Origin: a virus
Virus record (IMG/VR): IMGVR_UViG_3300005549_000013
Location: 1 to 44,959 of that record
Direction: 5' to 3' (one strand)
Length of the DNA: 44,959 bases
Of this stretch, positions 1-44,959 are shown one piece after another. The notes beneath the pieces are model-generated. The model ran no database searches and had not been told where the DNA came from. It worked only from the letters and a program-made list of their open reading frames with translations. The position numbers and the translations under genes are program-made. Positions within the stretch are counted from its first letter, which is position 1; every line of letters starts with the position of its first letter.

Positions 1-153
1 CCGCACGATTGGAGCTCGCGCCGGCCGCGGCTGACCCGTGCGCAGATTGCCGCGATGCGGGCGCTGCGCGCGAAGGACGTCGCCTACAAAGTCCTGGCGA
101 TCGATTTCGGCGTGTCGGTGACGCACGCCTGGCGGGTGTGTCAATGGCGCTGA
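1..153 (+). CDS. HTH-like protein, 3' part of the ORF crossing the sequence ends
   Basis: Frame 1 is open from base 1 to a TGA at 151-153 and has no start of its own that keeps the whole domain; its start lies at 44807 or 44945 on the other end. The segment from LTRAQIAAMRALRAKDVAYK through LAIDFGVSVTHAWRV has the spacing of a helix-turn-helix of the resolvase/transposase type (polar helix, A-x-D-F-G-V-S turn, recognition helix). It probably binds DNA. The next gene starts at 144, inside its last codons, so the two are translationally coupled. It may be a regulator or small-terminase-like DNA binder; no specific family is recognised. Confidence 0.6.
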   Translation, partial: PHDWSSRRPRLTRAQIAAMRALRAKDVAYKVLAIDFGVSVTHAWRVCQWR

Positions 154-398
154 GCCCAGTGGTGCAAGCGCAGGTCGATGCGATGCGCGCCGAACTCCGG
201 CGTCGCAACGCCGAGCATGTGCCGCAGTATTCGATTGCGGGGCTGAAGCTCGAAGAAGTCGAGGACCTGGCGGCCGGGCTCGTGCCGCTGACCATCAAAG
301 CGCAGGCGCGCATGTTGCTCGATATCGAGGATCACCGGCGTCGGAATGCCGAGCGGCCGATCCGCACAAAGGCTCGTAAAGGAGAGACTCGCCGATGA
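144..398 (+). CDS. Hypothetical protein, 84 aa
   Basis: Start chosen at ATG 144, overlapping the stop of the preceding gene (151-153); the frame is open further upstream only as a shadow of that gene. The product is charged and mostly helical, begins MALSPVVQAQVDAMRAELRR and ends in a basic tail (TKARKGETRR). No known domain is recognised. It is tightly packed with its neighbours: its TGA (396-398) overlaps the ATG of the J-domain gene. Function unknown; position suggests a middle-gene role just before packaging functions. Confidence 0.6.
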   Translation: MALSPVVQAQVDAMRAELRRRNAEHVPQYSIAGLKLEEVEDLAAGLVPLTIKAQARMLLDIEDHRRRNAERPIRTKARKGETRR

Positions 399-1033
399 TT
401 GCGCAAAAGAAGGAAGCCCACCCCCTCAGTTGGCCCGAGGATTGGCCGCGCACGCGGCCGCAAGACCAACGCGTCATGGCGTCGTGGAAACGGACCGCCA
501 ATCAATACCGGGATGCGCTCGAAAAAGAACTCACGCGTATGCAGTCGCCGTCGTTCGTGATTTCCTCGAACGTCCCGCTCAACATGCGCGGCGCGATGAC
601 GCCCGGCGTCGAACCGCTCGATGTGGGCGTCGCCGTCTACTTCGCGCGCAAGGTCAAAGAAGATTTCGCGTGGCAGGATGCGCTCGGCATTCACAATCCG
701 GCGCCGACCGAGCAGCAGGTCGTCGAGGCGTATCGGCGTCTCGCGCAGCAGTACCACCCAGACCGCGGGGGCGACGTCGCGATGTTCCAGTCGGTGACGA
801 AACACCGGGACAACGCGCTCAACTGGATCAATCGGAAGACGAATCAGAACTTCGATTACGTGATCGCGTGCGACACGTTCAAGGAAGTGCGGCTGAACCT
901 GTGCGCGATCGTGCTGACGATCAAGGCCATCCGGCAGATCGAGCGCTGCGGGACGTCGAGCCTGCTCGAGCGCGCCTTCAAAGGCTTCGCGGCGCTGCCG
1001 GCGCATGTCGAGCCCGCGGCGGCAGCGCGATGA
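395..1033 (+). CDS. J-domain (DnaJ-like) protein
   Basis: A 212-residue protein with a J-domain signature at about residues 100-145: helix II reads EAYRRLAQQY and is followed directly by the invariant HPD at 121-123 and RGGD. J-domains stimulate the ATPase of Hsp70 (DnaK). This one lacks the Gly/Phe, zinc-finger and C-terminal peptide-binding parts of full DnaJ, so it would act as a stand-alone co-chaperone or host-DnaK recruiter. The N-terminal 95 and C-terminal 65 residues have no recognised domain. Start ATG 395 overlaps the previous stop (ATGA); its own stop overlaps the next ATG (1030). J-domain proteins of this size occur in other phages beside DNA-replication or packaging genes; the exact job here is inferred only. 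Confidence 0.8.
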   Translation: MIAQKKEAHPLSWPEDWPRTRPQDQRVMASWKRTANQYRDALEKELTRMQSPSFVISSNVPLNMRGAMTPGVEPLDVGVAVYFARKVKEDFAWQDALGIHNPAPTEQQVVEAYRRLAQQYHPDRGGDVAMFQSVTKHRDNALNWINRKTNQNFDYVIACDTFKEVRLNLCAIVLTIKAIRQIERCGTSSLLERAFKGFAALPAHVEPAAAAR

Positions 1034-1569
1034 GCGCCAGCAAGGAACTCGCGCGGATTGGCGACATCATCGACGCCGACATCGACCCGCGCCAGGACCG
1101 GATCGACGACCTCGAGCGGCAGGTCGCCAAACTGCGCGGTGAGCTCTCCGACGCGCGCCACGAACTGACGCGCGTCCGCGAGAATACAAACCGGGCGCTG
1201 ACCGCGCTCCGGCAGCAACTCTCGCCGCTCTATCGCGCGCTGCAGCGCCTCTTCGGCGAGCTCGAGGACGCCGGCGTGCCCGATGGCCCGGCCGCGTGGT
1301 CCGGTCCGCCGCCGGCGGGAACGGGCGCGACGTCGGCGGGGGCGATCGATCCGCGGACGGCCGCGATCTGGGAGACGTGGAAATCGCGACTCGGCTTGGG
1401 ATGTGCGGCGGTGATCGATGCACTGCTGCTGCAGCCGAACCTCAACACGACGCAGTTAGCGATCGCGATCGGCAAGAACCGGAACACGATCCCGAATCTG
1501 ATTTACAAATTGAATCAGGCCGGGCTGATCGACAAAAACGGCAATCGCTTTTCGCTGAAGCAACTATGA
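1030..1569 (+). CDS. Coiled-coil protein with C-terminal winged-helix-like domain
   Basis: A 179-residue protein started at ATG 1030 (ATGA overlap with the J-domain gene). Residues about 20-80 form a heptad-like helix rich in E, R, L ([20 protein letters not shown]), a probable coiled coil for oligomerisation. A Gly/Ala/Pro linker follows at about 88-110. The last 65 residues ([20 protein letters not shown], then [18 protein letters not shown]) have the pattern of a winged helix: a helix, a short turn, a recognition helix and a KNGNRF wing. It likely binds DNA as a multimer. No exact family is named; a regulator or a packaging-associated DNA binder are both possible. Confidence 0.7.
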
Positions 1570-1718
1570 CCTGCAAGAGCGTCGGTCTCCACGGCACGAT
1601 CCCCGGCCATTGCCCCGGCCGAGGACGCCACCGATTGACGCGCTGGGAGCGTCGGTCCCGAACGCTGCAGATTCGGGACAACGTCGATCGCTCACTCACG
1701 AACGGAGGCAGCCCATGA
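1566..1718 (+). CDS. Possible small Arg-rich protein, 50 aa
   Basis: This frame starts at an ATG (1566) overlapping the previous stop as ATGA and ends at a TGA (1716-1718) overlapping the ATG at 1715, so it fits exactly between two genes. The product begins [20 protein letters not shown], has two Cys and is very basic ([14 protein letters not shown]-like). No family is recognised. The support is the perfect double overlap; codon choice is not strongly coding-like. It could equally be a 145-base spacer. Confidence 0.35.
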
Positions 1719-1912
1719 CGACGGAGAAAAAACCCGCGCAGACCACCCAGACTACGCAGCAACCGGTCAGCGGCGCAGGCCAGACCGACGCCGGCCGCGC
1801 GGCGAAGCGGACGCAGCTCCGGAGCGCGCTCGAGAAGCAAGGGCTCGCGCCGGCTCAGGTCGACGCCGCGCTCGCCGACGTCGAAAATATCGTGTGGGGG
1901 ACCGCCACGTAG
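1715..1912 (+). CDS. Hypothetical small acidic/Thr-Gln-rich protein, 65 aa
   Basis: Start ATG 1715 is chosen because GGAGG lies at 1704-1708; the frame is open upstream but without such a site. The N-terminal 30 residues are low complexity (Thr, Gln, Lys), probably disordered, followed by a helical segment [20 protein letters not shown]. No recognised domain. Located directly before the collagen-like fibre gene. Confidence 0.55.
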
Positions 1913-1928
1913 GACGCTCGAGATCGCC

Positions 1929-2786
1929 ATGCCGCGCGAGATTGGACCGAAAGGCCCGCAAGGCCCGCCTGGTGCGCAAGGGCCAGTCGGTCCGACCGGG
2001 GCGACTGGCGCCACCGGTGCTACGGGGGCGACGGGTGCAACGGGGGCGCAAGGCCCGCCCGGCGATCCCGTCGCGGCACGGTCGGAGACCGGCACAGGCG
2101 CCATTACCGCGCTGACGTTGCCGACGGGCAATGGCGATCTCATCGTCTACTTCGACAACACGTCAGCCGCCGATGTGCAGGGCATCACCGCAGGGCAGGC
2201 GAATCAACGGCTCACATTGATCTCACGCGCGGCCGGGCAAGTGAATCTCTACCACCAGCACGCGAGCGCCTCGGCCGCCAACCGGATGATCAACACGGTC
2301 ACGAGCGGCCTGACGCCGCTGGCCGCCGGCGCGGGCACGGCGACGCTCGTCTATGACAGTACGAACTCACGCTGGCGGCTGGCGACGCATCGACAGGGCA
2401 AGCCGATCAGCGTCGCGTACACCTCGACTGACTACACCGCGGATTCCGGAACGTGGACCGTCGACAGCGGCGACCTCCTGACCTACACCTACGAAGTCAC
2501 GGGCGGCGCGGTGGAAGTGCAGTTAGTCACGACGAACACGACGACGAGCGGCGTCGGTGTCGGGCTGTTCGTGCTCATTCCGAACGGCTACACGGTGCCA
2601 ACCAACGGCGTGGCGAACACCGAAGCGGCGGTCACCTCGAATGCCGTGAGCACGTCGGGCGTCGCGCAAGTCAACAACAGCGTGAGCACGACGAAGATGC
2701 GGATTCTCCGGCAGGATTTCACGTCCTGGCCGAATGGCACGAACAACAACGGCGCGTCTTACACGCTGAAGTTTCCGGTGGATTGA
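1929..2786 (+). CDS. Collagen-like tail fibre / appendage protein
   Basis: A 285-residue protein with about 14 uninterrupted Gly-X-Y triplets at residues 6-47, including five successive GAT units encoded by near-identical repeats around 1995-2045. Phage collagen-like segments form trimeric stalks in fibres and head decorations. The remaining 240 residues are Thr/Ser/Asn-rich and beta-strand-like ([20 protein letters not shown]), fitting a trimeric head domain that could contact the host surface. The next gene begins at the base after its stop. Its location upstream of the terminase genes, far from the tailspike at 31273, suggests either a second appendage or a head fibre. Function inferred from composition. 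Confidence 0.75.
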
Positions 2787-3179
2787 ATGGCGGCTTTCTA
2801 CATTACGCTCACGACGACGCGCCCGACGATGCCGGATCCCGAGGCGCTCAACGCCGCAGTCCGCACGGCAACCGGCGACGCGACAGCCATCCTCGTGTTC
2901 GATCCGCTCGGTACTGGCGCGTGGCGAGGGAAGAAAGCCACGGCATGGACGGCCCCGCAGATCACCGCCGCGCAGAACGCGCTCGATACGACGGTCGCCG
3001 ATACGCCGCAGCGCGCCGCGCAGCGCGAGATCGACAAGATGCCGATCGCGACGAAAGCGTTGCTGTTGACGTTGCTCGACCAGATCAATCAACTCCGGAC
3101 GCAGCCGACGACGACCTTTGCATCCGTCACGCCGGCGCAAGCCCTGCAGGCCGTCCGCGACAAGGCGGGCACGCTCTGA
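2787..3179 (+). CDS. Hypothetical protein, 130 aa, paired with the collagen-like fibre
   Basis: ATG 2787 follows immediately after the TGA of the fibre gene, so the pair is probably co-translated. The product has an N-terminal strand-rich part (MAAFYITLTTTRPTMPDPEA), a middle DPLGTGAWRGKKATAW segment and a helical C-terminal half (KMPIATKALLLTLLDQINQL). No recognised domain. It could be a chaperone or an adaptor of the fibre; this is suggested by adjacency only. Confidence 0.6.
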   Translation: MAAFYITLTTTRPTMPDPEALNAAVRTATGDATAILVFDPLGTGAWRGKKATAWTAPQITAAQNALDTTVADTPQRAAQREIDKMPIATKALLLTLLDQINQLRTQPTTTFASVTPAQALQAVRDKAGTL

Positions 3180-3184
3180 CTCCT

Positions 3185-3772
3185 ATGCCGAGGAAGCGGC
3201 AACCCATCACGACGCCGAAACTGCGAGGCAAGCGCCCGGCCGCCGCGCTGCTGCCCGAGCGCCTCGAGCAGCTTGTCGAGTCACAGCAACACTTCGTCCT
3301 CGAGTACCTGAGCAACGGCTACAACGCAACCGAGGCCTACGCGCAGGCGCACCCGGCCGCGAAACGCACGACGGCGGCCGCCGAGGGCTATCGCCTGCTG
3401 CGACATCCGGCGATCGCGGCGATCATCCAACGCGAGGAACGGAAGCGATGGACGCGCTTACAGATGGACGGCGATGAAGCGCTCGGCTTGATCTCGCTCG
3501 TGGCGCGCGCCGACATCGCCGAGGCTTTCGATGAGAAGGGCGAGCTCCGGCCGGTGCGCGAGTGGCCGAAGGATCTCCGGCTGTGTGTGAAGAGCATCCG
3601 GCCGGGCGCGTTCGGCGACACGCTCGTGTTCTACGACGCGCTGCACGCGCGCGAGATCATGGCGCAGGTCGCCGGCCGGCTGAAACCGGAGGGGTCGATT
3701 GCGGCGAGTCTGGCGACGCTCGCGCAGCTCCTGACCGGGCAATACGATCCCGACGAGGACCGCGAGGACTAA
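3185..3772 (+). CDS. terS: Terminase small subunit
   Basis: A 195-residue protein started at ATG 3185. Residues about 30-85 contain the pattern of the terminase_2/small terminase family: QHFVLEYLSNGYNATEAYAQ, a helix-turn-helix that recognises the packaging site, followed by the conserved RHPAIAAIIQREERKR helix. The C-terminal half (DIAEAFDEKGELRPVREWPK and following) matches the typical beta/oligomerisation part. The acidic tail (PDEDRED) may contact the large subunit. The family binds concatemeric phage DNA and loads the TerL motor. The large subunit gene lies 1.3 kb downstream at 5061, with three small genes between them. Confidence 0.85.
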   Translation: MPRKRQPITTPKLRGKRPAAALLPERLEQLVESQQHFVLEYLSNGYNATEAYAQAHPAAKRTTAAAEGYRLLRHPAIAAIIQREERKRWTRLQMDGDEALGLISLVARADIAEAFDEKGELRPVREWPKDLRLCVKSIRPGAFGDTLVFYDALHAREIMAQVAGRLKPEGSIAASLATLAQLLTGQYDPDEDRED

Positions 3773-4045
3773 ATGCATCGCACGTTCACACGGGACGATC
3801 GCGTCGCCATCGGGGAATTAGTCAGCGCGGCGACCAACATCTGCGCGGTGTCGAAGAATCGCGCCGTGTTCGCGCTTGGGGCGCTCCTCGCTGAGCGGGC
3901 GGCGAATATCTGGCGGGGCGAGAGCAGGCCGTACGTGGCTACGATCGCGGAACTGCGCACGTTCGCCAAGACGTGGGACGTCGGGACACGAGCGGCGTTC
4001 AATCCGAAGAAACGACACGGGCGGACTCGGCGGAAGCAGCGCTGA
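3773..4045 (+). CDS. Hypothetical basic protein, 90 aa
   Basis: Begins at the base after the terS stop. The protein has a helical N-terminal two thirds (GELVSAATNICAVSKNRAVF) and a strongly basic tail (KKRHGRTRRKQR) suited to nucleic-acid contact. No recognised family. Its TGA (4043-4045) overlaps the next ATG at 4045. Confidence 0.55.
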   Translation: MHRTFTRDDRVAIGELVSAATNICAVSKNRAVFALGALLAERAANIWRGESRPYVATIAELRTFAKTWDVGTRAAFNPKKRHGRTRRKQR

Positions 4046-4230
4046 TGCCGACCGACCGATTGCCGCATCCGCTCACCTACGGCCGACACGAGTGCCATGA
4101 CTACGCGCCGCCCTGGTTTACCGGCCGCTGGCGCGATTGGCATCGCGGGCACGGTTGTCGCCTCGATGACGGCAAGCCTCGCAGTGACGAAGCCATCCGT
4201 GAGATTCAGGCGCACGAAGTAGCGGAGTAA
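4045..4230 (+). CDS. Hypothetical His/Trp-rich protein, 61 aa
   Basis: ATG 4045 overlaps the previous stop as TGATG; this is preferred over the open frame further upstream. The short product is rich in His and Trp (YGRHECHDYAPPWFTGRWRD), with two Cys; it could bind a metal but no canonical pairs of Cys are present. No recognised family. Confidence 0.5.
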   Translation: MPTDRLPHPLTYGRHECHDYAPPWFTGRWRDWHRGHGCRLDDGKPRSDEAIREIQAHEVAE

Positions 4231-4235
4231 CCTCG

Positions 4236-4934
4236 ATGCCGACTGACATGCTCGACCTGACGCGCGTCACTTTCGTCGGCGGCTCGCCGTCGATCGCGAC
4301 TTGGCCGATCACCTCCGAGATCACCGAGTTCGCCATTCGGCCGGGGACGCTGCACGTGCGCCACACCAAAGAAGGCGCGTGGCCCGATGTCCCGTACGAG
4401 ACGACAACGCAGGAAGCGACCGTTTACGTGTTCCTGCAGATCAATGGCATCTGGTACGGCACCGGCGCCGAGCGGCTGCGCCCGAATCAGCAGAACAAAC
4501 CGGAACCGCTCGACGTCGGCGACTGGCTGCGCGAGTGGCTGTATAGCGACGTCTGGCATCCGATGACGCGCTACACCCCGACGCCCGGCGAGATCGTCGG
4601 CGTGGCGATCGCGGCCGGCAACGAGCGCGTCGCCGACGTGGCGCCTGTGCAGGAACGCACGCCGACGTATCTCCTCGCATGGCCCGAGCCCAACGGGCGC
4701 GAGTATCCGCCGTGGGCGACGGCTGCCGCGTCGACGCCGGTGCCGCCGACACCGCCCGGGCCGTCGGCCGACCTCGAGCTCGCCGCGCGGCTCGATGTCA
4801 TCGAGACGGAGCTCCGCGAGATCAAGGCGCTCCTGCAGCAGCCGCCGGCGTATCGCGCGAGCGCGCAGTTGCCCGGCTGGCTGGGGGGAAAAACGAGCAT
4901 CGTCGCGACGCCGGTGCCGCGCGACGGGCAATGA
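4236..4934 (+). CDS. Hypothetical protein with beta-rich N-terminal domain
   Basis: A 232-residue protein. Residues 15-150 look like one globular, beta-rich domain (ITEFAIRPGTLHVRHTKEGA, then ATVYVFLQINGIWYGTGAER, then GEIVGVAIAAGNERVA). The last part is a Pro/Ala linker (about 165-180) and a helix (ELAARLDVIETELREIKALL) with coiled-coil character. No signal peptide, no recognised catalytic motif. Proteins of this general type are seen in metagenomic phages without a function. As no endolysin is recognised anywhere in the genome, it is a candidate for an unrecognised lytic or surface-binding protein, but nothing in the sequence shows this. Confidence 0.6.
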   Translation: MPTDMLDLTRVTFVGGSPSIATWPITSEITEFAIRPGTLHVRHTKEGAWPDVPYETTTQEATVYVFLQINGIWYGTGAERLRPNQQNKPEPLDVGDWLREWLYSDVWHPMTRYTPTPGEIVGVAIAAGNERVADVAPVQERTPTYLLAWPEPNGREYPPWATAAASTPVPPTPPGPSADLELAARLDVIETELREIKALLQQPPAYRASAQLPGWLGGKTSIVATPVPRDGQ

Positions 4935-5060
4935 TGCCGCCGTGTTCGGTTCTACAACTGACCAATAATGATGATCATCCCCGGACTGCTTCAAAGGGAT
5001 AGCCGGCGATCGGCAGCGACCGGCCGCGCGACGTTCGTGGTGCGCGTCTTGCCGTGAGCC

Positions 5061-6554
5061 ATGGGTAGACTCGCCCGCGCGCGCGACACCTTACTCCGCT
5101 GGAAAGCGGATCCCGTCGCGATGGTCCGCGAAGAATTCAAAGCTGAACCCGAGCCGTACCAAGCCGAGGCCCTGCAGGCGTTCGCGAATCCGGCCATCGA
5201 GCGGATCGCGATGAAGTCCTGCAAGGGGCCGGGCAAAACGACCACGCTCGCCTGGATGGGCCTGAACTTCATGGCGACGCGCCCCTACCCGCGCCTCGGC
5301 TCGACCTCGATCACCGGCGACAATCTCAATGACAACCTGTGGCCCGAGATCGCGAAGTGGCACCAGCGATCGGCCTTCTTCACGCAAAACTTTCATTGGA
5401 CGAAAACCCGCTACGTCTATAAGGAGTCGCCGGAAACGTGGTTTTGGTCCGCGCGCTCGTGGCCGAAGCACGCCGACGCCGAACGCCAGGCAGACACGCT
5501 CGCCGGCCTGCACTCGGATCACGTCGCGTTTCTGATCGATGAGAGCGGCGGCATTCCACAAGCCGTGATGACGACCGCCGAGGCTGTGCTCGCGACCGGC
5601 GTCGAATGTAAAGTTGTGCAGGCCGGCAACCCGACGCACACGACTGGCCCGCTGCATCGCGCGTGCACGGTCGACCGGCATCTCTGGCACCTCATCACGA
5701 TCACCGGCGATCCCGACAATCCCAAGCGCTCGAGCCGCATCAAACTCGCGTGGGCGCGTCAGCAGATCGCCAGCTACGGGCGTGACAACCCGTGGGTGTT
5801 GGTCAACGTCTTCGGCGAATTCCCGCCGTCGTCGATCAACGCGCTCCTCGGCGTCGAAGAAGTGCAACGCGCGATGGAGCGGCATCTTCGGGCCGATGCC
5901 TACCAGTGGGCGCAGAAGCGGCTCGGCGTCGACGTCGCCCGGTTCGGGGACGATCGCTCGGTCATCTTCCCGCGGCAGGGCCTCGCGAGTTTCCGGCCGG
6001 TCATCATGCGCAACGCGCGCACGACCGACATCGCCGCGCGCGTGATGATGGCCGAGCGTCGGTGGAAGTCCGAGCTCACCTTCGTCGACGATACCGGCCA
6101 TTGGGGACACGGCGTCATCGACAACCTGCTCGCCTCGGGCAGCCATCCGATCGCGCTCGTGTACCACAGCAAGGCACTGTCGCCGCGCTACAAGAACCGG
6201 CGCTGCGAATTCTGGCTGAAGGGCGCCGACGCGATTCGGGATGGCGCCGCGCTGCCGCCGCTGCCCGAGATGGTCGCCGAGCTCACGGAACCGACCTTTA
6301 CATTCGTCAACGGCGTGTTCGTGCTCGAGGAAAAACAGCAGGTCAAGGATCGGATCGGCCGCTCGCCGGATCTCGCCGACGCCTACTTTCAGACCTACGC
6401 GATCGACGACATGCCGGCCGACATGCTCGAGAAGTTGAAACACCACCCGGCCGCCCGCCGGCATTTCGATCCCTACGCGCAGCCGGCGACGGATGAGGCT
6501 GACGACGGGGTCGGACGGGTGGCGTTCGATTTCGATCCGTTGGGCGTACGCTGA
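5061..6554 (+). CDS. terL: Terminase large subunit (packaging ATPase/nuclease)
   Basis: A 497-residue motor protein. The N-terminal ATPase has a Walker A at about 52-61 (MKSCKGPGKT, a G-P-G-K-T variant) and a Walker B with catalytic Glu at 156-161 (AFLIDE). The C-terminal RNase-H-like nuclease begins near 285 with the conserved Asp 291 in GVDVARFGDD. Length fits the family. TerL cuts concatemeric DNA and pumps it through the portal using ATP. There is no strong ribosome-binding site directly before ATG 5061, and 126 bases of apparently non-coding DNA precede it, so translation may be modest or the start may be elsewhere nearby. Confidence 0.93.
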   Translation: MGRLARARDTLLRWKADPVAMVREEFKAEPEPYQAEALQAFANPAIERIAMKSCKGPGKTTTLAWMGLNFMATRPYPRLGSTSITGDNLNDNLWPEIAKWHQRSAFFTQNFHWTKTRYVYKESPETWFWSARSWPKHADAERQADTLAGLHSDHVAFLIDESGGIPQAVMTTAEAVLATGVECKVVQAGNPTHTTGPLHRACTVDRHLWHLITITGDPDNPKRSSRIKLAWARQQIASYGRDNPWVLVNVFGEFPPSSINALLGVEEVQRAMERHLRADAYQWAQKRLGVDVARFGDDRSVIFPRQGLASFRPVIMRNARTTDIAARVMMAERRWKSELTFVDDTGHWGHGVIDNLLASGSHPIALVYHSKALSPRYKNRRCEFWLKGADAIRDGAALPPLPEMVAELTEPTFTFVNGVFVLEEKQQVKDRIGRSPDLADAYFQTYAIDDMPADMLEKLKHHPAARRHFDPYAQPATDEADDGVGRVAFDFDPLGVR

Positions 6555-6581
6555 GATTGATCCTCATGCGATGATGTCCCG

Positions 6582-6681
6582 ACAACGTTGTGAGGCCGTC
6601 TAGCTAACGGCTCCTCACGCCAAAGACTCAGGCAACGGCCCGCTCTCTGTGCACAGCGGAGGGCGGGCCGTTTGTCTTTGG
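6582..6681 (+). ncRNA. Structured RNA element between terL and the GNAT gene
   Basis: Two strong hairpins fill this spacer. The first pairs 6590-6599 with 6607-6618 (GTGAGG-CCGT against ACGG-CT-CCTCAC, one 2-base bulge). The second pairs CCAAAGAC (6620-6627) with GTCTTTGG (6674-6681) and, inside it, 6634-6647 with 6659-6672 (14 pairs, one G-U). Because the T-rich segment is itself base-paired, this is not a simple terminator. A perfect 10-base palindrome ACAACGTTGT lies at 6582-6591. The single-stranded words CGCCAAAG and ACTCAGGCAACGG recall conserved parts of the glycine riboswitch, but its P3 helix is absent, so no riboswitch is called. Confidence 0.5.
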
Positions 6682-6699
6682 GGAGACGAACGAGAACCG

Positions 6700-7380
6700 A
6701 TGCGCGCCGTACTGCGTGAAGCGACGCTCGAAGACACGCCGGCCCTGGTGCGCATGGCCGAACACTTCATCCGCGGCACGGCGTACGCCGATCTCTTGAC
6801 CTTCAACGAGCCGGCGATTCACACGCTGATCGCGCTCGTCCTCGGGCACGGCGTGATCTACGTCACAGAGATTGACCGCGCGCTCGTCGGGATGATCGCG
6901 ATCGTCGCACTTCCTCATCCGGTCACCGGCGAGCTCTACGCCGATGAACTCGCGTGGTGGGTCGAACCGGCCTATCGCGGGACCTCAGTCGGGCCGCATC
7001 TCCTCGATGCGGCGGAGCGCTGGGCACTCGCGCGCGGCGCCGCCATGATGAAAATGATTGCGCCGGTCGGCTCGAGCGTCGGCGCCTACTACCTGCGACG
7101 CGGATATCGGCCCATCGAAATCGCGTACGGAAAGGTGCTCCATGGCCGCGTTCTCCACCTTGGCGCTGATCGGGTTGGGGCTGGCCGGCGGGATGGCGGC
7201 CTCGAACCTGATGAACCGCGGGCAGAACCGCTCGAATCAACCGGCACCGGTCGAGGGCGAGGGCCTCATCATGCCGCGCAACCCGACGCCGCCGATCGAT
7301 ACGTCGCAGGCACGCAGCCAGGCGACCACGGCGGCGAAAACGGCCGCCGAGCGGCAACGCAAACGCGCGGCCGCGGGTAG
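6700..7380 (+). CDS. GNAT-family N-acetyltransferase with overprinted C-terminal tail
   Basis: Start ATG 6700 has GGGGAGA about 12 bases upstream. Residues 1-147 form a complete GNAT fold: MRAVLREATLEDTPALVRMA (beta1/alpha1), GVIYVTEIDRALVGMIAIVA, then the acetyl-CoA loop region WVEPAYRGTSVGPHLLDAAE and the final YYLRRGYRPIEIAYGK. It would transfer an acetyl group from acetyl-CoA to an unknown amine. GNAT genes are common between terL and portal genes in related podoviruses. Oddly, no stop follows the domain: the frame runs 80 more codons through the next gene (7142-7380), adding a Gly/Arg-rich tail that looks like a by-product of overlap. Total 226 residues. Confidence 0.8.
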   Translation: MRAVLREATLEDTPALVRMAEHFIRGTAYADLLTFNEPAIHTLIALVLGHGVIYVTEIDRALVGMIAIVALPHPVTGELYADELAWWVEPAYRGTSVGPHLLDAAERWALARGAAMMKMIAPVGSSVGAYYLRRGYRPIEIAYGKVLHGRVLHLGADRVGAGRRDGGLEPDEPRAEPLESTGTGRGRGPHHAAQPDAADRYVAGTQPGDHGGENGRRAATQTRGRG

Positions 7381-7480
7381 CACGTTGTTGGCGGCCGTTC
7401 CGGGGGGCGCCGGTGCGCCGATGGCGGGCCGCTCCGGCCGCGCGGTTCTCGCGCCGCAAACTCTGATCGGTAGTTACTGA
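7142..7480 (+). CDS. Small membrane-anchored virion-cluster protein
   Basis: A 112-residue protein starting at ATG 7142 inside the GNAT reading frame. Residues 2-22 (AAFSTLALIGLGLAGGMAAS) are a Gly/Ala-rich hydrophobic helix, probably a membrane segment or buried helix. The rest is polar with a Lys/Arg/Ala-rich helix (TTAAKTAAERQRKRAAAGST) and a Gly-rich end. Codon choice in this frame matches the other phage genes, so it is the real gene in the overlap. Small proteins at this position, just before the portal gene, are found in T7-like phages but have no assigned function. Confidence 0.65.
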   Translation: MAAFSTLALIGLGLAGGMAASNLMNRGQNRSNQPAPVEGEGLIMPRNPTPPIDTSQARSQATTAAKTAAERQRKRAAAGSTLLAAVPGGAGAPMAGRSGRAVLAPQTLIGSY

Positions 7481-7483
7481 GCG

Positions 7484-9211
7484 ATGCCCAGCGACGCCAC
7501 GGCGGCGATCACGAAACGCGAACGCTACGAGCGGCTGCGGTCCGCGCTCAAAAGCGACCGCGCGACGTTCGATGTGCACTGGCGCGAGCTCGCCGACTTC
7601 TTCTTCCCACGGCGTACGAGGTTCTGGACGGGTGATCGCAACAAGGGCGACAAGCGCAATCAGAACATCATCAACTCGACCGGCCGGTTCGCGGCGCGCA
7701 CGCTGCAATCAGGCTTACACGCCGGCCTGACCTCGCCGGCGCGCCCGTGGATGAAATTGACCGTGCCCGATCAGGAACTCGCCAGCCATCCGCCGATCAA
7801 AGAATGGCTGCGCAGCGTCACCGAGCGGATGCTCGTGCTCTTCAGCGTCAGTAACACCTACAACGTCCTGCCCATCGTCTACGGCGATATGGGCGTCTTC
7901 GGGACCGCCGCGATGGCCGTCCTCGAGGACACGCGCGATCTGTTTCGCGTCTATCAGTACCCGCTCGGCAGCTACTACCTCGCGACCGATGCGCGCGGAC
8001 TCGTGTCGACGTTCGTCCGCGACTATCAATTCACGGTGCGCCAGGTCGTCGAGCAGTTCGGGCTGCAAGAGGACGGGCGCACGATCGATTGGTCGCCCAT
8101 CAGCCGGACCGTGAAAGACCAGTGGACGCAGGGGAACTACGAAGCGCCGGTCGATTGCTGCTGGATCGTGCAGCCGAATACCGACTACCGGCGCGACCGG
8201 CTGGCGGCCAAATATCTGCCGTTTACGAGTTGTCACTTCGAAGTCGGCACCGATGAGCGCGTGTTCCTGCGCGAGAGCGGCTTCCGGACGTTTCCGATCA
8301 TGGCGCCGCGCTGGGACATCACCGGCGAAGACACCTACGGGACCGACTCGCCGGGCATGACGGCGCTCGGCGACAACAAGCAGCTCCAAATCATGGAGCG
8401 CTACAAGGGCAAGGCGATCATCAAGATGGTCGACCCGCCGCTCGTCGGGCCGCAGTCGCTCCGGTCACAGAAAACCTCGATCCTGCCGGGCGATGTCACC
8501 TACGTCGACGTGCGCGAAGGGATGCAGGGCCTGCGCTCGGTCCATGAAGTCAATCTCCGGATCGACCAACTCGCGATGGACATCGATCGCGTCGAGTACC
8601 GGATCAAGCGCGCCTTTTACGAAGACCTCTTCCTGATGCTCGCGACGTCCGATCCCATCCGCGGCGCGCAACCGCCGACGGCGCGCGAGATCGAAGAGCG
8701 CCACGAGGAAAAGCTTCTCGCGCTCGGGCCGGTCCTCGAGCGCACAAACGATGAACTGCTCGATCCGCTCATCGACCGCGTCTTCTCGTTGATGGCCACA
8801 CACAACCTGCTTCCGACGCCGCCGCAGGAACTCGAGGGCGTCGATCTGAAGGTTGAGTACGTCTCGATCCTCGCCGAAGCGCAGAAACTCGTCGGCGTCG
8901 TGGGCCAAGATCGGTTCCTGCAATCGACCTTGCCGCTCACCGAGGCCTACCCGGAAATCCGCGAAAAGATCAACATCATGCAGGTCGTCGACAACTACGC
9001 CGACATGCTCGGCGTCGATCCGCGGACGATTCGCCCGACCGAGGAAGCCGAGCAGCGCGTCGCCGCCGCGCAGCAGCAGCAGCAGCAGATGCTCGACGCG
9101 CAGCAGGCACAGACGATCGCGAAAGCCGCGAAGGATGCGTCGGGCGCGAAGATGGGCCAGGACAGCGCGCTTGATCGGCTCGTCACGCAGATGGGTGCCG
9201 GAGGCCCGTGA
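7484..9211 (+). CDS. Portal (head-to-tail connector) protein
   Basis: A 575-residue protein of the podovirus head-tail connector family (Pfam Head-tail_con type). Typical features are the N-terminal helix RYERLRSALKSDRATFDVHW, the motif ELADFFFPRRTRF, INSTGRFAARTLQSGLHAGL, and SPARPWMKLTVPD; the C-terminal part has IREKINIMQVVDNYADMLGV followed by a Gln-rich stretch (QQQQQQ at about residue 530) and a helical tail. Twelve copies form the ring at one vertex through which DNA is packaged and to which the tail adaptor binds. It is followed with a 3-base overlap by the Bbp19-like gene, as in related phages. Confidence 0.93.
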   Translation: MPSDATAAITKRERYERLRSALKSDRATFDVHWRELADFFFPRRTRFWTGDRNKGDKRNQNIINSTGRFAARTLQSGLHAGLTSPARPWMKLTVPDQELASHPPIKEWLRSVTERMLVLFSVSNTYNVLPIVYGDMGVFGTAAMAVLEDTRDLFRVYQYPLGSYYLATDARGLVSTFVRDYQFTVRQVVEQFGLQEDGRTIDWSPISRTVKDQWTQGNYEAPVDCCWIVQPNTDYRRDRLAAKYLPFTSCHFEVGTDERVFLRESGFRTFPIMAPRWDITGEDTYGTDSPGMTALGDNKQLQIMERYKGKAIIKMVDPPLVGPQSLRSQKTSILPGDVTYVDVREGMQGLRSVHEVNLRIDQLAMDIDRVEYRIKRAFYEDLFLMLATSDPIRGAQPPTAREIEERHEEKLLALGPVLERTNDELLDPLIDRVFSLMATHNLLPTPPQELEGVDLKVEYVSILAEAQKLVGVVGQDRFLQSTLPLTEAYPEIREKINIMQVVDNYADMLGVDPRTIRPTEEAEQRVAAAQQQQQQMLDAQQAQTIAKAAKDASGAKMGQDSALDRLVTQMGAGGP

Positions 9212-9591
9212 TGGCGCACGAAGCCGAAGTCCGCAACGCCGCCGATCCGCAGCAGGTCCGCCGCGCCGGCCGCCGCGACCGTGACCGGCACGCGCGCGAA
9301 CTCGAGTGGGTGCGCGCGGTCCTCGCGCACGGCGACGGGCGCGCGATGGTGTGGACGCTCCTCGAGCGCGCCGGCATCTTTCGATCGGTCTGGCACACGA
9401 GCGCGATGATTCACTACAACGCGGGCCGCCAGGATTTCGGCCATGAACTCATGGCGCTCGTGATCGAAGCGGACGAAGAAGGGTTCGAGCTGATGCAGCG
9501 CGAGGCGCGCACGCGCGCCCGCCGCGAACGGCTCGAGAACGAAGCCGCGCACACGCCGCGGCAAGGGGGCACCAATGGCGGAAGCGAGTAA
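9211..9591 (+). CDS. Bbp19-like phage protein
   Basis: Start ATG 9211 overlaps the portal stop as TGATG; a GTG three bases earlier is possible but less likely. The 126-residue product shows the conserved pattern of the Bbp19-like family: ELEWVRAVLAHGDGRAMVWT, LLERAGIFRSVWH, IHYNAGRQDFGHELMALVIE, then a Glu/Arg-rich helix. In this family the gene regularly lies between portal and scaffold genes; its function is not established. The C-terminus overlaps the scaffold gene by 17 bases. Confidence 0.75.
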   Translation: MAHEAEVRNAADPQQVRRAGRRDRDRHARELEWVRAVLAHGDGRAMVWTLLERAGIFRSVWHTSAMIHYNAGRQDFGHELMALVIEADEEGFELMQREARTRARRERLENEAAHTPRQGGTNGGSE

Positions 9592-10318
9592 GACGCCCGC
9601 GCAGGCGACCACCGAAGCGGGCGGCAGCAAGACCGGCACGGAAGCGACCGACAAGACCGGCGAGCAGACCGGCGCCGCGGCGACGACAGAGGCGGGCAAG
9701 ACCGGCGAGACCACGGGCGCCGCTGCCACCACGCAGACCGGCGCGGCCGCGGCCGCTGGCGAGACGGAGAAGAAAGCGGACGACAGCACGCAGGCGAAAA
9801 GCGAGCAGCCGGCCGGCGAGAAAAAACCAGACTCGCCGAAGGTGCCCGACAAGTACGACCTCAAGCTGCCGGCCGGCGCCGAGGCCTGGCTCGATGAGAG
9901 CGACCTCGCGCAGATCAGCACGGTCGCGAAACAACACGGCTGGACCAACGACGAAGCGCAGGCGCGGCTCGAAGAGCACGCCGACGCGCTCGTCGCGCAG
10001 AGCGCGGCGTTTCGGGCGCAGGTCGAGGCGGATAACGACTACGGCGGCGACAAACTCGAGCAGACGCAGCGCCTCGCGGCGCAGGTGCTCGATCGCGTCC
10101 GCCCGAAAGGCACGCCGCGCGGCGATGCGCTCCGCAAGATCCTCGTGAAGTCCGGCTACGGCAACAACCTCGAGGTCGTGAGTTTCCTCGCGGACCTCGG
10201 AAAACTGATGGCGGAAGATCAGCCGACGATGCGCAGCGGCGGGGGCGGGGCGACCAACGAGGATGCCGCAAGCAAACTCTACGATCACCCGACCAGCAAG
10301 GCGCTCGCGAGTACGTAA
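9575..10318 (+). CDS. Capsid scaffolding protein
   Basis: A 247-residue acidic protein. The first 90 residues are low complexity (Thr, Glu, Ala, Gly, Lys repeats such as TGEQTGAAATTEAGKTGETT), as in T7 gp9-type scaffolds. The conserved part begins at KVPDKYDLKLPAGAEAWLDE, includes FRAQVEADNDYGGDKLEQTQ and GDALRKILVKSGYGNNLEVV, and ends with a short helix-turn (SKLYDHPTSKALAST). Scaffold proteins guide procapsid assembly and leave before or during packaging. Its position between the portal group and the capsid gene fits. Confidence 0.85.
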   Translation: MAEASKTPAQATTEAGGSKTGTEATDKTGEQTGAAATTEAGKTGETTGAAATTQTGAAAAAGETEKKADDSTQAKSEQPAGEKKPDSPKVPDKYDLKLPAGAEAWLDESDLAQISTVAKQHGWTNDEAQARLEEHADALVAQSAAFRAQVEADNDYGGDKLEQTQRLAAQVLDRVRPKGTPRGDALRKILVKSGYGNNLEVVSFLADLGKLMAEDQPTMRSGGGGATNEDAASKLYDHPTSKALAST

Positions 10319-10349
10319 CGCTGATCGCTCCGCTGAGGGAGTGATCATC

Positions 10350-11471
10350 ATGCGATGGGTCTGGTTCGTGTGCGTCGCGGCCTGTGTCGTGACGTTCTCA
10401 ACGGCCGTTGACGCGGCGACGGTTGCCCCGTCGTCGACACACGGCGTCGATTGGTTCCTCCTGGCCGTCTTCGGCGCGACGCTCTCGACGGGCGCGCTGA
10501 CGCTACTCGATTGGGCGAAGCGGCTCGATCCCGACGGCAAAATTCCGACGATCGTCGAGCTGCTCAGTCAATCGAACGAGATGCTCGACGACATGCTCTT
10601 CATTCAGGGCAACCTACCGACCGGGCATCGCTCGGTGATTCGCACCGGTCTGCCCACGGTCTACTGGCGCATGATCAATCAGGGCGTGCCGCCCAGCAAA
10701 TCGCAGACGGCGCAAGTCGACGATCAGGCCGGCATGCTCGAAGCCTGGACGGAGGTCGACAAGGATCTCGCGACGCTGAACGGCAACATCGGCGCCTTCC
10801 GCCTGTCCGAAGCGCGCGCCTTCATCGAGGCGATGAATCAGGAAGCCGCGCAGACGATCGTCTATGGGAACGGTGGCCTCGCGCCCGAAGAGTTCACGGG
10901 CCTCGCGCCGCGCTACTCGGCGATCTCCGGCGCGGCTAACGCCGACAACATCATCGACGCCGGCGGCACGGGCTCGGACAACACGAGCATTTGGCTCGTC
11001 GCGTGGGGCGAGGAAACCGTGCACGGTATCTTTCCCAAGGGCAGCAAGGCCGGGCTCATTCACGAAGACTACGGCGAGGTCACCGTCGAGGTGACGGCCG
11101 GCGTCGGCGGCAACCGCATGCGCGCGCTGCAAGAGCGCTATCAGTGGAAGCTCGGGATCACGGTGCGCGATTGGCGCTACGTCGTGCGGATCGCCAACAT
11201 CGACGTCTCGGATCTCGCCGGCGGCACGCCGCCCGATCTCATCTCCGCGATGGAAGCGGCTGAGGAAGCGCTGCCGAATCGGCTCGGGCGTCCGGTGTTC
11301 TACGTGTCGCGGCGCGTCTCGCGATGGCTCCGCAAGCAAGTGCGGACGAGCGTCGCGAACGGAGGCGGCCTCACGTTCGAGAACTTCGCCGGCAAACGGC
11401 TGATGGCCTTCGATGGCATTCCGATCCGGAAGGTCGATCAGATCCTACTGACCGAAGCGCGCGTGACGTAG
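10350..11471 (+). CDS. Major capsid protein with signal-peptide-like N-terminal extension
   Basis: A 373-residue protein. From about residue 43 onwards (ATLSTGALTLLDWAKRLDPD, GNLPTGHRSVIRTGLP, IEAMNQEAAQTIVYGN, GLAPRYSAIS) it matches the podovirus major capsid family found in Bcep22/BPP-1-like phages. Relatives start close to that point. Here the only well-placed start, ATG 10350 with GGGAG at 10337-10341, adds about 42 residues: MRWVWFVCVAACVVTFSTAV followed by DA-A, which looks like a Sec signal peptide with an AxA-like cleavage site, and a second hydrophobic stretch at 34-53. No ATG or Shine-Dalgarno lies near the family-typical start. The extension may be removed, be a fused small membrane gene, or be an unannotated internal start. 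Confidence 0.9.
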   Translation: MRWVWFVCVAACVVTFSTAVDAATVAPSSTHGVDWFLLAVFGATLSTGALTLLDWAKRLDPDGKIPTIVELLSQSNEMLDDMLFIQGNLPTGHRSVIRTGLPTVYWRMINQGVPPSKSQTAQVDDQAGMLEAWTEVDKDLATLNGNIGAFRLSEARAFIEAMNQEAAQTIVYGNGGLAPEEFTGLAPRYSAISGAANADNIIDAGGTGSDNTSIWLVAWGEETVHGIFPKGSKAGLIHEDYGEVTVEVTAGVGGNRMRALQERYQWKLGITVRDWRYVVRIANIDVSDLAGGTPPDLISAMEAAEEALPNRLGRPVFYVSRRVSRWLRKQVRTSVANGGGLTFENFAGKRLMAFDGIPIRKVDQILLTEARVT

Positions 11472-11517
11472 GCAGCCGCGAGTTCGTGAACCTCGGTCAC
11501 TAAAGGAGAGCAGGGCT

Positions 11518-11958
11518 ATGTTTTTCGATGCGTTGTTGCTCGTGTCCGACGCGCAAGCGCTCAGCGCGACCGCCGTCAGCACGAATACGATTGATCTCGG
11601 CGCGCCGGCTGTGGCCCGCCGCATTGGGAGCGGCGAACAGATCGGTTTCCTCGTCACCGTCGACGTGGCTGCGGATTTCACGACGACGGACGAAACCTAC
11701 TCCATCCAAGCGATCTCGAGCGCCTCGGCGAACCTCTCATCGCCGACGGTGCTCTCGAGCGTGACCCTGACGTCGGCGAACCGGCCGGCCGGCAGCAAGA
11801 TTTACGTGCCGGTCCCGAAGCAGACGCCGATTCAGCGCTACATCGGGCTCAACTACGTGCTCGGCGGCACGACGCCGACGATCACGGTGACGGCTGCGCT
11901 CGTCCTTGGCTCGATGGTTGAGGATCAGACGATCTACGCGAAGGGTTACAGCAACTAG
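11518..11958 (+). CDS. Bbp16-like capsid cement protein
   Basis: A 146-residue protein with AAAGGAGA upstream of ATG 11518. It begins MFFDALLLVSDAQALSATAV and continues STNTIDLG, the hallmark of the Bbp16 capsid cement family known from Bordetella phage BPP-1. The body is beta-rich (QIGFLVTVDVAADFTTTDET) and ends VEDQTIYAKGYSN. Cement proteins bind between capsomers and stabilise the expanded head. It sits directly after the capsid gene, as in BPP-1-like phages. Confidence 0.85.
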   Translation: MFFDALLLVSDAQALSATAVSTNTIDLGAPAVARRIGSGEQIGFLVTVDVAADFTTTDETYSIQAISSASANLSSPTVLSSVTLTSANRPAGSKIYVPVPKQTPIQRYIGLNYVLGGTTPTITVTAALVLGSMVEDQTIYAKGYSN

Positions 11959-11991
11959 CAGGCGTGATCGCCTGACAGGAGGAGTTGAGCG

Positions 11992-12747
11992 ATGGCAGCC
12001 AACGATCGCACCACCAAGCCGGCCGATCCGCGCGCCCGGCCCGCGACCGGTACGCAACCCGCGCCGACGCGGACCACCACCACGCCACCGGCCGCACGCG
12101 CGTCCGCATCGGGCGAAGCGGAATCGCGGCAAGCGAGCCCGCGCGACGCGACGCAGCGCGAGTTCCTGCCGGCCACCACGCGCGAAGTGCAGGACACGAT
12201 CACGACGACCGACGAGCAGGCGCAGAACCAGGCGCGTCGCCAGCAACAGCGCCGCGACGCGGTTGCCAAACAAGAGAAAGTGTCGCGCGAGGATGCCGTC
12301 AATGCCGCGCGCAACGCGGCGCCGAGCGTCAGTGTCGCGGCGCCGAATCCGACACCACGGCCGGCCGTGACCTCGGCCGCGCGGATCAATCTGCTCGAGC
12401 CGGACGTGCGCCCGCCGGCGCGACACGCCGAGGATCGCGTCAAGGTCCAAGCGACGCAACTCGGGTACTACGAAGATACGCGCCGACGGCCGGGCGATGT
12501 GTTCTGGATTCGATCGCCGGAGGAGTTCTCCGAGCGGTGGATGCGTGTCGTCGCCGATGACACGCCGGAGCACACGACGATGCTCGCGGAGGCGTTACGG
12601 CAGCAGCATGAGGACATCCGCGGCATGCGACGGGGCGCGACGACTGAGGAGAGTGTTGACACGACCGGCAGCGCGGTCGAAGGTGCCGGCGCCAAAACCG
12701 AGGAAAGCCCGAAGCCGGCGACTGGCGATCAGGACGTGCTCGAGTAA
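11992..12747 (+). CDS. Hypothetical virion-cluster protein with disordered N-terminus
   Basis: A 251-residue protein, ATG 11992 with GGAGGAG upstream. About 130 residues at the N-terminus are low complexity (Ala, Thr, Arg, Pro, Gln) and likely disordered. A compact part follows near 145-200: VKVQATQLGYYEDTRRRPGD, VFWIRSPEEFSERWMRVVAD, resembling small phage proteins with a phage-cluster VF-x-I and F-x-x-RWM pattern that lie between capsid and tail genes. The function of these proteins is not known. The C-terminus is again polar. Confidence 0.6.
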   Translation: MAANDRTTKPADPRARPATGTQPAPTRTTTTPPAARASASGEAESRQASPRDATQREFLPATTREVQDTITTTDEQAQNQARRQQQRRDAVAKQEKVSREDAVNAARNAAPSVSVAAPNPTPRPAVTSAARINLLEPDVRPPARHAEDRVKVQATQLGYYEDTRRRPGDVFWIRSPEEFSERWMRVVADDTPEHTTMLAEALRQQHEDIRGMRRGATTEESVDTTGSAVEGAGAKTEESPKPATGDQDVLE

Positions 12748-12751
12748 CGAG

Positions 12752-12895
12752 TTTTCCGCGCGGCGCTCGCTGACCGTCTGCCGCTGACGGGGCTGGAAGA
12801 GCGAGGGGGTCTTGCTCAACCCTAACGGCGGGGCCGGACGGGTGAGTCTGAACGCCGCGCGGAAAATCTTGAGACCAATCAACGATTTTGTTGAT
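12752..12895 (+). ncRNA. Structured leader upstream of the tail adaptor fusion gene
   Basis: A perfect 14-base inverted repeat closes this spacer: TTTTCCGCGCGGCG (12752-12765) with CGCCGCGCGGAAAA (12853-12866). Inside are CTCGCT/AGCGAG (12766-12771 with 12800-12805) enclosing CCGTC/GACGG (12774-12778 with 12786-12790), and GGGT/ACCC (12807-12810 with 12819-12822), giving a multi-branched fold. A further perfect hairpin, ATCAAC-GATTTT-GTTGAT, lies at 12878-12895, just before ATG 12904, which has no Shine-Dalgarno. No T-run follows, so it is not an intrinsic terminator. It may be an RNase III processing site or a translational control element. Confidence 0.5.
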
Positions 12896-12903
12896 GTCAG
12901 ACG

Positions 12904-15900
12904 ATGGCGCATAAAACCGAGTGGCTGACCTTCTACATCGTGCTGAAGGACCCAGCCGAGGTGAAGGCCCAGCAGGCGGCGCATCCCTACGGCGTGATGG
13001 TCGCGCCGCTGACGGCGGCGACCACCTACGCGGCGCCGTGGCGCGGGTACGACGATCCGCAGACGGGCGCGCCGTATAGCTGGACGCCCTGGAGCGGCGC
13101 CAACACGAAGGGCGGCGTGTTTCCGCTCGACGTCGTGCAGTTCAACCGCAAGAGCGGCGGGTTCTGGATCTTCGGCGGCACGACGACGACCTACATCTGG
13201 CTCGGGCAATTCCGACTCGCGTCCAACGGAGTGCCGGTCGACGCCGGCGTCACGCAAGGGCCGATCAGTCTGCGGCGGTGGGTCGAGGGCTTCGAGACGC
13301 CGGGCATCCAGCCAACGGCGGCCTCGGGCACGGCGAGCGGGCTCGTGATCTGTCGCGACGCGGCGCGGCACGTCGGCGGGTACGGCCTCGCGATCCGCGG
13401 GCCGAACAATCAACTCTATTCCTTGAAACTCGGCGACGCGGCCGGCTACAACCCGGCGACGACGGTCGGCGGCATCGTCAATCGCAATCGATCGTGGGAA
13501 CGGTTCTATCTGCGGCTGCGACGCAAACCGACGACGGGCACGGTGCTCTTCTGGCGCTGCCGCGGCGTGCTGGGCGATGCGACCTCGCCCGGCCTCGCGA
13601 TGGGCATCACGACGAGCGGGCAGCTCGCACTGTTCTCGTTCGACAACGTCAGTTACACGCTGCTCGCGACGATGACGGATTCGACCTACATCACGGAGTG
13701 GGATCCGGTCACGAATCCGAAAGCCTGGCACAAGGTCGACATCATCTTCCGCTATGCGACGGCGCTGACGGTCCCCGGCAAATTGATCGCGACCGCGGCG
13801 GTCTGGATCGACAACCGGCCCGTGTTTCAGAGCGCGGCCGGGTGCCCCGGCTTGGTGCTGTCGACGGGGCACGACCTCAGCGACATGGGCAACCCGCAGT
13901 CCGGCGTCACCGACCTCGAGCTCGACATCGACGATTGGATCTGCGCCGACATCCCGTATCTCGTGGACGCCGGCGCGCGCGTCGAGTACGGCAACGGCAA
14001 AGACTTCCTCAGTGGCTCGAAAGTCGTCTGCCTGCGCGCGAAGCAGTTCAGCGCGAACCATAACGCCGCCTGGACCGGCGACTATCGCACGCTCGCGCAG
14101 GAAACCTTCGACCTGGCGGCCGTGCCGGCGACGCTGACGACGACGACCTCGGCCGCGCTCCTCGCGATCGACAGCGATGACGCCGACGTCATTGACGCCG
14201 ATCCCGGCAAGTTGGGCGTCGCCGCGCTTATGGTCATGTTGCGCTCGAGCCGCGGCACGACGAGCGGCAGTATCGGCGTCACGCTCAACGGCTCCACGAC
14301 GACCACGAACATCACACAGAGCGCGACCGGTTCGACCGCCGGCGGCGCGAACGCGGCGATCTTCGGACAGGTCGGCACGGCGGCCGCGTTCGCGGACCTC
14401 ACGCCCATCGAGCTCCGGCACACGAAAGGCGCGGATACGACGGCCGCCTACGTCGCCTCGCTCATGGCGCAGGTCGAACTCATCGGCGAGTGGGGCAAAG
14501 AGGATCATCCGCGGCCGAATACGACCGCAGACCAAGCGATCGCCGACGCGATCATCTGGCCGACGCCGAAAGGGCAGCACAACGCCGCGTATCCGCATTC
14601 GCCGTGGGCGCTGGATTCTCCGAACGCGCCACCGATTGCGCCCTACATCGTCGTCGCGGGGACCTACGTCGGCAACAACACGGGCCAGGACCTCGCGTTC
14701 CGCGCACCGGTCCATTTCTTCTTCGTGCGCCCGCTCACGGGCGGCGCGGGTGGGTTTCAGTGGTGGTCGACGATGTTGGCCTCACACCGGGCCTTCGAGC
14801 AGCAGCTCAACCCGCGCCTGGTGCACGGGCTCGAGGATCTCAGTTTCACCGGCAGCGTGAACGAGCAGCAGCAGCAGCAGTACCTGCTACGGATTGCCGG
14901 CACCGAGGCCCAAATCAATGCGATCGGCGTGACCTATCAGTACATCGCCGTGATGGACCCCGCCGGGCGGTTCTGTCTCAACACGACCGTCTCGCATCGA
15001 AGCGCCGAACCCCTCATCGTCAACAAGCTCGTCGATGCCGGCTTCACGCCGGAGTGGGCCTTCGCGTGGATCGAACTGATTGGCTCGACCACGAATCGCT
15101 TATATGCGAAGCATGCCGGCAACGCGGCGAACAAGATCGCGCACTACGGCGGCGGCGCGATCACGACCGGCCTCGCGCTCGGCGCGGGCAGCGTCTCGAC
15201 CGACACCGGCGTACACACGCTCGGTGCGGCGGCGATCCCGCTTTCGCTCTGGCGGCGCGCGGACGGCAACAACGACGCCGGGCAACCGGGTGTCGTGGCG
15301 ATCGGGACGTGGACCGGGGACGGCAGCGCCTCGCGCGCGGTGTCCTTTGCGCCATCGAGCGGCTTGCGGCCCGTATTCGCGCTCGTCTTCGGCGAGACCG
15401 GCAACGGCGTCTGGCGCGATCCGTCGCACACGGGTGTCAACTCGACGCAGGGCGCGGGGACCGACATCACGACCGGGATTACCGCCGGCGCGATCGATGG
15501 CATGAGCGTCGGCTCGAGCCTGAACACGAACGGGATTGTTTACACCTACTTCGTGCTCATGGGTTCGGCGACGGCCGGCAACGGAGGATGGTCGATCAAC
15601 GGTGAATTCATGCCGGTCGAGGCGGCGAGCCTGCCGGGCACGACACCGGACGTCAACGATCCGACGTTGATCCCTGGCTACGTCCCGCCGGCGGCGCCGG
15701 GCACGATTGTGCCGCTGCCAACCGATCCCGACCTCGATGACGGGACGGATCTCCCGGGTACCGACCTGCTGTGTAAAGACTTCACGCAGTTGATCGCGAA
15801 TCAGGCGCTCGCGCGGCTCGGCATCAGCAAGCAGATCGCGGCCATCAAAACCGAGCTCTCGATCGAAGCCGTGCATGCGCGGCTGCATATCCAGACCGAC

Positions 15901-17094
15901 GTGGACACGACGCTCCGCGATGTCCCCTGGCCGTTCGCGACGCGCTATTTCATCCTGCCGGTGGTCGCCGGCTCGCCGAGCTCGCCGGTCAACGCGGATT
16001 GGGTCTACAGCTACCGGCGGCCGTGGGATTGCGTGTTCGAGCGCCGGCTCGTCGCCAGCCGCGGCAGCGCGCCCGACCCGACGCCGCCACCCTTCGGCAT
16101 CGGCAGCGACAGCGGCGGCGGTCTCATCTACGCGAACGTCTCGCCGTGCACGCTCGAATACACGTCGCGGATCTTCTGTCCGACCTACTACGGCGACGCG
16201 CTCTTCAAGGAGGCCCTGATCTGGCGCCACGCGGCGAGCCTCGCGCCGGCGCTGACGCGCCTCGAGGACAAGGTCAGACACGCGCTCGAGCAGTACGCGG
16301 CCGTCACCGCGAAGGCCCGGCTGATTCTGAAGCCCGGTAACCCCGGCAATCCGCCGGCCGCCGTCAGCGCCTACGACACGAGCGCGACCGACATCGCGGC
16401 GAACGTCGCCGTCGTCAACCGCGCGCTCATCCGCATCGGCGCCAAGCCGATCAGCAGCTTCACCGATCAGAGTCGCGAGGCAGTCGCCGCCCTGGCGATT
16501 TTCGAAGACGAGCTGCGGACGGTGCTCCGTGATTTCGCCTGGCCGTTCGCGACGAGTTACGCGACGCCGGCCGTCGTCGGTGGATCACTCACCGCGCCGC
16601 TCAACAGCGATTGGACCTTCAGTTATCGGCTGCCGACCGATTGGGTCGCCGTGCGTCGCCTCGTGACATCGACGGGGCGCGACTACGATCCGAATCCGCC
16701 GCGCTTCCGCATCAGCACCGACGCGACGGGCGGCTTGCTCTACACGAGCGAACAGAGCGCGGTCATCGAATACACGGCGCGGACCGCCGGCACGGTGGCC
16801 CGCAGCGATGCGCTCTTCCGCGATGCGCTCGCCTGGAAACTCGCCGCCGCGCTGGCGCCCGCCTTCGCGACCGTGGTCGATCCCGAGATCGAAGAACAGC
16901 GCGGCCGCGGACCGGACAAGCCCGATCGGATCGCACGGACGAATCCGGCGCAACAGCAGTACGCGCGGCAACGGATGGTCGACTACGCCGATCGGCAGTA
17001 TCGGATCGTGCTCGTGAAAGCCGAGGTCGCGGCCGGCAACGAAAGCCAGCAGGCGCCGCCGGGAGAGGCCGAATGGATCACCGGCCGCGAGTGA
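12904..17094 (+). CDS. Fused appendage protein with two tandem gp11-like tail adaptor domains
   Basis: A 1396-residue protein. Residues 1-955 are a large beta-rich region with a probable laminin-G/concanavalin-like sandwich at about 150-345 (RFYLRLRRKPTTGTVLFWRC, LAMGITTSGQLALFSF, AWHKVDIIFRYATAL) and further glycine/threonine-rich strands, as in phage fibres. The C-terminus has two copies of the T7 gp11-like tail tubular A/adaptor fold. Copy 1, about 958-1145, has NQALARLGISKQIAAI, DVPWPFATRYFILPVV and NADWVYSYRRPWDC. Copy 2, about 1160-1350, has NRALIRIGAKPISSF, DFAWPFATSYATPAVV and NSDWTFSYRLPTDW. In known podoviruses the adaptor is a separate single-domain protein of roughly 200 residues forming a 12-fold ring under the portal. 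The gp12-like nozzle gene follows directly, as expected. Confidence 0.85.
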   Translation: MAHKTEWLTFYIVLKDPAEVKAQQAAHPYGVMVAPLTAATTYAAPWRGYDDPQTGAPYSWTPWSGANTKGGVFPLDVVQFNRKSGGFWIFGGTTTTYIWLGQFRLASNGVPVDAGVTQGPISLRRWVEGFETPGIQPTAASGTASGLVICRDAARHVGGYGLAIRGPNNQLYSLKLGDAAGYNPATTVGGIVNRNRSWERFYLRLRRKPTTGTVLFWRCRGVLGDATSPGLAMGITTSGQLALFSFDNVSYTLLATMTDSTYITEWDPVTNPKAWHKVDIIFRYATALTVPGKLIATAAVWIDNRPVFQSAAGCPGLVLSTGHDLSDMGNPQSGVTDLELDIDDWICADIPYLVDAGARVEYGNGKDFLSGSKVVCLRAKQFSANHNAAWTGDYRTLAQETFDLAAVPATLTTTTSAALLAIDSDDADVIDADPGKLGVAALMVMLRSSRGTTSGSIGVTLNGSTTTTNITQSATGSTAGGANAAIFGQVGTAAAFADLTPIELRHTKGADTTAAYVASLMAQVELIGEWGKEDHPRPNTTADQAIADAIIWPTPKGQHNAAYPHSPWALDSPNAPPIAPYIVVAGTYVGNNTGQDLAFRAPVHFFFVRPLTGGAGGFQWWSTMLASHRAFEQQLNPRLVHGLEDLSFTGSVNEQQQQQYLLRIAGTEAQINAIGVTYQYIAVMDPAGRFCLNTTVSHRSAEPLIVNKLVDAGFTPEWAFAWIELIGSTTNRLYAKHAGNAANKIAHYGGGAITTGLALGAGSVSTDTGVHTLGAAAIPLSLWRRADGNNDAGQPGVVAIGTWTGDGSASRAVSFAPSSGLRPVFALVFGETGNGVWRDPSHTGVNSTQGAGTDITTGITAGAIDGMSVGSSLNTNGIVYTYFVLMGSATAGNGGWSINGEFMPVEAASLPGTTPDVNDPTLIPGYVPPAAPGTIVPLPTDPDLDDGTDLPGTDLLCKDFTQLIANQALARLGISKQIAAIKTELSIEAVHARLHIQTDVDTTLRDVPWPFATRYFILPVVAGSPSSPVNADWVYSYRRPWDCVFERRLVASRGSAPDPTPPPFGIGSDSGGGLIYANVSPCTLEYTSRIFCPTYYGDALFKEALIWRHAASLAPALTRLEDKVRHALEQYAAVTAKARLILKPGNPGNPPAAVSAYDTSATDIAANVAVVNRALIRIGAKPISSFTDQSREAVAALAIFEDELRTVLRDFAWPFATSYATPAVVGGSLTAPLNSDWTFSYRLPTDWVAVRRLVTSTGRDYDPNPPRFRISTDATGGLLYTSEQSAVIEYTARTAGTVARSDALFRDALAWKLAAALAPAFATVVDPEIEEQRGRGPDKPDRIARTNPAQQQYARQRMVDYADRQYRIVLVKAEVAAGNESQQAPPGEAEWITGRE

Positions 17095-17122
17095 GGCGCT
17101 GGTGCGCCGGTAGGCATCGCTG

Positions 17123-19342
17123 ATGCCGCAGAGCGTGATGCAGCGCTCGTTCGCGGCCGGCGAACTCGCGCCGGCGCTGCACGCGCGCGCGGATCAAACG
17201 AAGTACGTCACCGGCCTACGGACCTGTCGCAACTTCCTCGTGCGGCGCGAGGGCGGCGTCAGTAACCGGCCCGGCCTGCGCTTCGTCAACGCGGCGAAAG
17301 ACAACGTCGCCGGCAAACTCCTGTTGCGCTACGTCGCGGCGACGCCGGGCGACAGCATTCTCATCGAGGCGGGCTCGGGCTATTTCCGGTTCTACAAAAA
17401 CGGCGCGCTCGTGCGCGTCGCCGGCGTGGCGGCCTACAACGGGGCGACGGCCTACGTGGTCGGCGATCTCGTCTCGAGCAGCGGCGTGAACTACTACGCG
17501 GTCGCGGCGACCACGGGCAACGCGCCGCCGAACACTGCGTACTGGTATCCGCTGACGTCGGATATTTACGAGATTCCCCACCCGTACGGCGCGGCGTCGC
17601 CGATGTTCAAATGGAACCAAAGCGGCAATGTCATCACGTTGACTGAGCGGGGCCAAGTGCCGCGCGAGCTCGTGTACGTCAGTGCCACGCGCTGGATTCT
17701 GCGCGACATCACGACGACGCCGACGATTGCCGCACCGACCGGCGGCGCCGGCACACCCGGTGCGGCGGGCGCCTTGACTTACCGCTACAAACTCACGGCC
17801 GCCGCGCTCGACACCTACGAAGAGAGCAATGCGTCCGCGACGATCACCGTCGCCTCGACCGCCGTCCCGACGCAGGCCGCGCCGATCGCGCTGACGTGGA
17901 ACGCGCAGGCGACCGCCGCGGAGTTCTACGTCTACGCCGATCCGTACGGCAACGATGTCTTTGGCTATATCGGCTCGAGCTCGACCAATGCGTTCAAGGA
18001 CAGCGGCATCACGCCCGACTACGATCTGACGCCGCCGGTGGCGCGTGTGCTCTACGCGAGCGCGAACAACTACCCCGAGACGAGCGCCGTCCATCAGCAA
18101 CGGCGCTTCTTCGCCAATACGAACAACGTGCCCGACGGCATCGACGGCTCGCGCATCGGCTTCGTGTCGAACTTCGGGCTCTCGACGCCGCTGCAGGACG
18201 ATGACGCGATCAGTTTCCGCGTCGCCGGCAATAATCATCATGCGGTGCATTGGCTGCTGTCGCTGAAGGTCGGGCTCATCCTCATGACGGCCGGCGGCGA
18301 GTGGACGGTCACGGGCGACGGCGGCGGCACGCTGAAGCCGCACAGCATCGAATCCGATCAGAACACCTACGTCGGGATTCATCCGACCGTGCGGCCGGTG
18401 ATTGTGGGGAACGCGATTCTGTATTCGCAGCGGCACGGCACGATCGTGCGCGAGCTCCGTTTCGATCAGCAGGTCGAGGGCCTCGCCGGCAAAGACCTCA
18501 CGATTTTCTCAACGCATCTGTTCGAGGGCAAAACGATCGTCGCGCTCGACTACCAGCAAACGCCCGACTCGATCATCTGGTTCTGTATGAGCGATGGCGC
18601 GCTGCTGGGCCTGACGTACATCCCTGAACAAGAAGTGTGGGGCTGGCATCGGCACGACTCCGGGGCCTCGGCGGTCTTCGAACAGGTCTGCGTCGTGCCG
18701 GAAGCCGGCCGGGACGTCGCCTACTTCCTCGTCAAGCGCACGATCGGCGGCGGGACCGTCCGCTACATTGAGAAACTCGAGAGTCGGATCATCGTGACGT
18801 GGAACACCGACATCTTCTTCGTCGACTCCGGCCTGAGTTACAGCGGCGCGCCGGCGACGGTGATGAGTGGGCTCTCGCATCTGAACGGCCAGGTCGTCGC
18901 CGTGGTCGGGGACGGTGCCGTCGTCTACAACGGCGATCCCGCTGGGGCGCAGGCGGCGACGTTCACCGTCGCGAGCGGACAGATCACGCTGCCGGCGGCG
19001 AAGTCGAACGTGCATATCGGGCTGCCGATTCGGTACGCCGAACTCGAGACACTCGATCTCGATGTCCAAGGCGAGGCGGTCCGCGACAAGTGGAAGCGCG
19101 AGGGCAGCGTGACGGTCCTCGTCGACAAGAGCACGCGCAGCTTCAGCGCCGGGCCGGACAGTTCGACCCTGACGCCCTACAAACCGGGCGCCTATGAATC
19201 CTCGAGCCTGAGTGTCACGGATCAACTTGAGTTCACGATCACGAGCGTGTTCACGCACGCCGGGCGCATCTTTCTCCGGCACACCGACCCGCTGCCGCTG
19301 ACTGTGCTCGGCATCATCCCGAATGTGGAGCTCGGAGGCTGA
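17123..19342 (+). CDS. Tail tubular protein B-like nozzle protein
   Basis: A 739-residue protein of the T7 gp12-like nozzle family. The N-terminus has the family pattern QRSFAAGELAPALHARADQT, KYVTGLRTCRNFLV, RREGGVSNRPGLRFVNAAKD. Two insertions are visible: residues 104-146 (YNGATAYVVGDLVSSSGVNY, then WYPL) look like a carbohydrate-binding module of the CBM5/12 (chitin-binding) type, and about 200-305 resembles an Ig/fibronectin-like beta domain (LTYRYKLTAAALDTYEESNA). The rest (GGEWTVTGDGG, SIIWFCMSDGALLGLTYIPE) is the beta-propeller-like core. Six copies usually form the tail tip that opens on host contact. The added domains may aid binding to cell-surface glycans. Confidence 0.88.
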   Translation: MPQSVMQRSFAAGELAPALHARADQTKYVTGLRTCRNFLVRREGGVSNRPGLRFVNAAKDNVAGKLLLRYVAATPGDSILIEAGSGYFRFYKNGALVRVAGVAAYNGATAYVVGDLVSSSGVNYYAVAATTGNAPPNTAYWYPLTSDIYEIPHPYGAASPMFKWNQSGNVITLTERGQVPRELVYVSATRWILRDITTTPTIAAPTGGAGTPGAAGALTYRYKLTAAALDTYEESNASATITVASTAVPTQAAPIALTWNAQATAAEFYVYADPYGNDVFGYIGSSSTNAFKDSGITPDYDLTPPVARVLYASANNYPETSAVHQQRRFFANTNNVPDGIDGSRIGFVSNFGLSTPLQDDDAISFRVAGNNHHAVHWLLSLKVGLILMTAGGEWTVTGDGGGTLKPHSIESDQNTYVGIHPTVRPVIVGNAILYSQRHGTIVRELRFDQQVEGLAGKDLTIFSTHLFEGKTIVALDYQQTPDSIIWFCMSDGALLGLTYIPEQEVWGWHRHDSGASAVFEQVCVVPEAGRDVAYFLVKRTIGGGTVRYIEKLESRIIVTWNTDIFFVDSGLSYSGAPATVMSGLSHLNGQVVAVVGDGAVVYNGDPAGAQAATFTVASGQITLPAAKSNVHIGLPIRYAELETLDLDVQGEAVRDKWKREGSVTVLVDKSTRSFSAGPDSSTLTPYKPGAYESSSLSVTDQLEFTITSVFTHAGRIFLRHTDPLPLTVLGIIPNVELGG

Positions 19343-19344
19343 CG

Positions 19345-19668
19345 ATGAAAGCACTCGTGAGCATGAAAATCCGCCAGGCCGACCGCGACAAACTGATGGA
19401 GCCGAAGTCGATGGCGACTGATGGCCCTGACTATCCATGGGGCCTGTCGATCACGCTCGACGACGACAGCCTCGAGAAGTTGGGCCTCGACCTGCCGGAG
19501 GTCGGCACGATGATGACGCTCGTCGCGAACGTGAAAGTTACCAACGTCAGCGAGAGCGCGAGTCCGACCTACAAGCAGCGCAGCCTCGGCCTGCAAATCA
19601 CCGAGATGGCGCTCGAGGATGGGAAGAAGGGCGAGAGCGTCGCGAAGCGGCTCTACGGCGAGGACTGA
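19345..19668 (+). CDS. Capsid staple-like small protein
   Basis: A 107-residue protein starting three bases after the nozzle stop, with GGAGG just upstream. The pattern MKIRQADRDKLMEPKSM, DYPWGLSITLDDDSLEKLGL, DLPEVGTMMTLVANVKVTNV and a final LGLQITEMALE matches small phage proteins annotated as capsid staple proteins in podovirus and siphovirus genomes. These are thought to bind capsomers. The placement among tail genes rather than beside the capsid gene is common in this group. Family assignment is from motif memory and not verified. Confidence 0.6.
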   Translation: MKALVSMKIRQADRDKLMEPKSMATDGPDYPWGLSITLDDDSLEKLGLDLPEVGTMMTLVANVKVTNVSESASPTYKQRSLGLQITEMALEDGKKGESVAKRLYGED

Positions 19669-19671
19669 ACC

Positions 19672-20238
19672 ATGGCGGGCCTCACCCTCGCGGGCGTCTC
19701 GTTGTTGCTGGCCGGCGTCGGCACCGGCGTGAGCGCGTACGGCCAGATTCAGAGCGGCCGGGCCGCACGACGCGCGGGCCAAGCCCAACGCCGGGCGAGC
19801 GAGAGCGAAGCGGAGCTCGCCGACTACAACGCCAGCGTCGCCGATCTGCAGGCACAGGACGCGATCGAACGCGGGGCTGAATCTGAAGGCCGCTTCCGCC
19901 AGCAGATTCGCGGCACGATCGGGGCGCAGCGGGCCGGCTTCGCCGGCGGGAACGTCGATGTCGGCTACGGCTCGGCGGTCGACGTGCAGGCCGATGCGGC
20001 ATTCCTCGGCGAGCTCGACGCGCTGACGATCCGCACGAACGCGGCGCGCGAAGCGTGGGGCTACAAGGTCCAAGGGGCGGATCTCCGGCGCCGCGCCGAC
20101 ATCGCACGCAAGGAAGGCGTCTACCTCGAGGCGGCCGGCCGACAACAGCAATCGGCCGCCTACCTCGGCGCCGCGGGCACGATTGCCGGCGGCACGTCGT
20201 CGCTCCTGCAAATGCGCTACGGGTTCAAGCGAGGTTGA
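19672..20238 (+). CDS. Internal virion protein, gp14-like
   Basis: A 188-residue protein. A Gly/Ala-rich hydrophobic N-terminus (GLTLAGVSLLLAGVGTGVSA) is followed by Ala/Arg/Glu-rich helices, then the conserved core typical of T7 gp14-like ejection proteins: RGTIGAQRAGFAGGNVDVGY, GSAVDVQADAAFLGELDALT, IRTNAAREAWGY. In T7, gp14 is ejected first and forms an outer-membrane pore for DNA entry. It precedes the two larger internal proteins, matching the gp14-gp15-gp16 gene order. Confidence 0.82.
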   Translation: MAGLTLAGVSLLLAGVGTGVSAYGQIQSGRAARRAGQAQRRASESEAELADYNASVADLQAQDAIERGAESEGRFRQQIRGTIGAQRAGFAGGNVDVGYGSAVDVQADAAFLGELDALTIRTNAAREAWGYKVQGADLRRRADIARKEGVYLEAAGRQQQSAAYLGAAGTIAGGTSSLLQMRYGFKRG

Positions 20239-20241
20239 TCG

Positions 20242-21963
20242 ATGCCGCAGGTCCCTCGTCTCACGCGCCAGGTCGACACCGCGCCGATCCCCGGCGTCCG
20301 ACGGCAGGCGCACGAGACGCCGCTCTCCGAAGGGGCCGGCCTCGAGCAGGCGCGTGCACAGAAGTTCGAAGCGCTGGCCGGCGCCGGCGAACAGTTGATC
20401 CGCACCGGCTACGGCGTCGGGCAGATCGCGATGGAGGAACGCCGGCGGGCCGACGAGGTCGCCGTCCTCAACGCCGAAAACCAACTCGCGAAATGGGAGA
20501 ATCATCGGCTCTACGATCCGAAACAAGGGGCGCTCGGCGTCCGCGGCCGGGACAGTTTCGGGTTGCCTGAATCCGTCGGTGCCGAATTCAACGACGTCGC
20601 CAGCACGATCGAGCACGGACTCGCCACCGATCGGCAGCGCGCCGCGTTTGCGCGCGTCCGGCAGAACCGCGAGCTCTCGGTTGATCTGACGCTCCGGCGC
20701 CACGTCGCCGGCGAGATGCAGCGCTACGAAGCCGGCGAACTGCAGGCGTTCATCGAGAACACGACCAGTCACGCCATTGCCAACGCAACCGACCCGCGTG
20801 TCATCGGCGCGGACCTGCAGAGCGCGACGGACGCGATCAAACGCTTCGCGCCGCGGGCAGGCCTCGGACCCGAACAGGTCCAAGACCAGATCACTAAGGT
20901 GACGAGCGCGACGCACGTCGGCGTGATTGACCAACTCCTCGCGACCGATCAGACGAAAAGCGCGCAGGTCTACTTCGAGGAAACCCGCGGCGCGATCAAG
21001 GGCGAGGCGATTGCGCGCATCGAAAAAGCGCTGCAAGAAAGTTCGACTCGCAAACGCGCGCAGGAGGAAACCGACAAGATTCTTGCTGCCGGTGGCTCGC
21101 TCACCGACCAGCGCGAGAAAGCGAAGGGCATCGAGGATCCACAGACGCGCGACGCCGTCATGCAGCGCCTCGAGCACGAAGCGGCGATCAAGGAACGCGA
21201 AGATCGGGTACGCGATGAGACCACGCTGCGCGGCGTGTACGACATCGTCGACCAGACGCACGACGTCACGAAGATCCCGGCGACGACCTGGGCGACGCTC
21301 GAGGGCTCGCAGCGGTCGGCGCTGCGCGGCTACGCCAACGCCCTGGCACGCGGGGTGCCGGTCGAGACTGATCTCCCGACCTACTACGCGCTGATGCAGC
21401 AGGCCGCCGATGATCCCGAGATGTTCACCAAGCAGAACCTGCTGAACTATCGCGCGAAGCTCGGGGAAACCGAATTCAAACAATTCGCCTCGATGCAGGC
21501 CTCGCTCCGCTCCGGCGATCGGAAGAAAGCCGACCACGACCTCGGCGCGTTTCGGACGCACGATCAACTCTTGAAGGACACGCTCACGCAGTACGGCATC
21601 GATCCGACGCCGAAGGATGGCACGGCCGAAGCGAAAGCGATCGCCCAACTGCGGCGAATGCTCGACGTGCGGATGCAGGCCTTTGGCGAAATCACCGGCA
21701 AGAAGCCGAGCAACGACGACATTCAACAGACGCTGGACGATCTGCTCTCGCAATCGGTGACCGTGCCGGGCTCGTGGTGGAACATCTTCCCCGGTGGGCA
21801 ACCCTTCTTCGACAAGCAGAAGCGCGTCCTCGATCTGACGATTGGCGACGTGCCGGCCAACGACCGCACGCTCATCGAACGCGCCCTGCGCACACGCGGG
21901 CGCCCGGTCACTGATGCGACGGTGCTCGACCTCTACATCGAAACCAAGGCGCGGAACCGGTAG
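20242..21963 (+). CDS. Internal virion protein, gp15-like
   Basis: A 573-residue, largely helical protein between gp14-like and gp16-like genes, which is the position of T7 gp15. It begins MPQVPRLTRQVDTAPIPGVR, then has long Glu/Ala/Arg-rich helices (NAENQLAKWENHRLYDPKQG; DSFGLPESVGAEFND) and many charged residues; the C-terminal part (DDIQQTLDDLLSQSVTVPGS) ends in a basic tail. In T7, gp15 helps build the periplasmic channel for DNA ejection. Assignment rests mainly on gene order, size and helical character, with a typical YDP-x-x-GAL-x-x-x-G-R-D-x-F pattern. Confidence 0.75.
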   Translation: MPQVPRLTRQVDTAPIPGVRRQAHETPLSEGAGLEQARAQKFEALAGAGEQLIRTGYGVGQIAMEERRRADEVAVLNAENQLAKWENHRLYDPKQGALGVRGRDSFGLPESVGAEFNDVASTIEHGLATDRQRAAFARVRQNRELSVDLTLRRHVAGEMQRYEAGELQAFIENTTSHAIANATDPRVIGADLQSATDAIKRFAPRAGLGPEQVQDQITKVTSATHVGVIDQLLATDQTKSAQVYFEETRGAIKGEAIARIEKALQESSTRKRAQEETDKILAAGGSLTDQREKAKGIEDPQTRDAVMQRLEHEAAIKEREDRVRDETTLRGVYDIVDQTHDVTKIPATTWATLEGSQRSALRGYANALARGVPVETDLPTYYALMQQAADDPEMFTKQNLLNYRAKLGETEFKQFASMQASLRSGDRKKADHDLGAFRTHDQLLKDTLTQYGIDPTPKDGTAEAKAIAQLRRMLDVRMQAFGEITGKKPSNDDIQQTLDDLLSQSVTVPGSWWNIFPGGQPFFDKQKRVLDLTIGDVPANDRTLIERALRTRGRPVTDATVLDLYIETKARNR

Positions 21964-21966
21964 GCC

Positions 21967-24900
21967 ATGGCGCTGAACCTCTACGACGACGCGCTCGAGA
22001 CACTCGACGAGCACGGCTCCGCGGCGGCCGGAAATCCGTACGAGGAAACGCTCAAGCTGCAGGACAGCGCCCGCGAGACCTCGATTCGCCGATCAGTGAT
22101 TCAGGGTAGTGGGCTCACGCCGGAGCGGGCCGCCGAATCCCGACGCCTGTCGCAACGCCTCGGCCTGCCGCCGGCGGTCATCGAGCGGAACTTCGACAAG
22201 TTCAAGACGAGCACCGATCTCGAGGACGTCACACGCGTCGGCCGGGACGCCCCGCACCTCGGCGACTGGATGGCCGCCGATCCGAACAATGCCGCCGTTG
22301 CGAAAGACGATCTCCCGACGCTGTCGGTGATGGAACGCACGCTCGGCGTCGGGCGCCATCTCGTGAACTACGCGAAGGCCGGTTGGTCGGAATTCAAAGA
22401 AGGGCTCTACGGCAAAATCGCCGAAATCGCCGAACTCACCGAAGCCGTCACCGGCGCCACCGTGCCGCCACTGACCGAACGCGCGAAGTACGGCATGACG
22501 ACGCCGGGCACGGTCAATCTGCGCGAACAGCCAAAGGTCCAAAATCCCGACGGCACGATCTCGACGGTCGACAGTGTGGGCGTGAATCTCGAGGGGGAAG
22601 AGTTGTTACTGCCGACGGTCACGCCCGACGGCCGGCATTTCACCGGCACCGAAGACGAAGTCGTGCAGCAAGCGATCGCCGAGTACCAGAAGACCGGCCG
22701 GCATCTCGGCATCTTCAGTTCGCCGGAGGGCGCGAGCGCCTACGCGCAGCAGCTCCACGAAGAGTACGCCGCGGGCAAGTACGACACGCCGACAGCGGCC
22801 GCGCAGATCGCGGCGGCCGGCCGGGCCGCAGCGGCGATCGCTGGTAACCTCGCGCAGCAGCAGCGCGGCTCTCAACGGGGGATGGGCTTCGTTGAGCGCG
22901 CCGTGTACGGCGGCGTCGAGTCCTTCGTGCAGAACGTGCCCGGCCTCGTGGCGGGGTTCGCGACCGGACCAGGCGCGGCGCTCACGTTGGCTGGCGCGAC
23001 GACGAGCGGCCAGGGCTACATTCAGGCGCGCGAGCAAGGGCTCCGGCCGGAACAAGCGGCGACGTTCGGCGCGATTCAAGGCGCGATCGAAGTCGCCACC
23101 GAATTCGTCCCGGCGCACTGGTTCTTCAAGGACGTCGGCGCGAAGGCGCCGCTCATCAAGTTGATCGCGCACCAGATTGCGAGCGAGATCCCCGGCGAGG
23201 AAATCGCGACGGTGTTGCAGGACCTCAACGAATGGGCGACGCTGCCGGCGAACAAAGACCGGCCGTTCACCGACTATCTCGAAGAGCGTCCGTCCGCCGC
23301 GGCCGCGACGGCGATCAGCACGATCGTCGCGATCGGCGCGTCGACGATCCCCACGCACGCGACGGCGCGCGTGTTCGAGCAGATGGGCCAGGCGGCGCAA
23401 GAGTCTAAGACGGTTCAGCGATCGCCCGAAGCGGCGCAGGCCTTCATCGAGCAAGCGACCAGAGATGGCCCGGTCAGTCACGTGTACGCGCCGATCGACA
23501 CGTTCACGTCCTACTGGCAATCGAAGGGCGTCGACCCGAATGTCATCGCCACCGAATTGACGGGCGATCCCGAGGCCTACCGGACAGCCGTCGAGACCGG
23601 CGAGGACCTCGTCATTCCGACCGCCGCGTATGCCGTGAAACTCGCCGGCACCGAGCACAACGCGTATTTCGCGCAGGAGCTCCGGCTCGCGCCCGATCAG
23701 ATGAACGCGCGCGAGGCGCAGGCCTTCGAGGCACAGATCGCGACTGAGCAGGCCGCCGCGGCACCCGAAGCGGCACCGGCGGCCGCTGTACGGGCCAACG
23801 TCCTCGCGCAGCTCGAAGCGGCCGGCGTGCCACGGGCCACCGCCGAAAGCTACGCCACGCTCTATGAATCGGCATTCGGGGCACTGGCCGAACGGGCCGG
23901 CGTCACGCCGAGCGAACTTTTTACACGGTACGGCCTGCAGGTCACGCGCGAGGGGTTGCCGCCCACCGAGGGCGCTCCGGTTGCGCCTGGGGTGCCCGCA
24001 GCGGTCCCGACGCCCACCGTGCCGCAGACGCCGGAGGCGCGCATTCAGGCGCTCGAGGCCGAACTCGTCCGCGAACGCGAGGAACGCCGGAGCGTCGAGC
24101 GCTCCGTCGAGGTCGATCCCTTGACCGGACTCGGTAACCGCCGCGCGCTCGACAAGGCCATCGCCGCCGCGGAAGCCGATCCGAACACGTCGGTGATCTT
24201 CTTCGATGCCAACAATTTCGGGATGGTCAACAAAGCGCTGGGCAGTCACAAAGCCGGCGACGCCGTGCTCGTGCGCATCGCGCAGGCCATCCAGCAGGCG
24301 GCGACGGAAGCCGGCGTCGGCGAACGTGCATTCCGGCGGGCCGAGGGCGGCGATGAATTCGTCGTGCTCGCGCCGAGTGCGAAGGCGGATCAGATTCGAG
24401 CGCGAGCGGAGGAACTCTTCGGGGCAGAAGACTATGTGCACCCGGAGAAAGGGGCGTTTCAAGTCTCCCTCGCCGGTTCGGTGGGTCCGACCATGGAAAC
24501 GGCGGAAGCACCGCTCCAACAGGCCAAGGCCGCACGTAAAACCGCGTTGATCGAGTCTGCGCGCCAACGTGCGCCGAACTATGCACCGAGTCGCATTGAC
24601 ACGACACGAGCGACAGCAGAGACTACGCCTGATGTCCTCACCGCCGAAGGATTACCCGCCGCTGCAATTGCTGCCGGGGAAGAGCTACCAAGTGCTGCTC
24701 GAGAACGCGGTACGCCTGGTGCGGTCGGGCCGATCGAAGGGCGAGGCGCTGGCGCTGGCGTTGAACCTGGCGGGCTACCGGCCGCCGGACGAGAGCTCCG
24801 CGGACTCCCCGAGCTCGACGAAACCTTCGAGCGACGTCCCGTAGAAGAAAACCAAGCCCGCCTCACGCCCGACGTCACGCGCGAACTCGAACGCATCCGG

Positions 24901-27900
24901 GACGAGCTCTCGACCTTTCCGTTCGTTGAACGTACGTGGAACTGGATCACGACCGGCCCGAAGACCGGCACGGCGGCCGGCGGCGCGGCTGACATCGTCG
25001 CCGGCGCCGCGGGCGCAAGCGTGTATCACGACGTGCTCGCGTTCTCGCCGGTCAACAAGTTCCGTGGCCAGCCGGCACGGAAAGCGCGCGGCACGCGTGG
25101 CGATGTGCTGGGCGCCATCACGCAGGTCCTCGCGAATCGCGACATTCACAACAACCTCGCCGAAGGGGCGGTGCGCGTCGCCGAGCATCGCAACGCCGGC
25201 GATTGGTCGTTGCTCTCGTTCGATCTCACGACCCTGCCGCCGACGTGGGGCACGCCTGCGCCGCGAGAACTCACCGATCGGCTCGCTGCGGATCTCGACA
25301 CGGCGCTTAGCGAAACCGTCGAACCCGCCGGCGAGGGCGACGTTTCCTTCGATGTGACGGAATTCGAGCAAGGCCCGAAGCCGACGATCGATGTACTCGA
25401 GACCGGCGAGGAACAACAGCGATTGCCGGGCGACGTCGGCGAGGTGCGCGAGCAGGAAATCGCGACGCCGGAGCTCGAGGCGCCCTTCTCTCTGACGTCG
25501 GAAACGGCGAGCAGGAAGGTTCAGCAGACGAAGCTATTTCAAGCGCTGCAGCGCGGCGCGATTCGCTTCGGCGCCGATCGTCAAGTCGCGATCGAATTCT
25601 TCGCGCAGGCCGATCTCTCCACTTTTCTCCACGAGAGCGGGCACTTCTATCTCGAGGTCCTGCGCGACCTCGCGAACCAAGTCGCCGATCTGCCGGCCGA
25701 CGTCCGGACCGACACGCAGCAGCAGATGCTCGCCGACCTGGCGACCTTGCAGACTTGGTTCGCGGACGAAGAGCACGCCGGCGCTGGCTTCAGCGTCAAG
25801 CAACATGAGCAATTCGCGCGCGGGTTCGAAGCCTACCTAATGGAAGGCAAGGCGCCGAACGCCGAGCTCCGCTCCGTGTTCGCGCGGTTCCGGGCGTGGC
25901 TGCTCGGGATCTATCGATCGTTCCGGAGTCTGAACGTTCAACTTACACCCGAGGTCCGACACGTGTTCGACCGGATGCTCGCCACCGATGCCGCGATCGA
26001 GGCTGCGCAGCAGGACGCCCAGCAGCGGCCACTCTGGCTCACACCGGAAACGGCCGGCATGACGCCGGCGCAGTTCGAGCGCTATCGCGAACAGTTAACG
26101 GAGTCCTCGAGGAAAGCGCGTGAGCAGCTCGAGCAGCAAATCCTCGCCGAAGTGCGGCGCACGCAAACCGAGCAGTGGAAGAGTCAGCGGGCGACGATCG
26201 AAGCCGAGGTCACCGGTCAGATTCAACAGCAGCCGGTGTACCGCGCGCTCGCGGCGATGCGGACCGGCACCGAACCGGACGGCTCGCCGCTCGCAGGAAT
26301 AAAAAATATTCCTGAGCAGGGCGAGCCGCTGAAACTCTCGAAGGATCTCATCGTTGCCGAATACGGCGCCGAGCGGTTGAAAGCGCTGCCGCGCCCCTAC
26401 ATCTACACGCGCGAGGGCGGTCTGCATCCCGACACGGTTGCGCAACTCTACGGCTTTTCTTCCGGCGATCAACTCCTGACAGCGGTCAGCCAGGCGCCGA
26501 AGATGGAGACCGTGATCCAGCAGGAAACGGACCGGCGCATGCTCGCCGAGCACGGCAGTCTCTTGCTCGATGGAACCCTGCCGGAAAAGGCGCAAGCGGC
26601 CGTCGCCAACGAGGCGCGCGAAGAAGTCATCGTCGCCGAACTGAAGGCGCTGAACAAACTCCGCCGCGGCGGGCCGGCACGCATTCGGGCGGCGCTGCCG
26701 CGCGCTCAACAGGTCCGGACGTTCGCGCGCGAGCGCATCGCCCGTACGAACCTCCGCGAGATTCGGCCGCAGGTCTTCTGGGCCGCTGCCCGTCGGGCCT
26801 CGACGCAGGCCGTCGAACTCGCGGCGAAGCAAGACATCGACGGCACGATTGCCGCCAAGCAGCAGGAACTCGTGAACCTCGCGCTCTACCGCGAGGCGCA
26901 GCGCGCGAACGAGGACATCGAGAGCCGCGTGCAGCGCGCGCGGGAACTGAGCACGGGGCCGGCGCGGCAGCGCCTCGGCCTCGCCGGCGAGAGTTATCTC
27001 GATCAGGTCGACGGGATTCTCGACCGCTACGAATTCGCGCGCGTCAGTCAGAAGGCGCTCGACCGCCGGGCGTCACTGCGTAAGTGGGTCGCCGCGCAAG
27101 AAGGCGAGGGCCTGCCGATCGATCTGCCGGAGGATCTGCTCGAGGAAACGCGGCGCACGAATTACCGCGAGCTCACGTACGAGACGTTCGTCGGCGTCAC
27201 GGACGGCCTACAGCAGATCGCCCACCTGGCGCGCCTGAAGAATCGGCTCCTCAAAGCCGCCGAGCAGCGCGAACTTAGTGCGACGGCCGCGATGGTGTCC
27301 TCGTCCATCCGCGACAACGCCCGACAACCGCGGCGCCAAGGCGCCCGCGATCGACGCGTCGCCGAAGAGCGCACGCGCATGGTGGAACACTTGTTCGCCG
27401 GGCATCGTAAGCTCGCCTCGATGCTGCGCGAGATGGACGGGTTTGAGGATGGCGGCCCGGCATGGGACGCCATCATGCGCCCGCTCAACGACGCCGGCGC
27501 GCGCGAGGCGGAAATGAACGCCACGGCGACGCGGGCGCTCGCCGAGCTCGTCGAGACCGCGTACCCGAAAGCGGAGAAGCGATCGCTCTACACCAAAACG
27601 TTCGTCCCGGCGATCAACGACAGCCTCTCGAAGATGGAACGGCTGATGGTCGCGCTCAATTGGGGCAACGAGGGGAATCGGCAACGTGTGCGCGACGGCT
27701 GGCACTGGAGTGATCAGCAGGTCGCGGCCGTGCTCGAGACGCTCGACGAACGCGATTGGAAGTTCGTACAAGGCACGTGGGATCTGATCGATGGGTACTG
27801 GGGCGAGATCGCCGCCAAGCAGCGGCGCGTCTTCGGCGTGGCGCCTGAGAAAGTCGCCGCCGTCCCGATTCAGACGCGGTTCGGCGAGCAGCGCGGCGGC

Positions 27901-29355
27901 TATTTTCCGCTCAAATACGATGACCGGTTGAGCGCGACGCCGATACAGATGCTCGATCTCGAGTCGGCCAACCTCGCGAAGCAGGCGGCGTACACGCAAT
28001 CGACCACGCGCCGCGGGCACACCGAAGCGCGGCAGACGCGCGTCGAGCTCCCGCTGCGTCGGGATTTCGGGGTCATCTTCGAGCACGTGCAGCAAGTCAT
28101 CCACGATCTCAGTCATCACGAAACCCTGATCGACGTCAACCGCGTCCTCGGTCATCGCGACGTGCAGCAGGCGATCATGGACACGTACGGCGATCTCGTC
28201 TACAAGCAGATTCGCGGCACGATTCGCGACGTCGCCTTCGGAACGGTGCCGGCCACGACCGGCTTCGAGAAAGTCATCAATCACGTGCGCACCGGCGCGA
28301 CGATCGCCGGCATCGGCTGGAATCTGACGACGGCGTTTCTGCAGCCGATCGGGCTCACGAATTCGGCGGTCCGCATCGGGCCGCAGTGGGTCGCCCGCGG
28401 GTTGTATCGCTGGCTCCGCTCGCCGACGCAGATGGTCGAAACCGTCGGGTGGATTAGTGAGAAGTCGCCGATGATGCGACTGCGCGGGCAGACCATGCAG
28501 CGCGAGATCGCCGAGGTCCGGCAACAGGTCGGCGTGACGACGGGCCGGCTCTCCGGCTGGGTCGATGCCGCGATTTCGAAAACGACCTTTGATACCGTCT
28601 CGCGCCAGGCCGTCGCCGATTCGTACTTCTATCTGATTCAGCAGATGCAACGCGTCGCTGACGTGCCGACGTGGCTCGGCCAGTACGAAAAGTCGATGGC
28701 CGCCGGCGAGCCCGAAGATCGGGCGATCGCGCTGGCCGACCAAGCCGTGCTCGACAGCCAGGGCGGCGGGCAGACGAAGGACCTCTCGCAAGTCCAGCGC
28801 GGCGGGCCGATGATGAAGTTGTGGACGAACTTTTATTCGTTCTTCAACGTGCTGTATCAACAGTCGACGGAAAGCTACCGGCGGACGAAGTTTAGTGAAC
28901 CGATGCAGGTCGCGCGGCTGGCCGGCGACTATCTGATGCTCTTCATCGTGCCGGCGACGCTCGGGTACCTCGTACGGCAGGCGATGCGGCCCGGCGATCC
29001 GGAAGACGAGGACGCGCTCGCGTGGTCGCTCCTCACCGAGAACCTCTCGTATCTGGCCGGCACGATGCTCGGCCTGCGCGAGATCAGCGGCACGCTGCAG
29101 GGCTACTACGGGTACGAAGGCCCGGCCGGCGCGCGATTCTTTGCCGCGCTCGGGCGCTTCGGGCAACAGGTCAAACAGGGCGAGCTCGACACGGCGTTGA
29201 TCAAAGCGTTCAATGATACGGCCGGGATTCTGTTGCACTACCCGGCGGGCCAGGTTCGGCGCACACTAGATGGTATCGCCGCGCTGGCCGAAGGAAAGAC
29301 GGCGAACCCGATGGCGATCATCACGGGGCCGCCGCCGAAAACCGGGACACGATAA
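21967..29355 (+). CDS. Giant internal virion / large polyvalent protein with GGDEF and zincin-like domains
   Basis: A 2462-residue protein at the gp16 position. In order: residues 179-280, a domain common in phage internal proteins (LLLPTVTPDGRHFTG, TGRHLGIFSSPEGA); 305-470, hydrophobic helices; 713-875, a GGDEF domain (DPLTGLGNRRALDKAI; FFDANNFGMVNK; GGDEF at 794-798) keeping the PleD-equivalent D327, N335 and D344 positions but lacking the RxxD inhibitory site; about 875-960, low-complexity linker; 1222-1226, HESGH, a metallopeptidase-type HExxH motif followed by FEAYLMEGK; 1300-2150, helical coiled regions; 2320 onward, membrane-active helices (LMLFIVPATLGYLV). Known gp16-like proteins span the inner membrane during DNA entry. 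Here the virion protein might also make cyclic di-GMP and cut a host protein; this is inference. Confidence 0.85.
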   Translation: MALNLYDDALETLDEHGSAAAGNPYEETLKLQDSARETSIRRSVIQGSGLTPERAAESRRLSQRLGLPPAVIERNFDKFKTSTDLEDVTRVGRDAPHLGDWMAADPNNAAVAKDDLPTLSVMERTLGVGRHLVNYAKAGWSEFKEGLYGKIAEIAELTEAVTGATVPPLTERAKYGMTTPGTVNLREQPKVQNPDGTISTVDSVGVNLEGEELLLPTVTPDGRHFTGTEDEVVQQAIAEYQKTGRHLGIFSSPEGASAYAQQLHEEYAAGKYDTPTAAAQIAAAGRAAAAIAGNLAQQQRGSQRGMGFVERAVYGGVESFVQNVPGLVAGFATGPGAALTLAGATTSGQGYIQAREQGLRPEQAATFGAIQGAIEVATEFVPAHWFFKDVGAKAPLIKLIAHQIASEIPGEEIATVLQDLNEWATLPANKDRPFTDYLEERPSAAAATAISTIVAIGASTIPTHATARVFEQMGQAAQESKTVQRSPEAAQAFIEQATRDGPVSHVYAPIDTFTSYWQSKGVDPNVIATELTGDPEAYRTAVETGEDLVIPTAAYAVKLAGTEHNAYFAQELRLAPDQMNAREAQAFEAQIATEQAAAAPEAAPAAAVRANVLAQLEAAGVPRATAESYATLYESAFGALAERAGVTPSELFTRYGLQVTREGLPPTEGAPVAPGVPAAVPTPTVPQTPEARIQALEAELVREREERRSVERSVEVDPLTGLGNRRALDKAIAAAEADPNTSVIFFDANNFGMVNKALGSHKAGDAVLVRIAQAIQQAATEAGVGERAFRRAEGGDEFVVLAPSAKADQIRARAEELFGAEDYVHPEKGAFQVSLAGSVGPTMETAEAPLQQAKAARKTALIESARQRAPNYAPSRIDTTRATAETTPDVLTAEGLPAAAIAAGEELPSAARERGTPGAVGPIEGRGAGAGVEPGGLPAAGRELRGLPELDETFERRPVEENQARLTPDVTRELERIRDELSTFPFVERTWNWITTGPKTGTAAGGAADIVAGAAGASVYHDVLAFSPVNKFRGQPARKARGTRGDVLGAITQVLANRDIHNNLAEGAVRVAEHRNAGDWSLLSFDLTTLPPTWGTPAPRELTDRLAADLDTALSETVEPAGEGDVSFDVTEFEQGPKPTIDVLETGEEQQRLPGDVGEVREQEIATPELEAPFSLTSETASRKVQQTKLFQALQRGAIRFGADRQVAIEFFAQADLSTFLHESGHFYLEVLRDLANQVADLPADVRTDTQQQMLADLATLQTWFADEEHAGAGFSVKQHEQFARGFEAYLMEGKAPNAELRSVFARFRAWLLGIYRSFRSLNVQLTPEVRHVFDRMLATDAAIEAAQQDAQQRPLWLTPETAGMTPAQFERYREQLTESSRKAREQLEQQILAEVRRTQTEQWKSQRATIEAEVTGQIQQQPVYRALAAMRTGTEPDGSPLAGIKNIPEQGEPLKLSKDLIVAEYGAERLKALPRPYIYTREGGLHPDTVAQLYGFSSGDQLLTAVSQAPKMETVIQQETDRRMLAEHGSLLLDGTLPEKAQAAVANEAREEVIVAELKALNKLRRGGPARIRAALPRAQQVRTFARERIARTNLREIRPQVFWAAARRASTQAVELAAKQDIDGTIAAKQQELVNLALYREAQRANEDIESRVQRARELSTGPARQRLGLAGESYLDQVDGILDRYEFARVSQKALDRRASLRKWVAAQEGEGLPIDLPEDLLEETRRTNYRELTYETFVGVTDGLQQIAHLARLKNRLLKAAEQRELSATAAMVSSSIRDNARQPRRQGARDRRVAEERTRMVEHLFAGHRKLASMLREMDGFEDGGPAWDAIMRPLNDAGAREAEMNATATRALAELVETAYPKAEKRSLYTKTFVPAINDSLSKMERLMVALNWGNEGNRQRVRDGWHWSDQQVAAVLETLDERDWKFVQGTWDLIDGYWGEIAAKQRRVFGVAPEKVAAVPIQTRFGEQRGGYFPLKYDDRLSATPIQMLDLESANLAKQAAYTQSTTRRGHTEARQTRVELPLRRDFGVIFEHVQQVIHDLSHHETLIDVNRVLGHRDVQQAIMDTYGDLVYKQIRGTIRDVAFGTVPATTGFEKVINHVRTGATIAGIGWNLTTAFLQPIGLTNSAVRIGPQWVARGLYRWLRSPTQMVETVGWISEKSPMMRLRGQTMQREIAEVRQQVGVTTGRLSGWVDAAISKTTFDTVSRQAVADSYFYLIQQMQRVADVPTWLGQYEKSMAAGEPEDRAIALADQAVLDSQGGGQTKDLSQVQRGGPMMKLWTNFYSFFNVLYQQSTESYRRTKFSEPMQVARLAGDYLMLFIVPATLGYLVRQAMRPGDPEDEDALAWSLLTENLSYLAGTMLGLREISGTLQGYYGYEGPAGARFFAALGRFGQQVKQGELDTALIKAFNDTAGILLHYPAGQVRRTLDGIAALAEGKTANPMAIITGPPPKTGTR
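24632..24844 (+). CDS. Possible nested gene inside the giant virion gene, 70 aa
   Basis: In the +1 frame relative to the giant protein, ATG 24632 opens a 70-residue ORF to TAG 24842-24844. The product has a globular-looking core (DYPPLQLLPGKSYQVLLENA, VRLVRSGRSKGEALALALNL, AGYRPP). Its codons (CTG, GTG, AAC, TAC, GCG) follow the phage's preference, whereas the main frame here uses GGA, TTA, GCT, CTA, AGT, CGA, codons rare elsewhere in the genome, and encodes a low-complexity linker. This suggests the nested frame was, or is, the selected one. No ribosome-binding site is obvious. It may be an overprinted gene or a displaced domain. Confidence 0.45.
   Translation: MSSPPKDYPPLQLLPGKSYQVLLENAVRLVRSGRSKGEALALALNLAGYRPPDESSADSPSSTKPSSDVP
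26281..26327. repeat. Long inverted repeat with AT-rich tip inside the giant gene
   Basis: GGCTCGCC (26281-26288) pairs with GGCGAGCC (26320-26327); GCTC (26289-26292) with GAGC (26314-26317); AGGAATA (26295-26301) with TATTCCT (26307-26313), leaving an AAAAA loop and 2-base bulges. This is 19 pairs. The AT-rich tip (GGAATAAAAAATATTCC) is striking in a gene that is otherwise strongly GC-rich. It encodes GIKNIP in frame. Confidence 0.6.
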
Positions 29356-29367
29356 CGGAGGGCTGCG

Positions 29368-29511
29368 ATGTTCCAATCGGCGTATCTCCTCTTGGTCTTC
29401 ATCGCGCTGATTCTGACGCTCGTCCACGCGACGACGAACAAGGTGCCCCTCTGGATCGCGGTCCTCCTGGCCTGCGTCGCGCTCTTGGTCGGCGCCGTCC
29501 CTCACGGGTAA
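29368..29511 (+). CDS. Small two-helix membrane protein, 47 aa
   Basis: ATG 29368 has GGAGG at 29357-29361. The product is almost entirely two hydrophobic helices: QSAYLLLVFIALILTLVHAT and VPLWIAVLLACVALLVGAV separated by TTNK. This hairpin topology is typical of small holin-like proteins, but size alone does not prove lysis function. It lies at the start of the post-ejection-gene cluster where lysis genes are often found in T7-like phages. Confidence 0.55.
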   Translation: MFQSAYLLLVFIALILTLVHATTNKVPLWIAVLLACVALLVGAVPHG

Positions 29512-29529
29512 GGGCATCGAAGGTGGGAC

Positions 29530-29958
29530 ATGGAGCCGGATCCGAAGCAACGTATCCTGAATGAACAAATCACGGATCGACTGTCCAATGTGACCGTCCT
29601 CATCGTGGGCGCGATCGTCGTCTCGCTCGTGACGATCGTCGTGGTCGCGGTTGTGGCGGTGCTCCGGCCGCAATCGACTGCACTGACCGTGATCATCGGA
29701 ATCACGACGCCGGTGACGATGGCGCTGCTCGCCGCCGGGCTGCAAGGCATTCACCGCGGCATCAACGGGCGTCTCTCGCAGCTCCTTTCACAGACAGCGG
29801 ACGCGGGGCGCGCCGTCGGCCGGGCCGAAGCGATCAAGCAACACTATTTCCGCCTGGCGACGATGCAGCCCGGCACGCCCGAACATACGTCGCTGCTCGA
29901 GCAGATTCAGCGGGAATCGTTGAGTTACTTCGAAGTGATCGAGAAACGCGCCTCATGA
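29530..29958 (+). CDS. Membrane protein with two helices and cytoplasmic C-terminal part
   Basis: A 142-residue protein. Residues 21-47 (VTVLIVGAIVVSLVTIVVVA) and 53-70 (LTVIIGITTPVTMALLAAGL) are membrane helices. The C-terminal 70 residues are polar and helical (GRLSQLLSQTADAGRAVGRA; HYFRLATMQPGTPEH). Could be a holin or a membrane anchor for a partner protein. No lysis-specific motif is seen. Confidence 0.55.
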   Translation: MEPDPKQRILNEQITDRLSNVTVLIVGAIVVSLVTIVVVAVVAVLRPQSTALTVIIGITTPVTMALLAAGLQGIHRGINGRLSQLLSQTADAGRAVGRAEAIKQHYFRLATMQPGTPEHTSLLEQIQRESLSYFEVIEKRAS

Positions 29959-30031
29959 CGGTTTCGGGGTATACGGATCGCGCGGACGCGCACCCTTAGA
30001 GAGTGACCCCCCTTGCAACAGGAGTCTCATC

Positions 30032-30145
30032 ATGGCCTATCCCGTTGTCGCTCGGCAGCATCCACTCGTCTGGCTCGTCCTCTTTCCGTTCTGGTTCTAC
30101 GGTCGACTGACGGAACTCGTCTGGCTCTGTCTGCGCGCGCGCTGA
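30032..30145 (+). CDS. Tiny Trp/aromatic-rich membrane peptide, 37 aa
   Basis: ATG 30032 is preceded by CAGGAG. The peptide (HPLVWLVLFPFWFYGRLTEL as core) has one short aromatic hydrophobic segment flanked by Arg/His. It may insert in the membrane. The coding evidence is the ribosome-binding site and composition only; it is too short for comparison. Confidence 0.4.
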   Translation: MAYPVVARQHPLVWLVLFPFWFYGRLTELVWLCLRAR

Positions 30146-30160
30146 TCGTCCGTGGCGTCG

Positions 30161-30179
30161 TTGGGGTGCCTCACCCCAA
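30161..30179. repeat. Perfect hairpin before the repeat-bearing surface protein gene
   Basis: TTGGGGTG (30161-30168) and CACCCCAA (30172-30179) form an 8-pair stem with a 3-base loop. No T-run follows, so it is not a typical terminator. It lies 15 bases before ATG 30195 and near its GGGGGA ribosome-binding site, so it may influence translation or mRNA stability. Confidence 0.5.
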
Positions 30180-30194
30180 ACCGAAGGGGGACCA

Positions 30195-31256
30195 ATGACG
30201 GCCAGACTGCTCGTGATGCTTGTCGTCGTCGCGATGGTTGGAGTCGTCTGGCACGATAACCCGATCGGCAACGCGCAGCCGATCACCATCGGCACGGTCC
30301 AAAATCTGCGCGATGTGACCGATCGGGCCGATCGGCAACTCGGCCAAGTGACCTTTAGTAGTGCACAACCCGTGACGGTCGGGAATTTCCCGAGCGGCTT
30401 CAACATCCTGAATTTTCCGACGGCACCCTCGACGAGCGCGGTCTCGGTGCGCTGTGTGAACGCCGCGGGCAGCGCCTTCGAATCCTGTGCCGGCGCCGGC
30501 GGTGGTGGATCGACCGGGCAACAGACGATGGGACTGTCGGCGCCGGTGGTCATCGCGAGCGATCAATCCGCCGTGCCGGTGACCGGGACGTTCTGGCAAG
30601 CCACACAGCCGGTCAGCGGCCCGCTCACCGATACTCAACTCCGCGCGTCAGCCATCACGGTCGCCGGGCCGTTGAGCGATACGCAGCTCCGCGCGACGCC
30701 GGTCCCGGTCTCAGGGACCTTCTGGCAGGCGACACAGCCGGTCTCGGGCAACGTGACCAGTAATCCGCCGACCCTCACGAAAGGCGTGCAGGGGTCTCAA
30801 GGCTTCACGGTTCAAGCCCTGAAGGATGCCGGCCGGACGGCCGTCGCGCTGTCGTTCACGACGACGGCGCCGACAACGGCCGATACCGTCGTGACGGCGC
30901 TTGTCAAGAACTCCGGCGGCGTCGCCGCGGCGGGCACGCAATCGATCACGGCGGCCGGCGGCAAGACGTTCCGCCTCACGGCGGTCAATGCGCAGATTCG
31001 GACGACGACGGCCGCGCTGCCGTGGGCGCTCGTCACGCTCCGCATGTCGAATACGACCACGTGCACGGCCGCTTCATCGGTCGTCGCCTATCTCGCGGCG
31101 GGCGGGACGGCCGCGGTGATCGGGAACGTCGGACAATTCGCGACGCAACTCCCCGATGGATTCGAGCTCGTCGCCGGCGGATCGTTCTGTATCTCCGTCA
31201 GCGGGAATGTGACGACGAACGTGCTCACGTTTTCGGCGCAGGGCTTCGAGTACTGA
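30195..31256 (+). CDS. Signal-anchored, repeat-bearing surface/tail protein
   Basis: A 353-residue protein, ATG 30195 after GGGGGA. The first 20 residues (TARLLVMLVVVAMVGVVWHD) are a signal-peptide-like or membrane-anchor helix. The middle has internal repeats: GTFWQATQPVSG twice, plus PLTDTQLRASAITVAG and PLSDTQLRATPVPVSG, a type of repeat common in phage and bacterial surface contig proteins. The C-terminal 150 residues are beta-rich (GGKTFRLTAVNAQIRTTTAA; TAASSVVAYLAAGGTAAVIG). It may be exported or be a virion appendage; it lies directly before the tailspike gene. Confidence 0.65.
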   Translation: MTARLLVMLVVVAMVGVVWHDNPIGNAQPITIGTVQNLRDVTDRADRQLGQVTFSSAQPVTVGNFPSGFNILNFPTAPSTSAVSVRCVNAAGSAFESCAGAGGGGSTGQQTMGLSAPVVIASDQSAVPVTGTFWQATQPVSGPLTDTQLRASAITVAGPLSDTQLRATPVPVSGTFWQATQPVSGNVTSNPPTLTKGVQGSQGFTVQALKDAGRTAVALSFTTTAPTTADTVVTALVKNSGGVAAAGTQSITAAGGKTFRLTAVNAQIRTTTAALPWALVTLRMSNTTTCTAASSVVAYLAAGGTAAVIGNVGQFATQLPDGFELVAGGSFCISVSGNVTTNVLTFSAQGFEY

Positions 31257-31272
31257 AACATCTGAGGCCGTC

Positions 31273-32550
31273 ATGGATCTGGCCCGCGCGCGCTCGCTCG
31301 CGAATCAACTCGTCGAGGCGCTCGCCGATACGCCGCCGGCACCATCGGACCGCGCGATCGACACGGTCGACGATCTCGATCGGGCGCTGAGTCTTGCGAC
31401 GCCCGGCACCGTCCTGACGCTCGACCGCACGCTCGTGTACCCCAAGCCGTTGACCATCCGCGCGAACGGCGTCACATTGCGGCCGGCCGGCGAACTCCCG
31501 CTCGAGCGCATGGTCGAGGATCTGCCGCTGCCGCGGTTCACGGACGGCCTGACGTTCGCCGGCGACGGCTCGAGCGGGGTCGGCGTCGAGGTCCGGCGCG
31601 CCAGTGCCGCCGTTGACATCGTCGTCATTCGCGGCGCTCGAGTCTCTCTTGATCGGGTGCGCGTCCTCGGCCATCCCCTCGCCGGCGGCAAACGCGGCAT
31701 TGCCGCGCACGGCAACGGCGACGTCGTCGTGACACGCTGTCACGTCGATCACTGCTTCGGGCCGTATCCTGGCGACGACACGCAGGCGATCTTCGCCGCC
31801 GACATGGCGCCCGGGCTCGTGATCGACAACAACTATCTGAGCGGCGGCAGCGAGACCCTGATGCTCGGCGGGATGGACGCGAGCAGCGCCGAGCGGATGC
31901 CGCGCGACGTCGGCATCCGGGGCAACACGATCACGAAGCGGCGCGAGTGGCAGACGCAGGCCGTCGGCGTCAAGAACCTCGTCGAGTTCAAAGCGTGCCG
32001 CGACGTGCTCTTCGCCGACAACGATTGTTCACTGAGTTGGGGCGGCCACGGGCAGACGGGGTACCTACTGATGCTCACCGTGCGCAATCAGAGCGGCGGG
32101 GCGCCGTGGTCGACCATCGCGAATCTCGACATCGTCAGCAACCGGTGGCGCGCTGGCGCCGCGGCGATCAACATCCTCGGCCGCGACAACCTGAAACCCT
32201 CGGGCGTGATGTCGAACGTGCGGATCCGGAGCAACGAATTCCTCGAGCTCGATCCGATTCGCTGGACCGGCAGCAAACAGATGATTCTGATCAGCGGCGG
32301 GCCGGACGCACTGACGATCGATAGCAACGACTTCGTCGGCAGCGGCATGACGTCCGTCGTCTATCTCGACGGCAAGACGCCGTGCACGCAACTCGCGCTG
32401 ACCAACAATCGCTGGCCGAAGACGACGTACGGCCTGTTCGGCAACAACGTCGGCGCCGCAGCGAGCAACTTCACCGAGACCAATCCTGCCTGGCAACGCT
32501 ACGTCGCCAGCGGCACGATCGCGCGCAACCTGGAGATGTCGTCGTCATGA
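31273..32550 (+). CDS. Right-handed beta-helix tailspike-like protein
   Basis: A 425-residue protein with repeated beta-helix coils: VLTLDRTLVYPKPLTIRANG, VSLDRVRVLGHPL, VVVTRCHVDHCF, LVIDNNYLSGGSETLML, IRGNTITKRREW, VLFADNDCSLSW, IVSNRWRAGAAAINIL, VRIRSNEFLEL, LTIDSNDFVGSG, LALTNNRWPKT. The N-x-I/F ladder is typical of pectate-lyase-like folds. Such phage proteins bind or cleave host polysaccharide. Active-site residues cannot be assigned from sequence alone. Its last codons overlap the ATG of a small membrane gene. Confidence 0.8.
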   Translation: MDLARARSLANQLVEALADTPPAPSDRAIDTVDDLDRALSLATPGTVLTLDRTLVYPKPLTIRANGVTLRPAGELPLERMVEDLPLPRFTDGLTFAGDGSSGVGVEVRRASAAVDIVVIRGARVSLDRVRVLGHPLAGGKRGIAAHGNGDVVVTRCHVDHCFGPYPGDDTQAIFAADMAPGLVIDNNYLSGGSETLMLGGMDASSAERMPRDVGIRGNTITKRREWQTQAVGVKNLVEFKACRDVLFADNDCSLSWGGHGQTGYLLMLTVRNQSGGAPWSTIANLDIVSNRWRAGAAAINILGRDNLKPSGVMSNVRIRSNEFLELDPIRWTGSKQMILISGGPDALTIDSNDFVGSGMTSVVYLDGKTPCTQLALTNNRWPKTTYGLFGNNVGAAASNFTETNPAWQRYVASGTIARNLEMSSS

Positions 32551-32648
32551 CCGTCGACGAGCGCACGCTCGCCATCCTCGCCGGCCTCGGGCTCCTCGCG
32601 TTCGGCGTGCTCCTCTGGTACGTGCTCCTGTGGTGCTCGTGGCGGTGA
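32547..32648 (+). CDS. Single-helix membrane peptide, 33 aa
   Basis: ATG 32547 overlaps the tailspike stop as ATGA. The product MTVDERTLAILAGLGLLAFG continues as VLLWYVLLWCSWR, one transmembrane helix with an acidic N-terminus and a Trp/Arg end. Translational coupling to the tailspike supports it. A holin, spanin or single-gene lysis peptide are possibilities, none proven. Confidence 0.5.
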   Translation: MTVDERTLAILAGLGLLAFGVLLWYVLLWCSWR

Positions 32649-32842
32649 TTGATGAAGACGTCCTCGAGCGCATCATCGCGGAATACGAGGAAATGCCGGA
32701 ACTCTCGCTCACGTTGACGCAGGCCGCGCGGCTCTTCGGCATCGACACGGCAAGCTGCGAGCTCGTGCTGATCGAACTCCTCGCCCGCGGCCGGCTCCGC
32801 AAGCACGGCGACCAGTACCGGCGCGCGCATGATGTGCACTGA
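32645..32842 (+). CDS. Small winged-helix-like protein, 65 aa
   Basis: GTG 32645 overlaps the previous stop as GTGA; the frame is also open from GTG 32630. The product has a helix (DEDVLERIIAEYEEMPEL), then LTLTQAARLFGIDTASCELV and LIELLARGRLRKHGDQYRRA, the pattern of a compact winged helix with a recognition helix and basic wing. It likely binds DNA. Located close to the integration region. Confidence 0.6.
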   Translation: MIDEDVLERIIAEYEEMPELSLTLTQAARLFGIDTASCELVLIELLARGRLRKHGDQYRRAHDVH

Positions 32843-32844
32843 GG

Positions 32845-33036
32845 ATGATCGACGATCCGACGACGCCCGACTCGCTCGTCGCCACCTATCGGCTCTGGCC
32901 GGATGAGTACCTGCGGCACATCCTCGTCGACTTCGAAGCGACCGCCGTGTACAACGCCAAGCGGGCAGCGGCGATCCGCCAAGTCCTCGAGGAACGGCGG
33001 GGCAAAGTCGACAGCCGCACTCAGAGATTACGGTAA
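32845..33036 (+). CDS. Hypothetical protein, 63 aa
   Basis: ATG 32845 lies two bases after the previous stop, with GAGG just before. The product is helical and charged (LWPDEYLRHILVDFEATAVY; AIRQVLEERRGKVDSRTQ). No recognised family. It is the last gene before the attachment site; its stop (33034-33036) touches the first arm-type repeat. Confidence 0.55.
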   Translation: MIDDPTTPDSLVATYRLWPDEYLRHILVDFEATAVYNAKRAAAIRQVLEERRGKVDSRTQRLR

Positions 33037-33060
33037 TTCGTGGGAGAGATTCGTGGGAGA
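33036..33060 (+). repeat. Putative left integrase arm sites, two tandem copies
   Basis: ATTCGTGGGAGA occurs at 33036-33047 and 33049-33060, with a 13-base period. Two more copies with the same period and orientation lie at 33277-33301 on the other side of the tRNA-like core. This arrangement is what arm-type binding sites of a lambda-type integrase look like. Confidence 0.65.
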
Positions 33061-33116
33061 CCAGCGAAACCGGTTGAAAGACTGAGCATTTCACGCCGTT
33101 TCTGAGGTGGCCTGTA

Positions 33117-33163
33117 GCCTCCGGAGCCGAAGGTCGCAGGTTCGAATCCTGCCGGGCGCGCCA
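33117..33163 (+). other. attP: attP core: 3' part of tRNA-Arg(CCG)
   Basis: The 47 bases match the 3' part of a tRNA: anticodon loop CTCCGGA (anticodon CCG, Arg) with its 3' stem, variable loop AGGTC, T-arm GCAGG-TTCGAAT-CCTGC, acceptor strand CGGGCGC, discriminator G and CCA. The 5' half of a tRNA is missing: bases before 33117 do not pair into the anticodon stem. Such a fragment beside an integrase gene is the classic attP core, which restores the host tRNA after integration. The core starts at or just before the anticodon loop. Confidence 0.85.
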
Positions 33164-33195
33164 ATAAAACTGGGCCGATTTCCGCGTTTTTCGAC

Positions 33196-34314
33196 TCAGG
33201 CCCGCCGTTTTTCTGTCGCGGAGATGGGTTGCAGATTCCGCCTGATTTGGCGTGGTTTCGCCTCCCGCGCGGCCGCATTCGTGGGAGTCGGTCGTGGGAG
33301 AAACGCGGCCGCGCCGAAGCGCCCCTCGAGCAGGCCCTGTGCACGCTGGAGCCGCGCCAGTTGCCCGGGCGTATAGATCCGGGTCGTTTCCGGTGAGGTG
33401 TGGCCGTAGAGGGCTTGGATGTCCCCCAGATCGACGCCGCGCGCGCTCAACGCGAACCCGGTGGAGTGCCGCAGGTTGTAGACGCGGATTCCTTTCGGCC
33501 AGCCGTTCCGCTGAATCGTTTTCGTAAAGCTCCGCGTATCGTATCGCCCCCAGGCCTGCGCCGCGATGAAGAGTCGCCATGCCGCGCATTGCTCCGTGTT
33601 GAGCGGGACGACGACGTGGTAGCCGCCCTTGGCGCCGCGGACAAACCAGAGTTGCCGCCGGAGATCAACATCGACGGGTTCCGCCCGCTTCAACTCAGCG
33701 GGCCGCTGTTCATGTGTGGCGAGAACGAGAAAGCGCGCCCGTGTTTTCCCGGTCCGCAGCCGTTTCAGAATTTCTTGCTTGCGAAGTTGCGTCGCCACAG
33801 CCGCGATGTCGGCATCGTGGACGGCGACGGGGCGCGCTCGGGGTTGTTTGGGTGACTGGAGATCATCGAAGGGCGACGCCGCGCGCGCGCCGTCTAACGT
33901 GCGGAACAGTTGTCGCAGGAGCCGCCAGCGATGCCGGAGCGTTTGCTCACTGTAGCCGAGCTCGCGCCAGGTCGCGATCGTTTCCTCGATCTGCGCCGGC
34001 GTGATCGTCCACCGCAGCGGATTGCTAAATGCACGAATCCAGGCGCGCAGATACGACTTCTCGGTTTTGTAGTTGGCGAGGCCTTTTCGGCGCTTGAGAA
34101 AGACGACGACAGCGCGCGCGAGCGAGCCGCGAGGATCGCGCGGGGCGAGTTCCGTGCTCTCGCCGAGTTGTTGGCGACGCCACTTCTTCAACCGCTCGAG
34201 CGGCGTGCCGGGATCGAAGCGCGTTTCTACAGGCGTGCCGTGCACCGAGTAGATGACGCTGATGCCGTACGCGTCCTCATAGATCCCCGTCGCGAGTCGC
34301 TGGCGTTGCGGCAT
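33196..34314 (-). CDS. int: Tyrosine-type integrase
   Basis: A 372-residue tyrosine recombinase. An N-terminal arm-binding region and a core-binding domain (about 62-145, LARAVVVFLKRRKGLANYKT) precede the catalytic domain. Catalytic residues seen: R204 (ATHEQRPAEL), K229 (GAKGGYHVVV), R282 in the YNLRH box, H305 (YGHTSPETT) and nucleophile Y314 (RIYTPGQ). The first His of the H-x-x-R box is replaced by Tyr 279, a substitution also seen in other integrases. Recombines attP with the host tRNA-Arg. ATG 34314 overlaps the upstream gene stop. The 3' end of the gene holds the right arm repeats and faces the attP core 33 bases away. Confidence 0.92.
   Translation of the reverse strand: MPQRQRLATGIYEDAYGISVIYSVHGTPVETRFDPGTPLERLKKWRRQQLGESTELAPRDPRGSLARAVVVFLKRRKGLANYKTEKSYLRAWIRAFSNPLRWTITPAQIEETIATWRELGYSEQTLRHRWRLLRQLFRTLDGARAASPFDDLQSPKQPRARPVAVHDADIAAVATQLRKQEILKRLRTGKTRARFLVLATHEQRPAELKRAEPVDVDLRRQLWFVRGAKGGYHVVVPLNTEQCAAWRLFIAAQAWGRYDTRSFTKTIQRNGWPKGIRVYNLRHSTGFALSARGVDLGDIQALYGHTSPETTRIYTPGQLARLQRAQGLLEGRFGAAAFLPRPTPTNAAAREAKPRQIRRNLQPISATEKRRA
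33277..33301 (+). repeat. Putative right integrase arm sites, two tandem copies
   Basis: ATTCGTGGGAGT (33277-33288) and GGTCGTGGGAGA (33290-33301) repeat the left arm word with 11 and 10 of 12 matches and again a 13-base period, same orientation. They lie inside the integrase coding sequence, 114 bases beyond the tRNA-like core. Confidence 0.6.
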
Positions 34315-34505
34315 CAGCGGCGCCTTCTGTCGGTGAATCGACTGAGCCCACGAATAACGCTGATGACTGCCATCGACAGCCCAAGGAAAAGCCCAAGAAG
34401 GAAGAGGCTCCCAACGAGCACGCCTCGATAGCGTTCGAATCCCAGCGCGAACAGCAGGCTCGCCATGACGATAGCGATGAAGGCTGACGTCTTCGGTGAT
34501 TCCAT
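34314..34505 (-). CDS. Small membrane protein of the lysogeny operon, 63 aa
   Basis: Start chosen at 34505, 8 bases after the upstream gene's stop; the frame is open nine codons further. The product MESPKTSAFIAIVMASLLFA continues to a second hydrophobic helix (GVLVGSLFLLGLFLGLSMAV) and a basic end (RFTDRRRR). Two membrane helices. Its stop overlaps the integrase ATG. Expressed with the repressor and integrase, it could act in superinfection exclusion, but nothing specific shows this. Confidence 0.6.
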   Translation of the reverse strand: MESPKTSAFIAIVMASLLFALGFERYRGVLVGSLFLLGLFLGLSMAVISVIRGLSRFTDRRRR

Positions 34506-34512
34506 TTTCAAT

Positions 34513-34743
34513 TCACCGGCGGCGCAGCGCATCGGCGGTGACGAGCGATTTGAGACTGACGCTGATCGATGCCGTATCGACGCTGATGTTCTTCAAGTGC
34601 ATATCGATGCTCGCGAGTTGCGGATCGCCGAGGATGTTCTGCGCGTGGACCGGAGTGGAGCGCATCCAATCGCCAGCCACATGCAGCCACAGGCCGAGCG
34701 CGATCGCGAAGAGCAATCCTTTGGTCGTGCGATCAATCGTCAT
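34513..34743 (-). CDS. Membrane-anchored small protein, 76 aa
   Basis: Begins MTIDRTTKGLLFAIALGLWL with one N-terminal hydrophobic helix (about 9-26), then HVAGDWMRSTPVHAQ, which resembles a signal peptidase region (HAQ), and a polar helical remainder (ASIDMHLKNISVDTASISVS). It may be anchored or exported to the periplasm. Part of the leftward operon; its start overlaps the end of the upstream gene. Confidence 0.6.
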   Translation of the reverse strand: MTIDRTTKGLLFAIALGLWLHVAGDWMRSTPVHAQNILGDPQLASIDMHLKNISVDTASISVSLKSLVTADALRRR

Positions 34744-34951
34744 GGTCTTTTTCCTCCTCTGCGCGCGACTGAGATTTAATCAAATGGTCGAGAAGCCGGT
34801 CGAGCCGACTGGTGAGGGTTTCGACGCTGGTAATGATGACGGCTTCGAGTGCCGCGAGGTCGATTAAAAGAGCAGTCATGTCCTGCGTTCGATCCTCAGA
34901 TTTGTGGCGCCGACGTCGACGCCCTTTGCGTTTCTTCGCCACGGTCGTCAA
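34733..34951 (-). CDS. Hypothetical basic/helical protein, 72 aa
   Basis: Begins with a very basic stretch (KKRKGRRRRRHKSEDR) and continues as an amphipathic helix (LAALEAVIITSVETLTSRLD). The acidic end EEEKDHDD overlaps the next gene and encodes its GGAGG-like ribosome-binding region. No recognised family; possibly a nucleic-acid or membrane-associated helper. Operon context only. Confidence 0.55.
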   Translation of the reverse strand: MTTVAKKRKGRRRRRHKSEDRTQDMTALLIDLAALEAVIITSVETLTSRLDRLLDHLIKSQSRAEEEKDHDD

Positions 34952-35295
34952 CTCGCTGCGTCGGGATCATCCGGCGCGGGTGCTTCCTCGCGTCCCTGCT
35001 GGTGCGCGAGGTGTGCTGTCAAGGCTTCAACCGTGGCGATGTCTTCAGGGCTGAATCGTTCGAGCCGATCGACGATGCGTTGCCGCATTTCGTCGACTAC
35101 GAGTGCCAGGACACACCGTTCAATCGCCAACGTCACATGCGGTCGTGAAGGCAGCAGGGCCTGAATCAAATCGATCAAACGTCGGACGGCTTCACGCGCG
35201 TCGCTCTCAGATACGGACATGGGGGAGGGGTCCTTACTCAACGAAGATGCCCGACGATACCGCTTCGCGATGAAGTCGAGCAGATTGGCCGGCAT
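34948..35295 (-). CDS. Hypothetical helical protein, 115 aa
   Basis: The start at 35295 overlaps the upstream stop as TGATG; an internal ATG at 35220, with AAGGA upstream, is an alternative giving about 90 residues. The product has helical segments (DAREAVRRLIDLIQALLPSR; CVLALVVDEMRQRIVDRLER) and a Pro/Asp tail (EEAPAPDDPDAAS). No recognised domain. Member of the repressor-to-integrase operon. Confidence 0.55.
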   Translation of the reverse strand: MPANLLDFIAKRYRRASSLSKDPSPMSVSESDAREAVRRLIDLIQALLPSRPHVTLAIERCVLALVVDEMRQRIVDRLERFSPEDIATVEALTAHLAHQQGREEAPAPDDPDAAS

Positions 35296-35675
35296 CAGCG
35301 TGCGACACGATGCCGGAGGACGGACGCGCGACGCGGACGCGGCGCCTCGATTTTCGCCGGCGATGGTTTCGTTGAGGTGAGCGCGGCAATGAGCCGCCGG
35401 CTACGCTCGATCCATTGTCGCGACTCATCGACGCGCGCGTGCGCCTTGAGGCTGATCGCGTCCCGCCCGATCAATGCCGTCGTCTGCAACGCCGCAATCG
35501 CCGGCCGCATCGCCGCTGTACTGGCCACGGGTTTCACAATCCGCAGAAGCGATCGGATGTCGCGGGCTCGACAGTGCTCCGGCATGGCCAAAAGCAGATC
35601 CGCTTGCGCTTCAAGATGCGCGAGAGCTTCACCGCTGAGGCCCTCGAGTTTTCTGATCAGCCGAAGCGATAACAT
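35295..35675 (-). CDS. Hypothetical helical protein, 126 aa
   Basis: Start chosen at 35675 (MLSLRLIRKLEGLSGEALAH) because GGGGGG lies just upstream; another ATG lies at 35690. It overlaps the 3' end of the repressor gene by 47 bases, suggesting coupled expression. The protein is Ala/Leu/Arg-rich (LEAQADLLLAMPEHCRARDI; AAMRPAIAALQTTALIGRDA) with a basic C-terminus (RPRRASVLRHRVAR). No recognised domain. Confidence 0.5.
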   Translation of the reverse strand: MLSLRLIRKLEGLSGEALAHLEAQADLLLAMPEHCRARDIRSLLRIVKPVASTAAMRPAIAALQTTALIGRDAISLKAHARVDESRQWIERSRRLIAALTSTKPSPAKIEAPRPRRASVLRHRVAR

Positions 35676-36159
35676 CAGCGCCCCCCGCATCAGGGTTCTT
35701 CTGGATGTAATTAAAACTGTTCAGGATGAAAGTCTTTTGGAGCTGCGTCAGTCGGGACCAGCCTTCGAGCAACGTCGCGAACTGCGGATCGGTGAGCGCT
35801 GCGCCCGCTTCGGTGATTTCCTGCAACGCCCAGACTCGGTTTTTCAGTTGGCGCGGCGCGTGGTGGTACCAGTTCCCGATCTCGTAATCTTCATCGCCCC
35901 AATTCTTGACCCGCGGATCTTTCTCGTCGGTCTCCAGCCGCTCTCTGCTGACGCCGAGTGCGCGGGCAATGTTTTTCAACTTATCGGCCTGCGTGACCTT
36001 GGTCCCTTCTTCACATCCGCGCACGGTGGCGACGGTCACCCCCGCCTTTCGCGCCAACGTCGTACGGCTCCAGCTCTTCAACAATCGCAGGCGTTGGACC
36101 TTGTCCCCCAAGGCCTGCAGCGCCTTGCGCGTTTGTGCCTGCTCTTTCGCTCGTTGCAT
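35629..36159 (-). CDS. XRE-family repressor (CI-like)
   Basis: A 176-residue protein from ATG 36159; the frame is open to a TTG at 36261, which would overlap the promoter region. The HTH_XRE domain covers about residues 12-70: LGDKVQRLRLLKSWSRTTLA, RKAGVTVATVRGCEEGTKVT, LKNIARALGVSRERL. The C-terminal part has no LexA-type peptidase motif and is instead Trp/Lys-rich (NWGDEDYEIGNWYHHAPRQL), so inactivation by RecA-stimulated self-cleavage is unlikely. It is divergent from the Cro-like gene, with shared operators between them, and heads the leftward lysogeny operon. Confidence 0.8.
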   Translation of the reverse strand: MQRAKEQAQTRKALQALGDKVQRLRLLKSWSRTTLARKAGVTVATVRGCEEGTKVTQADKLKNIARALGVSRERLETDEKDPRVKNWGDEDYEIGNWYHHAPRQLKNRVWALQEITEAGAALTDPQFATLLEGWSRLTQLQKTFILNSFNYIQKNPDAGGADVIASADQKTRGPQR

Positions 36160-36185
36160 GTCGGCATTGTTCGGGCCGTCTGACA

Positions 36186-36309
36186 AGCGAGCAATATCCG
36201 GGCGTTCGAGCAACGAAGGATGATCGGACAACACACAAAGTTTTACCAGCGAGCTTGACAAACAGCAAGCGGTTATTAATAATGCTCGTCACAGATAGAA
36301 AGCGAGCAA
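36186..36309. promoter_or_regulatory. Divergent promoter/operator region of the lysogeny switch
   Basis: A rightward sigma-70-type promoter has TTGACA at 36255-36260, a 17-base spacer and AATAAT at 36278-36283, pointing to the Cro-like gene at 36309. A weaker leftward promoter is possible: TTGCTG (complement of 36263-36268), 17 bases, TAAAAC (complement of 36240-36245). AGCGAGCAA-like words recur: 36186-36194 and 36301-36309 (identical), 36207-36213 (CGAGCAA), 36248-36256 (AGCGAGCTT), and inverted at 36264-36270 and 36284-36288. These are candidate operator half-sites for the repressor and Cro. One overlaps the Cro start codon. Confidence 0.65.
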
Positions 36310-36536
36310 TGGAACTCAAGAAATTCAGACGAATCGCCGGTTTGACGCAAGAACAGTTAGCGCGTAAGTCCGGAGTCGATGCGTCGCTGATCTCCCGGCT
36401 CGAGCGCGGCAGCCGTCGCCGCCTCTCCTACGACAACATCGTGCGCCTCGCGCGTGCGCTGAACTTGGAACCTGAAGAACTCGTGCCGGTGGCACCCAAG
36501 CCAGCCGCCGAAGATGCCGTCACGCGGAGTGCGTGA
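36309..36536 (+). CDS. Cro-like HTH protein
   Basis: A 75-residue protein starting at ATG 36309, about 19 bases after the predicted transcription start. It is a minimal HTH_XRE domain: KKFRRIAGLTQEQLARKSGV, DASLISRLERGSRRRLSYDN, IVRLARALNLEPEEL. The small size and divergent position opposite the repressor fit a Cro-type regulator that turns off repressor transcription and tunes early genes. An upstream in-frame ATG at 36282 lies in the -10 box and is rejected. Its TGA overlaps the next ATG. Confidence 0.8.
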   Translation: MELKKFRRIAGLTQEQLARKSGVDASLISRLERGSRRRLSYDNIVRLARALNLEPEELVPVAPKPAAEDAVTRSA

Positions 36537-36799
36537 TGGATCGCCTCCTGACGATTGCCGAACTCGTCGAAGAGACGGGCATCCCGCGCGAGACGCTGTA
36601 CCGGTTGGTGGCGTCAGGCGACCTGGCACACGTGCGCAGCGTCAGCGGGCCGGGGCAGAAGTACCGGACGCGCGGCCGCATCCGGATCCTGCGTGCGGAT
36701 TGGGACGATTGGATCGCGCGCCATCGCACGCCGGCGACACCAGCAGAGACGAAGAGGACGCCGACGCTCGCATTGCCGGGCGCGGATCTGTTTCTGTGA
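36536..36799 (+). CDS. Excisionase/MerR-type HTH protein
   Basis: ATG 36536 overlaps the Cro-like stop (TGATG). The 87-residue product has an N-terminal helix-turn-helix (LLTIAELVEETGIPRETLYR, LVASGDLAHVRSV) followed by RGRIRILRADWDDWIARH, the excisionase-family layout where the wing and C-terminal helix fix the protein on DNA. It may be the excisionase directing prophage excision, or an early regulator. The neighbour at 36809 has a similar layout, so either could be Xis. Confidence 0.7.
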   Translation: MDRLLTIAELVEETGIPRETLYRLVASGDLAHVRSVSGPGQKYRTRGRIRILRADWDDWIARHRTPATPAETKRTPTLALPGADLFL

Positions 36800-36808
36800 C
36801 GCGCGACG

Positions 36809-37075
36809 ATGTCTAAACTCGCGCTCCTTCGGCAAGCCGCAGAAGTCTCAGCAGGCCGGGCGCTCGCGGACTATCCGATCACGCTCTACGCGCATCACAT
36901 GGCGGCGATCTTCGGCGTGACGTTGAACGCGTTCTACAAAAAAGAAAGCGAAGGCGCGTACCTGTTCGCGGAGAACAAGCCGCGCATCGGACGGAAATCA
37001 TGGAGCCGCGATCGCGTCGCGCAGTACTTCGCCGGCGAACTCCGCGGGCTCACCGACATACGTAGGCGGGCATGA
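36809..37075 (+). CDS. AlpA/excisionase-like DNA-binding protein
   Basis: An 88-residue protein. A helix (LLRQAAEVSAGRALADYPIT) leads to LYAHHMAAIFGVTLNAFYKK, a helix-turn-helix that matches AlpA/excisionase-type proteins, followed by NKPRIGRKSWSRDRVAQYFA with the typical W-x-R-D-x-V end. Together with the gene before it, it forms a pair of HTH proteins directly after Cro. Probable function: excision or transcription control. Confidence 0.65.
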   Translation: MSKLALLRQAAEVSAGRALADYPITLYAHHMAAIFGVTLNAFYKKESEGAYLFAENKPRIGRKSWSRDRVAQYFAGELRGLTDIRRRA

Positions 37076-37386
37076 CGTTGCTCGACAATCCGGAATTCGC
37101 GCGCGTGGCCACGGTGCTGATCCAACTCGTGGCGCTGGTGGTGATCGTCGCTACGGCGTTCGCGCTCACCCTCGCGCTTATTCGCGGAGGGCGCGATGAA
37201 GCGGCCAAGCAGGAGGATCCGGCAACGACTCCGTCAGTGGTGGTGCGGCTGCCGCGGCCACCCGTGGATGATTCGGTGCGAGGCACGAAAGATTTTTCTC
37301 GAATGCGTGATGTGTCACCAGACAACGGCGGGCTGGGACCTCTAGACCACAAAAAAGGACTCACGTCTCGGAAACGCGAGTCCTAA
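37072..37386 (+). CDS. Single-pass membrane protein with polar tail, 104 aa
   Basis: ATG 37072 overlaps the previous stop (ATGA). Residues about 10-38 (VATVLIQLVALVVIVATAFA) are one long hydrophobic helix; the remaining 65 residues are polar (RGGRDEAAKQEDPATTPSVV). The last codons coincide with an inverted repeat that forms a leftward terminator. No recognised family. Confidence 0.55.
   Translation: MTLLDNPEFARVATVLIQLVALVVIVATAFALTLALIRGGRDEAAKQEDPATTPSVVVRLPRPPVDDSVRGTKDFSRMRDVSPDNGGLGPLDHKKGLTSRKRES
37351..37384 (-). terminator. Leftward Rho-independent terminator
   Basis: On the minus strand AGGACTC (complement of 37378-37384), one mismatch, CGT/ACG and GAGTCCT (complement of 37356-37362) form a stem, followed by a run of five further T (complement of 37351-37355). 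The plus strand lacks the T-run after the hairpin, so rightward early transcription should pass. No minus-strand gene is seen to its right, so its target transcript is unknown. Confidence 0.65.
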
Positions 37387-37422
37387 CTCGCCACACCGCG
37401 CGCACGAGGAGGCGCGCACGCC

Positions 37423-37737
37423 ATGACGAACGGAACAGATTCTACACCGACCGCCCGATTTACAGCAGCACTCGACGCGATTCAACAATCGGTGCGCCCG
37501 CGACGCGCGCATTTCATGCACGCCACGCTCTGTGTCGATGACTCCGACCCGAGTGTCTGTGCGGCCGTGACGCCGACCGACGGCGATCGGCAGCCGTTCA
37601 TCTTCATCGCGCTCACGAGCACGTTCGAATTGTTCGCGCACGATCCGGCCAGTCTGCGCCGGTTGGCCGAGCGGCTGCAGTTCGCGGCGGATTGCCTCGA
37701 AGATGCGCTCGCCGCGCGGACGGGCGGTGCGCAATGA
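37423..37737 (+). CDS. Hypothetical protein, 104 aa
   Basis: ATG 37423 has GAGGAGG upstream. The product has a predicted mixed fold: RFTAALDAIQQSVRPRRAHF, VCAAVTPTDGDRQPFIFIAL, FELFAHDPASLRRLAERLQF. No recognised domain. First gene after the hairpin at 37351-37384; the strong ribosome-binding site suggests good expression in the early operon. Confidence 0.55.
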   Translation: MTNGTDSTPTARFTAALDAIQQSVRPRRAHFMHATLCVDDSDPSVCAAVTPTDGDRQPFIFIALTSTFELFAHDPASLRRLAERLQFAADCLEDALAARTGGAQ

Positions 37738-37931
37738 ACTTTGCCACCATCACGTACGCCGCGCTGATCGCCGACCTCGCCATGCGCGCCAGAGGCTGGC
37801 GCAACATGGAAGCCGAGGCCCGCAGCCAGGGCGACGAGGTCAAAGCCGACCAGCACAAAGCGCGCGCCGAAACGCTCGAATGGTTGATCCGCGATCTACA
37901 GGATCAGCCGGTCACGGCGGTGTCGCGATGA
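37734..37931 (+). CDS. Hypothetical helical protein, 65 aa
   Basis: ATG 37734 overlaps the previous stop (ATGA). The small protein is helical and charged (LIADLAMRARGWRNMEAEAR; DEVKADQHKARAETLEWLIR). No recognised family. Its stop overlaps the next start. Confidence 0.5.
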   Translation: MNFATITYAALIADLAMRARGWRNMEAEARSQGDEVKADQHKARAETLEWLIRDLQDQPVTAVSR

Positions 37932-38101
37932 CGCATTTCATTCCCTACGACGCCCCGCCGCTCGGCCGCCACGCGCGGGCACTCTGCGGCGCGCTCGTCG
38001 AACGGCGGGCGCATGCGAGCGAGCCCGAGTGTCCGACCTGCCGGCAAACCCTCGTCGAGGACGAGGCCTCACTCGACGCGCTGCGGGACGGTGACCAGTG
38101 A
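37928..38101 (+). CDS. Small probable zinc-binding protein, 57 aa
   Basis: ATG 37928 overlaps the preceding stop. The product has the pattern ALCGALVERRAHASEPECPT-CRQ: one Cys (C20), one His (H28) and a C-x-x-C pair (C35, C38), a common layout of tiny phage zinc-ribbon proteins. It may bind zinc and a nucleic acid or protein partner. Function unknown. Confidence 0.55.
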   Translation: MTHFIPYDAPPLGRHARALCGALVERRAHASEPECPTCRQTLVEDEASLDALRDGDQ

Positions 38102-38379
38102 CGCGCCAGGCCGTGACGTCCTCGAACGTCAAAAGCATCGGCTACGCCGACGGCGTGCTGCACGTCGAGTTCAAGAGCGGCGCCGTCCACGCGTACTACG
38201 ACGTGCCGGCCGACGCACACGCCGCGCTCATCGCGGCGCCGTCGATCGGCAAGCACTACGCGACCTTCATCCGCGGCAAATTCCGGTCCGAAAAACTGCA
38301 GGCTCAGGACTCGCGCCCGGTGCGCGGATTCGACGCTGTGCTCGAGGAGTCTCATGGCGAAATCGCAACCGAACGTTGA
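38098..38379 (+). CDS. KTSC-domain protein
   Basis: GTG 38098 overlaps the previous stop as GTGA. Residues 8-65 match the KTSC domain: SSNVKSIGYADGVLHVEFKS, GAVHAYYDVPADAHAALIAA, SIGKHYATFIRGKF. KTSC domains occur alone or fused to lysyl-tRNA synthetase-like and phage proteins; a nucleic-acid-related role is suspected, not shown. The gene overlaps the RecT-like gene by 26 bases, so the two are likely co-expressed. Confidence 0.75.
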   Translation: MTRQAVTSSNVKSIGYADGVLHVEFKSGAVHAYYDVPADAHAALIAAPSIGKHYATFIRGKFRSEKLQAQDSRPVRGFDAVLEESHGEIATER

Positions 38380-39385
38380 ACCCGCCGGGCCGGTACCTGC
38401 CGCGCCGGCGACACCCGTCGCTGTCGCGGAACCGGAACCCCGGCCGCAAACTGCCGAACAGATCGCCGAGAGCGAAAAGGTGCTCGGCTTGACGCCGGCG
38501 ACGAAACCCGAACGCGTGCCGGTCCGGATGGGCGTCGCGCCGACGACGATCGAGGAAGCGTGGCGCCTCGCGCAGTTCATCGCGAAGAGCGAGCTCGTGC
38601 CCAAGGGGTATCGCGAGCGCCCGGCCGATGTCCTCGTCGCGATGCAGTACGGGATGGAAGTCGGCTTGCCGCCGATGGCCGCGCTGCACTCGATCTACGT
38701 CACCAACGGACGCCCGCAACTCTGGGGCGACGGCCTGCTTGCCGTCGTGATGGCCTCGCCGCGCTATCGCGATCACGATGAGTACTACATGGTCGGCGAT
38801 GAGCGGCGCGAATTCCTCGTCGCGGTCGATCTCGCTAAGGACGACACGATGGCCGTCACGACGTTTTGGCGCAGTGACAGTCAGCGGCCGCGGACGGCAA
38901 CCTTCTCGATTGCGAAAGCGAAGAAGGCCGGGCTGTGGACAAAGGCCGGACCGTGGCAGGAGTACCCCGATCGCATGCTGAAACTGCGCGCGCGCTCGTT
39001 CGCCGCGCACGATTGCTTTCCGGATGTGCTCCGCGGCATTCACTCGGCCGAAGAACTCACCGATATGCCGGCGCCGCTCGGGCTGCCCGAACCCGAGCCA
39101 CCGAAAGAAGTCCGGCGACGTTCGGAAACGAAACCCTCGGCGCCGGCGGTCGAGGCCTCGGTTGCTCCGGCGGTCACCATCGGCCCGATCGGCGTGAAGC
39201 AGATCGATCAATTCCTCGGCGGCTACACCGTCACGCTCGCCGATGGCCAGCGCATCGACATCGAGAACGAGCTCGACGCGCTCGAGATCGAGAAGTTCAT
39301 CGGCACCGATCACGCGCTGCGGTTCGAATGTGTGAAGGCCGACGGCGGCAGCATCGGCCTGAAGTCCTTCGCGATTGCGGATTGA
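38354..39385 (+). CDS. recT: RecT-like single-strand annealing protein
   Basis: A 343-residue protein. After a Pro/Ala-rich N-terminus (1-55), residues about 60-245 match RecT/Redbeta-superfamily annealing proteins: EAWRLAQFIAKSELVPKGYR, VLVAMQYGMEVGLPPMAALH, SIYVTNGRPQLWGDGLLAVV, then AKKAGLWTKAGPWQEYPDRM and LKLRARSFAAHDCFPDVL. It anneals complementary single strands produced by the exonuclease of the next gene. The C-terminal 90 residues (IGVKQIDQFLGGYTVTLADG) form a separate small domain. Position before a PD-(D/E)XK nuclease gives the usual recombinase pair. Confidence 0.85.
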   Translation: MAKSQPNVEPAGPVPAAPATPVAVAEPEPRPQTAEQIAESEKVLGLTPATKPERVPVRMGVAPTTIEEAWRLAQFIAKSELVPKGYRERPADVLVAMQYGMEVGLPPMAALHSIYVTNGRPQLWGDGLLAVVMASPRYRDHDEYYMVGDERREFLVAVDLAKDDTMAVTTFWRSDSQRPRTATFSIAKAKKAGLWTKAGPWQEYPDRMLKLRARSFAAHDCFPDVLRGIHSAEELTDMPAPLGLPEPEPPKEVRRRSETKPSAPAVEASVAPAVTIGPIGVKQIDQFLGGYTVTLADGQRIDIENELDALEIEKFIGTDHALRFECVKADGGSIGLKSFAIAD

Positions 39386-39388
39386 TCT

Positions 39389-40048
39389 ATGAGCCTCACG
39401 TTCGACGCGGCCACGCACGTCTACACGCTCGATGAGGTCCGTGTTCCGTCGGTCACGGGCATCCTGAAAGCCTCGGGCCTCATCGACTTCTCACGCATCC
39501 CGCCGTCGATTCTCGAGGATGCGCGCGAGCGGGGCTCCAAGGTCCATGCGGCGATTCACTTCTACAACGAGCAGGATCTCGACGTCGACGAGTTTTGTCG
39601 CAACTTTCCGACCTACGCCGGCTATCTGCAGGCCTGGATCGCCTTCTGCGATCAGCGGCATTTCGTCGGCGTGCTCAACGAGCATCGCATCGCCTCGCGT
39701 CGGCGGCGCGTCGCCGGCACGCTCGATTGTCTCGGGCTGCTGGACGGCGCGCCGGTCCTGCTCGATTTCAAAACCGGGCGGCCGCAGGACGTCGCCGCGA
39801 ATCTTCAGACCGCGGCATACCACGCGCTCGCGCTCGAGTGGGCAGCCGAGGACAAGGCGCTTGCGGCGTTCTTCGAACTGCATCCGGTCGTCAAGCGTTA
39901 CGCCGTGCAACTCAAGAAAGATGGCACGTTCCGCGTCGAGGCGTTCAGCGCCCCGAGCGATTTTCGAAAATTCCGGACCCTCGTCGAGGCGCAACAGATC
40001 GTCGCCGAGCACAAAGGCTCGTGGATCGAGCTCGCCGAGGTCGCCTAA
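39389..40048 (+). CDS. PD-(D/E)XK exonuclease, RecE/Cas4-like
   Basis: A 219-residue nuclease. Motifs: RGSKVHAAIH with H53, AGTLDCLGLL with D113, LLDFKTG with D126 and K128 (D-x-K), then NLQTAAYHALA with Q140 and Y144. This is the order in the PDDEXK_1 family of phage exonucleases, where the acidic residues bind two metal ions. It likely resects double-strand ends 5'-3' so that the RecT-like protein can anneal strands. It starts three bases after the recT-like stop. No Cys cluster for a Cas4-type iron-sulphur site is visible. Confidence 0.82.
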   Translation: MSLTFDAATHVYTLDEVRVPSVTGILKASGLIDFSRIPPSILEDARERGSKVHAAIHFYNEQDLDVDEFCRNFPTYAGYLQAWIAFCDQRHFVGVLNEHRIASRRRRVAGTLDCLGLLDGAPVLLDFKTGRPQDVAANLQTAAYHALALEWAAEDKALAAFFELHPVVKRYAVQLKKDGTFRVEAFSAPSDFRKFRTLVEAQQIVAEHKGSWIELAEVA

Positions 40049-40065
40049 CCCAAGGGATACGCATC

Positions 40066-40809
40066 ATGAGCCCAGCATCGACCGCCAAAGTGCTCGACTT
40101 CAACCGGCCCGACACGGCGCAGACCGTGGGCGCCGAGCTCGCCACGACCACCGATTCGCTCATCGCACGACTCGCCGGCGCGACCGTCACGGACATCGCC
40201 TCGTGTGAGCAAGCCGTGCTCGATCGGCAGGTCCTCGGCGACGCCACGAAACGCGTCGAGGAATTCTTCGCGCCGTTCAAGAAGATGGCCTACGACCTCT
40301 GGAAAGCGCTCTGCGCGCGCGAGGCGGCTATCCTCGGTCCGATCAAGAAACTCGACGATTCGAAGCGCGACGCGATTCGCACGTGGAACGCTGAGCAGGA
40401 ACGCATCCGCCAGGCGCGCGAGCGCGAGCTCGCCGAACAACAGCGGCAACTTGATGAGGCGCGCGTCGCGGCGGAAGCCGCAGCGCTCGAGGCCGCCGGC
40501 GATCACGACCTCGCGGCCGCGGTGATGGAGGAAGCGATTGCCGCGCCGTTGCCGATCGTCACGCTGCCGACCACGAAACAGCAGGTCACCGGCTTGAAGA
40601 CCGTTCGCCGGTGGGTGTGGAAATACAGCGGCGGGCCGGCCGACGTGAAGCAGACGCCGCCGGCGCTCTTGGCGCGGACGATGAAGTTGATCCCGCGCGA
40701 GTACTGCAAGGTCGACGAGCAGAAGATCGGCGCGACCGTGCGCGCGATGAAGGGCTCGATCAAGATTCCCGGCATCGATGTGTATTACGTCGATGACCCG
40801 GTCCGCTGA
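40066..40809 (+). CDS. Coiled-coil protein of the recombination module
   Basis: A 247-residue protein, ATG 40066. A small N-terminal part precedes TTTDSLIARLAGATVTDIAS; then long helices (RVEEFFAPFKKMAYDLWKAL; DDSKRDAIRTWNAEQERIRQ) with coiled-coil character to about residue 165, and a compact beta-rich C-terminus (TGLKTVRRWVWKYSGGPADV; PGIDVYYVDDPVR). Such proteins are regular neighbours of phage recT/exonuclease genes; a Gam-like host nuclease inhibitor or DNA-binding helper are possible roles. Confidence 0.55.
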   Translation: MSPASTAKVLDFNRPDTAQTVGAELATTTDSLIARLAGATVTDIASCEQAVLDRQVLGDATKRVEEFFAPFKKMAYDLWKALCAREAAILGPIKKLDDSKRDAIRTWNAEQERIRQARERELAEQQRQLDEARVAAEAAALEAAGDHDLAAAVMEEAIAAPLPIVTLPTTKQQVTGLKTVRRWVWKYSGGPADVKQTPPALLARTMKLIPREYCKVDEQKIGATVRAMKGSIKIPGIDVYYVDDPVR

Positions 40810-40951
40810 AGATCGACAGGCGTAACTCTCTACCGTGCGCTACTGGCCGGCCCGCGATGCCCGGCAAAATCGTGCACGGACCGTGGCCACGGGTGAGTCA
40901 GCCATCGGGGACAGCCGGGAGAGACCGGCATCGTCAGAACGGAGGCCTCAG

Positions 40952-41143
40952 ATGGCGAAGTCCCGATCGACAAAGGCCCGAGCGAAGACTCGCAGCCGAA
41001 AGCAAAAACTGAAACCGAAGCGCGCGCCGCCGAGACGTGTCCGACGCGCTCGCACGAAAAAGAAAGCCCTACCAATCTCTGAGAAAGTCAGTGAGGAGAC
41101 CAGCGACGTGCTTGATGGGCAAACTCCCTCCGAATCCGAGTAA
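40952..41143 (+). CDS. Small highly basic histone-like protein, 63 aa
   Basis: ATG 40952 is preceded by CGGAGG, which decides against the GTG at 40835. The first 45 residues are Lys/Arg/Ala-rich (SRSTKARAKTRSRKQKLKPK; RAPPRRVRRARTKKK), a composition like histone H1 tails, and the end is acidic (ISEKVSEETSDVLDGQTPSE). Probably binds DNA or RNA non-specifically. The 142 bases before it (40810-40951) hold no convincing gene. Confidence 0.55.
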   Translation: MAKSRSTKARAKTRSRKQKLKPKRAPPRRVRRARTKKKALPISEKVSEETSDVLDGQTPSESE

Positions 41144-41151
41144 GCGGCTCT

Positions 41152-41526
41152 ATGTGGTCCAAGCTCGATGATGAACTATTCGACCACCAGAAAATTTTTA
41201 CCGCCGGCGAGCTCATTGGCGGCAAGGCCAAGAACGGCCCGGCCGTCGCGCTCGGCTTCTATGCGGCGGTCCTGATGTGGGCGAGTAAGCATCTGAGCGA
41301 CGGCCATCTCCCGAGTGCCGTGATCCGAAACCTGCCTCATGTCGGCAACCCGCTCGCCATCGCTGACGCGCTTGTACAAGCGGGCCTGCTCGAGAAAAAC
41401 GGGAGCGGGTTTCAGATTCACGACTTCGAAGACTTCAATCCGTCGGCCGCTCGGGTAAAAGCCAAACGGCGACGCGACAAACTGCGTAAACGTCGGGAGC
41501 GTGAGGAGAAAGACGGCGAATCGTGA
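41152..41526 (+). CDS. Replication-initiator-like phage protein
   Basis: A 124-residue protein beginning MWSKLDDELFDHQKI, followed by VALGFYAAVLMWASKHLSDG, LVQAGLLEKNGSGFQIHDFE and DFNPSAARVKAKRRRDKLRK. The W-x-K-L-D-D start, the G-x-Y/F-A helix, the LPSAVIR-type middle and the IHDF-x-x-x-N-P end are typical of the N-terminal winged-helix part of phage replisome organisers. Here the usual C-terminal half is absent and replaced by a basic tail, so it may be a truncated or stand-alone DNA-binding part. The non-coding segment directly downstream looks like an origin. Confidence 0.6.
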   Translation: MWSKLDDELFDHQKIFTAGELIGGKAKNGPAVALGFYAAVLMWASKHLSDGHLPSAVIRNLPHVGNPLAIADALVQAGLLEKNGSGFQIHDFEDFNPSAARVKAKRRRDKLRKRREREEKDGES

Positions 41527-41727
41527 TCGGTACTCTTTTTGCCGTCCGCAGTCTGTCCGCGCGGACAAACGAGCGCTCGCGCGCGCGCGATCCCGTACCC
41601 GTACCCGTACCCGTACCAGATCCCGGTACATGCAGAACCAGCTCGTTCGATCGTCCGTGTCTCTTTGAAGCTTAGTTGCTAATTCGAAAGAAAAACCTGC
41701 GCCGAAAACGGCGCACGACCTAACCGC
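41527..41727. other. Candidate replication origin region
   Basis: This 201-base gap has no convincing gene. It holds a perfect 14-base palindrome TGTCCGCGCGGACA (41554-41567), GAGCGCTC (41571-41578) next to a GC alternating run, four tandem copies of CCCGTA (41592-41615) and a hairpin TGCGCC-GAAAAC-GGCGCA (41698-41715). Short tandem iterons plus an inverted repeat next to an initiator-like gene are what phage origins look like. It may alternatively be a control region of the next gene. Confidence 0.4.
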
Positions 41728-42105
41728 ATGCACACACTTCCTGCTTCAAAAACGACGACACGGCTACTCGCAGCGGTCGTGCGCGACGTATTGCGTCAGC
41801 AGCGCTTCGCGAATTCGGAACCACTTCGCGAGGCGGTTCAGGCACGGTGTCGCGAGTTACATGTGCCTTGTCCGCCGGCACTACTGGAGACGGCCATCGA
41901 CACCGTGGGGAGTAACACGCGACTCTTCACGGCGACGCGCCGGCGCCTGACTCCGCCGCCGATTAATCCGCCGCCGATTTGCCACACCGAAGCGGCAGCG
42001 ATCCTTGATCGTCTCGGCATCAATGTGCGCAGTTCACGCTTCCGGTCGGCCGCGTCGTTGCCGAACGCGCCGACTCACTTTCCGGCGCTGGTCCCGGTTC
42101 GGTGA
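41728..42105 (+). CDS. Hypothetical protein, 125 aa
   Basis: ATG 41728 follows the origin-like gap. The N-terminal half is helical and Arg-rich (TRLLAAVVRDVLRQQRFANS; EPLREAVQARCRELHVPCPP), the middle Pro-rich (RRLTPPPINPPPICHTEAAA). No clear ribosome-binding site and no recognised family. It might be a DNA-binding or replication accessory protein by location. Confidence 0.5.
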   Translation: MHTLPASKTTTRLLAAVVRDVLRQQRFANSEPLREAVQARCRELHVPCPPALLETAIDTVGSNTRLFTATRRRLTPPPINPPPICHTEAAAILDRLGINVRSSRFRSAASLPNAPTHFPALVPVR

Positions 42106-42108
42106 TGT

Positions 42109-42564
42109 GTGACGGTCAATGAGCAAATCGTCGCGCGCCTCTCTCTCATGTCCGAGGGACAGGTGCTCGACTATTTTTGGATCATGGTGTCGCAGCACGC
42201 GGACCGACTCGAACTCCTCGAGCAGTTGGGCCAGGTGCGGCTTACGCGGCCGCCGTCGTGGAATTTCGATGCGGTTCGAACCGAGCACGAAACGTGGGTC
42301 AGTCGGTATGCGCGACACGACGACCCGCGCTGCTTCGTATGTGCCGCCTCGCGGTCACTCTTCTGGCATCACGTCATCGAGGTACAGAACGGCGGCAGTA
42401 ATCACTTTCGCAATCGCGTGTCGATCTGTTTTCCCTGTCACAAGCGACTACATCCGTGGCTCGTCGAGCCAGCGGATCAACGGGTTGAAGGCTTCGAGGC
42501 ACTGCGCGACATCATGGCCCGTGTTGTGGCTCGTCGGTTCGTGAAAAAAGAACAGGCCTCATGA
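42109..42564 (+). CDS. HNH-type nuclease-like protein
   Basis: Start GTG 42109, three bases after the previous stop. Residues 75-117 carry a zinc-bound HNH layout: CFVCAAS (C75, C78), FWHHVIEVQNGGSNHFRN (H87, H88, then N residues), VSICFPCHKRLHPW (C107, C110, H111, H115). The C-x-x-C...HH...N...C-x-x-C-H order fits HNH endonucleases and related nucleic-acid-binding domains. The N-terminal 70 residues are helical. It may be a homing-type or packaging-related nuclease; without further nuclease data the activity is a guess. Confidence 0.7.
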   Translation: MTVNEQIVARLSLMSEGQVLDYFWIMVSQHADRLELLEQLGQVRLTRPPSWNFDAVRTEHETWVSRYARHDDPRCFVCAASRSLFWHHVIEVQNGGSNHFRNRVSICFPCHKRLHPWLVEPADQRVEGFEALRDIMARVVARRFVKKEQAS

Positions 42565-42601
42565 GAGCCCTTAGAAATCCTCAGAGCGAGGAGCGACGCG
42601 C

Positions 42602-42880
42602 GTGAGGACGTGGACGCGGATGCGGCTCGATGGGCACTGCGGCGGCTGCGGCCGGTTTCTCCCGACCGGCGCGCCGTGTCTCGAGCTCCACCTCGGCTTG
42701 AAGTATCCGAAGCTTCGGTGCGAAGACTGCGACGGGCCGGCGCCGCCGGACCTGGCGCCGCTGCACGCGGATCCAATCACGACACCACGCACGCCGCTGC
42801 TGATGACCCGGTTCAGCGCGGACATGTTGCCGCTCGACTTCAAGCGACTACAGGCGCGTGAACCCGGCGAGGAGGGCTGA
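42602..42880 (+). CDS. Small zinc-ribbon-like protein, 92 aa
   Basis: Start GTG 42602, with an ATG at 42620 as an alternative. The sequence has CGGC (positions 13-16 as CGGCGRFL), one Cys at 26 (APCLELHLGLKYPKL) and CEDC (about 40-43), a paired C-x-x-C arrangement that suggests a zinc ribbon. The C-terminal 45 residues are Pro-rich then helical. Function unknown; small zinc proteins like this are common in phage early regions. Confidence 0.55.
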   Translation: MRTWTRMRLDGHCGGCGRFLPTGAPCLELHLGLKYPKLRCEDCDGPAPPDLAPLHADPITTPRTPLLMTRFSADMLPLDFKRLQAREPGEEG

Positions 42881-42881
42881 C

Positions 42882-43124
42882 GTGTCGACGATCGACAATG
42901 GCGCGATCTACGGCATCACGCCGTGCACGAAAGAAGCGGCGGAAAAAGCGATCGACGCGATGGCGACGCGGACCCTGACGCTGGTGTCGATTGCGCCCGA
43001 GCGTGCGCTGCCCGGCCCGCCGGATCCTGACTACGGTGGCGAGCCGTCCGATCCGGACGATGAAGCCGAGTTCGATGATGACGAGTCGGACGACGACGAC
43101 GTTCGCACGGACAAACTGCCATGA
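42882..43124 (+). CDS. Hypothetical protein with acidic tail, 80 aa
   Basis: GTG 42882 has GGAGGG (42871-42876) about 6 bases upstream. The N-terminal half (VSTIDNGAIYGITPCTKEAA; EKAIDAMATRTLTLVS) is mixed; the C-terminal part is extremely acidic (DDEAEFDDDESDDDDV). Acidic tails can mimic DNA or bind basic proteins such as the histone-like protein at 40952. No recognised family. Its stop overlaps the rusA start. Confidence 0.5.
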   Translation: MSTIDNGAIYGITPCTKEAAEKAIDAMATRTLTLVSIAPERALPGPPDPDYGGEPSDPDDEAEFDDDESDDDDVRTDKLP

Positions 43125-43606
43125 CGCTCGCATTTACCGTCTACGGCGAGGCGCAACCGCAAGGCAGCGCCCGCGCGTTCGTGCCGAAAGGCTGGAGTCG
43201 TCCGATCATCACGAGCGATAACCTCGGACTCAAAAGTTGGCGGCAACTCGTCGCCGAAGCGGCGAACCGCGCGGTTGCGTCGAGGCCAGCGAACGAGCGC
43301 GGCCTGCTGCTCGAGGGCGTGCGGCTGACGATCGCGTTCTATCTGCCGCGGCCGAAGAGTCTCCCGAAGCGCGTCACGGCGCACACGAAAAAGCCGGACA
43401 TCGACAAACTCGTGCGCGCGTGCTGCGACGCATTGACGGCGATCTGTTTTCGCGATGACAGCCAGGTCTGCGAGCTCGTGACGGCGAAGCACTACGCGGC
43501 CGAAGGCGACGCGCCGCATGTGGATATTCGCGTGGAAGCGACGGCGGCGATGGAAGCGATTCGTGTGCCGGCGGCGCCGTTGCCGCTCTTTGCGGAGGCT
43601 CGATGA
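43121..43606 (+). CDS. rusA: RusA-family Holliday junction resolvase
   Basis: A 161-residue protein. N-terminal FTVYGEAQPQGSARAFVPKG, then LTIAFYLPRPKSLPKR and the hallmark KPDIDKLVRACCDALTAI with D93, D95 and D103, followed by CFRDDSQVCELVTAKHYA. These Asp residues bind the metal ions that cut four-way junctions. RusA resolves recombination or replication intermediates before packaging, complementing the RecT/exonuclease pair. ATG 43121 overlaps the preceding stop. Confidence 0.88.
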   Translation: MTLAFTVYGEAQPQGSARAFVPKGWSRPIITSDNLGLKSWRQLVAEAANRAVASRPANERGLLLEGVRLTIAFYLPRPKSLPKRVTAHTKKPDIDKLVRACCDALTAICFRDDSQVCELVTAKHYAAEGDAPHVDIRVEATAAMEAIRVPAAPLPLFAEAR

Positions 43607-43929
43607 GCACAAAACTGAACCCCGGCCCGTTCGACTGCTACGCGAAGCTCGCCGACGACGAACCGTATTTCGTCTTGCGCGCGAAGGATCCCGATGCGCC
43701 GGGCATCGTGGAAGAGTGGGCCGTGCGCCGGTTCTGGCGGCCGGGCCAAGAGAACAATCCGAAGATCCGCGAGGCTCGCGAGTGTGCCGAGGCTATGCGC
43801 GCCTGGCGGCTCGCTCATCTGCCGCCGGCGGTCGGCCCGAGTCCGGCGCACGTGAGCGCGTTGCCGTGCGGCTGCGATCCCGGCGCGAACTGGATCTGCG
43901 AACGGCATCGACGCACGACGGGGGCGTGA
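43603..43929 (+). CDS. Conserved phage-type hypothetical protein, 108 aa
   Basis: ATG 43603 overlaps the rusA stop. It begins MSTKLNPGPFDCYAKLADDE, then PYFVLRAKDPDAPGIVEEWA, a pattern met in small proteins of many phages (the LNPGPFDCYAKA-type start), often in early regions next to nuclease genes. The C-terminus has Cys and His (ALPCGCDPGANWICERHRRT), possibly metal-binding. Function unknown. Confidence 0.6.
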   Translation: MSTKLNPGPFDCYAKLADDEPYFVLRAKDPDAPGIVEEWAVRRFWRPGQENNPKIREARECAEAMRAWRLAHLPPAVGPSPAHVSALPCGCDPGANWICERHRRTTGA

Positions 43930-44810
43930 TGCGGCTCGTTCGTGTTTTTCCGCGGCGCACGAAAGCGACTCCGCTCGATGCACTCGCGCGATTCGGTCCG
44001 CCGGATGTGTTCGATCAGCAGCAACCGCCCGACGCCGTACACGTGTCGGTCACGTTCACATACGACAAGTCGCGAGCTGAGGAACTTGCGGAGGCCTGGC
44101 AACACGTAGCGCCGGTGACGATCGGCGGCGTGGCCTATGAAGACCCCGGCGCCGAGTTTGTGCCGGGGCGCTACATCAAGCAGGGCTACACGTTTACGTC
44201 GCGAGGTTGCCCGCGGCGGTGTTGGTTCTGCTCGGTGTGGAAGCGCGATCCGGTGCCGCGTCTGCTGCCGATTCAAGATGGGTGGAATATCCTCGACGAC
44301 AATCTACTCGCCTGTCCCGAGCCACACGTGCGCGCCGTGTTCGCGATGCTCGCACGCCAGGGGCGGCGCGTGGAATTCACCGGCGGCCTCGAGGCGCTCG
44401 CGCTGCAAGATTACCAAGTCGGTCTACTCGCGAGTCTGCGGCCGCGACCGAATTGCTTCTTTGCCTACGATCCCGGCGACGCGTTTGAGACGTTAGCGAG
44501 CGCCGCGCGCCGGTTGTTGGCTGCCGGTTTCACTCGCGAATCGCATCGCCTGCGGTGTTACGTCCTGATCGGATTTCCGCGCGACACGTTCGAGCAGGCG
44601 ACGAAGCGACTCACGGACATCGCGACTATCGGATTCACCCCGATGGCCATGCTGTGGCGGCCTGAGACGCCGTCACAAGAACGGCATGCGCCCGGACCGG
44701 AGTGGCGAGCGTTTCAGCGCCGCTGGGTTCGGCCGGCCATCATCCACGCGCACGCGCCGATCAGGCGCTCACTGCCGCTGTTTCCGCTCATGCTGACGGA
44801 ATGCCGATGA
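43929..44810 (+). CDS. Radical SAM enzyme
   Basis: A 293-residue protein started at ATG 43929 (TGATG overlap). The radical SAM motif C-x3-C-x2-C is at C94, C98 and C101 (SRGCPRRCWFCSVWK) and would hold a 4Fe-4S cluster that splits S-adenosylmethionine. Downstream, GWNILDDNLLACP, VEFTGGLEALALQDYQVGLL and LRCYVLIGFPRDTFEQATK match the TIM-barrel core strands. Substrate is unknown: radical SAM proteins of this sort are found in phages, and possible targets include nucleotides, tRNA or a protein. No further cluster-binding region is visible. It is followed by the ORF that crosses the sequence ends (ATGA overlap at 44807). Confidence 0.82.
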   Translation: MRLVRVFPRRTKATPLDALARFGPPDVFDQQQPPDAVHVSVTFTYDKSRAEELAEAWQHVAPVTIGGVAYEDPGAEFVPGRYIKQGYTFTSRGCPRRCWFCSVWKRDPVPRLLPIQDGWNILDDNLLACPEPHVRAVFAMLARQGRRVEFTGGLEALALQDYQVGLLASLRPRPNCFFAYDPGDAFETLASAARRLLAAGFTRESHRLRCYVLIGFPRDTFEQATKRLTDIATIGFTPMAMLWRPETPSQERHAPGPEWRAFQRRWVRPAIIHAHAPIRRSLPLFPLMLTECR

Positions 44811-44959
44811 TCATCTACGCCGCCGATGATCCGCTCGTGCTGAACGGCACCTACGATCAGGAAGGCTACAAACCCGGCGAGCGCGCCCGCCTCGCGAAAC
44901 ACAAAGCGCGCCTCGCCGCGCAGACGAAAGGAGTCGCACTCGACATGGCGAAACCAAAA
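44807..44959 (+). CDS. HTH-like protein, 5' part of an ORF crossing the sequence ends
   Basis: This frame opens at 44807 with an ATGA overlap on the stop of the radical SAM gene and has no stop before the window ends. Joined to base 1 it continues in frame to the TGA at 151-153, giving 101 residues. An inner ATG at 44945, preceded by AAAGGAG at 44927-44933, would give a 55-residue protein beginning MAKPKPHDW. I cannot decide between the two starts: the ATGA coupling favours 44807, the Shine-Dalgarno favours 44945. The part beyond the junction looks like a helix-turn-helix. The join assumes the sequence is circular, which attP in the middle also supports. Confidence 0.65.
   Translation, partial: MIIYAADDPLVLNGTYDQEGYKPGERARLAKHKARLAAQTKGVALDMAKPK

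Follow-up and report, generated by a model that had tools for sequence, protein, structure and literature searches.

Podovirus tails bridge a portal of 12-fold symmetry and a nozzle of 6-fold symmetry, as in T7, where a 12-fold ring of gp11 rests on the 6-fold gp12 nozzle (PMC6702177). The window considered here, a 44,959-nucleotide stretch of viral DNA (IMG/VR record IMGVR_UViG_3300005549_000013), raises the question of how such a junction would be built from a chain that carries two adaptor domains and a large N-terminal appendage. This chain of 1396 aa is encoded on the plus strand, as are all of its parts given below, at 12904..17094 by an open reading frame with no internal stops. We identify the virus as a 45-kb podovirus whose tail adaptor, a member of the gp11/epsilon15-gp11 family, has been tandemly duplicated and joined to a lectin-like module with a putative receptor-binding role.

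The C-terminal part of the chain contains two stretches with the same pattern of WPFAT-x-Y, DW, YR-x-P and EYT, with WPFAT at residues 1009 and 1213. These stretches match each other by BLASTP (E=1e-34) with 46% identity over 157 aa and have a Smith-Waterman score of 331; scores of 1000 shuffles averaged 33 (s.d. 5) and never exceeded 55. PHROG 394 (tail protein; epsilon15 gp11 family) likewise matches the chain in two stretches (E=4e-53), and the limits of the adaptor HMM, 964-1140 and 1167-1395, were extended by predicted helices to give copy borders at residues ~957-1141 (15772..16326) and ~1161-1396 (16384..17091). A previous sequence-only reading had placed tandem copies at about 958-1145 and 1160-1350; the pairing holds, but the second copy was ended too early, as it continues through a final helix and the arm up to residue 1396, the C-terminus.

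Profiles built from either copy alone find the Carin1 connector 8ck1_E (2e-14 for copy 1 and 2e-13 for copy 2), and comparison of one profile with the other gives an hhalign match at 2.5e-61. An AF2 model of the adaptor pair, built on a 19-row alignment, has the same order of elements in both halves, helix-helix-beta-helix-helix, with a pLDDT of 83; its pTM of 0.49 means that the packing of one domain on the other is not confidently predicted. Foldseek searches with this model returned the Carin1 connector (1.6e-11), the LME-1 adaptor, KP32 TTPA and T7 gp11. The four-helix bundle and the beta (fibre-dock) domain are present in both copies according to AF2, Foldseek and profiles. Because each copy's own profile finds the Carin1 connector and the two match each other, both halves, and not just one, are gp11-type adaptor domains with a shared predicted fold, as had been proposed. 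The chain thus departs from the one domain per chain of gp11-type adaptors, with two here and one to three in its relatives.

The two-adaptor fusion chain is real. The 1396-aa protein recurs at 100% in two metagenome contigs of the same virus, L001 covering residues 175-1396, which include both adaptor copies and their junction, and L002 covering residues 1-1029. Since the same fusion is found in these contigs and as a single open reading frame in about 25 distinct, diverged viruses, it is not an artefact of the window, and an assembly error is ruled out as the source of the gene.

The genomic setting is that of the adaptor family. Upstream lie the genes for the portal, or head-tail connector, which is the partner of the adaptor ring (7484..9211, plus strand; PF12236, 1.3e-140), a capsid-type protease (9575-10318), the major capsid protein and Bbp16-type cement proteins. 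Directly downstream is a nozzle gene of 739 aa (17123..19342, plus strand) that matches phrog_376 (2e-160) and the Carin1 nozzle 8ck1_A (E=4.9e-95). This is the gene order of epsilon15 and BPP-1, and the fusion gene occupies the slot between major capsid or cement and nozzle that holds the single 200-aa adaptor of these relatives. The absence of a separate gp11 gene, implied by the original proposal, is borne out: no second adaptor gene was found in the genome of the window or in any of the 30 records searched, which include 22 near-genome-length contigs (43-50 kb) with a fused appendage (the window's and 21 others), and all adaptor matches are confined to one open reading frame per genome.

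Comparison with known systems indicates which parts of this arrangement are new. Epsilon15 gp11, BcepC6B gp11 and BPP-1 Bbp14 (PHROG 394) share the domain family, the gene position between cement and nozzle and the C-terminal arm motif, but they are single domains of ~200 aa with no appendage, whereas two domains follow a 950-residue N-terminal part here. Among solved structures, both copies and the nozzle are closest to their counterparts in Carin1, in which two separate connector chains accompany each nozzle chain and the fibres are separate, in contrast to the one chain with a fused appendage described here. T7 gp11, KP32 TTPA and SU10 gp11 have the same fold and provide 12 adaptor domains under the portal to serve a six-fold nozzle, but with one domain per chain and with separate trimeric fibres that dock onto the adaptor. 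Several paralogous adaptor-fold domains per tail, as in the two-copy chain, are also found as R1-R5 of crAss001 (PMC10172136); those are products of separate genes in stacked rings of 12, whereas the domains here are read from the sequence as a tandem in one chain. The adaptor family, its fold and lectin-like appendages are already known; in the open-access papers searched, neither a chain with tandem adaptors nor an adaptor bearing a fused receptor-binding-type module was found.

The N-terminal appendage (residues 1-910, 12904..15633) was modeled by AF2 as one all-beta, multi-domain unit with a pLDDT of 80.8 and a pTM of 0.85. Foldseek matches to this model are lectin, carbohydrate-binding and alginate-lyase jelly-rolls, with E down to 2e-7 and a TM-score on the target of up to about 0.56, as well as phage virion proteins of ~330-360 aa. 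The appendage fold resembles LamG/ConA-like lectin virion proteins such as VpV262 Q8LT51 and the Achromobacter AchV4 virion protein; these are free proteins, unlike the present module, which precedes the adaptor within a single chain. The likeness to the concanavalin-like jelly-roll of lectin/LamG receptor-binding proteins is one of fold only: Pfam gave no match, sequence searches gave no significant match, and tblastn against 50,697 cultured phages gave none even at E<=1. Internal repeats in the appendage are not supported, hhalign having returned only a 16-column match. As sequence searches gave no significant match, a role in receptor binding is suggested by the predicted fold and the location of the module. 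If this is correct, the protein would exemplify direct attachment of a receptor-binding-type module to the adaptor by fusion, instead of docking as a fibre. The appendage was not found as a free gene in 30 records of relatives, in which six positive controls matched, and the gp17-type anchor PF03906 of a separate T7-like fibre had no match in 23 records, the control likewise being without a match. Between the appendage and copy 1 lies a Pro/Gly/Asp-rich disordered linker (residues 911-956, 15634..15771), for which pLDDT is mostly <50 from residue 914 on in the appendage model; residues of this region at the start of the adaptor-pair model are also of low confidence.

Relatives identified by IMG/VR scans represent a series of chain architectures. 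Two adaptors follow an appendage (App+2) in 25 distinct contigs, 21 of which have an appendage of >=400 aa and 4 of which are cut at the 5' end, and one adaptor follows it (App+1) in 27 distinct contigs. A single contig (L037) has three adaptors behind an appendage, the latter confirmed by a match to the 148 C-terminal columns of the appendage profile. Adaptors without an appendage occur as two (L050, L054 and L089) or three (L079) per chain. A short N-terminal domain that looks like LamG, named by eye, precedes the one adaptor of L083. The fused multi-adaptor design was not found in the cultured phages or bacterial genomes searched; 84,980 species genomes held single adaptors only, and among the matches listed from 50,697 phage records each is a single place of ~260-670 nt. 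The earlier suggestion that fusion specifically fixes the number of fibre positions at six is not supported as stated, as the same appendage sits on one-adaptor and three-adaptor chains, for which the same reasoning would lead to 12 or 4 of them.

Phylogenetic analysis provides insight into how this series may have arisen. The domain tree places the first copies of App+2 chains in one clade (97/85) and the second copies in another (100/97). Doubles without an appendage fall with single adaptors, and L079 is far away, which suggests that tandem multiplication had separate origins, more than once, although a single shared origin is unrejected (AU p=0.10). One-copy and two-copy viruses are interleaved in the trees of the appendage, nozzle, portal and capsid protein, and one clade for multi-copy viruses is rejected in the nozzle and appendage trees (AU p 6e-42 and 1e-5, respectively). 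The simplest reading of these trees is that one- and two-copy cassettes have been exchanged between phages with compatible tails. Full-length nozzles are mostly ~740 aa with one, two or three adaptors per chain. Given this and the interleaved trees, the surface presented in the ring appears to be the same for one-copy and two-copy versions, and their cassettes look interchangeable.

The two copies are not equivalent, an asymmetry on which the sequence-only reading did not remark. The core columns (WPFAT-x-Y, DW, RR, EYT-R and D-F-A-W) are kept equally in both copies across 26 viruses. The embracing C-terminal arm with the motif E-x-Q...A-W-I-x-G-R (residues 1377-1396, 17032..17091) is absent from copy 1 in 26/26, while it is kept in copy 2, in App+1 chains and, more loosely, in single adaptors. 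Copy 1 also lacks the invariant Glu that precedes the arm. Comparison across the set also identified an insert with the motif GRGP between helices 3 and 4 (residues ~1322-1347, 16867..16944) that occurs in copy 2 and in none of the copies 1, App+1 domains or single adaptors. One alternative arrangement is that only one copy enters a dodecamer of twelve chains and the other serves as a peripheral spacer bearing the appendage, for which copy 1, armless and adjoining the appendage, would be the candidate. We consider this improbable, since a free spacer would not need the core signature that is equally kept in both copies, and three-copy chains would be hard to explain.

The copies are joined by a linker (residues 1142-1160, 16327..16383) of ~19 residues as delimited by predicted helices, near-constant in length and with the motif RPGNPG...D...AAN. 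In T7 gp11 the arm embraces the portal and an up-down bundle has been described (PMC6702177); by analogy with this topology, both ends of the linker would be on the portal side and the loop between helices 3 and 4 would face the nozzle. The linker is of low confidence in the AF2 model and the genome encodes a capsid-type protease, so that cleavage during assembly could set the appendage free and leave two adaptors of the ordinary kind, with twelve adaptors derived from six precursors. Conservation of both motif and length argues against a linker meant to be cut, and copy 1 has no arm to be freed; of the arrangements considered, this one appears the most improbable.

The arrangement that we favour, as somewhat more probable than its alternatives together, places six chains in a pseudo-12-fold adaptor ring beneath the portal, where each would serve a single nozzle subunit and bear a single appendage. 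Copies 1 and 2 would alternate around a single ring, and one chain would be the repeat unit of the six-fold tail, with two adaptor sites, one nozzle subunit and one appendage. Copy 2 would grip the portal by its arm and bear the extra nozzle-side loop, and copy 1, with the linker in place of an arm, would connect outward to the appendage. Precedents for such a unit are found in separate-chain systems. Each nozzle platform of SU10 engages a pair of adjacent adaptors, and the dock loops differ from one adaptor to its neighbour. The Carin1 entry 8ck1 contains two connector chains per nozzle chain, presumably the C6 unit, and the tandem chain would be a covalent form of this two-adaptors-per-nozzle-chain unit. 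As soon as a duplication had occurred, native contacts could suffice for six chains to occupy the same ring, which would explain both the repeated origin and the interchangeability of the cassettes.

Several observations weigh against a six-chain ring. Copy 1 lacks the portal-contacting arm and invariant Glu, AF2 does not confidently predict how the two domains pack, and the nozzle-side remodelling of copy 2 also fits stacked rings. In addition, three-copy chains (L037 and L079) would need 12/3=4 chains, which mismatches the six-fold nozzle, and the presence of the appendage on one-, two- and three-copy chains means that a six-fold appendage number is not conserved. The six-chain ring of the original proposal is the simplest fit, but a real alternative is twelve chains in two stacked rings, with copy 2 in a portal-side ring covalently linked to copy 1 in a nozzle-side ring, twelve appendages and a longer tail. 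Stacking of this kind has a precedent in crAss001, where paralogous adaptor-fold proteins form five stacked dodecameric rings (PMC10172136), and the adaptor model weakly matches crAss001 ring chains. It would accommodate three-copy chains easily and would keep appendages at 12 in one- and two-copy viruses.

Surface comparisons bear on this alternative in both directions, with portal and nozzle sides assigned from T7 topology rather than coordinates. Copy 2, in addition to its insert, is remodelled at the nozzle-side helix ends (contrast P=0.024, post hoc and with columns treated as independent), as stacked rings would predict, and copy 1 has lost its arm and keeps App+1-like helix 1-2 ends, which also speaks for them. 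The remodelling of copy 1 on the portal side, likewise predicted, was not seen: its portal-side helix ends are still like those of single-copy chains, it is about as App+1-like on the portal side as on the nozzle side, and its portal-side value relative to App+1 is 0.35 compared to 0.53 for copy 2. Stacking would also require a 19-residue linker to climb the whole helix bundle and a new ring-on-ring interface at duplication, yet multiplication seems to have arisen repeatedly (with the AU result for a single origin given above). We therefore regard stacked rings as rather unlikely, though less so than a spacer or cleavage.

If six chains do fill a single ring, a pair encoded in one gene with specialized copies would be a genetic solution to the 12/6 mismatch, in contrast to SU10, where identical adaptor chains adopt two local fibre-dock conformations. 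A broader and more tentative proposal is that the copy number per chain (1, 2 or 3) acts as an evolvable valency switch, in which 12/n chains would fill the ring and display 12, 6 or 4 appendages with portal and nozzle unchanged, one- and two-copy cassettes being traded between viruses; we hold this to be possible but not probable. Because chains with one, two and three copies occur in nature alongside shared appendage and nozzle families, the relation of copy number to symmetry and appendage number is open to direct testing. Within this series, an origin of App+1 domains as chimeras of copies 1 and 2 through repeat collapse is unsupported, because these domains are nearer to copy 1 in both halves and along their whole length.

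The match to the profile HMM used to place adaptor copies is interrupted in the beta block of the adaptor, its fibre-dock region, by inserts of roughly 20-90 residues. Among the related viral contigs, such breaks fall within copy 1 in L042, L044, L045 and L046 and within copy 2 in L038, L041 and L043, with further chains bearing inserts in this region found in L072, L076, L084 and L086. The insert site of copy 1 differs from that of copy 2, and the latter is also used by some chains that combine the appendage with one adaptor.

Another contig encodes a single adaptor with a different, short lectin-like (LamG-looking) domain fused N-terminally (L083:3819-5117), and the module fused to the adaptor may therefore be swappable. 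A 592-aa chain of three adaptor domains without the appendage is encoded at L079:298-2073; it was placed in a distant clade, and only the last of its three copies retains the C-terminal portal-embracing arm.

Elsewhere in the window, a 285-aa collagen-like protein with GPQGPPG/GATGAT repeats (1929-2786, + strand) matches tail-fibre PHROG families and is a possible separate fibre, and a 425-aa protein with a weak right-handed beta-helix match (31273-32550, +) is possibly a tailspike or depolymerase. The gene at the internal-virion or ejected-protein position (21967-29355, +) encodes a 2462-aa protein containing an LPD22 polyvalent-protein domain. Residues ~716-828 of this protein form a GGDEF domain by Pfam (5e-17), in which the EGGDEF motif is intact; the protein is a possible injected diguanylate cyclase. 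The same strand encodes a RecT-like annealing protein and exonuclease pair (38354-40809) and a phage gene whose match to radical-SAM is weak and falls short of the Pfam cut-off (43518-44810).
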